From NCBI GenBank assembly GCA_027627225.1, contig JAPFQT010000035.1, positions 783,501 through 847,500 on the forward strand: 64,000 nucleotides of DNA, given 5' to 3'. Shown in pieces: positions 1 through 64,000 of this stretch. The translations under genes and the position numbers were made by a program. The notes below the pieces were generated by a model, which saw only the letters and a program-made list of their open reading frames with translations, had not been told where the DNA came from and did not search any database. The DNA is from Congeria kusceri. Taxonomy: Eukaryota; Mollusca; Bivalvia; Myida; Dreissenidae. How positions within the stretch are numbered: position 1 is the stretch's first letter; the number at the start of each line of letters is the position of its first letter.

Positions 1-59
1 GTTACATGGGGATTGTATGTATAAGTGGACCCTAAAGGGCCGGTTCCTGGTTTTCTTAA

Positions 60-529
60 AGGTTAGATACCAGTAATTGCAATTCCCATAGGGTCCCATT
101 ATAAAACGGTACACTTTCCAAGCATTTTTCTAGCATTTTCTTTATTTAAGATTGTGCAAGCCTGGTATCAATTTAAAGATCAATCTGTACTCTTCCAATA
201 TTTGCAATAAAAAAGATATGTCATGATACTTCTAAGAAAATGCATCTCACTTGAATGCAGGCACCGGTAGGAAACGAGGTTTCGGCAGTCATATTTCGAC
301 AAAAGCCCCATATCACAGTAAACACACCCCAAATGTTCACCTTTCAAGTTAGCCTACAATGAAATGCACCAAAATGTTGCAGACACGCATAGGATATTAG
401 AAATAACCACAAAAGGCATGTCTGAGATACCTAAATGGCTCTTATGCCAGAAGAGAAGAGGAACTCTTTAGTAATACGCACTACTTTGGACCACGGAGTG
501 ATACACAAAGATTTACTGGTATCTAACCT
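60..529. repeat. Inverted repeat flanking 0.45 kb of non-coding DNA
   Basis: A 17-base sequence, AGGTTAGATACCAGTAA at 60-76, is found inverted at 513-529. The DNA between shows no coding signal. The arms could be the ends of a small non-autonomous TIR element inside the intron left of PM20D2 exon 6. No target-site duplication was established. The stretch 1-575 holds nothing else that I can name. Confidence 0.45.
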
Positions 530-575
530 AGAACCGGTAATCGCGCATGCGCTCTCTGATCATTCTAAGTCTCAC

Positions 576-810
576 CTGCGTCCACGGCGAACGCCCGGGT
601 GTGGTTGATGGCGGTTCTGCAGATGTAGAACATGGGGTGGATGGCGGGAACCACGTGCGACACGTCGCCCATGTCGGTGGAGCCCGTGGCCTCCTTGTAG
701 GCGTCCGGAACCCTGTCCGGCTGGACACGTGATAGGTTGGCCGAGTAGACGTCCGCCAGGACGTCGTTGTGAAGGACGGAGGAGTATTTGGTAATCACGG
801 ACTGCTCGAA
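576..810 (-). CDS. PM20D2: PM20D2-like M20 peptidase, exon 6 (C-terminal part of catalytic domain)
   Basis: This exon encodes about 78 residues running from FEQSVITKYSSV to AFAVDAG. The M20 peptidases of the PM20D2/ACY1L2 group are metal-dependent dipeptidases; mammalian PM20D2 hydrolyses beta-alanyl-lysine-type and Xaa-Arg dipeptides. Seen here are STDMGDVSHVVPAIHP and NHT, which match the C-terminal STDxGNVSxxVPxxHP and the late metal-binding His of the family. The acceptor is TTGACCCTTCAG before 810 and the donor is GCAG/GTGAGAC at 576/575. The exon is 235 bp, starts in phase 0 and leaves one base, so at least one further coding exon is expected left of the window. It follows exon 5 (2944-3098), whose end is also phase 0. 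It has no internal stop and is much more GC-rich than its surroundings. Family assignment is confident; orthology to PM20D2 rather than a bivalve paralogue is inferred. Confidence 0.9.
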
Positions 811-874
811 CTGAAGGGTCAACGAACATTAACTTATTAGTGTTTTCCTACCTCCTACTCCTACAGTTCGATTA

Positions 875-1015
875 TTGCACAAACAAACAGTTTTCACACC
901 ACATTTAGTTTTCATCCCATATTCAGTTCTCTCACAAAAATCAGCCCGTCCCCCCAACCACCAAATTCATTTCTCGCACAAAATCCAGTTCTCACCCCAC
1001 ATTCAGTTTGATGTC
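875..1015. repeat. Degenerate ~30-bp minisatellite near the exon 6 acceptor
   Basis: Four or so diverged copies of a motif like CACAAAATTCAGTTCTCACC follow each other about 65 bp upstream (gene sense) of exon 6. Spacing is irregular, near 30 bp. It is another short tandem array beside an exon of this gene, although here it does not touch the splice site. Confidence 0.5.
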
Positions 1016-1146
1016 CGTTACGGTACGTATACAACTACAACAAGTGCCATTGTCACAAAGATACGCCCGTCAAAGAAGCTTTTGCGGGGTTAAGATTCAA
1101 TGACTAAAGAGAAACAATTCAAAAACTAATAAGGTAGAGTCATGGT

Positions 1147-1790
1147 ATTCAATGTGTTTTCAATCTATTGAGCGGAAACCGTTGTTTTTTTTTAGTAAAA
1201 GTGACCTTGACCCCACCCACCCTATATGCAATCCCAAGCGAGGTCTCAATATAAAGTATCTATTTATGAAGTTTAATCAAAATATCTCCATTTGTTCTAA
1301 GTTGTTGAGCGGGAATCGTTTTTCCACTTTTAGTAATGATGACCTTGACCCCACCCACCCCATACGCAATACTAAGCGAGGGCTTGATATAAGGTATCTA
1401 TGTACGCAGTGTCATTAAAATATCTCAATTCGATCTCGAATTATTGAGCAGAAAACGTTTTCCTATTTTTAGTAACAGTGACCTTGATCTCAACCCCACC
1501 CACCCCATATGCAATCCCAAGCGAGGTCTCGATATAAGGTATCCATGTATTAAGTTTCATTAAAATATCTCAATGTGGTTTCAAGTTATTGAGCAGAAAC
1601 TGTTTTTATATTTTTAATCACAGTGACCTTGACCTTGACCCCACCATCTCATATGCAATCCAAAGCAAGGTCTTTCAATAAGGTTTCTAGGTATGAAGTT
1701 TCATTACAATAGCTCAATTCGTTCTCGAGTTAGAGAGCGGAAACGAAAAGTTGACGCTGCCACTACGCCTTTGACCTTGAATTGTGACCT
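1147..1790. repeat. Internally tandem element, ~145-bp units ('ccccacccacccc' type)
   Basis: Four diverged copies of a ~145-bp unit. Each contains GACCTTGACCCCACCCACCC, then ATGCAATCCCAAGCGAGGTC, TATAAGGTATCTATG, TTTCATTAAAATATCTCAAT and GAGCGGAAACCG. Homologous units recur at 41880-42310. No coding potential. It lies in the intron between exons 5 and 6. Confidence 0.75.
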
Positions 1791-2660
1791 TAATCTAGGA
1801 CCTAGGGACCTGGTTCTTGCACACGACACTCCGCATCACCATGCTAGTCACTTCTGCTAAGTTATTTAGAAATCCGTCCATGCTGGACAAAATTTGCTCC
1901 AGACAAAGTGATTACGATTTATTTCTTAAATTTGACCTTGAATTGTGACTTTGACCTTAGACCAAGCGACCCGGTTCTAGCTCGCGACACTCTCACTATG
2001 CTTGTCACTTCTGCCAGGTTATTTGAAAATCCATCCATGCTGGACAAAGATTTGCTCCGGATAAAGTGTTTAGGAATGATTTTTTAAATGTGACCTTTGA
2101 CCTTGAATTGCGACCAAGACCTTGGATCTAGGGACCTGGTTCTTGTGCGCGACACTCCGTCTTACTATACTTGTCACTTCTGCCAAGTTATTTAAAAATC
2201 CATTCATGCTTGACAAAGATATGCTCCGGACAATGTGGTAAGGATTGATTGCTTATATTTGATCTTTGACCTTGAATTGTGACCTTGATCTTTGACCCAG
2301 GGACCTGGTTCATGCGCGCGACACTCCGTTCCATCATGCTTATCATTTCTGCCAAGTTATTTGAAAATCCATCACGGCTGGCCAAAGTTATGCTCCGGAC
2401 AAAGAGTTAAGGATTGAATTCCTATATTTGACCTTTGACCTAGAATTGTGACCTTGACCTTGGACCTAGGGACATGGTTCTTGTGCGCGACACTCCGTCT
2501 CATCAAGCTGATCACTTCTACCAAGTTATTTGAAAATCCATCCAGGCTGGACAAAGTTGTGCTCCGGACAAAGATCTCCCGCCGCCCGCCCGCTCGGGCG
2601 TTCCCATAATACGGCCGTTTTTCAAACGGGCGTATAAAAACTAGAAATGTGTCCATAGGA
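1770..2660. repeat. Internally tandem element, ~155-170-bp units ('gaccttgaattgtgacc' type)
   Basis: Five diverged copies of a unit with TTTGACCTTGAATTGTGACC, AGGGACCTGGTTCTTG, GCGCGACACTCCGT, CACTTCTGCCAAGTTATTTG and CTGGACAAAGATATGCTCCGG, at steps of about 156-170 bp. It ends in a GC-rich tail (CCGCCGCCCGCCCGCTCGGGCG near 2578-2600) followed by an inverted CGGCCGTTTTTCAAACGG motif. Probably one non-autonomous element built from tandem units. Confidence 0.75.
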
Positions 2661-2943
2661 CACTAATGCCCCCGCTGATTGGGACGGATCCGTGGTCTCG
2701 TGGTAACGCAGGTTTCATCCCCAGCTAAACCATAACCTCGTACTAACTCGTCTATCGCATGAGACGTTAAAGTTAAGGTGCAGTGTACTAGGTGCTTCAA
2801 ACCGGGTACTAAAAGGCCCAGGGTCGCCTCTGGAACGGGGCGTCTTCTGTTTCTTTCACAATCCCCCGTAACCAAACTATCAAGTATTTTGGGGCGACGA
2901 CCATATGGATGAGAATCTCTATAAATATTCACCACACACTCAC

Positions 2944-3098
2944 CTGACATTCCGTAGCCTTGCCGGCGGCCTCGATAGCGTTCAGAACTTTCTCCTTCAG
3001 GCGGCAGAGTTGCGTGTCCGTCGGCGCCCTGATCCCCACGTGCAGCCGCGTCCTCGCCGGAATGATGTTCACTTTCACACCGCCTTCCAAAATGATAC
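2944..3098 (-). CDS. PM20D2: PM20D2-like M20 peptidase, exon 5 (dimerisation/lid domain)
   Basis: Encodes 51 codons plus a split first codon: GIILEGGVKVNIIPARTRLH and on to AAGKATECQ. The GII..GGVKxNIIP motif is the start of the inserted M20 dimerisation domain in PM20D2 relatives, followed by the usual xxxxRAPT and helix. The acceptor is TTTTTGAAG/GTATC at 3099/3098 and the donor is TGTCAG/GTGAGT at 2944/2943, a strong consensus. Phase fits exon 4, which ends with a lone C, and exon 6, which starts in phase 0. No internal stop. A partial second copy of its acceptor and first ~33 bases sits upstream at 3174-3217. Confidence 0.88.
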
Positions 3099-3173
3099 CT
3101 TCAAAAAGAAGTTAATAGAAACGTATATTTTTTCAATCTAATCTCCACTTGAACAATTTGTTATACGTATTCA

Positions 3174-3217
3174 ACATGTTCACTTTAACACCGCCTTCCA
3201 GAATTATACCTTCAAAA
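3174..3217 (-). repeat. Partial duplicate of the exon 5 acceptor region
   Basis: On the minus strand, TTTTGAAGGTATAATTCTGG followed by AAGGCGGTGTTAAAGTGAAC repeats the exon 5 splice acceptor and its first ~33 coding bases with a few substitutions. It lies about 119 bp upstream (gene sense) of the real acceptor. Homology stops where the exon would continue, so it is not a whole exon. Confidence 0.8.
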
Positions 3218-3219
3218 CG

Positions 3220-4790
3220 ACATAAATCGCTACCGTAATTACTCTGTATGTTGCGACACTTTAAAATAATAATAAAAATTTGCTGTCCCAATTTTTAGAA
3301 GCAGAAATAAAAATTCCCGTGAATGTGTCGCACTATTTAGAACCATCAATTGGGGTCCAAACCAATTATGTGTAAAGTTCAATTGCGTAATGGGTGTGTA
3401 TTTTAATCCCTATAAACAAGCAAATCACAGTGGATATAGATCTATGCCCCAGGGTAAGTAATTTATGACACGCCGACAAGGGGCCACATTGATAGGGTCA
3501 GCTCTCATGAGATATAGATATAAGGAGTATCCACATGCGCATTCACAACTTTGACAGTGTGCTAATATATAATAATATAATTTAATGTCGTTAGATGGTG
3601 ATTTTTAACTGCCAACTTTATGGAAATTTACACCATATTATCGATTTGGAAAAAAATTGCCCCAAAATTTAGAAACACGAAAAATTCTAATTTTCAAAGT
3701 GTCCTAAAATTAAGAGTTCAGAAAATAGCTATTTTATCGCATTTTAAGTGTGTCCTAACATTTAGTGTGTCCCAACATATAGAGTAATTACGGTATGTCA
3801 AATTTTCACTCTAGCCATGCTAATGTGCAACAACAGATTATACGGTTAACTAAACACATATACAGCAATTTAATCACAAGGATATCAGCGAACTTGTGGA
3901 TACTCTCCTATGCGCTTTGCCAAGTAATGAGAATGCAATCAAAAAGGCAGAGATATTAAAATAACTAAAAACTACTAGAGCTGCAGGACGAAATATGCTG
4001 TAAAAATGTATTTGAGCTACAATAAGTGACATCATACAAACATTAAGAGTATCACCGAATTTCATACAGCATAATTATGATAAAGAAGTTGGTCAGAAAC
4101 AGCCCAGTAAAGTATTGTGCATTATAAACTTATTGCAGCGATCTTCAAAGGCCAATATATAATGCAAGAAAGGTCAATGATGCGGAACGCGCTGTTATTG
4201 TGCACACCCTGTCGTGGTTATGAAGCTTCCCATAGTTTCGTTGAGTTCTGGCTTGTAGTTGCTGAGACACAGTCCAGTCCAGTCAAGAATTTTAAACTAT
4301 ATATTAATTGCAGCAACCTTCCAAGTCCCATAACTCCAAGAAAAATCACTGAAACGTAACGTCCTGGTGCTGTGCACACCTCCTGGTGATAATGAAGCAT
4401 CACATAAAGTTTCAATGTATTCTTCCAGTAGTTGCGGAAAAAAAGTCCGGACAAGAATTGTGCACTATATACTAACTTAGGAAATCTTATAATTCAATAA
4501 CTCTTAGAACACCTCCTCTTGGTAATGAAGCATGAATTCTGGCCAGTAGTTGCGGAGAAACACTCCGCACAAGAAAATGTCTCGGACGGACTGACAGACG
4601 GACGGACGAACAACACGGGGACTGTATGCTCCTCCGAAAAAGAATTCGGGCAGTAAAATAATGGTGGGCAATACCCTAATTAATTAATTAAGTAGACAGC
4701 ACTTGGAAAGTGCACACCTTCACCTGCGTAGCCGCTTTGCCATATCACCAAAATCTTACAATTTCTTCATTTAAGAAATATTTTCCGTTT
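3220..4790. other. AT-rich intronic DNA without recognised genes
   Basis: No open frame here has family resemblance. The part 4110-4640 holds 'ccataactcc... gaagcttcccatagtttc' units and a short GACGGACGGACG tail near 4595, so it is a diverged internally repeated element like those further right. The rest shows nothing. Confidence 0.4.
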
Positions 4791-5095
4791 TAGAATTGTT
4801 TATCGGCTAATACACAACGATGTGTCGTTCTGATGCGGTATATTAAACTACACGGGCTAGCGCCCTCTTCGTTTAGTTCCTACGCATCAGAACTTAAAAT
4901 CGTTGTTTATTAGCCGATAAACAAAGATAATGCGAACATTATTTCGAGTCCTACATGACCTGACAAAATATTATGCAATTGCAATTTTTTTCAGTTTCGG
5001 AAATATTTGTTTGTTGGTAGTTTAACAACGGTAAATTTTGTTCATTGTTTATAGAAAACACTGCGCGTGTGATGTTAGAATAGTCCATTTCAATT
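4790..5095. repeat. Foldback element, single-hairpin copy
   Basis: TTGTTTATCGGCTAATACAC and CGTTCTGATGCG are answered by CGCATCAGAAC and ATCGTTGTTTATTAGCCGAT, giving nested inverted repeats. These are followed by the family's right flank (ACATGACCTGACA, GCAATT, TTCAGTTTCGG, TAGTTTAACAACGGTAAATT, TTTATAGAAAACAC). The same modules occur near 33.1, 33.6, 36.6-37.5, 39.6, 47.1-48.1, 58.3 and 60.4 kb. Confidence 0.75.
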
Positions 5096-5127
5096 TTTCC
5101 CATGCAAATCCGTTCACAAAATTCGTA

Positions 5128-5495
5128 AAATTGCTGACAAACTAACGCCCGCAAAAGCATAACATGCTTAGCGGAGGTAAAATTTATAACAGATTGACAA
5201 ATTAACGCCCGCAAAAGCACAACCTGCTTAGCGGAGGTAAAATTGGTAACAGACTGACAAACCAACGCCCGCAAAAACATAGCCTGCTTAGCGGAGGTGA
5301 AATTGCTAACAGACTGACAAACCAACGCCCTAAAAAGCACAACTTGCTAAGCGGAGGTAAAATTGCTATCAGACTAACAAACCAACGCCTGCAAAAGCAT
5401 AACCTGCTTCGCGGAGGTAAAATTGATAACAGACTGACAAACTAACGCCCGCAAAAGCATAACCTGCTTAGCGGAGGTATAATTACTAACGATAA
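5128..5495. repeat. 60-bp tandem array, ~6 copies
   Basis: The unit is GACAAACCAACGCCCGCAAA then AGCATAACCTGCTTAGCGGA then GGTAAAATTGCTAACAGACT, 60 bp, repeated about six times with low divergence. Because 60 is a multiple of three it leaves an open minus-strand frame with a 20-residue repeat. I take that as a by-product of the period, not a gene. Confidence 0.9.
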
Positions 5496-5511
5496 ACTAT
5501 TCTTTACACAT

Positions 5512-5848
5512 ATTGCACCTATCAATAATGTAACCCAGGCGGGGAAGCGGCGAGCATATACGGGACTTTAGACTGACAGCGATTCCCGATAGGCGGGAAT
5601 TTGACACGCCGAATTATTCCGGGTCCCAGGAAAATAAACTTTAGTAGGATTTTTTAGATCCCGGTAATATTGGCCCCCGGCCCATTGATACCCCTATAGC
5701 ATCTCACACTGAGGAGATTTAGACAAAAATGCTAGGCTCTAGGGTGGTGAATTAAACCCCAAAACTAAAATTTGTCAAATGCCCTGGGTCAGCCCGTCGC
5801 TCCCCCCCCCCCCCCCCCCCCCGTTGAGGGAAATACTGATAGGTGCAT
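5512..5848. mobile_element. Non-autonomous TIR element (TGCACCTATCAAT family), ~340 bp
   Basis: The ends are inverted copies: TTGCACCTATCAATAATGTA on the left and ACTGATAGGTGCAT on the right. Inside lie an inverted pair of GC-rich blocks (GCGGCGAGCATATACGGGA / CGTCGCTCCCCC) and a long poly-C run at about 5801-5822. Other copies are at 48563-48870 (opposite orientation) and 45205-45402 (partial). No open frame; a MITE by structure. Confidence 0.75.
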
Positions 5849-6550
5849 ATCCAAGAATAAATAAAATGTATCATGTCCTGGGTCCATATCCACAAAGCTC
5901 CTCAGTGAAAACTAAGTACATTCCTAAAAACTATAATACAGTCCATGGCTGGTTCATAGAAATTGTATTTTGTCTTAAACGTTGTTAATCCGGTAAAGAC
6001 TTGACAAGTGCTTCGTAATTTACAATATTTCAAATATAAAATAATACTATTCACAAGTAATAATTTAGTCGATTTTTTCCCAAGTGTGTGGCAGTTTTAT
6101 GTACGTCTTTTCGCCTAAAAATGTTTTAAACGAGCAAATCTTGCTTTACAAAAATCATTGGATTTCATATAGAATATATTTTCTGAAATACATATCTATT
6201 CACAATATATGTACACCTTAAGATTTCCCAATCTCCGCACATACATTTGACTGGTTCAGAGCATAGCTCAAATCAAATCCCTGCCGTCATTCCAAACCAC
6301 GTGATAAAGATCGATTAAAGTATTCTAATAATTTTTTATTGTTATAATTATTTATTTTCTTTCTTTTATTTTGCACGACTACAAACTATACATAAAATGT
6401 CCAATTATGTAGGACGTAATCAGTCCAGCTTTATGAAGGATTTTACTAGTGACAGCAGTGGTTACTGTTAACCGATAGGGAAGGTAATCGCTGCGAGGAG
6501 TTGGAAAATTTCGATTGGCTGGCCCCAGCTACCCCCTGTTCTTTTTTGCC

Positions 6551-6752
6551 GGGGCGGCTAGCTCAGTTGGTAGAGCGCTGGACTACAAATCCGAGGATCG
6601 CGGGTTCGATTCCCAGCCCGGCCACATAACTGGTGTGGGGATTGGTCATGAAATTATTTCTACGGCCATTCTCCCCCTACCTCTGATTCAAGTAGGACAG
6701 TTGTCAGTTACTGGCATATGTATGTGCACTTAGTACTGGTAAACCAGCTTAC
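6551..6752 (+). mobile_element. tRNA-derived SINE abutting PM20D2 exon 4
   Basis: The head 6551-6627 is tRNA-like: GGCTAGCTCAGTTGGTAGAG resembles box A and GGTTCGATTCCCAG contains box B. The acceptor stem pairs only in part and the T stem is defective, so I do not call a functional tRNA. The body (GATTCAAGTAGGACAGTTG, TTACTGGCATATG, GTGCACTTAGTACTGG) resembles molluscan SINEs as I remember them. The tail runs to about 6752, exactly where PM20D2 exon 4 ends in the opposite sense. Confidence 0.7.
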
Positions 6753-6859
6753 GCAGACAGGCCAGCCCCTGATAGCATATGACGGCGTCAAGGGCGTTGA
6801 CCCCTTTCCACGGATATCCGGCGGCGTGCGCCTCGCTGCCATGGTACACCACTTCTAGT
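6753..6859 (-). CDS. PM20D2: PM20D2-like M20 peptidase, exon 4 (metal-binding AHAA region)
   Basis: Encodes LEVVYHGSEAHAAGYPW, KGVNALDAVICYQG and LACLR. SEAHAAxYPWxGxNALDA is the invariant M20 motif carrying a His near the active site. The acceptor is AAATTACAG/ACTAG at 6860/6859. Exon 3 ends in AT, and the joined codon ATA reads through cleanly as ...AIEILEVVYHG. The best donor is CTGC/GTAAGC at 6753/6752, whose phase fits exon 5 (CTG C/GT ATC). Compared with vertebrate PM20D2, about ten residues expected between LR and GII are missing. Reading on past the donor gives KLVYQY then a stop, inside the SINE. The SINE therefore seems to have replaced the exon's 3' end and to supply the present donor. 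The acceptor sequence is the same as the monomer of the adjoining 38-bp satellite. Confidence 0.85.
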
Positions 6860-9820
6860 CTGTAATTTAAACACAGCGCTAGCACTTAACTTCCAGTCTG
6901 TAATTTAGACACAATGCTCGCATAAAACTTTTGGTCTGTAAATCAGACACAGCGCTCGCATTTAATTTCCAGTCTGTAATTTAGACACAACGCTCGCATA
7001 AAACTTCAGTCGGTAAATCAGACACACAACTCGCATAAAACTTCTAGTCTGTACATCAGCCACACCACTCGCATAAAACTTCTAGTCTGTACATCAGCCA
7101 CACCACTCGCATAAAACCTATATTCTGTAAATCAGACACACCACTCGCATAAAACTTCTACTCTGTACATCAGCCACACAACTCGCATAAAACTTCTAGT
7201 CTGTACATCAGCCACACCACTCGCATAAAACCTATATTCTGTACATCAGACATCCCCCTCGCATAAAACCTCTATTCTGTAAATCAGACTACACCACTCG
7301 CATAAAACTTCTAGTCTGTACATCAGACACACCACTCGCATAAAACTTCTAGTCTGTACATCAGACACACCACTCGCATAAAACTTCTAGTCTGTATATC
7401 AGACACACCACTCGCATAAAACTTCTAGCCTGTACATCAGACACACCACTCGCATAAAACTTCTAGTCTGTACATCAGACACACCACTCGCAGAAAACTT
7501 CTAGTCTGTACATCAGACTACACCACTCGCATAAAACGTCTAGTCTGTACATCAGACACACCACTCGCACAAAACTTCTAGTCTGTAAATCACACACCCC
7601 ACTCGCATAAAACTTCTAGTCTGTACATCAGACACACCACTCGCATAAAACTTCTAGCCTGTACATCAGACACACCACTCGCATAAAACTTATAGTCTGT
7701 ACATCAGACACCCCACTCGCATAAAATTTCTAGTCTGTACATCAGACACACCACTCGCATAAAACTTCTAGTCAGTACATCAGACACACCACTCGCATAA
7801 AACTTCTAGTCTGTACATCACACACCCCACTCGCATAAAACTTCTAGTCTGTACATCAGACACACCACTCGCATAAAACTTCTAATCTGTAAATTAGACA
7901 CACCACTCGCACAAAACTTCTAGTCTGTACATCAGACACACCACTCGCATAAATCTTCTAGTCTGTACATCAGACACACCACTCGCATAAAACTTATATT
8001 CTGTACATCAGACACCACCCTCGCATAAAACCTCTATTCTGTAAATCAGACACACCACTCGCATAAAACTTCTAGTCTGTAAATTAGACACACCACTCGC
8101 ACAAAACTTCTAGTCTGTACATCAGACACACCACTCGCATAAATCTTCTAGTCTGTACATCAGACACACCACTCGCACAAAACTTCTAGTCTGTAAATCA
8201 CCCACCCCACTCGCATAAAACTTCTAGTCTGTACATCAGACACACCACTGGCATAAAACTTCTAGTCTGTAAATTAGACACACCACTCGCACAAAACTTC
8301 TAGTCTGTACATCAGACAAACCACTCGCATAAAACTTATATTCTGTAAATCACACACCCCACTCGCATAAAACTTCTAGTCTGTACATCAGACACACCAC
8401 TCGCATAAAACTTCTAGTCTGTACATCAGACACACCACTCGCATGAAACTTCTAGTCTGTACATCAGACACACCACTCGCATAAAACTTCTAGCCTGTAC
8501 ATCAGACACACCACTCGCATAAAACTTATAGTCTGTACATCAGACACACCACTTGCATAAAACTTCTAGTCTGTACATCAGACACACCACTCGCATAAAA
8601 CTTCTAGTCTGTACATCAGATACACCACTCGCATAAAACTTATATTCTGTACATCAGACACCCACCTCGCATAAAACCTCTATTCTGTAAATCAGACTAC
8701 ACCACTCGCATAAAACTTCTAGTCTGTACATCAGACACACCACTCGCACAAAACTTCTAGTCTGTAAATCACACACTCCACTCGCATAAAACTTCTAGTC
8801 TGTACATCAGACACACCACTCGCATAAAACTTCTAGTCTGTAAATTAGACACACCACTCGCACAAAACTTCTAGTCTGTACATCAGACACACCACTCGCA
8901 TAAAACTTCTAGTCTGTACATCAGACACACCACTCGCATAAAACTTCTAGCCTGTACATCAGACACACCACTCGCATAAAACTTCTAGTCTGTACATCAG
9001 ACACACCACTCGCAGAAAACTTCTAGTCTGTACATCAGACACACCACTCGCATAAAACTAATATTCTGTACATCAGACACACCACTCGCATAGAACTTCT
9101 AGTCTGTAAATCAGACACACCACTCGCATAAAACTTATAGTCTGTAAATTAGACACACCACTCGCACAAAACTTCTAGTCTGTACATCAGACACACCACT
9201 CGCATAAAACTTATATTCTGTACATCAGACACCCCACTCGCATAGAACCTCTATTCTATAAATCAGACACACCACTCGCATAAAACCTCTATTCTGTAAA
9301 TCAGACACACCACTCGCATAAAACTTGTAGTCAGTACATCAGACACACCACTCGCATGAAACTTCTAGTCTGTAAATCAGACACACCACTCGCATAAAAC
9401 TTATAGTCTGTAAATTAGACATACCACTCGCACAAAACTTCTAGTCTGTACATCAGACACACCACTCGCATAAAACTTATATTCTGTACATCAGACACCC
9501 CACTCGCATAGAACCTCTATTCTATAAATCAGACACACCACTCGCATAAAACCTCTATTCTGTAAATCAGACACACCACTCGCATAAAACTTGTAGTCAG
9601 TACATCAGACACACCACTCGCATGAAACTTCTAGTCTGTAAATCAGACACACCACTCGCATAAAAATTCTAGTCTGTAAATCAGACACAACACTCGCATA
9701 AAAATTCTAGTCTATAAATCAGACACACCGCTCGCATTCAACTTTCAATCTATAAATCAGACACAGCGCCCGCATTTCTAGCCTGTAATTCAGGCACAAC
9801 GCTCGCATAAAACGTCTGCT
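6860..9820. repeat. 38-bp satellite, ~75 copies, abutting the exon 4 acceptor
   Basis: The consensus plus-strand unit is CTTCTAGTCTGTACATCAGA + CACACCACTCGCATAAAA (38 bp). Units next to the exon are longer and more diverged; the core from about 7030 is homogeneous. A higher-order repeat of seven monomers (266 bp) is doubled at about 9095-9360 and 9361-9626. On the gene strand each unit holds TGTACAGACTAGAAG, the same as the exon 4 junction TTACAG/ACTAGAAG. The whole array lies in intron 3. Confidence 0.95.
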
Positions 9821-10681
9821 AACACATGTAGACCACATATCGTCCATTGATTGCCGAAAGGGCCAATCATCATATGTGCAAAGAAGGGTGATAGGCCCGT
9901 TTGGCTTTCAATGGACGAATTATAGTCTACCGACAGAACGCGATATCAGAGTTGTGTATATTCTTGATGTTTGTAACATTTACGAATTAAATATAAAAAT
10001 AACATCAAAGCGATCAAAGGATAGAGAATAAGTTGGTATCTTATTAATGTTCTTTACTTAAACATTTTAATACGGAATAATGAGCATGTTTTGAACCGAA
10101 TTAGGAACCCAAGTAATCTATCTTACTGTATAAAAGTGAATGACGTAGAATCTAACCGAACATCCTGAAGATAAAGTACCGGTAATGTTCATTTGTATAT
10201 CCTCCCTTTAACGATTAGGCGTAAAAAAAGTTGTTTGTTTCCGTTTGCCCGACCCCCTCCAATTTTTCCCCCGACCCTAAATTTATTTTTGCCTATCAGG
10301 CATAAACAATTTCTGACTGTCGGGAAAAGATAGCAGTTTTCTCTTATAAATTTCTTGCCAGAAATCTTTCAATGACCTTAGTTATAGTTCTTTGTTGGGA
10401 GGCGTTTAAACAGTTTACATGCAGTCCAATATACTTAAATTGTGTGTGGCGAATAGGTGGCTAAAAGAAAAGAAGTTAAAGAAAAAAAAGTTATATTGTA
10501 CCACCCCTCCTAGACTTTTTGGGAGATGTAATCGGAAACCAACCATTTATTGTTTTGGCCTTACCGGTAATGAAAATTTCATAAAATAATTGTATTTGTA
10601 TCATTTTATTTATTAAACCAAACCAAACACAAAAGTTGTGAAAAAAACCGAATAGGGAGAAACATCGGTTGGTATACACAC
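9821..10681. other. Intronic DNA without recognised genes
   Basis: AT-rich sequence in intron 3 between the 38-bp array and exon 3. Near 9830-9925 a short segment (CATATCGTCCATTGATTG ... CAATGGACGAATTATAG) folds back on itself. I see nothing else. Confidence 0.4.
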
Positions 10682-10831
10682 ATTTCAATAGCCAATGCTC
10701 GCGGTTTGACGCCATTCGCCGGAAACGGATGTGACATCATCGCGACGTCTACGTCATCGAATGCGCCATGTTCTATAAGTTTGACCCTTTCCCCCACCCC
10801 CTTCCTCGGCCGGTGTGCCCATGACTGTCAC
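10682..10831 (-). CDS. PM20D2: PM20D2-like M20 peptidase, exon 3 (catalytic Glu pair), frameshifted
   Basis: The acceptor CATCGCAG precedes 10831. The exon reads VTVMGTPAEEGGGGK and then VKLIEHGAFDDVDVAMMSHP, FPANGVKPRALAIE. GTPAEExGGGK contains the Glu pair (catalytic base and metal ligand) of M20 peptidases. The two parts are in different frames: the run GGGGGAAAGGGTC (around 10782-10795) has one G more than a continuous frame allows. The donor is GAAAT/GTGTGT at 10682/10681, and the split codon AT/A with exon 4 works. Exon 2 to exon 3 is phase 0. The extra G could be a real lesion or a homopolymer error, since it lies among runs of G. Confidence 0.87.
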
Positions 10832-10934
10832 CTGCGATGTAAAGTCGACATCAATATCAGCGGTAGTGATCGATGCGTGCGCATTTAATTATGATTTACA
10901 TGGATGATCTGGAAATAGAAGACATATAGGAAAT

Positions 10935-11250
10935 TAATTTTGTTGGTTTCGGTAGAATATCGATAATATTGCAGCCACGAGTGGAAATATATATTTTCGA
11001 TGATCACGAGTGAATAAAAAATCGATATTCTACCGAAAACAACAAATTTCATTTTTATTGTAAGCCATTTCCAAACAATCTTGAGTCCGGCATCGTTGAC
11101 GATCCAATTCATTCACTGTATTAAATCGGGAACCAGTGTGAAACAGTGAACATTACCAGAGTGGTAATTTTGACCGTTTTAAAACAGTCAATTAAAAATT
11201 TTCTGATATTTCCCTATAATTTACTGGAAAGCATAAAATAAATGTATGTA
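10935..11250. repeat. Dispersed element with hairpin head
   Basis: GTTGGTTTCGGTAGAATATC at 10942 is answered by GATATTCTACCGAAAACAAC ending at 11043, a hairpin with 23-base arms. Then come GAGTCCGGCATCGTTGACG, TTAAATCGGGAACCAG, GTGAAACAGTGAA and ACCAGAGTGGTAATTT. The last modules recur at 15480-15660 and 25340-25520. Confidence 0.7.
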
Positions 11251-11293
11251 AACGATTAAAAGCGTAAAGAGCTAAGGTGGTTTCCTTATAATG

Positions 11294-11763
11294 CAGTGCT
11301 CCATATAAGCTTTTGTAGTGGGAGTAAATGTACGCTTACTTCTAAAAATTTGGGAGTAAATATACACTATCTCGAGAATTTATGGGGGTAAATGTACACT
11401 CGATGTAGGATAATCGATGGTAAACTTGCACCTAACTAAACTTTACAGTTGACATTAGAGAGAAAGAAAAACAACCGTATTATTACAATAATCTTTAATA
11501 ATGTAGCGACACCATTTGAATAACAATAATGATACAAGTAAGAATTCTGAACATTTTATTAATTGTATTGATATCTAAACTATGCATGCCTGTGAAAGCT
11601 TCTATCTTCTATAGTTTTCCAGTCATTACAATGTGACGTAATGTACGCGAGAAAATTGTGCGTAAATGTACCCCCAAATATTTTTTGTGTGTGCGTATAT
11701 GTACACCAAAATTTCATATTTCACTGCGTAATTTACGCGTGTAAGCGCCTTATCTGGGCTTCT
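11294..11763. mobile_element. Non-autonomous TIR element (GTGCTCC..ATAAGC family), short copy
   Basis: The left end AGTGCTCCATATAAGCTTTT and right end GCGCCTTATCTGGGCTTCT are imperfect inverted copies. Sub-terminal modules GGAGTAAATGTACGCTTAC, GGGGGTAAATGTACACTC, GTGCGTAAATGTACCCCC and TAATTTACGCGTGT are shared with the copy at 51180-51988. Copy B of the large duplication begins inside this element at the base equivalent to 11697. Confidence 0.7.
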
Positions 11764-11829
11764 GACTTATGTCCTATGATTCGCATAAACTGCTATACTG
11801 CCGCTGTTTTTGCTTGAATACATATCAAA

Positions 11830-12435
11830 TCGTACCTGACAGGTGTACACATTATAACTAGTTAAATTCACAGTTCCTGAGACAGTGTTCACGTTAGAAC
11901 TATCCCAATTCACAGCTCCTGACCCAGTGCACACATAGGAACTAGACAAATTCACAGTACAAGACACAGTGAACACATTAGAACAAGCGAAATTCACAGT
12001 ATTTGATCTAGTGTGCACATTAGAACTAGCAACATTCACAGTACCATACCCAGTGTACACATACGAACTAGCGAAATTTACAGCATCTGACATTGTGCGC
12101 ACATTAGAACTGGCGAAATTCACAGCACCTGACCCAGTGTACACATACGAACTAGCGAAATTTACAGCATCTGACATTGTGCGCACATTAGAACTGGCGA
12201 AATTCACAGAACTCAGCCCAGTGTACACATAAGAACTAGCCAAATTAACAGCATTTGATCTAGTGTGAACATTAGAACTAGCAACATTCACAGTACCTGA
12301 CCCAGTGTACACATAAGTACTAGCGAAATTTACAGCTTCGGACATTGTGCGCACATTAGAACTAGCGAAATTCACTGAACTTGGCCCAGTGTACCGGTAC
12401 ACATTAGAACTACCGAAATTAACAGTACACAGTAA
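11830..12435. repeat. 42-bp satellite derived from the exon 2 donor (copy A)
   Basis: About 14 units of 42 bp, of the form GTGTACACATACGAACTAGC + GAAATTTACAGCATCTGACA + TT, with alternating variants. On the gene strand many units contain CTGGGTCAGGTACTGTGAAT, nearly the same as the exon 2 donor region CTGGGTCAG/GTACAGTGAAT. As 42 is divisible by three, long frames stay open on both strands (211 residues on minus, with a 14-residue repeat). I do not call these genes. Confidence 0.9.
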
Positions 12436-13427
12436 GAGGTGGGGACATTCACGGTACCTGACCCAGTGTGTACATTACAACTAGCGAAATTCACAGTACA
12501 CAGTAAGAGGCGGCGAAATTCACAGTACACAGTTAGAGGCGGGTAAATTAACAGTACACAGTAAGAGGCGGCGAAATTCACAGTACACAGTAAGAGGCGG
12601 GGAAATTCACTGTACACAGTAAGAGGCGGCAAAATTCACAGTACGCAGTAAGAGGCGGCGAAATTCACAGTACACAGTAAGAGGCGGCGAAGATCACAGT
12701 ACACAGTAAAAGGCGGCGAAATTCACAGTACACAGTAACAGGCGGGGAAATTTACTGTACACAGTAAGAGGCGGCGAAATTCACAGTACACAGTAAGAGG
12801 CGGGGAAATTCACTGTACACAGTAAGAGGCGGCAAAATTCACAGTACGCAGTAAGAGGCGGCGAAATTCACAGTACACAGTAAGAGGCGGCGAAGATCAC
12901 AGTACACAGTAAGAGGCGGGGAAATTCACAGTACACAGTAAGAGGCGGAGAAATTCACAGTACACAGTAAGAGGCGGGGAAATTCACAGTACACAGTAAG
13001 AGTCGGGGAAATTCACTGTACACAGTAAGAAGCGGGTAAATTCACAGTACACAGTAAGAGGCGGCGAAATTCACTATACACAGGAAGAGGCGGAGAAATT
13101 TACTGTACACAGTAAGAGGCGGGGAAATTCACAGTACACAGTAAAAGGTGGGGAAATTCACAGTATACAGTAAGAGGCGGGGAAATTCACAGTACACACT
13201 AAGAGGTGGGGAAATTCACAGAACACAGTAAGAGGTGGGGAAATTCACCATACAAAGTAAGAGGCGGGTAAATTCACAGTACATAGTAAGAGGCGGGTAA
13301 ATTCACAGTACACAGGAAGAGGCGGGTAAATTCACAGTACACAGTAAGAGGTGGGGAAATTCACAGTACACAGTAAGAGACGGGGAAATTCACTGTACAC
13401 AGTAAGAGGCGGGGAGATTCACTGTAC
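12436..13427. repeat. 29-bp satellite directly abutting the exon 2 donor (copy A)
   Basis: About 34 units of CACAGTACACAGTAAGAGGC + GGGGAAATT (29 bp), homogeneous with CGGCG/GGGGA variants. The last unit ends at the GT of the exon 2 splice donor: on the gene strand the intron starts GTACAGTGAATCTCCCCGCC, which is itself the first monomer. It grades at its far side into the 42-bp satellite. Confidence 0.95.
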
Positions 13428-13634
13428 CTGACCCAGGGGATTCCCGGAAGCTTCTATTGCCGCCTTCAGCCCCAGCCCCGACGCTGCTCCTGACTCACCT
13501 ATCAGGTTGTGTCCGCACGCGTGACCTATTTCCGGAAGTGCGTCATATTCGCTGATGAACGTCACGTTGGGACCGTCAGCGCGTGACCCGTGGGAAGCCC
13601 TAAACGCCGTCTTGAGCTTGAAGGAACGCTGGGT
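13428..13634 (-). CDS. PM20D2: PM20D2-like M20 peptidase, exon 2, copy A
   Basis: A 207-bp phase 0/phase 0 exon of 69 codons: TQRSFKLKTAFRASHGSRAD, GPNVTFISEYDALPEIGHAC, GHNLIGESGAASGLGLKAAI, EASGNPLGQ. ISEYDALPEIGHACGHN is the first metal-binding motif of M20D-type peptidases, with the Cys and His of HACGH. The acceptor is CATATTCAG/ACCC at 13635/13634 and the donor is GGTCAG/GTACAG at 13428/13427. It joins exon 3 (VTVMGTPAEE) in frame. No stop. The frame stays open upstream through the 48-bp satellite, giving a 158-residue frame that I treat as a by-product. A near-identical copy lies at 23439-23645. Confidence 0.92.
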
Positions 13635-14165
13635 CTGAATATGACGTAAAATCATGTCGTACAGACGTGAATATATGACAATTCTATAATGGCGTACAAG
13701 CATGCCGTAGACACGTGAATAGTTAAAGATTCTATAATGGCGTACAATCATGACGTAGAGACGTGAATAGTTAAAGATTCTATAATGGCGTACAATCATG
13801 CCGCAGAGACGTGAATAATTAAAGATTCTATAATGGCGTACAACCGTGCCGTACAAACGTGAATAGTTAAAGATTCTATAATGACGTACAATCATGTCGA
13901 GCAGTCGTGAATATATGAAGATACTATAATGGCGTAAAATCGTGTCGTACAGACGTGAAAATAAATTATGAAGTATCTATAATGGCGTACAATCATGCCG
14001 TACAGACGTGAATAGTTAAAGATTCTATAATGATGTACAATCATATCGTGCAGTCGTGAATATATGAAGATTCTATAATGGCGTAAAATCGCGTCGAACA
14101 GACGTGAATATAAATTATGAAGATTCTATAATGGCGTACAATCATGCCGTACACAAGTGAATATG
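13635..14165. repeat. 48-bp satellite abutting the exon 2 acceptor (copy A)
   Basis: About 11 units of GACGTGAATAGTTAAAGATT + CTATAATGGCGTACAATCAT + GCCGTAGA (48 bp). The unit nearest exon 2 carries the acceptor: on the gene strand ...ATTTTACGTCATATTCAG/ACCC, against ...ATTGTACGCCATTATAGAAT in other units. The minus frame is open through part of the array with a 16-residue repeat (MIVRHYRIFNYSRLYG) in frame with exon 2. Confidence 0.92.
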
Positions 14166-14384
14166 TGAAGATCTAGTAAGTGACCACAAATACGTGAATT
14201 CATTGTTTCAATCAGGGATTATTACGACCAGCGCGGATTTAGGTGATTTTGGAGTAAGAGTGAAAAAGTCATTTCCTACCAACCCATACATGTTAAACAT
14301 GTATACATTTTGCAAAACAATGACAGTTACATTGCGCGATATCATAGTTAAAGCTTTTTTGCAGATATTTAAAACGTGTCCACG

Positions 14385-14661
14385 GTTTCCGTGGCCTAGT
14401 GGTTAGGGCGTCGCCTAGTGGTTAGGGCGTCGCCTAAGGAGCGGGAGGCCGAAGGTTCGAGTCCTACACAGGGCGAGTTCTGATATGGCCGGTTGCCTAC
14501 CCAGCAGCTAGTTAAATCAAGGGGTACCGATTGCGTTCCTGCCAAGCGCCCGGCATATAGGATAGGAATCTGGAGTAAAAATGTTCATCAGTGAAGGTGT
14601 CTCATAAGTCAAAACTGGCTGGCCCTTAATCGCGAGGGGTGACACTATAATAAACTAACAC
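14385..14661 (+). mobile_element. tRNA-derived SINE (copy A) with doubled box A segment
   Basis: GTGGCCTAGTGGTTAGGGCG is a box-A-like start and GAAGGTTCGAGTCCTAC contains box B. The body continues GGGCGAGTTCTGATATGGCC, GGTTGCCTACCCAGCAGC, AAGGGGTACCGATTGCG and TATAGGATAGGAATCTGGAG to about 14661. The segment CCTAGTGGTTAGGGCGTCG occurs twice in a row, unlike the copy at 54803-55060. Orientation is opposite to PM20D2; it lies in intron 1. Confidence 0.8.
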
Positions 14662-14904
14662 TTTTTTACTTTACTATTTAAAAACGTGTGCTTACCAATC
14701 ATTATTAGCAGACAGAGAATGTTTCACTTATTCAAATAATTTGAGCATTTTTACGGTGGAGCTGGGGGGGGGGGGGTACGGGATGTATGCTTCCGCTTCC
14801 GCTCCACTGTAAATCCGCAAATAACTACTAAAGGCAAGCTTAGTTTTGACATTTTGACAACAATATTGTTTTATTTTCTGTAACACGTTATAAGTACTTA
14901 TCAC

Positions 14905-15071
14905 CTCGAAAACGTGTTTCTCTAGTCTGTTAGCACTTTGTGTGCGTGGCGCTCCTCAAAGTTGAGTTCCGGATGTTCCCAAATTTCGGCGCTGAGTGTC
15001 GCCAAGTCGCCGGCGGCGGCATCGATGGCCGCGCACGCCACTTACTTGAGTCGCTCTCGCTCGGCGGCCAT
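14905..15071 (-). CDS. PM20D2: PM20D2-like M20 peptidase, exon 1 (N-terminus), copy A, broken
   Basis: From ATG at 15071 the frame reads MAAERERLK, then TAA (15044-15042), then VACAAIDAAAGDLATLSAEI and WEHPELNFEERHAHKVLTD. The second part matches the PM20D2 start (IDxAAxxLxxLSxxIWxxPELxxEExHAHxVLT). After LTD the frame hits TAG; LEKH.FE continues in another frame up to a donor GAG/GTGATAAG at 14905/14904, whose phase 0 fits exon 2. So there is one nonsense codon (CAA-like to TAA, which also makes a GTAAGT) and one frameshift near 14925. Both are shared with copy B, so they predate the duplication and are unlikely to be read errors. The start is the first ATG in frame and lies below a full CRE site. 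Confidence 0.8.
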
Positions 15072-15144
15072 GTCAAGGCAGTGGTCGGTGATTTGTTCGC
15101 GTGGATGGAGGCGGAAGTGTTTGGTAGTGACGCAACAGCGTTGA

Positions 15145-15152
15145 TGACGTCA
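15145..15152. promoter_or_regulatory. Full CRE (TGACGTCA) upstream of exon 1, copy A
   Basis: The palindrome TGACGTCA lies about 75 bp upstream of the exon 1 ATG, with a half-site-like GTGACGCAAC beside it (15127-15136). It fits a CREB/ATF site in a proximal promoter. No TATA box was seen. Promoter role is inferred. A second TGACGTCA is at 15469-15476. Confidence 0.45.
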
Positions 15153-15309
15153 TACTGGTGGAATATGCAAAATATGATAACGTTTGACCGATATTCAAGG
15201 TATTAATAATAATTATTTATTTTACTAAGGAATCTCATTAAGACAATACATTGAAACAAAGTAATAGTAAACGCGAAATAATGGCAATCTCTTTTACGGT
15301 AGTGTTAAT

Positions 15310-15660
15310 TAATCGAGGATATTTGTTGATTTCGGTGTAAGATCGTATTTTATTCCACGAGTGTTCGTAGAAAATATCTTTTGCCACCTTTGTAAGATTT
15401 TAATTGTTATATAATTGGGTTTTATTGGAAAAGCTCGCGGGATTCATAACATCATGACGTTAAAATAATGACGTCATTTCATAATGTTGAGTCCGGCATC
15501 GTTGACGGTCCGTTTCATTTACTATATTAAATCGGGAACCAGAGTGAAACAGTGAAAATTACCAGAGTGGTAATTTCCACTGTTTTAAAACAGTGAAATA
15601 CCAATTTTATTTCACTGATATTTCATGATAAATCATTGGAAAGCATAAAATAAATAATAA
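15310..15660. repeat. Second member of the GAGTCCGGCATCGTTGACG element family
   Basis: TTGATTTCGGTGTAAGATCG, CCACGAGTGTTCGTAG, GAGTCCGGCATCGTTGACGG, AAATCGGGAACCAGAGTGAA and CAGAGTGGTAATTTCCACTG match the copy at 10935-11250. Here the hairpin arm is degraded. Confidence 0.65.
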
Positions 15661-18600
15661 TGTTCGTTTGCGGGCCTTTAACATCACTTATAAAGAGAAA
15701 GGTTACTGTGAAGCACGGCTATTAAAAGTAATTTTAATCAGAAAAACAACAAAAATCAATGTTTTAAACATTCAGTTCTGTATAATGATGTTTCTACAAC
15801 GGAAAGCGTTATGTACCCGTGGTTTATTTTGCAAATATTCGCACGTTAGATAAGAAGACATGAAAGTAGATACTTAAATATTAGTTTTTGAGCATTGCTA
15901 TTTGTATGGGTGGTTTATCAAATCTCGCCCGAAATAAGACAAGAAATGTCTTTAAAAAAGACAATCGGCGTTGACATTAATATACCGAGATACCATTTTT
16001 ACCCTAAACATAAGATAACAAGAGGGTCAAGATGGTCGGTTACGTGGCTTCTCGGACCCCAGATTTTTCGGTCTCAAGCTATATAGGGGGACTTCTCGGA
16101 CCCAGGTTTTTTGGGAAACCATAAGAAAACGTTTTGAATCCCAAAATTAATTTGTGATTAATTCAATAATTATTAATATTTGTACGGTAAATAAACCGAT
16201 CATACCGCCCCATGTTTTCACCAGTGATACATGAATAACCTAAATAATTTACGTAAACATCATTATTATATAAATGTGTCAGCCAAATTTAACAAAATAA
16301 CATAACAATGTACGAAAATAATTGCGGGAATTAAAGAAAAATATTTTTTATCAGATTATCGTATAGTCATTCTTAAGTAATATACCCTACCTACATCTTG
16401 GAAGTTATTTATGCATAATACATACGCATTTCGAAGTCCATTTTTCATTTATAGGCTAAAACAAGTCAATGATTTGTTTCCCAGGCAGCGCCGTAACGTA
16501 TTTTTATGGACGCCACGAATTTGATTTTATGCCAAAAGGAATTATTTTTCTACTATTTTTTGACGATCGCGCCCGGGTTTTAAAGGAGCCGTCCAGAAAT
16601 ATGTTAATAAAAATGAAACTTTGTAGAAAGTTTTTCTAATGGGCATGTTACCGAACAAAATAACAAAACTACGCAATTGAAATCCGTGAATTATTAACAT
16701 TGTGGTAACTTGCTGTCGTCTATTTTCTGTATGCGATAAATGGTGATGACTCTGGAGTAAACCAGTACGTACATTATAGTATTTCGTTCGTACCAAGCGC
16801 TTTTGAACAATGCCTTTCGTAAATAAGAAACATATTCCGGACGAATAAACACCATAAACGTTCAAAAGAACTATTACTAAAATTACGATGTATTGATGGC
16901 CAGCGGCTTAAAGTTAAACGAATCCGCATTTTAACATAGCGGAAGAAGAGTAGATATTTCTGTATTTTCAGTAACTTTTTTCCTGTCTGAAATACTGCGT
17001 AAATTTTGAAAAAAAAGTCATATTCGATTGGGAACCTTTATAAATATGTTCTATTTCATGATTTAAACTTTTGTTTCGTACATGCTTTTGCTTGAATAAT
17101 ATTTCATAATTTCACTCCATATTTTTTAAAGAAAATCTGTGTCAATATAAGTCCTATGGAAACAATCGAAAATGCCAGCTGCATTGACAAGTGTTGATTT
17201 TCCTTTCCAAAAATAATTGGTGATTTACTGCAAAAATAATTTCTATTTTTGACAGTTATAAAAAATATGAAGTACGAAAGGTTAAATTCTACAAACAAAT
17301 ACAAGTATTTTAATGCTGATGGTGTATCAGTTTGAAGGCACTTTGTTAATTATGAACATTCGAATTGATTGCCTTTTTACATCAGCTTTCATAAATGACG
17401 GTTTGTGATTAATAAATCTATATTTAGAATTTAAAAAAAGGAATGCCTATGTTGTTATTAAAACTTAATATTGTCTTTAATCTGTACTTAATTACTTGTT
17501 TTACTAAGCCAATAGAAAAGAGTAGGAGAAAAAATACTTCGATTAAAAAAACTCGCCCTCCCTCCTGACTTTTTGGAAAAAGTGCCTGAGAAACAATGCA
17601 TTATTTTTCTTTAGCAGTATACCCTGTATCCTAATGAAAAGCAATCTTCAGAGAACATTCAGCGCATTTAAAACAATGATGACTTCCATTTTGATAGCAC
17701 AAAATTAAATTTCATCAGACTATGGCGATTGAAAATTATATTCGGTAGGAACATGATGTATCAAGGGTTTCTGTGCATAATTGGTTGTGCAAATCACGTA
17801 TTCGTGCAAATGAAGTAAAAGTAACACGAATAACATGTGAACGTATTCAGAGACTTATTTCACCACATTTTATTTATTGAAAGTTATCTTTTTATAGGTT
17901 GATTAACATCTACTGGAGAAGTTGATAAAAATCTGTAATTCACATTAATTATTAACAGAACGCAACCACAGTTCAATTTCAAATAGACATGCAGTCAGTT
18001 TAATAACATAAATTCCCCCATTATTGAAATATTTGCTCTTATGATTCTCTGGACGCTAACTGATGCATACATATTATAACAGCTATACACCGGCGGCTAA
18101 ACGAGAACTATTTTTAGAAAGATCGTGAGTGTATTGAACTCGCTAGAATCAATTGTTATTTATAGAGCGTACCGCTAGTCTAAACAAACTAGTTGATTAA
18201 TTCTGGGAATGAACATAATAATTATTATGTTCATGACATACAATGAGAAAATATGTTCATACTTATGCTCAGTTCTAGAGTGTATATCGAAAATATATTT
18301 ATAACTTTATTTTAACCGCTTATGTAAACAATTATGTAAATTTTAAATCCCCAAAAGTATGCAACAGTTATTGGTATACGTTAAACCATTGTTTGAAGTT
18401 TGCATTCCCTAAAATTATAAAATTTGCCCAATTCTATTGGCATTTAATTTTCCCGCTGCATAATTATCGCAAGAATTCTAGGTCAAAAGTGACCTTAGAC
18501 AGCTACGCCGAAAAAAGAAAGCAAACACAATTCAATTTCAAAGCAACAACTATAGTAAAGTATATGGTATAGAAATGACATAATACATTTCACATATAGA

Positions 18601-18681
18601 GAACAGTTATTTCCATCTATTTACTGTTCCCTTAACTGAAATCAAGAATAACTACATCCATTACTTACATAAATAGACACT
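15661..18681. other. AT-rich non-coding DNA (copy A)
   Basis: No open frame with family resemblance. It is repeated at about 25522-28477 with a few percent divergence. A palindrome GAACATAATAATTATTATGTTC lies near 18211-18232. Given the minus-strand gene, this lies 5' of exon 1A and inside the intron following exon 2B. Confidence 0.4.
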
Positions 18682-19383
18682 TTACTGGCGCAGTGCCTAA
18701 AGCCGCCACTTGCCTAAATCCGCCGCCCTATCAGAATAAGCGTTTTTTACCGGCGATTTCTATTTTGTTGATCTTGATCAATCAGATACTTTCCCTTAAC
18801 AACGCTGAAAAGTTTTCATCTCGATTTGTGCATAAATGAATTATTAATCCAATTATTGTTTACCTAACCCCTAAATGAAAAAATGCTGCATGCGGGGAAT
18901 CTATTACATACTGCGCATGCAGCATGGTGTCCATGATTAAATTAAATTATCGTCCTTTAATATTATGTCTATGTGAGCATGTGTAGCATAAATAACCATT
19001 ATGTATTGGCATTACATACAATTTTAAACACTAGAAAATGAACCTTAAATAAACAAAAGAAGGAGGTTTGTCAATAGAAGTGAGTAGAAGTTACTTTGAA
19101 AACAGATTTCATAAAATAATATTATTTTCGAGCAATCTGAACATTTTAAAGAAGGGTGGCGGATTTAGGCAGTCCCACGCTAATTTTTTACACTGTTTAG
19201 GCCTTCAATCTCAATAAATATTTTTCATTTGCCAAGTATTTGCCATGTAACCAAAACACGCCAGTAAATACACATTAAACCTAACTTGATTTATGTGAAA
19301 TTTCATGTAAATCCGTAAACAACTTTTGAAAATATCGTAGAAATAGCCCCCACATGTGGCGGATTTAGGCACTGCGCCAGTAA
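18682..19383. mobile_element. Non-autonomous TIR element (TTACTGGCGCAGTGCC family), copy A
   Basis: A 28-base terminal inverted repeat, TTACTGGCGCAGTGCCTAAA.. at 18682-18709 and ..TTTAGGCACTGCGCCAGTAA at 19356-19383. Just inside is a second inverted pair: TTGCCTAAATCCGCCGCCC (about 18710-18728) and GGGTGGCGGATTTAGGCA (about 19154-19171). About 700 bp, no transposase frame. Confidence 0.85.
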
Positions 19384-19974
19384 TAACTCTGTTAACTTCT
19401 GTGGCAGAAAAATCCAATAAACAAATACATTCAAAATTTCAAATTGGTGATTAACATAAAATAATACAACCTGCTATAAAGCCTACTGCGTAGTATTAAA
19501 ACACTTTAGTCTATAAACAGATTTTTATTTCCGTTTATTTCCGTGAACGAAAGCAATATTTGAAACTGAAATTGACAATGATGAATGAAGAAAGAAACTA
19601 GTAAAAAGATATTTAAAATGCTACAACAGTAAACAAACAATATACACAATTAATTATACAATATAGAGCATACATACATATAAAAATTATATAAATACCA
19701 ATATTTTTAACCCTATCAAAAGTTAGATAAATACCGTTAAACATTTAAATCAGAAATATAATCAAAGTAAAATGATGTCTCCTCACACAAACATTTTGTG
19801 TCGAGTGCACAGCGAAACTGTGTATGAATATATTTGCAACCTCTCGCTCAAAGCGACCGAAAGTCGCTATACACTGCTGCGGACGATACGCCAGTTTTCC
19901 GCTGAATGGTGACACAACCAAACATAATCACCACTGATATGAACAGTCATAAAATATCCGCGAGGAGGTGTTAT

Positions 19975-20900
19975 TATGTTCTAGATCTCTTGAGGTCAGA
20001 AACCAGGAAATCAAATCCCCATAGCGTCCCACTGTAAAATAGCAAAATCTCCTGGAGTCTGACGCCACTTTTCTTTGATTCACATATTGCGAGTCTGGTC
20101 ACTTTGGAAAGATGTTTCTCTCTACTTTCAACATTTAAAATAAGACTAGACATTTGTCCGTAGGACACGGATGCCCGCACATTCCGCTTGTTGTCACAGA
20201 ACTCTGCTGATGTTGGGAAATACGCACAAAACTACCCAGGTGCACAAGTTCACATGCTGATGAATATGTTATATGTTTATAAAGTTTCATCAGTCTAGCA
20301 GTTATACTTTTTTAGTTACACGCGACACAAATCCAAAATGTCATTTTGTTGCTAAAAAGGGCCATAACTCTACTGGTGGCGGAAAAAAGCTGCACCAAAA
20401 TATCCAGGTGCACAAGTCCACATATTAATTAATACGTATATAAAGTTTCATTACTCTAGCAGTAATACTTTTTGACTTACGTGCGACGCAAGTCCAAAAA
20501 TGTTATTATTTACTAAAGAAGGGCCATAACTCCGCTGATGAATGAAAATACACATTGCACCAAAATACCCAGGTGCAGAAGTTCACATGCTCATTAATAT
20601 GTTTTTAAAGTTTCATCACACTAGCAGCAATATTTTTTTAGTTAGGCGCGACACAAGTCCAAACATGTCCTTTTTTGATAAAAAAAATGGCTATAACTCC
20701 GCTGACTCGGAAAAAAATGCACAAAAATACCCAGTTGCACAAGCCCCAATGCCCATTAATATGCTTATCAAGTTTCATCACTCTAGCAATTATACTTTTT
20801 GAGTTATGCGCGACATAAAAATCCGACGGACGGACAGACGGACGGACGGACAAGGGCAAATCTATATGCCCCCCCCCCTCTAAAGTGGGGGCATAAAAAT
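19975..20900. repeat. Internally tandem element, ~120-bp units, ending in gacggacggac and gggggcataa (copy A)
   Basis: Five diverged units with CCAGGTGCACAAGTTCACATG, ATTAATATG, AAAGTTTCATCA, TCTAGCAGTAATACTTTTT, GCGCGACACAAGTCCA and GGCCATAACTC. It ends CGACGGACGGACAGACGG, then a poly-C run and AGTGGGGGCATAAAA. The copy in the second duplicate is at about 29780-30707. Confidence 0.75.
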
Positions 20901-21067
20901 TTTATGTTACTTGATTGTAGTCGCCCGTAAGAAACACAGTATACATTCAACAATGTCAGAATGCGGTCCATAATAAACTACTAAAAATAAAATTTCAAGC
21001 AATTCGGTGTAACGATATCATCAATGTCCAGTAGACACGGTGTTTTCACAAAATAACAACAGAGCAC

Positions 21068-21765
21068 TGTAGGATCTAATTTTTCACAAATCACATTTTT
21101 CACACATGTGAAAAAAAGGATCTAATTTTTCACATGTGTGAAAAATAGGATCTCATTTTTCACACATCGCAATCTGGCATGGTATGGCGTTGCATGGCAT
21201 GGCATGGCATGTAATGTACGGTATGGTTTGTAATGCTATGGTATGGAAATGTACCGTACGGTACGGTACAGTACGGTACGGTACTGTACGGTTAGATACG
21301 GTATGGTTAGGGACGGTACAATACGGTAAGGAACGATATGGTACCGTACGATACGATACGGGAGGTACGGTACGCTACGCTACTTTACTGTCCAAACTTA
21401 CGTACTAACATGTGCGGAGGTTCTAATAAGATCATTATACTACCGTCCGTGTATGCGTGTATTCTAGTTCGGGCGGACATATGCATGGTTATTTTGGTTT
21501 TAATAATCCAAAATATGACGTGCCTTTGTACATACGCTCGGATGCGTGCATTGGTTAATATCCCAATAAAAAGGTGCACGTTCGTATGAACGTACGCGAG
21601 TACATATACATTTCTATCTCCTAATTAGACCGTACAAACGTATTGACTAACGATTAAGCGCATGCATACATAAGTAGCTCCTAAATAGGGCTTAGTTTCT
21701 CATAGTGATGACGATACTGATGATGACGTTAAGTATAATGATAATAATGGTGATGACGAAAATAA
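21068..21765. mobile_element. TIR element (TTTTTCACAAATCA family), copy A, cut by the duplication junction
   Basis: The left end GTAGGATCTAATTTTTCACA, AATCACATTTTTCACACATG is present. The matching right end seen at 31810-31891 is missing because the element is cut at 21765. The interior holds a TGGCAT/GTACGGTAC-type microsatellite (21176-21400) and a GAT-rich start. Confidence 0.7.
21176..21400. repeat. GGTACGGTAC / TGGCATGGTA microsatellite (copy A)
   Basis: Runs of TGGCATGGCATGGCATG pass into GTACGGTACGGTACAGTACG. Open frames here are low-complexity by-products. Repeated at 30975-31200. Confidence 0.85.
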
Positions 21766-21898
21766 ATATGTACACCAAAATTTCATATTTCACTGCGTAA
21801 TTTACGCGTGTAAGCGCCTTATCTGGGCTTCTGACTTATGTCCTATGATTCGCATAAACTGCTATACTGCCGCTGTTTTTGCTTGAATACATATCAAA

Positions 21899-22505
21899 TC
21901 GTACCTGACAGGTGTACACATTATAACTAGTTAAATTCACAATTCCTGAGACAGTGTTCACGTTAGAACTATCCCAATTCACAGCTCCTGACCCAGTGCA
22001 CACATAGGAACTAGACAAATTCACAGTACAAGACACAGTGAACACATTAGAACAAGCGAAATTCACAGTATTTGATCTAGTGTGCACATTAGAACTAGCA
22101 AAATTCACAGTACCATACCCAGTGTACACATACGAACTAGCGAAATTTACAGCATCTGACATTGTGCGCACATTAGAACTGGCGAAATTCACAGCACCTG
22201 ACCCAGTGTACACATACGAACTAGCGAAATTTACAGCATCTGACATTATGCGCACATTAGAACTGGCGAAATTCACAGAACTCAGCCCAGTGTACACATA
22301 AGAACAAGCCAAATTAACAGCATTTGATCTAGTGTGAACATTAGAACTAGCAACATTCACAGTACCTGACCCAGTGTACACATAAGTACTAGCGAAATTT
22401 ACAGCTTCGGACATTGTGCGCACATTAGAACTAGCGAAATTCACTGAACTTGGCCCAGTGTACCGGTACACATTAGAACTACCGAAATTAACAGTACACA
22501 GTAAG
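21899..22505. repeat. 42-bp satellite derived from the exon 2 donor (copy B)
   Basis: Equivalent of 11830-12435, with the same order of variant units and a few substitutions. The 211-codon minus frame is preserved here too. Confidence 0.88.
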
Positions 22506-23438
22506 AGGTGGGGACATTCACGGTACCTGACCCAGTGTGTACATTACAACTAGCGAAATTCACAGTACACAGTAAGAGGCGGCGAAATTCACAGTACACA
22601 GTTAGAGGCGGGTAAATTAACAGTACACAGTAAGAGGCGGCGAAATTCACAGTACACAGTAAGAGGCGGGGAAATTTACTGTACACAGTAAAAGGCGGCG
22701 AAATTCACAGTACACAGTAACAGGCGGGGAAATTTACTGTACACAGTAAGAGGCGGCGAAATTCACAGTACACAGTAAGAGGCGGGGAAATTCACTGTAC
22801 ACAGTAAGAGGCGGCAAAATGAACAGTACACAGTAAGAGGCGGCGAAATTCACAGTACACAGTAAGAGGCGGCGAAGATCACAGTACACAGTAAGAGGCG
22901 GGGAAATTCACAGTACACAGTAAGAGGCGGAGAAATTCACAGTACACAGTAAGAAGCGGGGAAATTCACAGTACACAGTAAGAGGCGGGGAAATTCACAG
23001 TACACAGTAAGAGTCGGGGAAATTCACTGTACACAGTAAGAAGCGGGTAAATTCACAGTACACAGTAAGAGGCGGCGAAATTCACTATACACAGGAAGAG
23101 GCGGAGAAATTTACTGTACACAGTAAGAGGCGGGGAAATTCACAGTACACAGTAAAAGGTGGGGAAATTCACAGTATACAGTAAGAGGCGGGGAAATTCA
23201 CAGTACACACTAAGAGGTGGGGAAATTCACAGAACACAGTAAGAGGTGGGGAAATTCACCATACAAAGTAAGAGGCGGGTAAATTCACAGTACATAGTAA
23301 GAGGCGGGTAAATTCACAGTACACAGGAAGAGGCGGGTAAATTCACAGTACACAGTAAGAGGTGGGGAAATTCACAGTACACAGTAAGAGACGGGGAAAT
23401 TCACTGTACACAGTAAGAGGCGGGGAGATTCACTGTAC
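22506..23438. repeat. 29-bp satellite directly abutting the exon 2 donor (copy B)
   Basis: Equivalent of 12436-13427 with about two monomers fewer. It again starts at the donor GT of exon 2 (gene sense). Confidence 0.93.
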
Positions 23439-23645
23439 CTGACCCAGGGGATTCCCGGAAGCTTCTATTGCCGTCTTCAGCCCCAGCCCCGACGCTGCTC
23501 CTGACTCACCTATCAGGTTGTGTCCGCACGCGTGACCTATTTCCGGAAGTGCGTCATATTCGCTGATGAACGTCACGTTGGGACCGTCAGCGCGTGACCC
23601 GTGGGAAGCCCTAAACGCCGTCTTGAGCTTGAAGGAACGCTGGGT
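23439..23645 (-). CDS. PM20D2: PM20D2-like M20 peptidase, exon 2, copy B
   Basis: The same 69-codon exon as 13428-13634, with one visible change (GLGLKTAIEAS instead of GLGLKAAIEAS). It has the same acceptor CATATTCAG/ACCC and donor GGTCAG/GTACAG, and an intact SEYDALPEIGHACGHN. As both ends are phase 0, a transcript could include this copy, copy A or both without changing frame. Only the exon 1/exon 2 part of the gene is doubled; exons 3 to 6 exist once. Confidence 0.9.
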
Positions 23646-24030
23646 CTGAATATGACGTAAAATCATGTCGTATAGACGTGAATATATGACAATTCTATAA
23701 TGGCGTACAAGCATGCCGTAGACACGTGAATAGTTAAAGATTCTATAATGGCGTACAATCATGACGTAGAGACGTGAATAGTTAAAGATTCTATAATGGC
23801 GTACAATCATGCCGTAGAGACGTGAATAATTAAAGATTCTATAATGGCGTACAACCGTGCCGTACAAACGTGAATAGTTAAAGATTCTATAATGACGTAC
23901 AATCATGTCGTGCAGTCGTGAATATATGAAGATATTATAATGGCGTAAAATCGTGTCGTACAGACGTGAAAATAAATTATGAAGATTCTATAATGGCGTA
24001 CAATCATGCCGTACACAAGTGAATATGTGA
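23646..24030. repeat. 48-bp satellite abutting the exon 2 acceptor (copy B)
   Basis: About eight units of the same 48-bp monomer as at 13635-14165, roughly three fewer than copy A. It is open in frame with exon 2 as in copy A. Confidence 0.9.
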
Positions 24031-24245
24031 AGATCTAGTAAGTGACCACAAATACGTGAATTCATTGTTTCAATCAGGGATTATTACGACCAGCGCGGAT
24101 TTACGTGATTTTGGAGTAAGAGTGAAAAAGTCATTTCCTACCAACCCATACATGTTAAACATGTATACATTTTGCAAAACAATGACAGTTACATTGCGCG
24201 ATATCATAGTTAAAGCTTTTTTGCAGATATTTAAAACGTGTCCAC

Positions 24246-24522
24246 GGTTTCCGTGGCCTAGTGGTTAGGGCGTCGCCTAGTGGTTAGGGCGTCGCCTAAG
24301 GAGCGGGAGGCCGAAGGTTCGAGTCCTACACAGGGCGAGTTCTGATATGGCCGGTTGCCTACCCAGCAGCTAGTTAAATCAAGGGGTACCGATTGCGTTC
24401 CTGCCAAGCGCCCGGCATATAGGATAGGAATCTGGAGTAAAAATGTTCATCAGTAAAGGTGTCTCATAAGTCAAAACTGGCTGGCCCTTAATCGCGAGGG
24501 GTGACACTATAATAAACTAACA
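24246..24522 (+). mobile_element. tRNA-derived SINE (copy B) with doubled box A segment
   Basis: Same as 14385-14661, including the doubled CCTAGTGGTTAGGGCGTCG, so that doubling predates the 10-kb duplication. Confidence 0.8.
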
Positions 24523-24765
24523 CTTTTTTACTTTACTATTTAAAAACGTGTGCTTACCAATCATTATTAGCAGACAGAGAATGTTTCACTTATTCAAATA
24601 ATTTGAGCATTTTTACGGTGGAGCTGGGGGGGGGGGGTACGGGATGTATGCTTCCGCTTCCGCTCCACTGTAAATCCGCAAATAACTACTAAAGGCAAGC
24701 TTAGTTTTGACATTTTGACAACAATATTGTTTTATTTTCTGTAACACGTTATAAGTACTTATCAC

Positions 24766-24932
24766 CTCGAAACCGTGTTTCTCTAGTCTGTCAGCACTTT
24801 GTGTGCGTGGCGCTCCTCAAAGTTGAGTTCCGGATGTTCCCAAATTTCGGCGCTGAGTGCCGCCAAGTCGCCGGCGGCGGCATCGATGGCCGCGCACGCC
24901 ACTTACTTGAGTCGCTCCCGCTCGGCGGCCAT
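24766..24932 (-). CDS. PM20D2: PM20D2-like M20 peptidase, exon 1 (N-terminus), copy B, broken
   Basis: Reads from ATG at 24932: MAAERERLK, TAA (24905-24903), then the conserved IDAAAGDLATLSAEIWEHPE block and NFEERHAHKVLTD. A frameshift follows, then LEKHGFE to a donor GAG/GTGATAAG at 24766/24765. It differs from copy A at only a few bases; here the GGT for Gly in KHGFE is kept, where copy A has GTT. It has the same nonsense codon and frameshift as copy A. This is the 5'-most exon of the locus in gene sense, with its own copy of the CRE-bearing upstream region. Confidence 0.8.
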
Positions 24933-25005
24933 GTCAAGGCAGTGGTCGGTGATTTGTTCGCGTGGATGGAGGCGGAAGTGTTTGGTAGTGACGCAACAGC
25001 GTTGA

Positions 25006-25013
25006 TGACGTCA
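25006..25013. promoter_or_regulatory. Full CRE (TGACGTCA) upstream of exon 1, copy B
   Basis: Same site and spacing as 15145-15152. It would serve the outer, 5'-most promoter of the doubled locus. Role inferred. Confidence 0.42.
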
Positions 25014-25521
25014 TACTGGTGGAATATGCAAAATATGATAACGTTTGACCGATATTCAAGGTATTAATAATAATTATTTATTTTACTAAGGAATCTCATT
25101 AAGACAATACATTGAAACAAAGTAATAGTAAACGCGAAATAATGGCAATCTCTTTTACGGTAGTGTTAATTAATCGAGGATATTTGTTGATTTCGGTGTA
25201 AGATCGTATTTTATTCCACGAGTGTTCATAGAAAATATCTTTTGCCACCTTTGTAAGATTTTAATTGTTATATAATTGGGTTTTATTGGAAAAGCTCGCG
25301 GGATTCATAACATCATGACGTTAAAATAATGACGTCATTTCATAATGTTGAGTCCGGCATCGTTGACGGTCCGTTTCATTTACTATATTAAATCGGGAAC
25401 CAGAGTGAAACAGTGAAAATTACCAGAGTGGTAATTTCCACTGTTTTAAAACAGTGAAATACCAATTTTATTTCACTGATATTTCATGATAAATCATTGG
25501 AAAGCATAAAATAAATAATAA

Positions 25522-28477
25522 TGTTCGTTTGCGGGCCTTTAACATCACTTATAAAGAGAAAGGTTACTGTGAAGCACGGCTATTAAAAGTAATTTTAATC
25601 AGAAAAACAACAAAAATCAATGTTTTAAACATTCAGTTCTGTATAATGATGTTTCTACAACGGAAAGCGTTATGTACCCGTGGTTTATTTTGCAAATATT
25701 CGCACGTTAGATAAGAAGACATGAAGGTAGATACTTAAATATTAGTTTTTGAGCATTGCTATTTGTATGGGTGGTTTATCAAATCTCGCCCGAAATAAGA
25801 CAAGAAATGTCTTTAAAAAAGACAATCGGCGTTGACATTAATATACCGAGATACCATTTTTACCCTAAACATAAGATAACAAGAGGGTCAAGATGGTCGG
25901 TTACGTGGCTTCTCGGACCCCAGATTTTTCGGTCTCAAGCTATATAAGGAGACTTCTCGGACCCAGGTTTTTTGGGAAACCATAAGAAAGCGTTTTGGAT
26001 CCCAAAATTAATTTGCGATTAATTCAATAATTATTAATATTTGTACGGTAAATAAACCGATCATACCGCCCCATGTTTTCACCAGTGATACATGAATAAC
26101 CTAAATAATTTACGTAAACATAATTATTATATAAATGTGTCAGCCAAATTTAACAAAATAACATAACAATGTACGAAAATAATTGCGGGAATTAATGAAA
26201 ATTATTTTTTATCAGATTATCGTATAGTTATTCTTAAGTAATATACCCTACCTACATCTTGGAAGTTATTTATGCATAATACATACACATTTCGAAGTCG
26301 ATTTTTCATTTATAGGCTAAAAAAAGTCAATGATTTGTTTCCCAGGCCGCGCCGCAACGTATTTTTATGGCCGCCACGAATTTGATTTAATGCCAAAAGA
26401 AATTATATTTTTAATATTTTTTGACGATCGCGCCCGGGATTTAAAGGAGCAGTCCAGAAATATGTTAATAACAATGAAACTTTGTAGAAAGTTTTTTTAA
26501 TGGGCATGTTACCGAACAAAATAACAAAACTACGCTATTGAAATCCGTGAATGATTAACATTTTGGTAACTTGCTGTCGTCTATTTTCTGCATGCGATAA
26601 CTGGTGACGACTCAGGAGTAAACCAGTATGTACATTATAGTATTTCGTTCGTACCAAGCGCTTTTGAACAATGCCTTTCGTAAATAAGAAACATATTCCG
26701 GACGAATAAACACCATAAACGTTCATAAGAACTATTACTAAAATTACGATGTATTGATGGATAACGGCTTAATATTAAGCGAATCCGCATTTTAACATAG
26801 CGGAAGATATTTCTGTATTTTCAGTAACTTTTTTCCTGTCTGAAATATTGTGTAAATTTTGAAAAAACAGTCATATTCGATTGGGAGCCTTTATAAATAT
26901 GTTCTATTTCATGATTTAAACTTTTGTTTCGTAGATGCTTTTGCTTGAATAATATTTCGTATTTCACTCCATATTTTTTAAAGAAAATCTGTGTCAATAT
27001 AAGTCCTATGGAAACAATCGAAAATGCCAGCTGCATTGACAAGTGTTGATTTTCCTTTCCAAAAATTATTGGTGATTTACTGCAAAAATAATTTCTATTT
27101 TTGACAGTTATAAAAAATATGAAGTACGAAAGGTTAAATTCTATAAATAAATACAAGTATTTTAATGCTGCTGGTGTATCAATTTGAAGGCACTTTGTTA
27201 ATTATGAACATTCGAATTGATTGCCTTTTTACATCAGCTTTCATAAATGACGGTTTGTGATTAATAAATCTGTAGTTAGAATTTAAAAAAAGGAATGCTT
27301 ATGTTGTTGTTAAAACTTAATATTGTCTTTAATCTGTACTTAATTACTAAGCCAATAGAAAAGAGTAGGAGAAAAAATACTTCAATTTAAAAAACTCGCC
27401 CTCCCTCCTGACTATTTGGAAAAAGTGCCTGAGAAACAATGCATTATTTTTCTTTAGCAGTATACCCTGTATCCTAATGAAAAGCAATCTTCAGAGAACA
27501 TTCAGCGCATTTGAAACAATGATGACTTCCATTTTGATAGCACAAAAATAAAATTTCATAAGACTATGAAAATTATATTCGGTAGGAACATGATGTATCA
27601 AGGGTTTCTGTGCATAATTGGTTGTGCAAATCACGTATTTGTGCAAATGAAGTAAAAGTAACACGAATAACATGTGAACGTATTCAGAGACTTATTTCAC
27701 CACATTTTATTTATTGAAAGTTATCTTGTTATAGGTTGATTAACATCTACTGAAGAAGTTGATAAAAATGTGTAATTCACATTAATTATTAACAGAACGC
27801 AACCACAGTTCAATTTCAAATAAACATGCACAGCCAGTTTAATAACATAAATTCCCCCTTTATTGAAATATTTGCTCTTATGATTCTCTGAACGCTAAAT
27901 GATGCATACATATTATAACAGCTATTCGCCGGCGGCTAAACGAGAACTATTTTTAGAAAGATCGTGAGTGTGTTGAACTCACTAGAATCAATTGTTATTT
28001 ATAGAGCGTACCGCTAGGCTGAACAAAATAGTTGATTAATTCTGGGAATGAACATAATAATTATTATGTTCATGACATACAATGAGAAAATATGTTAATA
28101 CTTATGCTCAGTTCTAGAGTGTATATCGAAAATATATTTATAACTTTATTGTAACCGCTTATGTAAACAATTATGTAAATTTTTAATCCCCAAAAGTATG
28201 CAACAGTTATTAGAAAATTTGCCCAATTCTATTGGCATTCAATTTTCCCGCTGCATAATTATCGCAAGAAATCTAGGTCAAAAGTGACTTTAGACAGCTA
28301 CGCCGAAAAAAGAAAGCAAACACAATTCAATTTCAAAGCAACAACTATAGTAAAGTATATGGTATAGAAATGACATAATACATTTCACATATAGAGAACA
28401 GTTATTTCCCCTTTATTACTGTTTCCCTTAACTGAAATCAAGAATAACTACATCAATTACTTACATAAATAGACACT
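25522..28477. other. AT-rich non-coding DNA (copy B)
   Basis: The counterpart of 15661-18681, upstream of the whole PM20D2 locus. It has no recognisable gene and the same GAACATAATAATTATTATGTTC palindrome near 28050. Confidence 0.4.
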
Positions 28478-29194
28478 TTACTGGCGCAGTGCCTAAATCC
28501 GCCACTTGCCTAAATCCGCCACCCTATCCAAATAAGCGTTTTTTACCGGCGATTTCTATTTTGTTGATCTTGATCAATCAGATACTTTCCCTTAACCACG
28601 CTGAACAGTTTTCATCTTGATTTGTGCATAAATGAATGTTTTATCCAATTATTTTGTATCTAACCCCTAAATGAAAACATGCTGCATGCGGGGAATCTAT
28701 TTCATACTGCGCATGCAACATTTTGAGGCCCCGCATGGTGTCCATGATTAAATTAAATTATCGTCCTTTAATATTATGTCTATGTGAGCATGTGTAGCAT
28801 AAAAATAACCATTATGTATTGGCATTACATACAATTTTAAACACTAGAAAATGAACCTTAAATAAACCAAAGTAGGAGTTTTGTCAAAAGAAGTGAGTAG
28901 AAGTTACTTTGAAAAACAGAATTCATAAAATAATATTATTGTCGAGCAATCTGAACACTTTAAAGAAGGGTGGCGGATTTAGGCACTCCCACGCTCATTT
29001 TTTACACTGTTGAGGCCTTCAATCTCAATAAATATTTTTCATTTGCCAAGTATTTGAAATGTAACCAAAACAGGCCAGTAAATACACATTAAACCTAACT
29101 TGATTTATGTGAAATTTTATGTCAATCCGTAAACAACTTTTGAAAATATCGTAGAAATACCCACATGTGGCGGATTTAGGCACTGCGCCAGTAA
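28478..29194. mobile_element. Non-autonomous TIR element (TTACTGGCGCAGTGCC family), copy B
   Basis: Terminal repeats at 28478-28505 and 29167-29194, with the inner inverted CCTAAATCCGCC / GGCGGATTTAGG pair also present. In this copy both outer ends read CCTAAATCCGCCAC perfectly; copy A has one mismatch. Confidence 0.85.
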
Positions 29195-29779
29195 TGACTT
29201 TGTTAACTTCTGTGGCAGAAAAATCCAATAAACAAATACATTTAAAATTGGTGATTAACATAAAATAATATAATCTGCTATAAAGCCTACTGCGTAGTAT
29301 TAAAACACTTTAGTCTATAAACATATTTTTATTTCCGTTTATTTCCGTGAACGAAAGCAATATTTGAAACTGAAATTGACAATGATGAATGAAGAATGAA
29401 ACTAGTAAAAAGATATTTAAAATGCTACAACAGTAAACAAACAATATACACAATTAATTATACAATATAGAGCATACATACATATAAAAATTATATAAAT
29501 ACCAATATTTTTAACCCTACCAAAAGTTCAATACAGTTAAACATTTAAATCAGAAATATAATCAAAGTAAAATGATTTCTCCTCACACAAACATTTTGTG
29601 TCGAGTGTACAGCGAAACTGTGTATGAATATATTTGCAACCTCTCGCTCAAAGCGACCGAAAGTCGCTATACACTGCTGCGGACGATACGCCAGTTTTCC
29701 GCTGAATGGTGACACAACCAAACATAATCACCACTGATATGAACAGTCATAAAATATCCGCGAGGAGGTGTTATTATGT

Positions 29780-30707
29780 TCTAGATCTCTTGAAGGTCAG
29801 AAACCAGGAAATCAAATCCCCATAGCGTCCCACTATAAAATAGCAAAATCTCCTGGAGTCGGACGCCACTTTTCTTTGATTCACATATTGCTAGTCTGGT
29901 CACTTTGGAAAGATGTTTCTCTCTACTTTCAAAATTTAAAATATGACTAGACATTTGTCCGTAGGACACGGATGCCCACACATTCCGCTTGTTGTCACAG
30001 AACTCTGCTGATGTTGGGAAAAATGCACAAAACTACCCAGGTGCACAAGTTCACATGCTGATGAATATGTTATATGTTTATAAAGTTTCATAAGTCTAGA
30101 AGTTATACTTTTTTAGTTACATGCGACACAAATCCAAAAATGTCATTTTGTTGCTACAAAGGGCCATAACTCTACTGGTGGCGGAAAAAAACTGCACCAA
30201 AATACCCAGGTGCACAAGGCCACATATTAATTAATATGTATATAAAGTTTCATTACTTTAGCAGTAATACTTTTTGACTTACGTGCGACGCAAGTCCAAA
30301 AATGTTATTATTTGCTAAAGAAGGGCCATAACTCCGCTGATGAATGAAAACATTGCACCAAAATACCCAGGTGCACAAGTTCACATGCTGATTAATATGT
30401 TTTTAAAGTTTCATCACACTAGCAGCAATACTTTTTGAGTTAGGCGCGACACACGTCCAAACATGTCCTTTTTTGATAAAAAAAATGGCTATAACTCCCC
30501 TGATGTCGGAAAAAAAATGCACAAAAATACCCAGGTACACAAGCCCCAATGCCGATGAATATGCTTATCAAGTTTCATCACTCTAGCAATTATACTTTTT
30601 GAGTTATGCGCGACATAAAAATCCGACGGACGGACAGACGGACGGACGGACAAGGGCAAATCTATATGCCCCCCCCCCCCCCTCTAAAGTGGGGGCATAA
30701 AAATGTT
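29780..30707. repeat. Internally tandem element, ~120-bp units (copy B)
   Basis: Counterpart of 19975-20900, with the same GACGGACGGACAGACGGACG tail, a longer poly-C run and the AGTGGGGGCATAAAA end. Confidence 0.75.
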
Positions 30708-30974
30708 ATGTTACTTCATTGTAGTCGCCCGTAAGAAACACAGTATACATTCAACAATGTCAGAATGCAGTCCATAATAAACTACTAAAAATCAAATTTC
30801 AAGCAATTCGGTGTAACGATATCATCAATGTCCAGTAGACACGGTGTTTTTACAAAATAACAACAGAGCACTGTAGGAGCATATTTTTCACAAATCACAT
30901 ATTTCACAGGTGTGAAAAATAGGATCTAATTTTTTATAGGTGTGAAAAATAGGATCTCATTTTTCACACATCGC

Positions 30975-31200
30975 AATCTGGCATGGTATGGCGTTGCATG
31001 GCATGGCATGGTATGTACGGTATTGTTTGTAATGCTATGGTATGGAAATGTACCGTACGGTACGGTACAGTACGGAACGGTACTGTACGGTTAGATACGG
31101 TATGGTTAGGTACGGTACGATACGGTAAGGAACGATATGGTACCGTACGATACGATACGGGAGGTACGGTACGCTACGCTACTTTACTGTCCAAACGTAC
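30975..31200. repeat. GGTACGGTAC / TGGCATGGTA microsatellite (copy B)
   Basis: Same array as 21176-21400, with small differences. Confidence 0.83.
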
Positions 31201-31504
31201 ATACTAACATGTGCGGAGGTTCTAATAAGATCATTATATTACCGTCCGTGAATGCGTGTATTCTAGTCCGGGCGGATATATGCATGGTTATTTTGGTTTT
31301 AAGAATCCAAAATAGGACGTGCCTTTGTACATACGTTCGGATGCGTGCATTGGTTAATATCCGAATAAAAAGGTGCACGTTCGTATGAACGTACGCGAGT
31401 ACATATACATTTCTATCTCCTAATTAGACCGTACAAACGTATTGACAAACGATTAAGCGCATGCATACATAAGTAGCTCCTAAATAGGGCTTAGTTTCTC
31501 ATAG

Positions 31505-31685
31505 TGATGACGATACTGATGATGACGTTAAGTATAATGATAATAATGGTGATGACGAAAATAATTATTATGACGATGATGACGATGATGACGATGATGA
31601 TGATGACGATGGTGACGATGATGGTGACGATGATGATGATGACGACGATGGTGATGATGATGACGACGATGATGATGATTACTGT
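31505..31685. repeat. GATGAC / GATGATGAC microsatellite
   Basis: About 180 bp of (GATGAC)-type repeats. The right breakpoint of the duplicated unit (31564) lies in it. The Met/Thr-rich and Ile/Val-rich open frames across it are by-products. Confidence 0.85.
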
Positions 31686-31899
31686 ATAATTATGCTCCAA
31701 ATAATGATTTAATCGCTTGTTGCGATACAATTTCACCCTAAATTCTGTGAAAAATGTGATCCGTAAGCATACCCCCGTTTTGGCCAATCATATTCTTCAC
31801 ACTTATTTAATGTGACAAATTAGATCCTATTCTTCACAGGCGTGTAAAAAATATGATTTGTGAAAAATATGATCCTACATAGCATACGAGCAATAAAGT

Positions 31900-33050
31900 G
31901 GTGCGTGTGACTTGGGTACAAACTAATATTATCTGTAATTTATAAAACCCGGCCTCTCACGCTCCAAATAAAATAAACAATATTATTTATGCTTTCCATT
32001 TGTTCCAATGTTCAAGGTCTGCAACACTGCACTTGAATGCATTACAAAAATGATAGTAAAATCGCAGGAAACCCGCGTTTACTGATTCCAACGTTGAGTT
32101 TACAATTGCCCTTTCTCTTCCGAAATCAGGCCATTTTTTTCTGTGTTTCGGGCAACCCGACTCTACTTAGCAAATAACCCCTGACCCTAAAATTTTCGCG
32201 ACGATTGTTTTTTTTCGTGAAATCTGTATTCGTCAGATATTATATAATTTTAATGTTTTTTTTTTTACCGTAATGTGTCTTTAAAAATGTAAACAAAAAC
32301 CTCAATCCCGACCCTACCTTACATTTTTGGAACCGTTGCCCGAAACACACAATTAATTTTTTAGCCTCACCATAAAATTATATTTTCGACATTCATGCTA
32401 ATAATAGATTGGTGACTATATATATATATATAATTCCACATTTATAGAGCACTCTTTTCATAATGGATATACGTTCAAAAGTGCTTTACACTATATATAC
32501 AATCAATGTATATTGTACATGCATATGTAAAAAATTAAGTGTCAATATAAAACACAACTATGGGCCCTGAACAATATTTTAAAGAACACATGTTGACAAA
32601 AGCTCCCACGGCGACTGTTCTTGTTATAACAGTAACATGTTCACTAGAAAGCAATGGCATCAGATTATTTACATTAGTATGTTTATAGCTTTTTTGTCAC
32701 CGGTTACAAACAATACTGCTCAATTCAATAAAAAGATAAATACATTATTAAATTATTAAATTACATGCATACGTTATCCTATTTTTAAATATGGAAAAAG
32801 ATTTGCCACAAATACCAAAGACATTGGGAGATTGGTAATCATGATCAGGCATAAAGATCGTAATCTAAGTAATATTGTAGCTTGATACTCGCTAATGTTT
32901 ATATGGACAAAGAACAATATCATCGTTGTCAAACAACCCAATAAACAAAGCAAAAAGAAGTTCCGATTCTGAGCAGAGAATAGTAAAAATATGTTTCAAT
33001 TACAATTGCAAAAATATAGGTCAACTCATCTTAAAAGCGAAATAATGTTC
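31900..33050. repeat. Diverged block shared with 42.6-44.3 kb
   Basis: Matching pieces in the same order: TTTATGCTTTCCATTTGTTC (31987) with 42587; GGCCATTTTTTTCTGTGTTT (32129) with 42682; CGTTGCCCGAAACACAC (32334) with 42839; CTTGTTATAACAGTAACATG (32621) with 43653; TTTTGTCACCGGTTACAA (32692) with 43722; AAAGATCGTAATCTAAG (32852) with 44307. No coding frame. Confidence 0.6.
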
Positions 33051-33056
33051 GCATAA

Positions 33057-33205
33057 TTAGTGTTTATCGAGACTAAACAACTCTTTGTCGTTCTGATGCG
33101 TGGCTATTAAACAACTCGGGCTAACGCAATCTTGGTTTAATTCCTACGCATCAGAACTCCACATCGTTGTTTATTGGCCGATAAACAACGATTAATCGAA
33201 ATTTA
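33057..33205. repeat. Foldback element, single-hairpin copy
   Basis: TGTCGTTCTGATGCG...CGCATCAGAACTCCACA nested within GTTTATCGAG.../GTTTATTGGCCGATAAACAA. The same module as 4790-4925. Confidence 0.7.
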
Positions 33206-33454
33206 TTTCTAAATTAATTAACAGAAATGCGTCTTTGACTGCAAGTTGTTGTTTGATTTATGATCCTTTATAATCGTTCATTTGTGCATCATATTTTACA
33301 CCACTTTCATAATTTGCAAAACAAACAGAACTCACGATCTCTCGATCCATTTCACTACTCCATCTTTATTTTTATACGAAACTATCCACTGAATAAAACA
33401 TTCCATGTCCTTTTGGAACCGATATTTGCGTACATTATAAAAGAAATAATTTTC

Positions 33455-33935
33455 GATTTAAAGTTGTGTTATCGGCTAAAAAAACGCATCAGAACGACAA
33501 ATCGGTGTTTATTAGCCGATAAGCAACGATAATGCGAAAATTATTTCGATTCTAACATGACCTGACAACATTTTCTGCAATTACAGTGCGAAGTATACAG
33601 CTTCTGAACTATTTTTCGGTTGTTTATTGGAAGTTTAACAACGATAAATTTTGTTATTTGTGTATAGAAAACACCCCCGTGGTTTAATTCCTACGCATCA
33701 GAACTCCAAATCGTTGTTTATTGGCCGATAAACAACGATAAATCGAAAATTATTTCTTAATTCCAACAAGACACGCGCAGTTTTCTTCTGATTTGACATA
33801 TATTTTTTGCAATTGTAATTAGAACTACTTTTTACTATGCTCCGCACAGAATCGGGACTTCTTTTGCGTCGTTTATTGGGTAGTTTTGTTCTTTGTCTAT
33901 AGATAAAAATAGCGAGCATCATGTCAGAATGTGCG
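33455..33935. repeat. Foldback element, two joined hairpin modules
   Basis: Two copies of the GTTTATTxGCCGATAAxCAAC palindrome (near 33508 and 33714), each followed by the family's flank (TTTCGATTCTAACATGACC; GCAATTGTAATTAGAACTAC, GGGACTTCTTTTGCG, TGTTCTTTGTCTATAGA). Confidence 0.7.
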
Positions 33936-34019
33936 TTTTATATCAGTCATACAAAAGCAAAACATATATAATGATGCGTAAAATGTCACAGTTCATTGGA
34001 TAGCGGAAACACCTAAAAT

Positions 34020-34372
34020 GCCGGTTTTAGATAATTCATTACCTTAACTCCACAATTCTTGGTGCGAGTTGGCTGATAATCGAACTCTGCCAAAATATTA
34101 TGCCAACAAAGATTTTCATGAAGTTGTAAAAAGATCAGATAAAAACTTTTGGACTTAGAGATTGTAGGTAATTATAGGGCCATAACTTCACAATTCCTGG
34201 GGCGATTTGGTTGATTATCGAACTTGGCCGAGATGTTGTGCCAACAAACATTTTCAGGATGTTTTGTGAAGACGGTTAGACTTTTAGAGCGGAAACGAAA
34301 GTGGTCTACCGACGGACAGACACGCCGACATTAGCAAACCAATATACCCCACCGTCTTCGATGGGGGGCATT
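34020..34372. repeat. Internally tandem 'ccataacttcacaattcctgg' element
   Basis: Two to three units containing ACAATTCCTGGGGCGATTTGG, TGATTATCGAACTTGGCC, CAACAAACATTTTCA and GACTTTTAGAGCGGAAACG. It ends GACGGACAGACACGCCGACA and GTCTTCGATGGGGGGCATTA. Relatives at 57545-58135 and 58905-59615. Confidence 0.75.
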
Positions 34373-35040
34373 ACTAAAGCAGACACAACGACATAACACA
34401 AGCACGCAACACAACGACGTAACACAACCAGAATACACAACCAAGCAAAACAACGACGGAACACAACCAGGCGACACAACGACGTAACACAACCAGGATA
34501 CACAACCACGCACAACAACGACGGAACACAACCACGCAAAACAACGACGGAACAGAACCAGGCGACGCAATGACATGACACAACTAGGATACACAACGCC
34601 GTAACACAACCAGGCGACACAACGACGTAACACACCCAGGCGACACAACGACGTTACGCAACCAGGCGACACAACAACGTAACACAACCAGGCAACACAA
34701 CCACGTAACGCAACCAGGCAACACAACGACGTAACACAACCAGGCGACGCAACGACGTAACACAACCCGGCAACACAACCAGGTAACACAACGACGTAAC
34801 GCAACCGGGCAACACAACGACGTACAAAACCAGGCAACACAACGACGTTACGCAACCAGGCAACACAACGACGTAACACAACCAGGCAATACAACGACGT
34901 AATGCAACCAGGCAACACAACAACGTAACACAACCTTGCGACACAACGACGTAATGCAACCAGGCAACACAACGACGTAACGCAACCATGCGACACAACG
35001 TCGTGACACAACCAGGCGACACAACTTAATAACACACATA
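34373..35040. repeat. 26-bp satellite, array 1 (~25 copies)
   Basis: The unit is ACAACGACGTAACACAACCA + GGCGAC (26 bp). The complementary strand is G/T-rich and lacks stops in all three frames over long stretches, giving overlapping Cys/Val/Leu-rich frames of up to 256 codons. These are by-products of the repeat. Confidence 0.93.
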
Positions 35041-35184
35041 AAACACCACCAACACAACCACGTTTACTATATATTTGAGTGTTATCGCTCTGAATTGTCA
35101 ACGATTTAGTTCTGCTAGCTTATCACAAACCATGGCAGCACAGACGATTGCAATATCAGGACAGTTTATCCAAATGTCTTACAA

Positions 35185-35700
35185 TGTTGATATCGCATGA
35201 TCATACTGAAAAAAGATCGTACATTAGGGGATGTGTTAATGATCTTATACTGAGTGATTATCGATAGAAAAAAACATTAAGTAATCATAGGGAATAAGGG
35301 AATACAAATAAAGACTGTGCTGTAAGTGATCAATTGTAATAAAGATCTTACATATAATGATCATAACGAATCAAGACCGCTCACTAAGTGATCATCGTAA
35401 ACAAATATCATATAGAATCGAATCGTCACAAACAATGTTTCGTAAACTGACCGTCGCGACGAATGATCGTTCAGTATCTAATTATTACCAATAAAGATCG
35501 TACACGAAGTGATGATGGTGAAAACTATCGTACATTACGTGAGCATCGGAAATACTTATCGTTTCACATGAGATCACCACGGTAAAGATCGTACATAGTG
35601 ATTGTGACCCGCACTAACAAAGATCTAACATTAAGTAATTATCTAGAAAAATATCATCAATAAAGCAATTATTATAGAAATTATCAACATTTTTTTAGAA
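35185..35700. repeat. Degenerate ~31-bp 'aagatcgtacactaagtaatc' array 1
   Basis: About 15 diverged units of the form AATAAAGATCGTACATTAAG + TGATCATCG. It is related to the better-preserved array at 44280-44800. Both follow the shared block at 32/43 kb. Confidence 0.75.
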
Positions 35701-36580
35701 ATTACAAGCAAAAACTGAACAAAGGGACGCATACCATTAAAACATTGTGTTCAGCCTAGTTGTGAGGTTACACACGCACGATTCGGAGCCTCGCGTTTCA
35801 GTTTCGGAATGGTCCATTCACATGAAAGAAGTCAACAATATTTTAAGTCGTGGCCATTTCTTTTCAATCGGAAGAGGTAGGGAAAACAATTACTATTTTT
35901 GTTAAGCCCTTAAGATATTTGCTCTCCAAGTTAACAGCTACATGCTGGTATTTATAAATGTTCGAAAATTAAGAAATTATATAATAAGAGTTTAGTTTGA
36001 CAAAGAAATCGATAGTTACAATATTTTTTATAAAAATATTCGCAATTAAATTCCATTAATAGTATTTATCGAGCACACGTTCCAAAGGATTGTGGCATTT
36101 ATTACTTTGTTAGAGATATATTATATTTTTTGTTAACTTCTTTTATTACCTAATTCCATATTTTGCTCATCCATGTATAGCTCTTATGTTTTGCATATGG
36201 CTAAAAAGCAACAGTATGCTTAAGAGCGAATAAATGGTTGTTGGTGTTGTTGATGATGGTGGTGTTTTAACATATGTCCAACTCTGTCTAAAAAAAGGCC
36301 CATGTGTCGCGCCTTTGAAGATTGTTTAGCTATCATGAGTTTGTGCGGGGAAGTGAATGAGAAACACTACTCAGAAGCGTAAATCAGCCACACAAGTAGC
36401 GAATCGTATTCTCCTCCTTCGTCGAAAAACACGTGTACCAGTCAATATGCAACATGACGGAGTTGCACCTAGGTCAGGATTATAGTACTTGGTAATAGGG
36501 AGTGAACATTTTCATCGAAACAAATTTCATTCATTCGCTATAGAACATGTTAAATATACTTATGAAATAATTTTAAATTT
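35701..36580. other. Non-coding DNA, partly shared with 44.8-45.2 kb
   Basis: GTGGCCATTTCTTTTCAATC and the following GGAAGAGGTAGGGAAAAC (about 35851) resemble GTGGCGATTTCTTTTGGTTC and GGGAAGAGAAAC at 45072. A short AATGTTGTTGTTGGTG-like run lies near 36235. No gene seen. Confidence 0.4.
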
Positions 36581-36584
36581 AGAG

Positions 36585-37560
36585 TTGTTGATCGACTAAT
36601 AAACAACGAGTTTGAGTTTTCATGCGTAGAAATTAAACCACCTGGGCGTTAGAACGACAAATCTTTGTTTATTAGCCGATAAACAACGATAATTCGATTC
36701 TTACATGACCTGACAACAAATTCAGCAATTACAATCAGAAATATTTTTTACAGTTTCGGGACTATTTATTCGTGGTGTTTCTTGGTACCGTAGTTTAACA
36801 ACGGTAAATTTTGTTCTTTATCAATAGAAAACATGGCGCTTGTCACGTTAGAATATTGATTTTAAATAACTTTGTAATGTCTATATCGGCTGTTTAAGTT
36901 AAATTAAACAGCAATTTTTACGTGACACGCGCAAAGTTTTCTAAAGAAAAACAAGAAACAAATCCGTTGTTAAATAGCCAAAACACAACTCGCAAAAGTA
37001 GTTTCGAAACTGTAAATTATAGTTCTCATTAAAATTGTAATTGTAATTGCATAATATGTTGTCATGTCATGTAAGAATCGGAATAATTTTCGCTTTATCG
37101 TTTTTTATCTGTAATAAACAACGATCTTTCGTTCTGATGCGCTTATATTTAAGATTTGATTCGATTAAATTTTCGATTTTTCGTTGTTTATCTGCCAACA
37201 ATCTGGTGCGTATGAATTAAAGGGTTAAATAACCACGCATCAGAACGACAAAAACCATTATTGGCCGATTAACAACGATAATGCGTTTTTTTCCGATTTT
37301 AACAATGACTTGAAAAATAGTTTTGCAATTGTAATGAAAACTATTTTTTGTCTAGTCTCCACTCAGAATTGGGACATATTTTTGCATTATTCATTGGGTA
37401 GTTTAACAACGATAACTGTGTTCTTTGTCTATCGAAAAAATTGCGAATAGCATCAGAACTCAAAACCGTTGTTTATTTACAGATTAACAACTCAAAATCG
37501 AAAACCATTTCTTAATTATACACGAATGCGTGACGCCAAAAACATGCGACCAAACTTACC
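36585..37560. repeat. Large nested foldback element, copy 1 (~1 kb)
   Basis: A hairpin head (36590-36690) is followed by a left arm at about 36664-36860 (GATTCTTACATGACCTGACA, GCAATTACAATC, TTACAGTTTCGGGACTA, AGTTTAACAACGGTAAATTT, ATAGAAAACATGGCGC). The centre is the palindrome GCTGTTTAAG..TTAAACAGC (36889-36912). The reverse-complement arm runs to about 37130. Further hairpin modules follow to 37560. No transposase. Confidence 0.82.
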
Positions 37561-38644
37561 GGTAGTTTTCTCCACAGTTTAAGTTTATATAATTTAATAA
37601 GATATATTTGTAAAGGTCATTAAAGATAAAGCAACAACAACGTATTATGGTAAAACACGTGCCCGTGTTTTATAGAGACCTTCATATGAGTCTGGTCCTT
37701 TAGTTACATTTATTTAATACCTCACCGTTGTTTACCTGTTATACAATCATGATTCTGTTGCAGATGCAACGATTGTGTCGATGAATCCACTTTTTGTGAA
37801 TCACATGACAAAACAAGCCAGGCCCCCCAAAAAAATTTCTTTGCCATTGCCTAACTACCTGACGAAAAAGCCCATACTCAAAAGTTTTGTCTTTGTAAAA
37901 TCAAACCATTTTTTTAAAATCCGAATATTCTTTTCGGATTCGTATTTTTTATTTGGGTTAAATAAAAGCTCGCTCTTCTTTCATTTCGGTCGTTTTCCAA
38001 TGGGTTAAAAAATTAACTGTATCAGCTAGACCCTTGCTTAACATAGGCTATACCAAAATGCAATTCTTATCATGTTTTATGAAACTTGTGAACACAACGG
38101 GCTCTTTGTCAATATATCAACATACACTTGATTATATTATCAAAAGCAATGTCTGTCTTATACGCTATATTTTGGCTTTAAATGGATCATTAATGAATTA
38201 GCATAAAAAAACGGCCTACCAACCAGCTACCTTGGGTTGGCAATGGCAAACAAACACTTTTTTAAGGTTGGCCCCAGCTTAAAACTGCAAAATTACTGAG
38301 TTTGTATGTGTCTTCAATTCCCGGTCTCTTCCTCTGAAATGCCTTTCTATACAATATACAATATACATCCGTATTAACTGAATTCTAAAATGGTTTTGCT
38401 AATTAAATATGACAGCTTCAGACGTTAAAATGCTCTAATCGATTTTGTATATACATGTGCGATATATGAACTTTGTATACAACAACAATTAACAGAAATA
38501 TCAGTACATAAACATTTTGGACACCCCTCGTATATTTCCTGTATATTTCCGCGCATTACGTAATGAAGCGATACAAACATTAAAGGTGCTCGCTCGTGCT
38601 GGATAATGCCAGTCATGAGTCGATACTTTTCAATTCAGCAATAC

Positions 38645-39062
38645 AACACAAAATTGTCACAACCAAACGATGCATAGACGTGACATACCCAAACGATGCA
38701 ACATTCAACGACGTGACATAACCAAACGATGCAACGACGTAACACAATCAAACGATTCAACGACGTGACATAACCAAACGACGCATTGAAGTGAAACAAC
38801 CAAACGACGCATTGAAGTGACACAATCACACGACGCATTGAAGTGACACAACCAAAAAACGCAACGACGTTACACAACCAAACAACGCAACGACGTAACA
38901 CAACCAAACGATATAACGAAGAGACACAACCACAAGGCGCAACGACGTGACAAACCCAAACGATGCAACGACGTAACACAACCAAACGATGCAACGTAGA
39001 GACACAATCAAAAGGCGCAACAACGTGACAAAACCAAATGATGCAAAGACGTAACACAATTT
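38645..39062. repeat. 26-bp satellite, array 2
   Basis: About 16 units of CAACGACGTGACACAACCAA + ACGATG, diverged, including a CGTTGAAGTGAC-type variant. It is preceded by AAAGGTGCTCGCTCGTGCTGG, which also precedes array 3 at 50393. Confidence 0.88.
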
Positions 39063-39189
39063 AACCCGTATTTCATCCACGACAAGGATGTTCCGGTTTA
39101 GAAAATGGGACAATTGACATGGTGCAGACGACAATTAGGCAGACGTTAAATTATGCAGAAAACACGCGGACAGGAGGCGCTATAAGACC

Positions 39190-39485
39190 TCCGTAGGACC
39201 ATAATTTTCACAAATCAGATTGTTCACCTCTGTAAAAAAGGATCTCATTCTTCACAGGTGTGCAAATTGAGATCTTATTCTTCATACATCACAGTATTAT
39301 TATTCACAATTTCTGTGAAGTTTGTGATCAGATCCAGTTGTTGATATGTAATGAAATGATATTCTTCTGTAATCCTCGTGCATACCCCGTTTTAGGCAAA
39401 GTGCATTTTTCACACTTAAAAATGTGACAAATCCGATCCTGTTCTTCACAGGTGTATGAAAAATATGATTATTAGACCTCCAACT
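39190..39485. mobile_element. TIR element (TTTTTCACAAATCA family), ~290 bp
   Basis: The left end CCTCCGTAGGACCATAATTT, TCACAAATCAGATTG matches inverted the right end TGTATGAAAAATATGATTAT, TAGACCTCC. The inner GATCTCATTCTTCACAGGTG / CCTGTTCTTCACAGGTG pair is also present. Confidence 0.72.
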
Positions 39486-39584
39486 TGCAGCACCACTCGA
39501 GCAATGGTTCTCTTTTCAATCAATACAATAATGATTGAAAATCTATTAAAATGTTTCTATGATTTCAGGCGTCTAATTTTAGAA

Positions 39585-39905
39585 ATAATTTTCGATTTAT
39601 AGTTGTTTATCGGCCAATAAACAACGATTTGGAGTTCCAATGCTAAGGAATTAAACCACGAGGGCGTAAGTCCGAGTTGTTTAATAATCACGCATCAGAA
39701 CGACAAAGTGTTGTTTATTGGCCGATAAACAACGATAAGTAATACGATTCTAAAACGATTTGGCATATAATTTTGCAACTGCAATTGGAACTACTTTTTA
39801 CTATGCTCCGCTTAGAATCGAAACTTCTTTTTGCGTTGTTATTGGATAGTTTAAAAGCGATAATTTTGTTCTTTGTCTATAGACAAATAAGAGAGTATCA
39901 TATAT
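39585..39905. repeat. Foldback element, hairpin copy with right flank
   Basis: GTTTATCGGCCAATAAACAA and GTTTATTGGCCGATAAACAA flank inverted ATTTGGAGTTCCAATGC / GCATCAGAACGACAAAG arms. Then GCAACTGCAATTGGAACTAC, GAAACTTCTTTTTGCG and TTCTTTGTCTATAGAC follow. Confidence 0.75.
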
Positions 39906-41395
39906 TAATGAAACGACGTTGGATAATGGGAAGAGGAGTATAGTTTTTATTCAACCTCACGAACAATAATTTAAGGAACATGTTTTATAACGGCTTAATC
40001 GAAATAAAGCGGATTGCCTTGCATATTAGAACATCATGTTTACTGAACAAAAAAAAGAAAACTGACACTTCACAATTTGATACAAGAAGCAGAAAGCAGA
40101 AAACTATACGCAGTCAGATTTCTGCTTTGGCTGAGTATATCATACCAAATACAGTGTATTCTGATAGTTTTTTTTAATTTTGCTTATCTAATTAACCAAA
40201 TTTTAACACAAGTAAATTAATCTTTTAGCCCGGAAGTGGGATTATGTCAGCATCAATACTAATTTTAATGACCAAGTATTCAGAAGACAAAAAGCAACTG
40301 TATTGTGGACAACACACATTAGCAGGCTTATATACAGCGACACTTTTTATGGGTAAAATCCATGTCGCGTGCACAGATTTTCGTTTCTCGTTTGTACATC
40401 CTATAAAAGCGGACTTCAAAAAAATCCTTCGGCCTCGGTTGACATCACTCTCCTCGGGGTGCAATATTTACTTTATCCGTAAACTGCCTATGATATTTAT
40501 ATAATATGATGACGATATTTTGATCGCGAACACAAAAAAAAATAAAGAGCTGCATAATCATATATGAATTGTTTTTATTTTTATGATATTTTATCATATT
40601 CCCCAATGGAATTTGCTTTACCATTCAATTATGAATTATATATAGTTAGTAAATAAAATTGCAACAGTATTAACTGCTCAAATAAAAACAATACGATATC
40701 TCTCATATTCAGGGTAGTGTTTGTTTCGTTATAAACTATTCGTGTAACACACATTTGGTCAATGTATAAATATTGTTGTTAGTTTGCGAAATCTGATTGA
40801 TTAAACGTTTCAGCAAATCAAACCCTTGAAAAAACTGTACAAACTGCAAACCCATATGCTTGATCATTATTGCCTAAATGTATTGTATATGGACACTATT
40901 AGACTACAGCCAGAATGCAGTTGATCAACAGATCACAAAATGTACGTGTTCGCCACCCCATCCATATCAGTGTTTGTATCACAACGATTACTTTTTTGTT
41001 GATTTGTATGGATCAATCAGACGTTTTCCTGAATACTGCTGACGAATTTTCTTCTGGATATGTTGAGTAATTCAATATTTAATCCAATTGTTTTGTCAAT
41101 GACCCCTAAATGTAAATGAATTGCACGGGGGAAATCCATCTCATACTGCGCACGCGCAATTTTGAAACACCGCGTGGTATCCACATTAAAATTTAATGAT
41201 TGTGTATTAATATTATGTCCATGTTAGTATGTGCAACATAAAAACATCAGTTATTTATTGGCAATAAATACAATTAAATGCGGAAAAATGGAAGGGGCAT
41301 ACATTTGTTGAAATACAAAACTTTTAAGTGAAAACCTTATAAAGTTTATAAGTTTTAAGAATTCGGAACAAAAACTTTAACCACAAAACATATGT
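39906..41395. other. Non-coding DNA without recognised genes
   Basis: AT-rich. Pieces near 40535-41260 reappear near 52450-53350 (for example TTGTATATGGACACTATTA, AATGCAGTTGA), so there is a diverged repeat pair here. Nothing coding. Confidence 0.4.
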
Positions 41396-41399
41396 AAAC

Positions 41400-42545
41400 A
41401 GTGGGCATACATCTGTACAAATACAAACCAGTTATGGAGATTGTTGAACATGATGCTGGAGTTCATGGCAAAGGTATAATTCGAGTTTTAAGTTAATAAC
41501 AAATTTAGATTTCAAGGTATAAGACTTCTGAATATAAACTTTAACCAGAAAACGAAAATAAAAAAGGAGCATAACTCTTTTAAGATACAAAACAGAATTA
41601 TGGGGAATATTGTCCCTGACGCTGCAGTTAATGACAAAGGTGCATTCCAAGTTTCAGGTGAATAATCTTGTGGTGTTGAAGTTATAAGACTTTTAAATAT
41701 AAACTTCAACCAGAACATCATTTTGAAAAAGAGGCATACCTCTGCCAAAATACAAAACAGAATTATGGGATATGTTGCACCTGATGTTGGAGTTACAAAT
41801 GTACAATTAAAGTTTCATGTGAATAACTTATGTAGCTTTGAAAATACAAGACTTTTGAACATAAACTTAATCCAGAAGACCCTGACCCCACCCACCCCAT
41901 ATGCAAATCCAAGCGAGGTCTCGATATAAGGTATCTATGTATTAAGTTTCATTAAAAAATCTCCATGCGTCTCAAGTTATTGGGCGGAAGCCGTATTTCT
42001 ATTTTTAGTAACAGTGTGCTTGACCCCACCCACCCCATTAGTAACAGTGACATTGACCGCACCCACCCCATATGCAACGCAAGAGAGGTCTCGATATAAG
42101 GTATTTATGTATTAACTTTCATTAAAATATCTCAATGCGTTCTGAAGTTTTCGAGCGAAAACAGTTTTTCTATTTTTAGTAACAGTGACATTGACCTTGA
42201 TCCCAGCCACCCCATATGCAATCCCAAGTGAGGCCTTGCTATAAGGTATCTATGAATGAAGTTTCATTACAATAGCTCGATCCTTTCTCGAGTTATAGAG
42301 ATATGGAGTTGTTGCACGCAAACTTTATCCTGAATTTTTAAGTTCAAAAAGTGGCATAATTATGCTAAATTGCAGGTCAGAGTTATGGGCCCTGGTCAGT
42401 GATCTCACATAATGATCCTTCATAATGTGAAGTTTCAATTGAATATCTGTAGTAGATATAGATATATGGAGTTGTTGCACGCAAACCTTAACCAGAGCAT
42501 TACGCCGACGCCGATGAACGGGTCAATAGTATAGCTCGAACTATT
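41400..42545. repeat. Composite internally tandem element ('caaaacagagttatggg' plus 'ccccacccacccc' units)
   Basis: Units with AAAATACAAAACAGAATTATG, GTTGCACCTGATGTTGGAGTT, CATGTGAATAACTTATGTA and TTGAACATAAACTTAATCC (41400-41880) run into CCCACCCACCCCATATGCAA units (41880-42310). The end is GACGCCGATGAACGGGTC and TAGCTCGAACTATTCTGTGA.. (about 42538). The tail matches those at 44130 and 63045. Confidence 0.7.
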
Positions 42546-42579
42546 CTGTGAATAGTCGAGCTAATACATGAACAATATT

Positions 42580-44170
42580 ATCTATGCTTTCTATTTGTTC
42601 AAATGTTCAAGCACTGCGACACAATGCACTTGAATGCATTACAAAGATAATCAGTAACAAACCCACGACTTCTGAAATCAGGCCATTTTTTTCTGTGTTT
42701 CGGGCAACCCTATTCACCTAGCGAAAACCCACCGACCCTAAAGTTTTTATTGAAGATTGTTTGTCGTGAAATCCGTATTTCCGTCTTTAAAAAAGTAAAA
42801 ACAAGCTTAAACCCGACCCTACCTAACTTTTGTAAAACCGTTGCCCGAAAAACACAATTTTTTTTGGCCTCACTATAAAACTCTATTTTTGACATTCATG
42901 CTTGATTGTAGGTATGTTGTAATCAAATTAAGATTTCTAGAAATAATCATGAACCTGACATATAAGAACTTATTCACCAACCTGGTCTTAGACTTAAGAA
43001 TAACGAATCGACTCAGACTCAATAAAAATACTTCTGCGTTCGCAAATATGCTGGGTACCAATGTCGCTATTGTCATTAAAGATTATATGTTCGATTTTAC
43101 AACAGATATATTTGCATAAATTAAACAACTAATAATTAATTTCCGTACGATTTAAAATGAAAGAAAAGTTAATATGAAAGATTGTTGAAAAACGCATAGT
43201 TAACTACTTTTCAATCAGAAACTAGTTTTAGGCTGTACAGCTAGAAACTCCAATACATGTATACACGTTGACTCGACAGTTATTTTAGGTTACACAACAC
43301 TAATAAACGATGCAAAAGTCGAAAATCGTATTTGTTGACTCATTCGATATTGTATTCGTCACGTTTATGTTTATATGTCAGCTTTCAAGTTATTTTGTAT
43401 ATTTCATCTGTTTATTAGTATTCTTGAATAATTGATATAAATGATCGTACATACACACTTTTACAAATTGTTCTAAATAAAAAACTCTGTAATTTGAGTT
43501 GCTGAATACCAAGACAGCTTCAAGTAAACAGTTTTCTTTGAACAGAACAGTTTCAAGAATATTCTTTATTATTACGTCTTAAGTCTAAGAATAGATTGGC
43601 GAATACGGGCCCTGGATGCCAACATATATGTTGACAAAACTACGACTGTTTTTGTTATAACAGTAACATTTTCACCAGAAACCAATTCTACATGCGGTTA
43701 TTTAAAACGGTATCTAGTTATTTTTGTCACCGGTTACAATCAATGCTGTCCAATCCAAACAAGAGCTGTCGGAAGACAGCACGCTCGACTTGTCTTGTAC
43801 TTGTCAGAGTAACTAGCATTTTTCTAAAACAAACTGTTTGGAAAGTATCGGCCAAACATGTTTCTAGTTTGAATAAAATCCCTCAAGCCAATCAAGAGAT
43901 ACAAGCTTACCGAAAAACTTTAACCTACCCAAATAAGTTTAATAAGTTACCCAAATAAGTTTCTATAAAAATACCCATACTTATGACACATTTTAACTAG
44001 AGTTACGAAACTCGGCCTATGGATTCATTTTAATAATAAATGGTTAAAGTTTGAATAAGTAATCCCTGAAGCCATTCCTGAGAAACTAGCTTATCGAAAA
44101 TCGTTAACCTAGGCGGACGACGACGCCGACACCGACGCCGGTGAGAGTAGAATAGATTGCCTTATCATCG
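42580..44170. repeat. Diverged block shared with 32-33 kb, with an inserted 'acaagagctgtcggaagacagc' element
   Basis: 42580-43745 repeats parts of 31980-32720 in order. At 43757 an element starts ACAAGAGCTGTCGGAAGACA, contains CCCAAATAAGTTTCTATAA-type units, and ends GACGACGACGCCGACACCGA and CATCGAAAATTCGAGCTAA. Its start and end resemble those of the element at 61258-63072. Confidence 0.6.
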
Positions 44171-44279
44171 AAAATTCGAGCTAAAATTAATTATCAAAAA
44201 ACATAAATGCGATATTGTATTTTTGTTAAATATGGAATATCTTAACGATTGTTATACCAAACACATCCGTAGATTTGGG

Positions 44280-44800
44280 AGAACATACAGCAATCATTAT
44301 CAAGAATAAAGATCGTACTCGAAGTAATCAACACGAATGCAAACGTACACTAAGAAATTAACGCGAATAAAAATTGTACACTAATTAATTAACACGAAAA
44401 ACGATCGTAATCAACACGAATACAGATAGTTATTTCAGTAATCCTCAGGAATTTAATAGAACACTAAGTAATTATCACTAATAAAAGACCGTTCACCAAG
44501 TAATCGTCACGAACAAAGATCGAACACTTAGTCATTATAACTAATTAAGGTCGTACACTAAATAATAATCAATAATAAAGATTGTACATAAAGTAATTGC
44601 CACTAATAAAGATCGTACATTACGTAATAATAACTAATTAATTTCGTACATTAATTAACTATCGCTAATAAAGATCGTACACTCAGTAATCCTCACGAAT
44701 AAAGATCGTACACTCAGTAATCCTCACGAATAAAGATCGTACACTAAGTAATCCTCCGGAATAAAGATCATTCCCTAAGTAATCGTCACGAATGTTGACA
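44280..44800. repeat. 31-bp 'aataaagatcgtacactaagtaatcctcacg' array 2
   Basis: About 16 units of AATAAAGATCGTACACTCAG + TAATCCTCACG. The three or four near 44680-44790 are almost identical; the rest are diverged. Confidence 0.85.
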
Positions 44801-45204
44801 TATAAAAGTTGGACAATTTTAATTCCTGATAGGTAAGTAACTCTTTAGGTTTATTTTTAACTTTGTTTATAAATAAAAAAACAACATCATTACTTTCTAC
44901 AATCTCTCGTATACAAGACAATTATAAAGTGTGTGTTTCTCAGAAAGAGACGAGTCGCCATGCTGGCATTTGAAATATGAAAATTCTGTGAGCAAACACC
45001 TTTAGTTTCGCTGCCATCGGAGTCTTCCTAGGCTACATTTCATGAACAACAAAACAAAAACATGTATATTCGTGGCGATTTCTTTTGGTTCTGTCGTGGG
45101 AAGAGAAACTTTTTTAGTTTCTGGCAACCAGATCAGAAGATACTTCAATGTAAGTTGAGTAAATCAGCAGCAGAATCAAGTACCGGTAAATCGCGGTTGC
45201 TTCT

Positions 45205-45402
45205 TTCGCGGCGGGCAATCCCAGGGGAAATTGACTAATTGTATTTTAGGGGATCTTATTCCCCACCCTAGAGCCCAACATTTGTGTCTAAATCCCCACA
45301 ATAGGGGATGCTTAATTGGTGTATCAAATAGCCCGGAGGCCAATATTACCGGGATCTAAAATCCGAACAAGGTATATTTTCCGGGACTTGCAGGATTATA
45401 GG
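45205..45402. mobile_element. TIR element (TGCACCTATCAAT family), partial
   Basis: CGCGGCGGGCAATCCCAGGG, AAATTGACTAATTGTATTTT, GGGATGCTTAATTGGTG and AATATTACCGGGATCTAAAA match 48563-48760. The right end is missing. Confidence 0.7.
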
Positions 45403-45719
45403 AATATCTTCAGGTATTTTGTACATTTCGATTACAAATCTCACAAATTTAACCAATCATGCATATGGTCAGAATATCTTTAGGTAGTACATTCCTAATG
45501 AAACTTAGAAGAATGACTTGGTTGATTAATAACTTTAAGGTTTATCGCAATTTTTACCGAAAAATTAGGTACTATACATAATTAACAGGAAAACCAGACA
45601 CTAATGTTTCTGTTATTTGTAAAAATAATGAGTTTTTATTACATGCAAGGGTGCTAGGCAGTCACAAGAAGTCAACACCTCTGCGTCACAACGACCACAA
45701 CTCACGTGCATTTGATCAT

Positions 45720-46036
45720 AATCTAATCACCTTGGAAATATTTAACAAACTGTCATTGTTTCAGTTTGTCAAACTCATATTGTGTGATGCTTCAAGGCAT
45801 GCCACATACCAAATATGAAAGCTCTCAGCCACGCAGTTTCAGAGAAGGTTTTTAACGTGTTCCTTTTTTAAATCTATATTTAGATATTTCCTGTGAAGTT
45901 TGGTCAAAATCTGCCCAGCGGTTTAGGATGAGAGGTCGTTTGAATGAAAATATTGACGCACGACGCACGACGGACAACGGAATAAAGGTGATTATAAACG
46001 CTCACCATGAGCACGTTGTGCTCAGGTGAGCTAAAA
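45720..46036. repeat. Fragment of GCTCACCTGAG/CTCAGGTGAGC element
   Basis: Ends AAATCTGCCCAGCGGTTTAG, then GACGCACGACGGACAACGGA and GCTCACCATGAGCACGTTGT, GCTCAGGTGAGCTAAAAC. The same tail as 53378-54515 and 48929-50138. Confidence 0.7.
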
Positions 46037-46367
46037 CACGCATTTGGACGGGCGTAGCTATGTTATTTTTTATCAAAACCCGGACGCGGGTCAGAACAAA
46101 TCGTGTTTACTTCGCAACAAAAAAAATGACAAAATCAATTAAAACCATTCAACTGGTATTATTTGGACTATCGTGCACGTGCTATCGCCGAGAAGCTTGT
46201 CGCTCGTGTACCAGCTATTTCAGACGTTTCAATCCAACACGTGACACGCAGCAGACGCGCAGACAACAATTCGTGCAGACGACAGTTCTAGAAACCAGAA
46301 GGAAGGATGTAGGCTACCGCGTAGAAGCGGAAGTTAGGGAGGCATCGGGAGTTTTGTCGCACAGGAG

Positions 46368-46682
46368 GCATGATCGTATTTTTCATTAATCATATTTTTC
46401 ACACACCTGTGAAGAAAAGGATCTAATTTGTTACATGTGTAAGTGTCAAGAATGTGATTGGCCAAAACGGTGTATCTTTGAGGATCACAGAAGAATCACA
46501 AACTAATAGGATTTCATTGCATATCAAAAATTGGGTGCGATAAAAACTTCACAGAACATGTCAAGAATAAGACTGTGCTGTGTAAAGAATAAGATCTCGA
46601 TTGTCACACTGGGAAGAATCGGATACTATTTTTCACAGATTTGTGAAAACTATGGTCCTGCAGCGCTATAGGACCTCCAGAG
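46368..46682. mobile_element. TIR element (TTTTTCACAAATCA family), reverse copy
   Basis: ATGATCGTATTTTTCATTAA, TCATATTTTTCACACACCTG at the left is answered by TTTTTCACAGATTTGTGAAA, ACTATGGTCCTGCAG at the right. CATTCTTGACACTTACACAT-type inner ends also pair. An open frame of 109 codons at 46060-46389 overlaps its start and is not supported. Confidence 0.68.
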
Positions 46683-46689
46683 TGCAGGG

Positions 46690-47110
46690 CCACGGGGTCG
46701 ACGGCTGCCCTTTTACATTGACAAATTAATAACAAAAAATACTTCGTAACATTTTAGATGATATGTGTATATTTCACATTAAGGGACAAAATAATGTGCA
46801 TGGAGTATGAAACAATGAACAGTAATTCCTGGTACATGTTATAAAGGCGCGTCAGATTAAACAGATTTTCCCACACGACGAAAAATTGCCAATACATTTA
46901 AAAGAATCATTTTAACTTTGTACATGACGAATGTCAGATTGATAAACGTGCAACATTCATACACTGAGTGTGTAATTTCCAGACGACAGCCATAATTATG
47001 TTGATAAAAAATCCCCTTATTGTAGGATGGAAATAGAGTGAATACCTTATTCGAAACAAATTGCATTCATTCGCTATAGAACATCTATTAATATACTTAA
47101 GAAATAATGT
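46690..47110. other. Non-coding DNA without recognised genes
   Basis: GAAACAAATTGCATTCATTC, GCTATAGAACAT at 47053 matches 36520 and marks the start of the large foldback copy. Nothing else seen. Confidence 0.35.
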
Positions 47111-47117
47111 TCGATTT

Positions 47118-48070
47118 AGAGTTGTTTATCGGCTAATAAACCACGATGTTGGGTTTTGATGCATAGGAATTAAACCACGAGGGCGTTAGAACGACACATC
47201 GTTGTTTATTAGCAGATAAACACAGATAATATGATGAATATTTCGATTCTAACATGACCTGGTAACATACTCCGCAATTACAATCCGAAATATATTTTAC
47301 AGTTCCGGACTATTTTTTCGGGTTGTTTATAGGTACCTTAGTTTAACAACGGTAAATATTGTACTTAGTCTAGTATAGAAAACACAGTTCGTGTCATGTT
47401 AGAACATTACTTTTACATAACTTGCTAATGTTTTTATTTCCGCTGTTTAAGTGAAATTGGACAGCAGTTTTAACATGACACGCGCAGTTTTCTATAGGCA
47501 AAGAAGAAAATATTTCGTTGTTAAATAGCCAATAAACTACTCGCAAAAGTCGTAAAATATACTTTGCATTGTAATTGCAGAATATGTTGTAATGTCATGT
47601 TAGAATCAAAATAATTTTCGCTTAATCGTTGTTTATCTGTAATAAACAACGATTTTTCGTTCAGATGCGCGAATATTCTATTCGATTAAATTTTCGATTT
47701 ATCGCTGTTTATCGGCCAATAAACAACGATTTGGAGTTCTGATGCGTAGGTATTAAACCACGAGGACGTTGTTTAATAGCCACGCATCAGAACGACAAAG
47801 AGTTGTTTATTGTCCGATAAACAATGATAATGCAAAAATTATTTCGATTCTAACATGAATTGACAAATATAATTGCAATTGTAATGAAAACTATATTTTT
47901 ATATGCTCCGCTCATAATCGGGACTTCTTTTTGCGTTTTTTATTGGGTAGTTTAACAACGATAATGTTGTTCTTTGTTTAGAGAAAAATAAGCGAGTAGC
48001 ATCAGAACTCGAAACCGTTTTTATTTACAGATAAACAACTCTAAATCACAAATTATTTCTATTTATGGCG
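47118..48070. repeat. Large nested foldback element, copy 2 (~1 kb)
   Basis: The same plan as 36585-37560: a hairpin head, a left arm (GATTCTAACATGACCTGGTA ... GTTTAACAACGGTAAATATT ... TATAGAAAACACAG), a palindromic centre GCTGTTTAAG..TTGGACAGC at 47442-47465, a reverse-complement arm (TTAACATGACACGCGCAG, TTTTCTATAGGCAAAGAAG) to about 47650, and hairpin modules to 48070. Confidence 0.82.
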
Positions 48071-48560
48071 CCAAACAACGTGTGACCAAACTTACCGAGA
48101 ATTTTCTCCACAGTTTATGCACCTATCAATGTTACAATATACTAATTCCAATCCTTATGTAATTTAATGTAAAAGCGATAACTTAAACCCAAAATAAATG
48201 CAACATTTTGCACATAGGGACCCTCGTAACCATACCCTTTCTTAAATAGCATTATAAGCTGAATTAATTTATGCAATAAAAATGGTATGTCATGTAATAT
48301 GTAAGAAAGAAATCGACACTACACAAAGATGACTGTTTTATCGCCATCTTTTTACCGGCTACTTTCTAGTTCAATGTAACCCGTCTCAGCGCAAGTGTCA
48401 TACTGTAGTCTCCAATCTTAAAACATATCAGTGATTATTAGTGCATACCAATGCTTACCCTAACAACATCCTGAAAAAAATATTAAAGCAAGTGTCTAAA
48501 TCTAAAAACATGTCTTCGAGTTAAGCTTGTTGATTTATTTATTTAGTGTAATGTGACCTC
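48071..48560. other. Non-coding DNA without recognised genes
   Basis: ATTTTCTCCACAGTTTATGC at 48108 parallels 37569. Near 48112, ATGCACCTATCAATGTTACA is a stray copy of the TIR seen at 5512. Otherwise nothing. Confidence 0.35.
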
Positions 48561-48562
48561 AA

Positions 48563-48870
48563 CATTTCCCCCCAGGGGGGGGGGAGGCGGGCAAACCCAG
48601 GGGAATTTGACTAATTGTATTTGGGGGGATATAATTCACCACCCTAGGGTCATGCATTTTTGTCTAAATCCCGTCAATGGGGATGCTAAATTGGTGCTTC
48701 AAATGGCCCGGGGGCCGATATTACCGGGATCTAAAATCTTAACTAAGTCTATTTCCCGGGACCCGGAATTATTCGGCGTGTCAATTTCCCGCCTGTCGGG
48801 AATTGCTTTCAGTCTAAAATCCCGTATATGCCCGCCGCTCCCCCCTGGGGAAAAATATTGATAGGTGCAT
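48563..48870. mobile_element. TIR element (TGCACCTATCAAT family), ~310 bp
   Basis: The left CATTTCCCCCCAGGGGGGGG and GAGGCGGGC are answered by the right GCCCGCCGCTCCCCCCTGGG and GAAAAATATTGATAGGTGCA. Inverse orientation to 5512-5848. The 102-codon open frame inside is a by-product. Confidence 0.75.
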
Positions 48871-48928
48871 TAAGTTTATACAATTGACTTACCGGTAGAG
48901 ATATATTTGACAGGTACATCAAAGATAA

Positions 48929-50138
48929 AATAAGAGGGCCAAATGGCCCCGGGTCGCTCACCTGAGTTGACTGAACCACAATAGCTCGTAAAAGGTTAAT
49001 AGCGTATTCAGAGATGTGACCACTGACAGCAATGTTTTTAGTGAATCAAAACAATTTGAAGTAATTTAATAAATGGTAGAAATATTTATGTGAAATTATG
49101 TCAAAATCCAGCAAGCAGTTTCAGACAAGAACATTTTCAAAATGAATGTCAACCAAGGAACATTTGTGCAAATTTATTTTGAAATTCCGGTCGGTGGTTT
49201 CTGACAAGAAGATTTTCAAAGTTTTCTATATAACATGTAAGGACAACTGCCCAATCCCTTGCCTGTCATAATTTTTACAAATCAAAATGATTTGAAGAAA
49301 TTTGGTAGAGGACCACCCAAGGAACATTTCTGTACAATTATTTTGAAATCCATTCAGCGGTGTCGGACAAGAAGTTTTTTTTTCAAGTTTTCTATATAGC
49401 CATAGAAGGGAAACTGCCACGATCCCCCAGTGGCCATGTTTTTTAACGAATCAAAATGATTTAAAGAAATTTGGTAGAGGGTCACCTAAGGGATATTTAT
49501 GTGAAGTTATTTTGAAATCTGGTCAGCGGTTTCTGAGAAGATTTTCAAAGTTTTGTATATAGCTATATAAGAAAAAAAATTCCCCAGCCCCTGGCGGTCT
49601 TTTTTTAACGAATCAAAATGATTTGAAGACATTTGGTAGAGGGTCACAAAAGGAACATTTATGTGAAATTATTTTGAAATCCGGCCAGCGGTTTGTGAGG
49701 AGAAGATTTTCACAGTTTTCTATATAGCTATATAAGTAAAACTGCACCACCCCCTAGCGGCCATGTTTTTTTACGAAATCAAAATAATTAGGAAAAAATT
49801 AGTAAAGGGTCACCCAAGGAACATTTCTGTGAACTTATTTTAAAATCCAAGCAGTGGTTTTGGACAAGAAGATTTTTTTAAGTTTTCCAGTTTTGTAAGT
49901 TTTTGGTTGCCATGGCAACCAGAGTTTTCTAGATATTCGAATGAATTGAAGGACTTTGTTAAAGAACCATCCCAGGAACTTTCCTGCTAAGTTTGCTTAA
50001 AATCCGCCAAGCGGTTTCAGAGAAGAAGTTGTTTAAAGTAAACATATTGGCGACGACGACGACGACGGACAACGACGACGACGGACAATGACTGACTAGA
50101 ATAGCTCACCCTTAAGCACTTTGTGCTCGGTGAGCTAA
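48929..50138. repeat. GCTCACCTGAG...GTGAGC element, ~7 internal units
   Basis: Starts AAGAGGGCCAAATGGCCCCG, GGTCGCTCACCTGAG. It contains about seven ~150-bp units with GATTTGAAGAAATTTGGTAG, AGGGTCACCTAAGGAACAT, TGAAATCCGGTCAGCGGTTT and AAGATTTTCAAAGTTTTCTA. It ends GACGACGACGACGGACAACG and AGCACTTTGTGCTCGGTGAG, CTAAC. The termini are inverted copies around GCTCACCTGAG. Confidence 0.8.
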
Positions 50139-50404
50139 CAACAACAACATATTATGGTAAAACACGTGACCATATGTTTTATGGAGAACTTAGTTTTGTA
50201 AATACCTCACCGTTCTTTCCGATTCGCGATTAAGGTTTTTTGTCAACATGTAAAAAAAATTTTTTAATTTACCGCAATATTTTATAGAGAGAACACAAAA
50301 TAATGCGTATGCGAAACATCTGTATAGCAATGACAACAATATATTTCCTGTATAATTCCGTGCAGTATTAAATGAAGAAGTACAAACATTAAAGGTGCTC
50401 ACTC

Positions 50405-50690
50405 GTGCTGGAAAATGTGACACAACCAAACAATGCAACGACGTGACACAACCAATCGACGCAACGACGTGACACACCAATAACCAAACGATACAACGAC
50501 GTGACACAACCAAACGATGCAACGACGTGACACCACCCAACAATGCAAGCACGTGACACAACCAAACGATGCAACCACGTGACACAACCAAACGATGAAA
50601 TGAAGTGACACAATCAAGCGATGCAACGACTTGACACAACCAAAAGATGCAACAATGGCACAACCAACCGATGTGACACAACCAAATAAT
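50405..50690. repeat. 26-bp satellite, array 3
   Basis: About 11 units of CAACGACGTGACACAACCAA + ACGATG, preceded by AAAGGTGCTCACTCGTGCTGG as in array 2. Minus-strand frames stay open; not coding. Confidence 0.9.
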
Positions 50691-50949
50691 AATAGTTAAT
50701 CGATTGAAATGTTTTCTTTGATTTCAGGTGAACTAATTATTTATTAAACAATCTTTTCATTGAATAATGGAACAAAGAGTATTTATTCAACCACACGAGC
50801 AATAATTTAAGGAACATTTTTATAATGGAGCAATAGAAAGAAAGCGGATAACCTCGCATATTAGCATATAATTATATACTCAACCCCAAAAAAGAAACAT
50901 GACACTTCATAATTTGATACATTCTTTTAAGTTAAACCGATTTTAAGCA

Positions 50950-51175
50950 AGTGCAGTAAAGAGTAACTCTGTTAAAATACAAAACAGAGTTATGGGGAAT
51001 GCTGCATCTGAAACTGGAGTTGGTGACAAAGGTATATTCCAAGTTTCAGGTGAATAACTAACTTACGATTCGTAGATTTGAAGGCATAAGACTTTATCTA
51101 AAACATTGACCAAAATTTAGACGCGTTAACCAGGGCGAGTAGGAAAGCTCACCAAATCTTCAAATATTCGAGCTA
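50950..51175. repeat. Single 'caaaacagagttatgggg' unit with tail
   Basis: AAATACAAAACAGAGTTATG, GGAATGCTGCATCTGAAACT, GTATATTCCAAGTTTCAGGT, ending GGAAAGCTCACCAAATCTTC, AAATATTCGAGCTAAT. A short member of the family at 62220-63072. Confidence 0.65.
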
Positions 51176-51334
51176 ATATCAGTGCTCCGGATAAGCTTTT
51201 GGACTTTGTGCAAATGTACGCTTACCTCTGCAAATTTGGGAGTAAATGTACACTCTCTAGAATTGGGGGGGTGGGTGGGGGTAAATGTACACTCTATGAA
51301 GGATTAGCGGGGATAAATTTGCATCCAATAATGC

Positions 51335-51622
51335 ATTACGATACTACTATTACTACTCTGTTGCTGCTGCTGGTACTACTACTGCTACTACTTATACTAC
51401 TTATACTACGTATACTACTTATACTACTACCTTCTTATACTACTACTACTGCTACTACTACTACTACTGCTACTGCTACTGCTACTGCTACTAGTACTAG
51501 TACTGCTACTACTAGTACTGATGCTGCTGCTGCTGCTACTGCTACTGCTACTGCTACTACTACTACTACAACTACTACTACTACTACTAGTTATAATAAT
51601 AATAATAATAATAATAATAACA
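51335..51622. repeat. (TAC/TGC)n and (AAT)n trinucleotide microsatellite
   Basis: About 290 bp of TACTACTGCTACTGC-type repeats ending in (AAT)n. The poly-Thr/Ala/Ser/Ile/Leu frames here on both strands are by-products. Confidence 0.9.
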
Positions 51623-51704
51623 GCAACACCATTTGAATACCATAATGGTACAATTGAGAATTCAGAACATTTAAAGACTGTTATTGCTGGAAATAACAAC
51701 TGCA

Positions 51705-51855
51705 CATTGAGGTAGGCATGCCTGTCCATATTGCACATTGAGGTAGGCATGCCTGTCCACATTGCACATTGAGGTAGGCATGCCTGTCCATATTGCACAT
51801 TGAGGTAGGCATGCCTGTCCATATTGCACATTGAGGTAGGCATGCCTGTCCATAT
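51705..51855. repeat. 31-bp minisatellite with internal palindrome, 5 copies
   Basis: The unit is TTGCACATTGAGGTAGGCAT + GCCTGTCCATA. AGGCATGCCT is a perfect palindrome in each unit. The copies are almost identical. Confidence 0.9.
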
Positions 51856-51988
51856 TTTATTTTTTTTCTTTCAGAACGAACATCGGAAAACATTGTGCGT
51901 AAATGTACACCCAATTCTATTGTTCTGTGCGTATTTTCAAATGTTCTGTGAGTAATTTACGCGTGTGCGCGCATTATCTGGGACTCTG

Positions 51989-52610
51989 GGCTAAAACAAC
52001 AATCATATAACTGTTTATAAAAGATGTTGGTTAAAAAAGATACATTCTTAGTAGCGAATATTACAGAAATAAATGGTTTAGTAAACGCATTTTTCTATGC
52101 TGAACTAAAATTTTACCCGTAAAATACACAAAATAAAAATAAATTATCATAAGCCAAATTAATTTATGTTGGTAAAATATTATTTTACTCAAGCAATATT
52201 TTAATTAATTTTGTATTCGCTGTTAAAACAATACGACTATATAATTTTATACAAATCTGAACTTCAAATGAATTTAGATTGTTTTGAAAGCATTAACACT
52301 AAATAGTATAATCAGGTCGCTTAGCCTAAGGGAAGCAACTGCTGCAAGGAACTCACCACGAAGTAACATTGAGTTGTCTTCCGTGCTATTTAGGTAGTGC
52401 GTTCGCCAACACAATATTAAAGTAAAGAGCCGTATTATAATATTATAATACCTGCATTGTTTTTATTTTTATGACATTTTATTATTTTCCATAATTTGCT
52501 TGACTGTTCAATTATGAGTTAGTTACTAGCAGGCATTACTTTTATTGCTGTTAAACAAAGTGCAACGTTTTATCGAAAACGCATCGGGTAATACGATGAA
52601 GTCGTAGGAA
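51989..52610. other. Non-coding DNA without recognised genes
   Basis: GGAAGCAACTGCTGCAAGGA ... GAGTTGTCTTCCGTGC at about 52331-52386 resembles GGAAGCCACTGCTGCCTGGA ... AGTTGTCTCCCTTGC at 63447-63502, a short dispersed repeat. Nothing coding. Confidence 0.4.
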
Positions 52611-52965
52611 TTAAAGGAACAGTTCACAGTTTTTGGTTGTGAGAAATAGTTATCAAACACTGACTTTTGTTTGTCCTATAATATATTTATTGTTCATATT
52701 TCACAATTTGGAATGCACATTGATCGTGCAAAGTTAAACGTTTGACGAATATTTGTTATTTTTTGAGGATAATTTGCTACCTGGTAGACATAGCCTAGTA
52801 ATTTTTTGCACAAAAAGGCAGAACAAATATCAACATAATTATGTTTTGCAACCAAAACAGAATAACAGACAAACGTTTTGATACGCAGATTCTACAAATT
52901 TCTGTTTTGAAATTCCCTTTTTGAGAATTATTGTCCAACCCTAAACTACGAAACTGTCCCTTTAA
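52611..52965. mobile_element. Non-autonomous TIR element (TTAAAGGAACAGTT family), ~355 bp
   Basis: TTAAAGGAACAGTTCACAG at the left and CGAAACTGTCCCTTTAA at the right are inverted copies. The interior is AT-rich without an open frame. The ends resemble those of the element at 61149-63412. Confidence 0.7.
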
Positions 52966-53377
52966 ATCGATATATACGAATTAATTAAACGTGACATTTA
53001 ACGGCATAACATGAATTATCTAAGGAGTTGTTAATGTCATTTTAAACTATGATGTGACATTTGGTGAATGTGTATTTGTTGTTGTTTGTCTGCGAAATCT
53101 CACTGATTAAAAACTCCAGCAAATCAAACCCCAAATAAAACTGTATAAACTGCAATTACCTATGCTTAGGCAGTATTGCCTACATGTATTGTATATGGAC
53201 ACTATTAAACAACAGCCCCAATGCAGTTGACTCACAGATCATACGAGGTACGTACATGTGTATATTAATTGTAGTAGTACAGTGCTTGTTCTTCCATACT
53301 CGTACAGACAATTTGACATCACCATAAACTGCTGACATTACAATTTGACAAACAAACTTTTTGCGACGTAAAGTAAA

Positions 53378-54515
53378 GACAAGAGGGCCACGATGGCCCT
53401 AGGTCGCTCACGTGAGTTTAAGGCATCCCAGTTTTGACCCCAGGGGCATAATTTGAACAATCTTTGTACTAGACTGGTATGCAATGTTACATACCAAATA
53501 TGAAACCACTGAGATTTACGGTTTCACAGGAGAAGATTCTTGAAGTAATTTTGCTAGTGAAGTCTATACAAACAATGTGACCCCCGGGGCGTGGCCAGTT
53601 TTGACCCCAGGGCATCATTTGAACAATCTTTGTAGAAGACCCCTATACAATGTTACCAACCAAATAACAAACCTCTGGGCCTCTGCGGTTTCAGAGAAGA
53701 AAATTTTCAAAGTCATTCAGCTATTGAAGTCTATAAAAACAATGTGACCCCGGGGCGTGGCCAGTTTTTACCCCAAGGGCATAATTTGAACAATCTTTGT
53801 AGAGGACCAATATGCAATGTTACATACCAAATATGAGACGATTTTTGCAGTAATTTTGCTATTTAAGTCTATATAATCCATGTGACCCCGGGGCGTGGAT
53901 AGTTTAAACCCCAGGGGTATCCATTTGAACAATTTTTGTAGAGGACCCCTTTACAATGTTACCATCCAAATACCAAACTTCTCGACCTTGCGGTTTCGGA
54001 GGAGAAGACCTTTAGCTATTTAAGTCTATAGAAACAATGTGACCCCCAGGGCGTGGCCAGTTTTGACCCCAGGGCATCATTTGAACAATCTTTGTATAGG
54101 ACCACAATACAATGTTACCAACCAAATACCAAACCTCTAGGCCCTGCGGTTTCAGAGGAGAAGACTTTAAGTCATTTTGCTATACAAGTCTATATAAACC
54201 ATGTGACCCCTGGGGCGTGGTAAGTTTTGACCCCAGGGGCATCATTTGAACAATCTTTGTAAAAGACCACTAGAGGATGCCAAATACCAAATATGAAAGC
54301 TCTGAGCTATGCAGTTTAAGATGAGATTTTTTTTAAAGTTTTCACTTTTTAAATATATTTTTAGCTCTGGTGACCTACATATGCAGCGGACCAAACGATT
54401 TGAACAATTTTGAAAGAGGGTCACCAATGATTATTCCTGTGAAGTTTGGTGAAAATCTGCCCAGCGGTTTAGGAGATGTTGTTTGAATGATTACGCTGTG
54501 CTCAGGTAAGCTAAA
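53378..54515. repeat. GCTCACGTGAG...CTCAGGTAAGC element, ~7 internal units
   Basis: Starts ACAAGAGGGCCACGATGGCC, CTAGGTCGCTCACGTGAG. Units of ~150 bp contain CCCCGGGGCGTGGCCAGTTT, GACCCCAGGGGCATAATTTG, AACAATCTTTGTAGAGGACC and TACCAAATATGAAACC. It ends GCCCAGCGGTTTAGGAGATG and GCTGTGCTCAGGTAAGCTAA. Same end structure as 48929-50138, different internal unit. Confidence 0.8.
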
Positions 54516-54802
54516 AAGTGTTAATGATGTGCACGATTTTAGATACAACACTTCATCAATGTTAACGAATCGTCATATATACATATAACGGCAAAGCAAA
54601 AGAGGTGTGTGCAAAAAATATGCGTAAAACACAAATATTATAAAATCCCCGTATTCGTTTAACTGTTTTCGTATTCTTGTCGATATACTGTTCCTTTAAA
54701 TTACACATGCACGAAATATCGTTGCATTTGAACAACAATAAATAACTATCGAATCAACATGCGTACATGGTTTAACAGCAGCGGGACAAGCGTCAATATA
54801 AC

Positions 54803-55060
54803 CGTCTCCATAGCCTAGTGATTAGGGCGTTCGCATACGGAGCGGGAAGTCGAAGGTTCGTGTCTCGCCCAGGGCTTGTTCTGATATGGCCGGTTGTCTA
54901 CCCAGCAGCCAGTTAAATCGAAGGGTACCGATTGCCTTTCTGCCAAGCGCCCGTCATATAGGATAGGAATTGGGAGTAAAGGTGTTTATCAGTAACGGAG
55001 TTTCTTAAGTAAAAACTGGATGGCCTTTAATCGCTAGATGTGATACAGTAATACAAACAC
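54803..55060 (+). mobile_element. tRNA-derived SINE, single box A copy
   Basis: CCGTCTCCATAGCCTAGTGA, TTAGGGCGTTCGCATACGGA, GTCGAAGGTTCGTGTC, then TTCTGATATGGCCGGTTGTC, AGGGTACCGATTGCC and TATAGGATAGGAATTGGGAG. Same family as 14385 and 24246 but diverged, without the doubled box A. Confidence 0.8.
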
Positions 55061-55114
55061 TTTACTTTAATTTATAGAAGTCAACATAACAGGAAACATG
55101 CGCACCATGACAGT

Positions 55115-56700
55115 TTATCCAACCAAGCGACACAACAGCGTAAGACAACCAGGCGATACAACAGCGTAAGACAACCAGGCGATACAACAGCGTAACACAA
55201 CCAGGCGATACAACAGCGTAAGACAACCAGGCGATACAACAGCGTAACACAACCAGGCGATACAACAGCGTAAGACAACCAGGCGATACAACAGCGTAAG
55301 ACAACCAGGCGATACAACAGCGTAAGACAACCAGGCGACACAACAGCGTAAGACAACCAGGCGACACAACAGCGTAAGGCAACCAGGCGACACAACGACG
55401 TAACACAATCAGGCAACACAACAGCGTAAAATATTCAGGCGACACAACAGCGTAACGCAATCAGGCGACACAACAGCGTAAAACAATCAGGCGACAAAAC
55501 AGCGTAACACAACCAGCCAACACAACAGCGTAAAACAACCAAGAGACACAACAGCGTAACATAACCCAGCGACACAACAGCGTAACACAACCTGGCGACA
55601 CAGCAGCATAAACCAACCAGGCGACACAACAGCGCAACACAATCAGGCGACACAACAGCGGACCATAACCAGGCGACACAACGACGGAACACAACCAAGC
55701 GACACAACGACGTTACACAACCAATCGATACAACAACATAAAACAACCAAGCGAGACAACATCGTAACACAACAAAGCGACACAGCAGCGTAAAACAACC
55801 AAGCGACACAACAGCGTTGCACAATAAGGCGACAAAACGACGTAACACAACTAGGCGACACAACGACGTAACTCAACCAGGCGACACAACAGCATAACAC
55901 AACCAAGCGACACAACAACGATAACCAACCAGGCGACACAACAACGGAACACAGCCAAGCGACACAACGATGGGACTCAACCAAGAGACATAACGGCCGG
56001 ACACAACAAAACGACACGACGATGGGTCTCAACCAAGAGACACAACGACAGAACTCAACTAAGAGAAACAACAACACAACGACTGAACTCAACCAAATGA
56101 CAAAACGACGGAAAACAATCGACACAAAGGCTAAACACAACAAAGCGACACAAGGGCCGGACACAACCAAGCGACACAACGACGGAATTCAACGAAGAGA
56201 CACAACGAGAGAAGTCAACCAGGCGTCACAACAACGGGATACATCCACGCGACACAACGACGGAACACAACCAAGCGAAACAACGACGGAACTCAACCAA
56301 GCAAAACAACGACGGAACACAACCAAGCAACACAACGACGGAAGTCAACCAAGCGCCACACCAACCGAATACATCCAAGCGTCACAACGACGGAACTCAA
56401 CCAAGCGACACAACAATGGAACACAATCAGGCGACACAACGACGGAACACAGCCAAGGACACAAAGCCCGGACACAGCCAAGCGAAACAACGACGGAACT
56501 CAACCAAGCGAAACAACGACGGAATACAACCAAGCAACACAACGACGGAAGTCAACCAAGCGCCACACCAACCGAATACATCCAAACGTCACAACGACGG
56601 AACTCAACCAAGCGACACAACAATGGAACACAATCAGGCGACACAACGACGGAATACAGCCAAGCGACACAACGACGGGCCAGACACAATTATGCGACAT
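55115..56700. repeat. 26-bp satellite, array 4 (~60 copies, two subfamilies)
   Basis: Left half: CAACAGCGTAAGACAACCAG + GCGATA. Right half from about 55670: CAACGACGGAACACAACCAA + GCGACA. A ~170-bp block near 56280-56450 is repeated at about 56485-56650. The open frames of up to 226 codons on plus and 178 on minus are by-products. Confidence 0.93.
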
Positions 56701-56934
56701 AACGTTTCATGAACCTAGCTTGTGCACATGTTGAGTTATCAAAGGATCAAGGCTTTCACTGACAGACGGACGGACGGTCCACTATGACTTCAGATTGTTT
56801 TTACAATGCTCACTTTCTTCGTTGAATTTTACAACATCATTATCATACACGAAATAAAGTTGCAGAATGATTATTTCTATGTGCTCAATTACCATAACTT
56901 TTGTTCCAATATCATCATGTCGCAGTGATGTAAT

Positions 56935-56990
56935 TTATGTGATATCCGCCTTTCGACCGGAAGATCGTGAGTTTGATTCCTACTCCGGCA
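56935..56990 (+). pseudogene. tRNA-like relic
   Basis: GTGATATCCGCCTTTCGACC, GGAAGATCGTGAGTTTGATT, CCTACTCCGGC resembles the anticodon and T arms of a tRNA with a box-B-like GAGTTTGATTCC. The 5' half is not recognisable. Probably a SINE or tRNA remnant. Confidence 0.4.
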
Positions 56991-57544
56991 GCCTTCGAAT
57001 TATCTTACTTAAAACTCAACGCGTAGTGGTTCTTCCCAGGAAACGGACTTGAAAGTGTCTCAAAATTCATTTGAATTTCGACACTCGATCTTTAATATCT
57101 AAATGTAATTTTAAACTAAACTTGACAGTCCATAATGACATTAAATTTTGTTTGTACAATGCTGACTTTCTTTGTGAATGTTTTTTCCAATTAAAATCAG
57201 CATAGGAGAAAAAAGCAGAGTAACTCTTGTTGTTGTACAAATACTTGTGTTGCCAAAGCAACCACAATTTCGTAAGACGTAGAGGGAAAACAATGTGTAT
57301 TATCACCTCATTGCTCACTCATTAAACACATCAAGTTATTGCAGGATCTACATTTTCTCGGAGAAAGAGACAGTTATTACTTCTGGGGCCATATTCCAGA
57401 GAAACACCTTAAGTAGAATCCTATCCTTATATCACCATTTTTCATTAATTCCACGAAATTGGCTTAGTATGTATTAATTTTCAATTTATTATAAATTATT
57501 GTTTACACAACTGTAAAGGAACTCATAAATTTAAAATGCTGTAT

Positions 57545-58135
57545 ATAAAACAAGAGCTGTTTGTGAAAAAAGTAATGCCCCCTCTAGGTTAAAATGGCTA
57601 AGAAGGCTAATTTAGATAATCAAGGGCCATAACTCCACAGATACTTCGATGATTTGGTTAATTATCTAACTTTACGGAGATAATACGCCTACAAAGATTT
57701 TAACGAAGTTTGGTGAAGATCGGCTATGAACTGTCGGATTTAGAGAATATAAACGGCTAAAAAGGCAAATTTTAGATCATTCAATGACCATAACTCCGCA
57801 ATTCCAGGGCCGATTTGGCTGATTATTGAACTTGATCAGATATTATTATAACAAACATGTTCATGAAGTTTGGTTAAGATAGGATGAAAGCTGTTGGACT
57901 TAGAAAGCCAAAACGACTAAAAAGGCCAATTTCAGATAATTCAAGGACAATAACTAAAAAATGTCTGTGGTAATTTGGCCGATAATTGAACATGACCTAC
58001 CGTAGACCGTATATATTATTATTAGGGATGTCAACGAATAATAGAATATTCGAATATTAAATACCGAAAGACAGTCCGACAGACTTTAGCAAGCCATCTT
58101 CGAAGGATGGGGGGGGGGGGGGGTCATAATAATAG
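57545..58135. repeat. Internally tandem 'ccataactccacaattcctgg' element, copy 2
   Basis: Starts ACAAGAGCTGTTTGTGAAAA, AAGTAATGCCCCCTC. It has three ~150-bp units with GGGCCATAACTCCACAGATA and GAAGTTTGGTGAAGATCGG, and ends GACAGTCCGACAGAC and CATCTTCGAAGGATGGGGGG. Confidence 0.78.
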
Positions 58136-58317
58136 CTTTCAAAAATTGGAACTAAATATTTTAAAGTAACCTTAAAATGTTTCTGGAATAGGGCTACATA
58201 TTCCCTTTATAAAATGTTGCTAAGACAAGTATGTCTCATGATCTGTACAATAGTATCGGATTGGTAATAAATTAAAATTATTATTATCATTACGGTATTT
58301 TTATATTATAACTGGCC

Positions 58318-58350
58318 GATAAACAACGATAAATCGAAAAGTATTTCTTT
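58318..58350. repeat. Foldback module fragment
   Basis: TGGCCGATAAACAACGATAA, ATCGAAAAGTATTTC matches the half-hairpin of the foldback family. Confidence 0.55.
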
Positions 58351-58549
58351 AATCGTTCAGAACGTGTAATAGGGTTGTCGTGCAACATCACGATATCCTC
58401 GTGCACAGTGTACATGTACAGTCATGAAAGTTGCCCGCTCGATCGATTACAGCAAAGCACGAGGAAATCGTGAAATTCGCGTGTCATACAGAAAAGCTAT
58501 TTTTAGCTTCCGGCAGTTTCTGGTTTAAAATATGATGTCTACAAAAGAC

Positions 58550-58812
58550 ATATGGGGTCGTATTCCAGAAACAACTTAAGTTTACCATATAGTATTGTCA
58601 CTTAAGTTTTGATTTTTTTCAGTACTTAAAAAACTACATGAAATCAAATTAAAGCGAAGTTAATAGTAGTAAATAATTAGTACGAAAGTAGTGAATTCTA
58701 AGCAAGATTTCATGCACATACGGAATAAAATGCTAAAGACAAATGATGATCTTTAGGCTTAGGATAAGATTTACTTAAGGTGTTTCTGAAATATGTACCA
58801 TGAGGTCATATT
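58550..58812. mobile_element. Small TIR element (ATTCCAGAAACAACTTAAG)
   Basis: ATGGGGTCGTATTCCAGAAA, CAACTTAAG at the left is answered by CTTAAGGTGTTTCTGAAATA, TGTACCATGAGGTCAT at the right. A fragment of the same kind (GGCCATATTCCAGAGAAACA, CCTTAAG) is at 57386. Confidence 0.65.
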
Positions 58813-58904
58813 TATATAGATTCCTAAGTAAAAATAAGCAAAAATACCAATATGAATTTGAAACACTATGCTTCGGAACATGTGCATGCTGACAAATACA
58901 TTAA

Positions 58905-59615
58905 TAACAAAAGCTGTTTGTAAAAAAGTTATGCACCTCTAGGTTAAAATAGCTAAAACGGCTTAGTTTAGATAATCAAGGGCCATAACTCCACAGTAAT
59001 TGGGACGATTTGGTTGATTATCAAACTTAACAGAGATAATACGCCCACAAAGATTTTCACCAAGTTTGATGAAGATCGGCTATGAACTGTTGGACATAGA
59101 TACAGAAACGGCTTATAAGGCCAGTTTTATATACCGGTAATTTAAGGGCAATAACTCCACATTTCCTGTGACAATTCGGCTGATTATGGAACTTGACCTA
59201 GATATTATTATTACAAACATTGTCATGAAGTTTGGTGAAGATTGGATAAAAAAATTTTGTTGAACTCAGAGAGCGGACACGGCGAAAAAGCCTAATTTTA
59301 AATATTCAAGGGCCATAACTCCACAATTCCTGGGGCGATTTGGCTGATTATCACACTTGGCCTAGATATTATTATTACAAACATATTCATGAAGTTTAGT
59401 GAAGATCGGATGAAAACTGTTGGACTTAGAGAGCGGAAACAGCTAAAAAGCCAATTTTAGATAATTCATCGGCCATAACTCCACAATTGCTGATTATAGA
59501 ACTAGACCTAGATATTATGCCCACAAACATTTTCTTGAAGTTTGATGAAGATCAGATGAAAACTGTTGAACTTAGAGAGCGGAAACGAAGTTGTCTACCG
59601 ACCCACCGACATTAA
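58905..59615. repeat. Internally tandem 'ccataactccacaattcctgg' element, copy 3
   Basis: Starts AAAAGCTGTTTGTAAAAAAG, TTATGCACCTCTAGG. It has four units with ACTCCACAATTCCTGGGGCG, ATTTGGCTGATTATCACACT, TATTACAAACATATTCATGA and ACTTAGAGAGCGGAAAC, and ends TGTCTACCGACCCACCGACA. Confidence 0.78.
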
Positions 59616-60365
59616 CTTTTTGTGACAAAATCTTCAAACAACGCATTTCTTTGTCAGAAAATCCAGAGGTAACATTTTAGAATAATGGGATTTTTCTGAA
59701 TTTGCGACTACGACTTGTCATAAATACCAGGCTTATTCGAGTACCAGATTTTAGTATAAAGTTGTCACAGGGTGAATTTTAAGGCGCAATTCGGTTTGAG
59801 CGACAAATAAACACAAGTGGATTGTAGATATATTTTAGGGTAAATATAAAAACAAACACAATAATTTGATAATAATGTACATTTATTAACTTTACTTAAA
59901 ATTCACCCTGTGACAAAGTGTTCCGATAGATTTCCGTAAAGTTTGATGATTGTGCTATTACATGTATTATTATAGCTTTAAGTTTATGTTACCACTGTAT
60001 TTTATACATTGTACTTCGTTCGCATACATTTCCTCAAACAAGCTACTTCACAATCCCGTACTTAATAAAGACTATTCTTGAAATTGTTCTATTATAATAA
60101 CGCTGTTAATATGAGTAACACTTGGTACCTACCGGTATGCAAATTTAAGCATTCTTTATTCCGGCTAAATGACATTAGTACTCGGCATATTTGCAAACGC
60201 ATAATTTTTTTCCAGATACTAAGTCTATTCTTTACTTTTTAGTCCAATATTGGGTTCTTGAATACGGGCCAGATCGCTTCCAACACTCATTTTAACTCGG
60301 AAAAGCTGTGGCCTCTTAACTGCAAATTAACATCGCACATGTTGTGTTGCTATTGTTTGATTAAG
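59616..60365. other. Non-coding DNA without recognised genes
   Basis: ACAGGGTGAATTTTAAGG at 59767 and its near-inverse ACTTAAAATTCACCCTGTGA at 59893 form a short inverted repeat spanning about 145 bp, possibly a small foldback. Nothing else. Confidence 0.4.
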
Positions 60366-60369
60366 AAAT

Positions 60370-60645
60370 AATTTTTAATTTATCGTTGTTTATCGGTCAA
60401 TAAACAACAATTTGGAGTTCTGATGCAACAAAGAGTTGTTTATTGACCGATAAACTACGATAATGCGAAAATTATTCCGATTCTTACATGATTGAAGATA
60501 TATTTTTGCAATTGTAATTGGAACTACTTTTTACTATGCACCGCTCAGTATCGGGATTACTTTTTGATTAGTTATTGGGTAGTTTAACAACAATAATGTT
60601 GTTCTTATCTATAGAATAATTAGCGAGTATCATGTTAGAATTTTT
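60370..60645. repeat. Foldback element, hairpin copy with right flank
   Basis: ATCGTTGTTTATCGGTCAAT, AAACAACAATTTGGAGTTCT and GTTTATTGACCGATAAACTA form the hairpin. AATTGTAATTGGAACTACTT, CGGGATTACTTTTTG and AGTTTAACAACAATAATG follow as in the other copies. Confidence 0.75.
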
Positions 60646-61257
60646 ACACAAGCTGGTAGGTGTACATGATCATACGTGTCTACGTTTTCAGATGGATTAA
60701 AATGATGAAGACTATAATACGTCTTATGAAATAAGTTAAATGTCGTAACATTGTACAAAATAAGCACTTGCTGAAAACTCAGAACATTTAAACGAGCAAG
60801 CCGCCAACAGATGGATGTAAATGCCTGGAATTAACTGTTATAAAAGCACGTGTCAGTAATTAACAACAATCACAAATTCAATAAAATATGGATTATATTT
60901 AAATTTGTTCCAAATTAGATTTAAATCTAGTTTATTACTTTCACTGTATACAATTTCAACCCTTTTAATATAAAACAAATCAACTTGCATTTGTAGTTAC
61001 TTCAATCAAATACATAAATAAAACCTCAAATAAATCAGGCAAGCACAGTTTAAGTGTTCACGGTCTTTGTCTGAATTGCAAGTCCTCCAACAGGTTATTG
61101 AATATTGAAAAAATAGTTTACTAATAAAATGTAAATTTAAAATGTAATTTAAAGAGACTTGTTCACAGATTTTTCGCAATTTAAGTAAATGTCATTAAAT
61201 GTCTTAACTGCAAAAAAACAGCAGCATCTGGAGATATCTAAAACAAATATTACATAA

Positions 61258-63072
61258 AGAACAAGCGCTGTCAGAGGTCAGCGCGCTCAACTATTCGAAG
61301 TATTTCAGTTGTACATATTTTTGAAAGTGGAAGGGACGTACATTTGTTGAATAACAAAGCTGAGTTATAGCATTTATTTCATCAATTTATTCCATGTTTC
61401 GAGTGAACACCTTATGTACTTTAGAAATTATAAGACTTTGGAACAAACACTTTAAATCTGCTGCGTCACAGATTGGAAAATTGACAAAAATGGAAAATAA
61501 AATGTTTCAAATCTAGAAAAACAAGATATTATTTAATAGAACTGACTAAAATAACATTGTTGACACATTAACAAAAGTTCCCAACACCTTGGTTTAATCA
61601 TTACAACGCATTCTTTCAATCCGATTTCAAAAGCGTTCGAGACGCTTTTTAACTATTTATAACTCGTAGGTTGTTGTTGTGAAATTATCACGTGATCCAA
61701 ACAGCCAATTAATTTCGCTTCCGGAGTCCCATTGTTTACAAAACATAAGTCCGAAATTACAAGTAGCGCTCCGTGCAAATGACTTTAGAGGCGCGGTTAG
61801 AGCATCCGCCTCTCACGCCGAGGACCCGGGTCCAATGCCCGCAAGTGCTCATAATTATTTATGTTCATTTCAATGCTGTTAGAAGTAATCTTTGTTTGCA
61901 CGATATCTTTCAAATATTTTTGGTGAAATAAAGAGATATATCAATAAACGTAAATTTAAAAAAATATATACAATACTATATTATCTCTCGTTTTAATCAG
62001 CTATTGGAATCGCATCTGGCGTGTTAATAAACAGTCCGAAATTACCATTACTCAGTAGCACACGCCGACTAGTCCTAGTCTATTTTTAGACGGGCTTTCT
62101 CAAAAGAGTCGTCTGCTATCATTTGCATTGTTATTATACTATTAAGCGGTGCTTCATTGACTGTATTTGATGACTATCATATTATTTACAAACAACTTTT
62201 ATGGCCTCCTTCATATCTGTCTTATCATCTGTGAAGTAGCAGCTTTGACCTGAAAATCTATATAAAAAGTGGGCAAACCTCTACCAAAAAACAACAAAGT
62301 GTTAAAGAGATTATAGCAAATGATGCTGGAGTTGATTAAAAAGATGTATTCAAAGTTTCAAATAAATACCTTATGTTGTTTAGAAATTATAAGACTTTTG
62401 AATAAAAACTTTACACTGAAAATCTATGTGAAAAGGGGGTTAATTCTGTCAAAATACAAAACAGGGTTATATGGATTGTGGCACCGGATGACGTAGTTGA
62501 TGACAAAGGTATTTGCCAAGTTTCAATTTAATAACCTATCAAATTTTGAAGTTATAAAACTTTTGAATAGAAACTTAAATGTAAAAAAGCTGTGTGCAAA
62601 AGGGACATTACTATGCCAAAATACAAAACAGAGTTATAGGGAATGTTGCACCTGATGCTTGAGTTGATGGTTAAGGTATTCCATGTTTGAAGAGAATAGC
62701 CTATGAAGTTTTGAATTTACAAGACATTTGAATAAAAACTAACCGAAAATATATGTGAAAAAGGGGCATAATTCTGTTAAAATACAAAACTTTGTTATGG
62801 GGAATGCTAATATTTGAATATTAACTTTGACCAGAAAATCTATGTGAACAATGGCATAACTCTGTCAGTATACAAAACTGAGTTATGGGAGTTGATGCTG
62901 GAGTTGATGACAAAGTTATATTCCAAGTTTCAAGTGAATAACTTATGTATTTTTGAAGTAACAAGACTTCTGAATAAAAACTTTTACCAAGATCAGACGC
63001 CGACGCCGACGCCGACACCGACGCTGGGGGTAGTAGGAAAGCTCACCTATTCTTCGAATAGTCGAACTAAAA
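61258..63072. repeat. Element 'acaagcgctgtcagaggtcagcgcgctcaactattcgaag', inserted in the preceding one
   Basis: The start GCGCTCAACTATTCGAAG is an inverted copy of the end CTTCGAATAGTCGAAC. The interior holds ~160-bp units (AAAATACAAAACAGAGTTAT, GATGCTGGAGTTGATGACAA, CCAAGTTTCAAGTGAATAAC, TTGAATAAAAACTTTAACC) at 61310-61470 and 62250-62990, separated by 61480-62220, which is unrelated and holds a tRNA relic. The tail is GACGCCGACGCCGACACCGA. Confidence 0.7.
61783..61845 (+). pseudogene. tRNA-Glu-like relic
   Basis: GCGCGGTTAGAGCATCCGCC, TCTCACGCCGAGGACCCGGG, TCCAATGCCCG resembles a tRNA-Glu with a CTC anticodon region (CTCTCAC) from the D arm on. The T loop is altered (GGGTCCAATGCCC) and no acceptor stem is visible, so it is most likely a degraded tRNA or SINE head. 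Confidence 0.45.
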
Positions 63073-63092
63073 ACAGGTAAATTAAAAAAAAA

Positions 63093-63166
63093 TGCCATCG
63101 CCGGGATTCGAACCCGGGACCTTTGAGTTCAAAAATCTCGTGCGCTAACCACTCGGCCATTCGGAC
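63093..63166 (-). tRNA. tRNA-like gene inside a TIR element, probably not functional
   Basis: The minus strand reads GTCCGAATGGCCGAGTGGTT, AGCGCACGAGATTTTTGAAC, TCAAAGGTCCCGGGTTCGAA, TCCCGGCGATGGCA, followed by T9, a Pol III terminator. Box A and box B are excellent and the T arm CCGGG/CCCGG is perfect. However, the acceptor stem pairs at only about three of seven positions, the D stem is broken, and there is no long variable arm as Leu or Ser tRNAs would need. I read it as a tRNA-derived module of the surrounding element. Confidence 0.5.
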
Positions 63167-63667
63167 TTATACATTTTGCTTGTAAGTGATACGCGTGTTT
63201 TCCAAAATACCGACGAAATGCGTTACAAACGCTTTATTATTTTATCCATTTGAATTCATGATTATCCATAAACGAAACGAAATTTCCAAGACATTTCTTA
63301 GTCATGAGTGTTATTTCGCTTGATTGTATACGATGTATAATTTCTTTTTGAAATATATGACAAACATTTTGAAAATTGTCAATTTGCCAATCCGTGAACA
63401 GGTCCCTTTAAGCTGACATTATTATCCCATTTACTTCAATATAGGGGAAGCCACTGCTGCCTGGAGTTTGCACAGGAGTAAATTCCAGTTGTCTCCCTTG
63501 CAATGGACAGAATCCGTTTGTTCACTAGTTAATTTTCATGTTTGCTCGAAATTTATATGCATTCTGTTTCGGTTGCGAATACAATAATCATAAATGAATC
63601 GGTTTATAATATTTTAACTTTTATTCTATCATATTTTCTAATGAGCATTGCTAAACCGCCCAACAGA

Positions 63668-64000
63668 CTTGGGGAAACACTAGCGCTCCAACATACTGGA
63701 GAAAGACTAGCGCTCCAACAGACTGGAGAAAGACTAGCGCTCCAACAGACTGGAGAAAGACTATCGCTCCAACAGACTTCGATACAGACTAGCGCTCCAA
63801 CAGACTTGGGGAAACACTAGCGCTCCAACATACTGGAGAAAGACTAGCGCTCCAACAGACTGGAGAAAGACTCGCGCTCCAACAGACTGGAGAAAGACTA
63901 GCGCTCTAACAGACTAAGAAAGACTAGCGCTCCAACAGACTTCGATACAGACTAGCGCCCCAACAGACTTGGGGAAACACTAGCGCTCCAACATACTGGA
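63668..64000. repeat. 27-bp minisatellite with higher-order pattern, running off the window
   Basis: The unit is GACTAGCGCTCCAACAGACT + GGAGAAA (27 bp). Variants ACTTGGGGAAACACTAGCGC and ACTTCGATACAGACTAGCGC recur at 137- and 163-bp steps, so a higher-order unit of five to six monomers is forming. An open frame with the 9-residue repeat ERLALQQTG spans part of it because 27 is a multiple of three. Confidence 0.92.

What the first reader, a model, noticed from the sequence alone, without database searches (positions are those of the whole stretch)
576..14165. General pattern: minisatellites start at splice junctions of one gene
Exon 4 acceptor, exon 2 donor and exon 2 acceptor each touch a tandem array; exon 5 has a duplicated acceptor; exon 6 has a degenerate array near its acceptor. 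Periods differ (38, 42/29, 48, ~30), so these are independent births. I know of no named process that makes tandem arrays nucleate at exon-intron borders. Candidates are R-loop or co-transcriptional breaks, or selection removing arrays anywhere except beside exons. This is the strongest candidate for something undescribed in the window.
Basis: inference. Interest (0 to 1): 0.88.

Follow-up and report, generated by a model that had tools for sequence, protein, structure and literature searches.

The report
Splice-site "mirage" repeats in mussel gene
An apparently broken peptidase gene, likely from a relative of the zebra mussel, carries tandem repeats whose units contain the gene's own exon-intron borders; the same pattern is already known and named ("mirages") in lancelets, and it is likely tolerated because the extra copies would be spliced out.

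Summary
The window holds a minus-strand Xaa-Arg dipeptidase (M20) gene, 81% identical to a Dreissena polymorpha protein. The 42-bp array's consensus carries the last 9 nt of exon 2 plus the donor. The 38-bp array carries the acceptor plus the first 9 nt of exon 4. A two-copy duplication (111 bp apart) carries the exon 5 acceptor plus 34 exon nt. The 29-bp array starts at intron base 1 in the same block as the 42-bp one. The 48-bp array abuts the exon 2 acceptor without exon sequence. The exon 6 "array" lies 77 bp away. Three of the gene's four blocks of period 20-60 bp touch junctions (1 of 20,000 random placements; post hoc). The monomers occur elsewhere in the window only in a 10-kb segmental duplicate. 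Tandem repeats spanning exon-intron borders are published as "mirages" in amphioxus Adh3, TnC, globin and PGBD5 genes; human IFI6 has a minisatellite supplying splice donors. The gene looks disabled, so splicing is inferred only. New here: a likely bivalve case with several in one gene. The genome-wide test was impossible: the genome service did not complete.

The parts
6753..6859 (-). exon 4 of the M20 dipeptidase gene; its first 9 nt (6859-6851) are part of the 38-bp array
   Evidence: tblastn to P0001; junction position; TRF
6851..9813 (-). 38-bp minisatellite, ~78 copies, spanning the exon 4 acceptor (mirage type, 3' splice site); consensus ...TGTACAG|ACTAGAAGT...; 51 sites match AGA(C/T)T(A/G), 49 of them reading ACAG at the acceptor position
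13428..13634 (-). exon 2 (HACGHN motif and the SEYDALP and PLGQ stretches)
11843..12394 (-). 42-bp array, ~13 copies, consensus CACTGGGTCAG|GTACTGTGAATTT...: last 9 nt of exon 2 plus the donor (mirage type, 5' splice site); distal end closes with a partial copy CTGTCAGGTAC
12486..13427 (-). 29-bp array, ~32 copies, starting exactly at intron 2 base 1; unit GTAC(A/T)GTGAATTTCCCCGCCTCTTACTGT; shares GTACTGTGAATTTC with the 42-bp unit
13641..14163 (-). 48-bp array, ~11 copies, ending 6 nt before exon 2; no exon 2 bases seen in its unit (abuts, does not span)
2944..3098 (-). exon 5
3065..3267 (-). two-copy duplication (111 bp apart) of the exon 5 acceptor: 34 nt of exon 5 (3098-3065, copy 3209-3176; 31 identical) plus a diverged intron tail; the upstream copy lies in the intron
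10682..10831 (-). exon 3, with a frameshift; no array at either border
576..810 (-). exon 6; nearest listed repeat 77 bp from its acceptor
14905..15071 (-). exon 1, with an in-frame stop and a frameshift near its end; both also in the duplicate copy
11697..21768 (-). first copy of a ~10-kb tandem segmental duplication carrying exons 1-2 and their arrays
21766..31568 (-). second copy of that segment (97.7% identical over 9714 aligned columns); same arrays, different copy numbers of the 29- and 48-bp ones

Best explanation
These are border-spanning tandem repeats of the kind named mirages: their units contain an exon-intron border of this gene (9 nt of exon 2 with its donor, 9 nt of exon 4 with its acceptor, 34 nt of exon 5 with its acceptor), and they likely arose by tandem duplication across the border, likely grew by slippage or unequal exchange, and were likely tolerated because the outermost border would still splice correctly. 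SHOWN: units contain exon bases in register with the junction; the exon 2 and exon 5 bases encode residues conserved in Dreissena and Mya, so there the sequence ran from exon to repeat (weaker at exon 4, where relatives vary); the monomers occur nowhere else in the window except the segmental copy; copy number of the 29- and 48-bp arrays differs between the two segmental copies. INFERRED: birth by slippage between short direct repeats (GTCAGGTAC lies at the exon 2 donor and again at the far end of the 42-bp array); splicing from the first donor and to the last acceptor, so that extra copies become intron; relaxed constraint, because this gene copy looks disabled. UNTESTED: whether splice junctions attract such births genome-wide.
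For: Border-spanning words repeated only in the adjoining arrays: the 13-mer at exon 4, 37 copies beside the border copy; the 10-mer at exon 2, 8 places in all, 4 per segmental copy. Exon-in-unit matches in register; 9 contiguous matches past a border have a chance of about 4^-9 (own arithmetic). Conservation of exon 2 and exon 5 stretches. In-situ origin: the 38-, 42-, 29- and 48-bp units hit only themselves, the hybrid stretch at 12447-12500 and the segmental duplicate. Instability of the block: 5 of 7 indels of 15 bp or more between the segments fall in the 29- and 48-bp arrays. Placement excess. Published mirages at both 5' and 3' boundaries, units of 10-160 bp, many copies with AG/GT signals, RT-PCR suggesting undisturbed splicing, length instability. 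Minisatellite birth from 5-10 bp flanking repeats (Haber and Louis 1998 as summarised in PMC6947457).
Against: A free search for the longest exact match between each unit and any exon is not significant: 42-bp unit 9 nt, reached by 42 of 200 shuffles; the 38-bp unit's longest match is a 10-mer in exon 1, not exon 4, reached by 4 of 200. Only 3 of 13 42-bp copies hold all 9 exon bases and only 2 of 13 keep AG|GT (one of its 14 rows is off register and was dropped). At exon 4 the copied codons (L-E-V) read F-E-V in D. polymorpha and L-D-V, L-E-I and I-E-A in the three Mya sequences, so direction is less sure there. Copy-number change is not shown for the border-spanning arrays themselves: the 42-bp array has no indel of 15 bp or more, and the 38-bp and exon 5 repeats lie outside the duplication. 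Two of the five array indels (29 bp each, opposite sign, 13256 and 13293) may be one alignment artefact. The 48-bp array holds no exon sequence. No RNA evidence. Confidence was lowered from 0.85 to 0.82 on recheck, because the instability and the exon 4 direction are weaker than first written.
Confidence: 0.82

Rival explanations
1. Splice junctions are active hot spots of minisatellite birth (R-loops, paused polymerase, co-transcriptional breaks).
For: Three of the four blocks of period 20-60 bp inside the gene touch a junction; 1 of 20,000 random placements did as well. Repeated reports in lancelets suggest recurrence.
Against: One gene, chosen because it looked odd; no genome-wide rate. Eight of 11 borders have no array within 10 bp, one of them (exon 5 acceptor) carrying only the two-copy duplication. 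R-loop features were not tested.
Confidence: 0.15
2. The arrays are parts of mobile elements (Helitron-like or introner-like) that inserted at AG|GT sites and brought repeats with them.
For: Several other arrays in the window are dispersed: the 26-bp family at four places, 145-bp at two, 164-bp at three. A direct repeat (GTCAGGTAC) brackets the 42/29-bp block.
Against: The junction arrays are single-locus in the window apart from the segmental copy, though so are four arrays away from the gene's exons (60-bp, 31-bp at 51701, 156-167-bp, 27-bp); units hold this gene's own exon bases.
Confidence: 0.06
3. Arrays arose inside introns by chance, and the exon edges later adopted array sequence as splice sites (array before junction).
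For: Fits the 48-bp array, whose unit reads TATTCACG where the exon 2 acceptor reads TATTCAG. Possible for the 9 nt of exon 4, where relatives vary.
Against: The repeat-matching bases of exons 2 and 5 encode residues conserved in Mya and Dreissena.
Confidence: 0.12
4. Coincidence: repeat-rich DNA, with arrays that happen to end near exons.
For: 19 arrays were queried in this 64-kb window; shuffled units often give 9-mer matches to some exon.
Against: Placement test; border-spanning words repeated only in the adjoining arrays; a 34-nt exon copy at exon 5.
Confidence: 0.05

Closest known systems
Amphioxus 'mirages' (globin BflGb6/BflGb9, Adh3, TnC, PGBD5)
   [quoted passage not shown]; Adh3 and TnC only as cited there)
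   Different: Here a likely bivalve, three in one gene with up to ~78 copies, in a gene copy that looks disabled; no RNA test of splicing, and no copy-number change shown for the border-spanning arrays
Human IFI6 (6-16) minisatellite giving multiple splice donors (Turri et al. 1995)
   Same: A minisatellite whose units act as splice donors (PMC4526556 passage citing it; original not held)
   Different: In IFI6 two downstream repeat units are used as donors; here use of decoys is unknown and 11 of 13 42-bp copies lack AG|GT
Internal tandem repeats at exon-intron boundaries of human segmental-duplication genes
   Same: Minisatellites (average ~30-bp units) at exon-intron boundaries of duplicated genes (PMC2812944, passages)
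   Different: There they are linked to new introns and alternative transcripts; here no new intron is seen
Intron gain by tandem genomic duplication (potato RdRp)
   Same: Tandem duplication in a gene, with AGGT among the terms found in the paper (PMC4974935, search listing only)
   Different: Here introns that already exist appear lengthened; no intron gain is seen

Membership tests
Mirage minisatellites | Tandem copies of a segment that crosses an exon-intron border | tested here: met
   42-bp (exon 2 donor), 38-bp (exon 4 acceptor), two-copy (exon 5 acceptor). Not met by the 48-bp array; the 29-bp unit starts at intron base 1 with no exon base
Mirage minisatellites | The unit's exon part derives from the host gene's exon | tested here: met
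   Conserved codons at exons 2 and 5, less clear at exon 4; monomers absent elsewhere in the window apart from the segmental copy
Mirage minisatellites | Copy-number instability | tested here: inconclusive
   Seen for the 29- and 48-bp arrays between the two segmental copies, not for the 42-bp array; the 38-bp and exon 5 repeats lie outside the duplication. No population data
Mirage minisatellites | Regular splicing undisturbed | not testable with these tools
   No transcripts; gene copy looks disabled
Introner / transposon-made introns | Same element dispersed at many loci | tested here: inconclusive
AGGT tandem-duplication intron gain | A new intron at a position absent in relatives | not tested

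The most novel reading that the evidence does not exclude
Splice junctions are a general, phylum-spanning birthplace of minisatellites: splice motifs recurring near real junctions serve as the short direct repeats that seed slippage, so the same structure arises independently in lancelets, vertebrates and bivalves, and the exon edge leaves its signature in the monomer.
Probability: 0.2. Interest if true: 0.7.

Novelty: new member of a known kind. Interest (0 to 1): 0.4.

Why it matters
It would carry a structure reported in lancelets to a likely bivalve and shows three in one gene, one with ~78 and one with ~13 units. That makes the rule 'border-spanning duplications are tolerated because they would be spliced out' testable genome-wide in a repeat-rich mollusc, and gives the monomer itself as a fossil of the exon edge it came from.

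Tried and rejected
Exon 6 as a fifth case: rejected, 77 bp away. Exon 2's arrays in the second segment as independent births: rejected, segmental copy. Five independent periods: reduced, because the 42- and 29-bp units share a core. Transposon origin: not supported inside the window, untested outside it. Coding role of the open arrays (42-bp array within a 235-aa frame; 48-bp array continuous with exon 2): the 42-bp frame had no homologue at E<=0.001 among 7428 candidates; a repeat whose unit is a multiple of three and has no stop stays open however long it grows. Free exon-match test: not significant. Search for the 11-residue segment that homologues carry between exons 4 and 5: best score 15 in intron 4 (3.6 kb) against 28 in a larger background (32 kb), so not found. 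The repeat finder returned only the 38-bp array and added nothing. Unused: one of three protein searches, the viral and genome collections, structure and RNA-family tools.

Literature: ten searches. I saw no report of mirages in molluscs in those listings (one search listed 20 of 70 hits, one search listed 20 of 26). I read passages of nine papers: PMC12783039, PMC4526556, PMC2572611, PMC3087553, PMC2812944, PMC6905558, PMC3902484, PMC6947457, PMC9210306; none in full. The library omits most subscription journals.
Full report
What the gene is. A 65-residue translation of exon 2 matches HmrA and Xaa-Arg dipeptidase structures (3 distinct sequences at E<=0.001). A 296-residue conceptual protein hits a Dreissena polymorpha xaa-Arg dipeptidase-like protein at 81% identity, then three Mya arenaria proteins at 60-62% (best 120 listed). 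The window is therefore likely from a dreissenid bivalve; no call names the organism. The gene lies on the minus strand. Borders: exon 1 15071-14905, exon 2 13634-13428, exon 3 10831-10682, exon 4 6859-6753, exon 5 3098-2944, exon 6 810-576.

The gene copy looks disabled. Exon 1 has an in-frame stop and a frameshift near its end, both in each of the two segmental copies; exon 3 has a frameshift; an 11-residue segment that the homologues carry between exons 4 and 5 was not found. Assembly error could explain a single-base indel, but hardly the lesions shared by the two copies.

Which contacts hold. The 38-bp array (6851-9813, ~78 copies) overlaps exon 4 by its first 9 nt: gene ...ATTACAG|ACTAGAAGTGG, array consensus ...TGTACAG|ACTAGAAGTTT. 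The 13-mer ACAGACTAGAAGT occurs 38 times in the window, once at the border and 37 times in the array. The 42-bp array (11843-12394) has consensus CACTGGGTCAG|GTACTGTGAAT against the gene's CCCCTGGGTCAG|GTACAGTGAAT: 9 of 9 exon bases and 10 of 11 intron bases. Of 13 in-register copies (one search printed 14 rows, one off register), 3 hold all 9 exon bases and 2 keep AG|GT; a further stretch at 12466 holds both. The 29-bp array (12486-13427) fills the space between and starts at intron base 1; its unit shares GTACTGTGAATTTC with the 42-bp unit, so I count one block. At exon 5, 34 exon nt (31 identical) and a diverged intron tail occur twice, 111 bp apart. The 48-bp array (13641-14163) ends 6 nt before exon 2 and shows none of its bases. 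The exon 6 repeat lies 77 bp off.

Chance. Placing arrays of period 20-60 bp at random outside exons, three junction contacts within 10 bp occurred in 1 of 20,000 trials (four blocks, 576-15100) and 0 of 20,000 (five blocks, 1-21768). Adding the 145/169-bp arrays as one block gives 4 of 20,000 (five blocks) and 0 of 20,000 (six blocks). At 25 bp tolerance the same four settings give 5, 0, 24 and 4 of 20,000. In that test the 38-bp block was trimmed to the intron side, the 42- and 29-bp arrays were merged, the exon 1 donor was set half a base off, and the two-copy exon 5 case and arrays of period under 20 bp were left out. It is post hoc. A separate test, the longest exact match of each unit to any exon, is not significant: 42 of 200 shuffles reach the 42-bp unit's 9 nt, and the 38-bp unit's longest match is a 10-mer in exon 1 (4 of 200), which I cannot explain except as chance. 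In-register overlap at the border is what carries weight.

Direction. Exon 2's repeated bases encode LGQ, found in D. polymorpha and two of three Mya sequences (the third, P0004, lacks that stretch); exon 5's encode IILEGGVKVN, identical in P0001-P0003 with one change in P0004. At exon 4 the codons read L-E-V here, F-E-V in D. polymorpha and L-D-V, L-E-I and I-E-A in Mya (all). So the exon supplied the sequence at exons 2 and 5, and probably at exon 4. The 38-, 42-, 29- and 48-bp units occur nowhere else in the window except a hybrid stretch beside the 42-bp array and the segmental copy. Of 19 arrays queried, ten others hit further places outside their own segmental copy, but four arrays away from the gene's exons (60-bp, 31-bp at 51701, 156-167-bp, 27-bp) are also single-locus, so this speaks against a mobile origin without proving it.

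Dynamics. A 10-kb segment (11697-21768) with exons 1-2 and three arrays is duplicated in tandem (21766-31568), 97.7% identical over 9714 aligned columns. Of 7 indels of at least 15 bp, 5 fall in the 29- and 48-bp arrays (87, 29, 29, 29 and 149 bp); two of the 29-bp ones have opposite sign and lie 37 bp apart, and may be one alignment artefact. The net change is about 2 units of the 29-bp and 3 of the 48-bp array. The arrays thus predate the segmental duplication. The 42-bp array shows no such indel.

Mechanism. Step 1 (inferred): a duplication that crosses a border, by slippage or unequal exchange between short direct repeats; GTCAGGTAC stands at the exon 2 donor and again at the array's far end, the arrangement described for minisatellite birth (Haber and Louis, summarised in PMC6947457, passage). 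Step 2 (inferred): the outermost border would still give the right mRNA, so copies on the intron side are likely neutral. Step 3 (shown for the 29- and 48-bp arrays only): later gain or loss of units. Step 4 (untested): any special affinity of splice sites for such births.

What is known. PMC3087553 (passages) describes the same structures in amphioxus globin genes as 'mirages', at both 5' and 3' boundaries, with RT-PCR suggesting normal splicing, and says the generating mechanism is unclear. PMC3902484 (passage) adds PGBD5 and cites Adh and TnC. PMC4526556 (passages) cites Turri 1995 for the IFI6 minisatellite with multiple splice donors. PMC2812944 (passages) treats minisatellites at human exon-intron boundaries. 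So the kind is known; a bivalve case did not appear in the listings of my searches (one search listed 20 of 70).

Limits.

Noticed in passing
11697-31568: Tandem segmental duplication of ~10 kb (97.7% identity over aligned columns), junction near 21766.
   Followed up: yes
34383-35025, 38658-39059, 50417-50673, 55120-56677: One dispersed family of 26-bp (13-bp based) CAACCA-type arrays at four places.
   Followed up: partly
13641-13976: The 48-bp array is open in the same frame as exon 2 (16-residue repeats such as RLYGMIVRHYRIFNYS).
   Followed up: no
3176-3209 vs 3065-3098: In the duplicated exon 5 head all three differences within the 34 exon nt are synonymous, so one copy may have diverged under constraint.
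   Followed up: no
14905-15071: Exon 1 holds ACAGACTAGA, a 10-mer also in the 38-bp unit of intron 3 (4 of 200 shuffles as long); unexplained, perhaps chance.
   Followed up: no
51701-51856: Five copies of a 31-bp unit, 98% matching: likely a young array, single-locus in the window.
   Followed up: no
6552-6625: ARAGORN calls a tRNA-Cys (anticodon aca) in intron 4; it may be a tRNA-derived SINE head.
   Followed up: no
4801-4922: Inverted-repeat stretch read by eye (TTATCGGCTAAT... / ...ATTAGCCGATAAA) in intron 4; a relative of 4771-5080 lies at 47097-47404. MITE-like.
   Followed up: no
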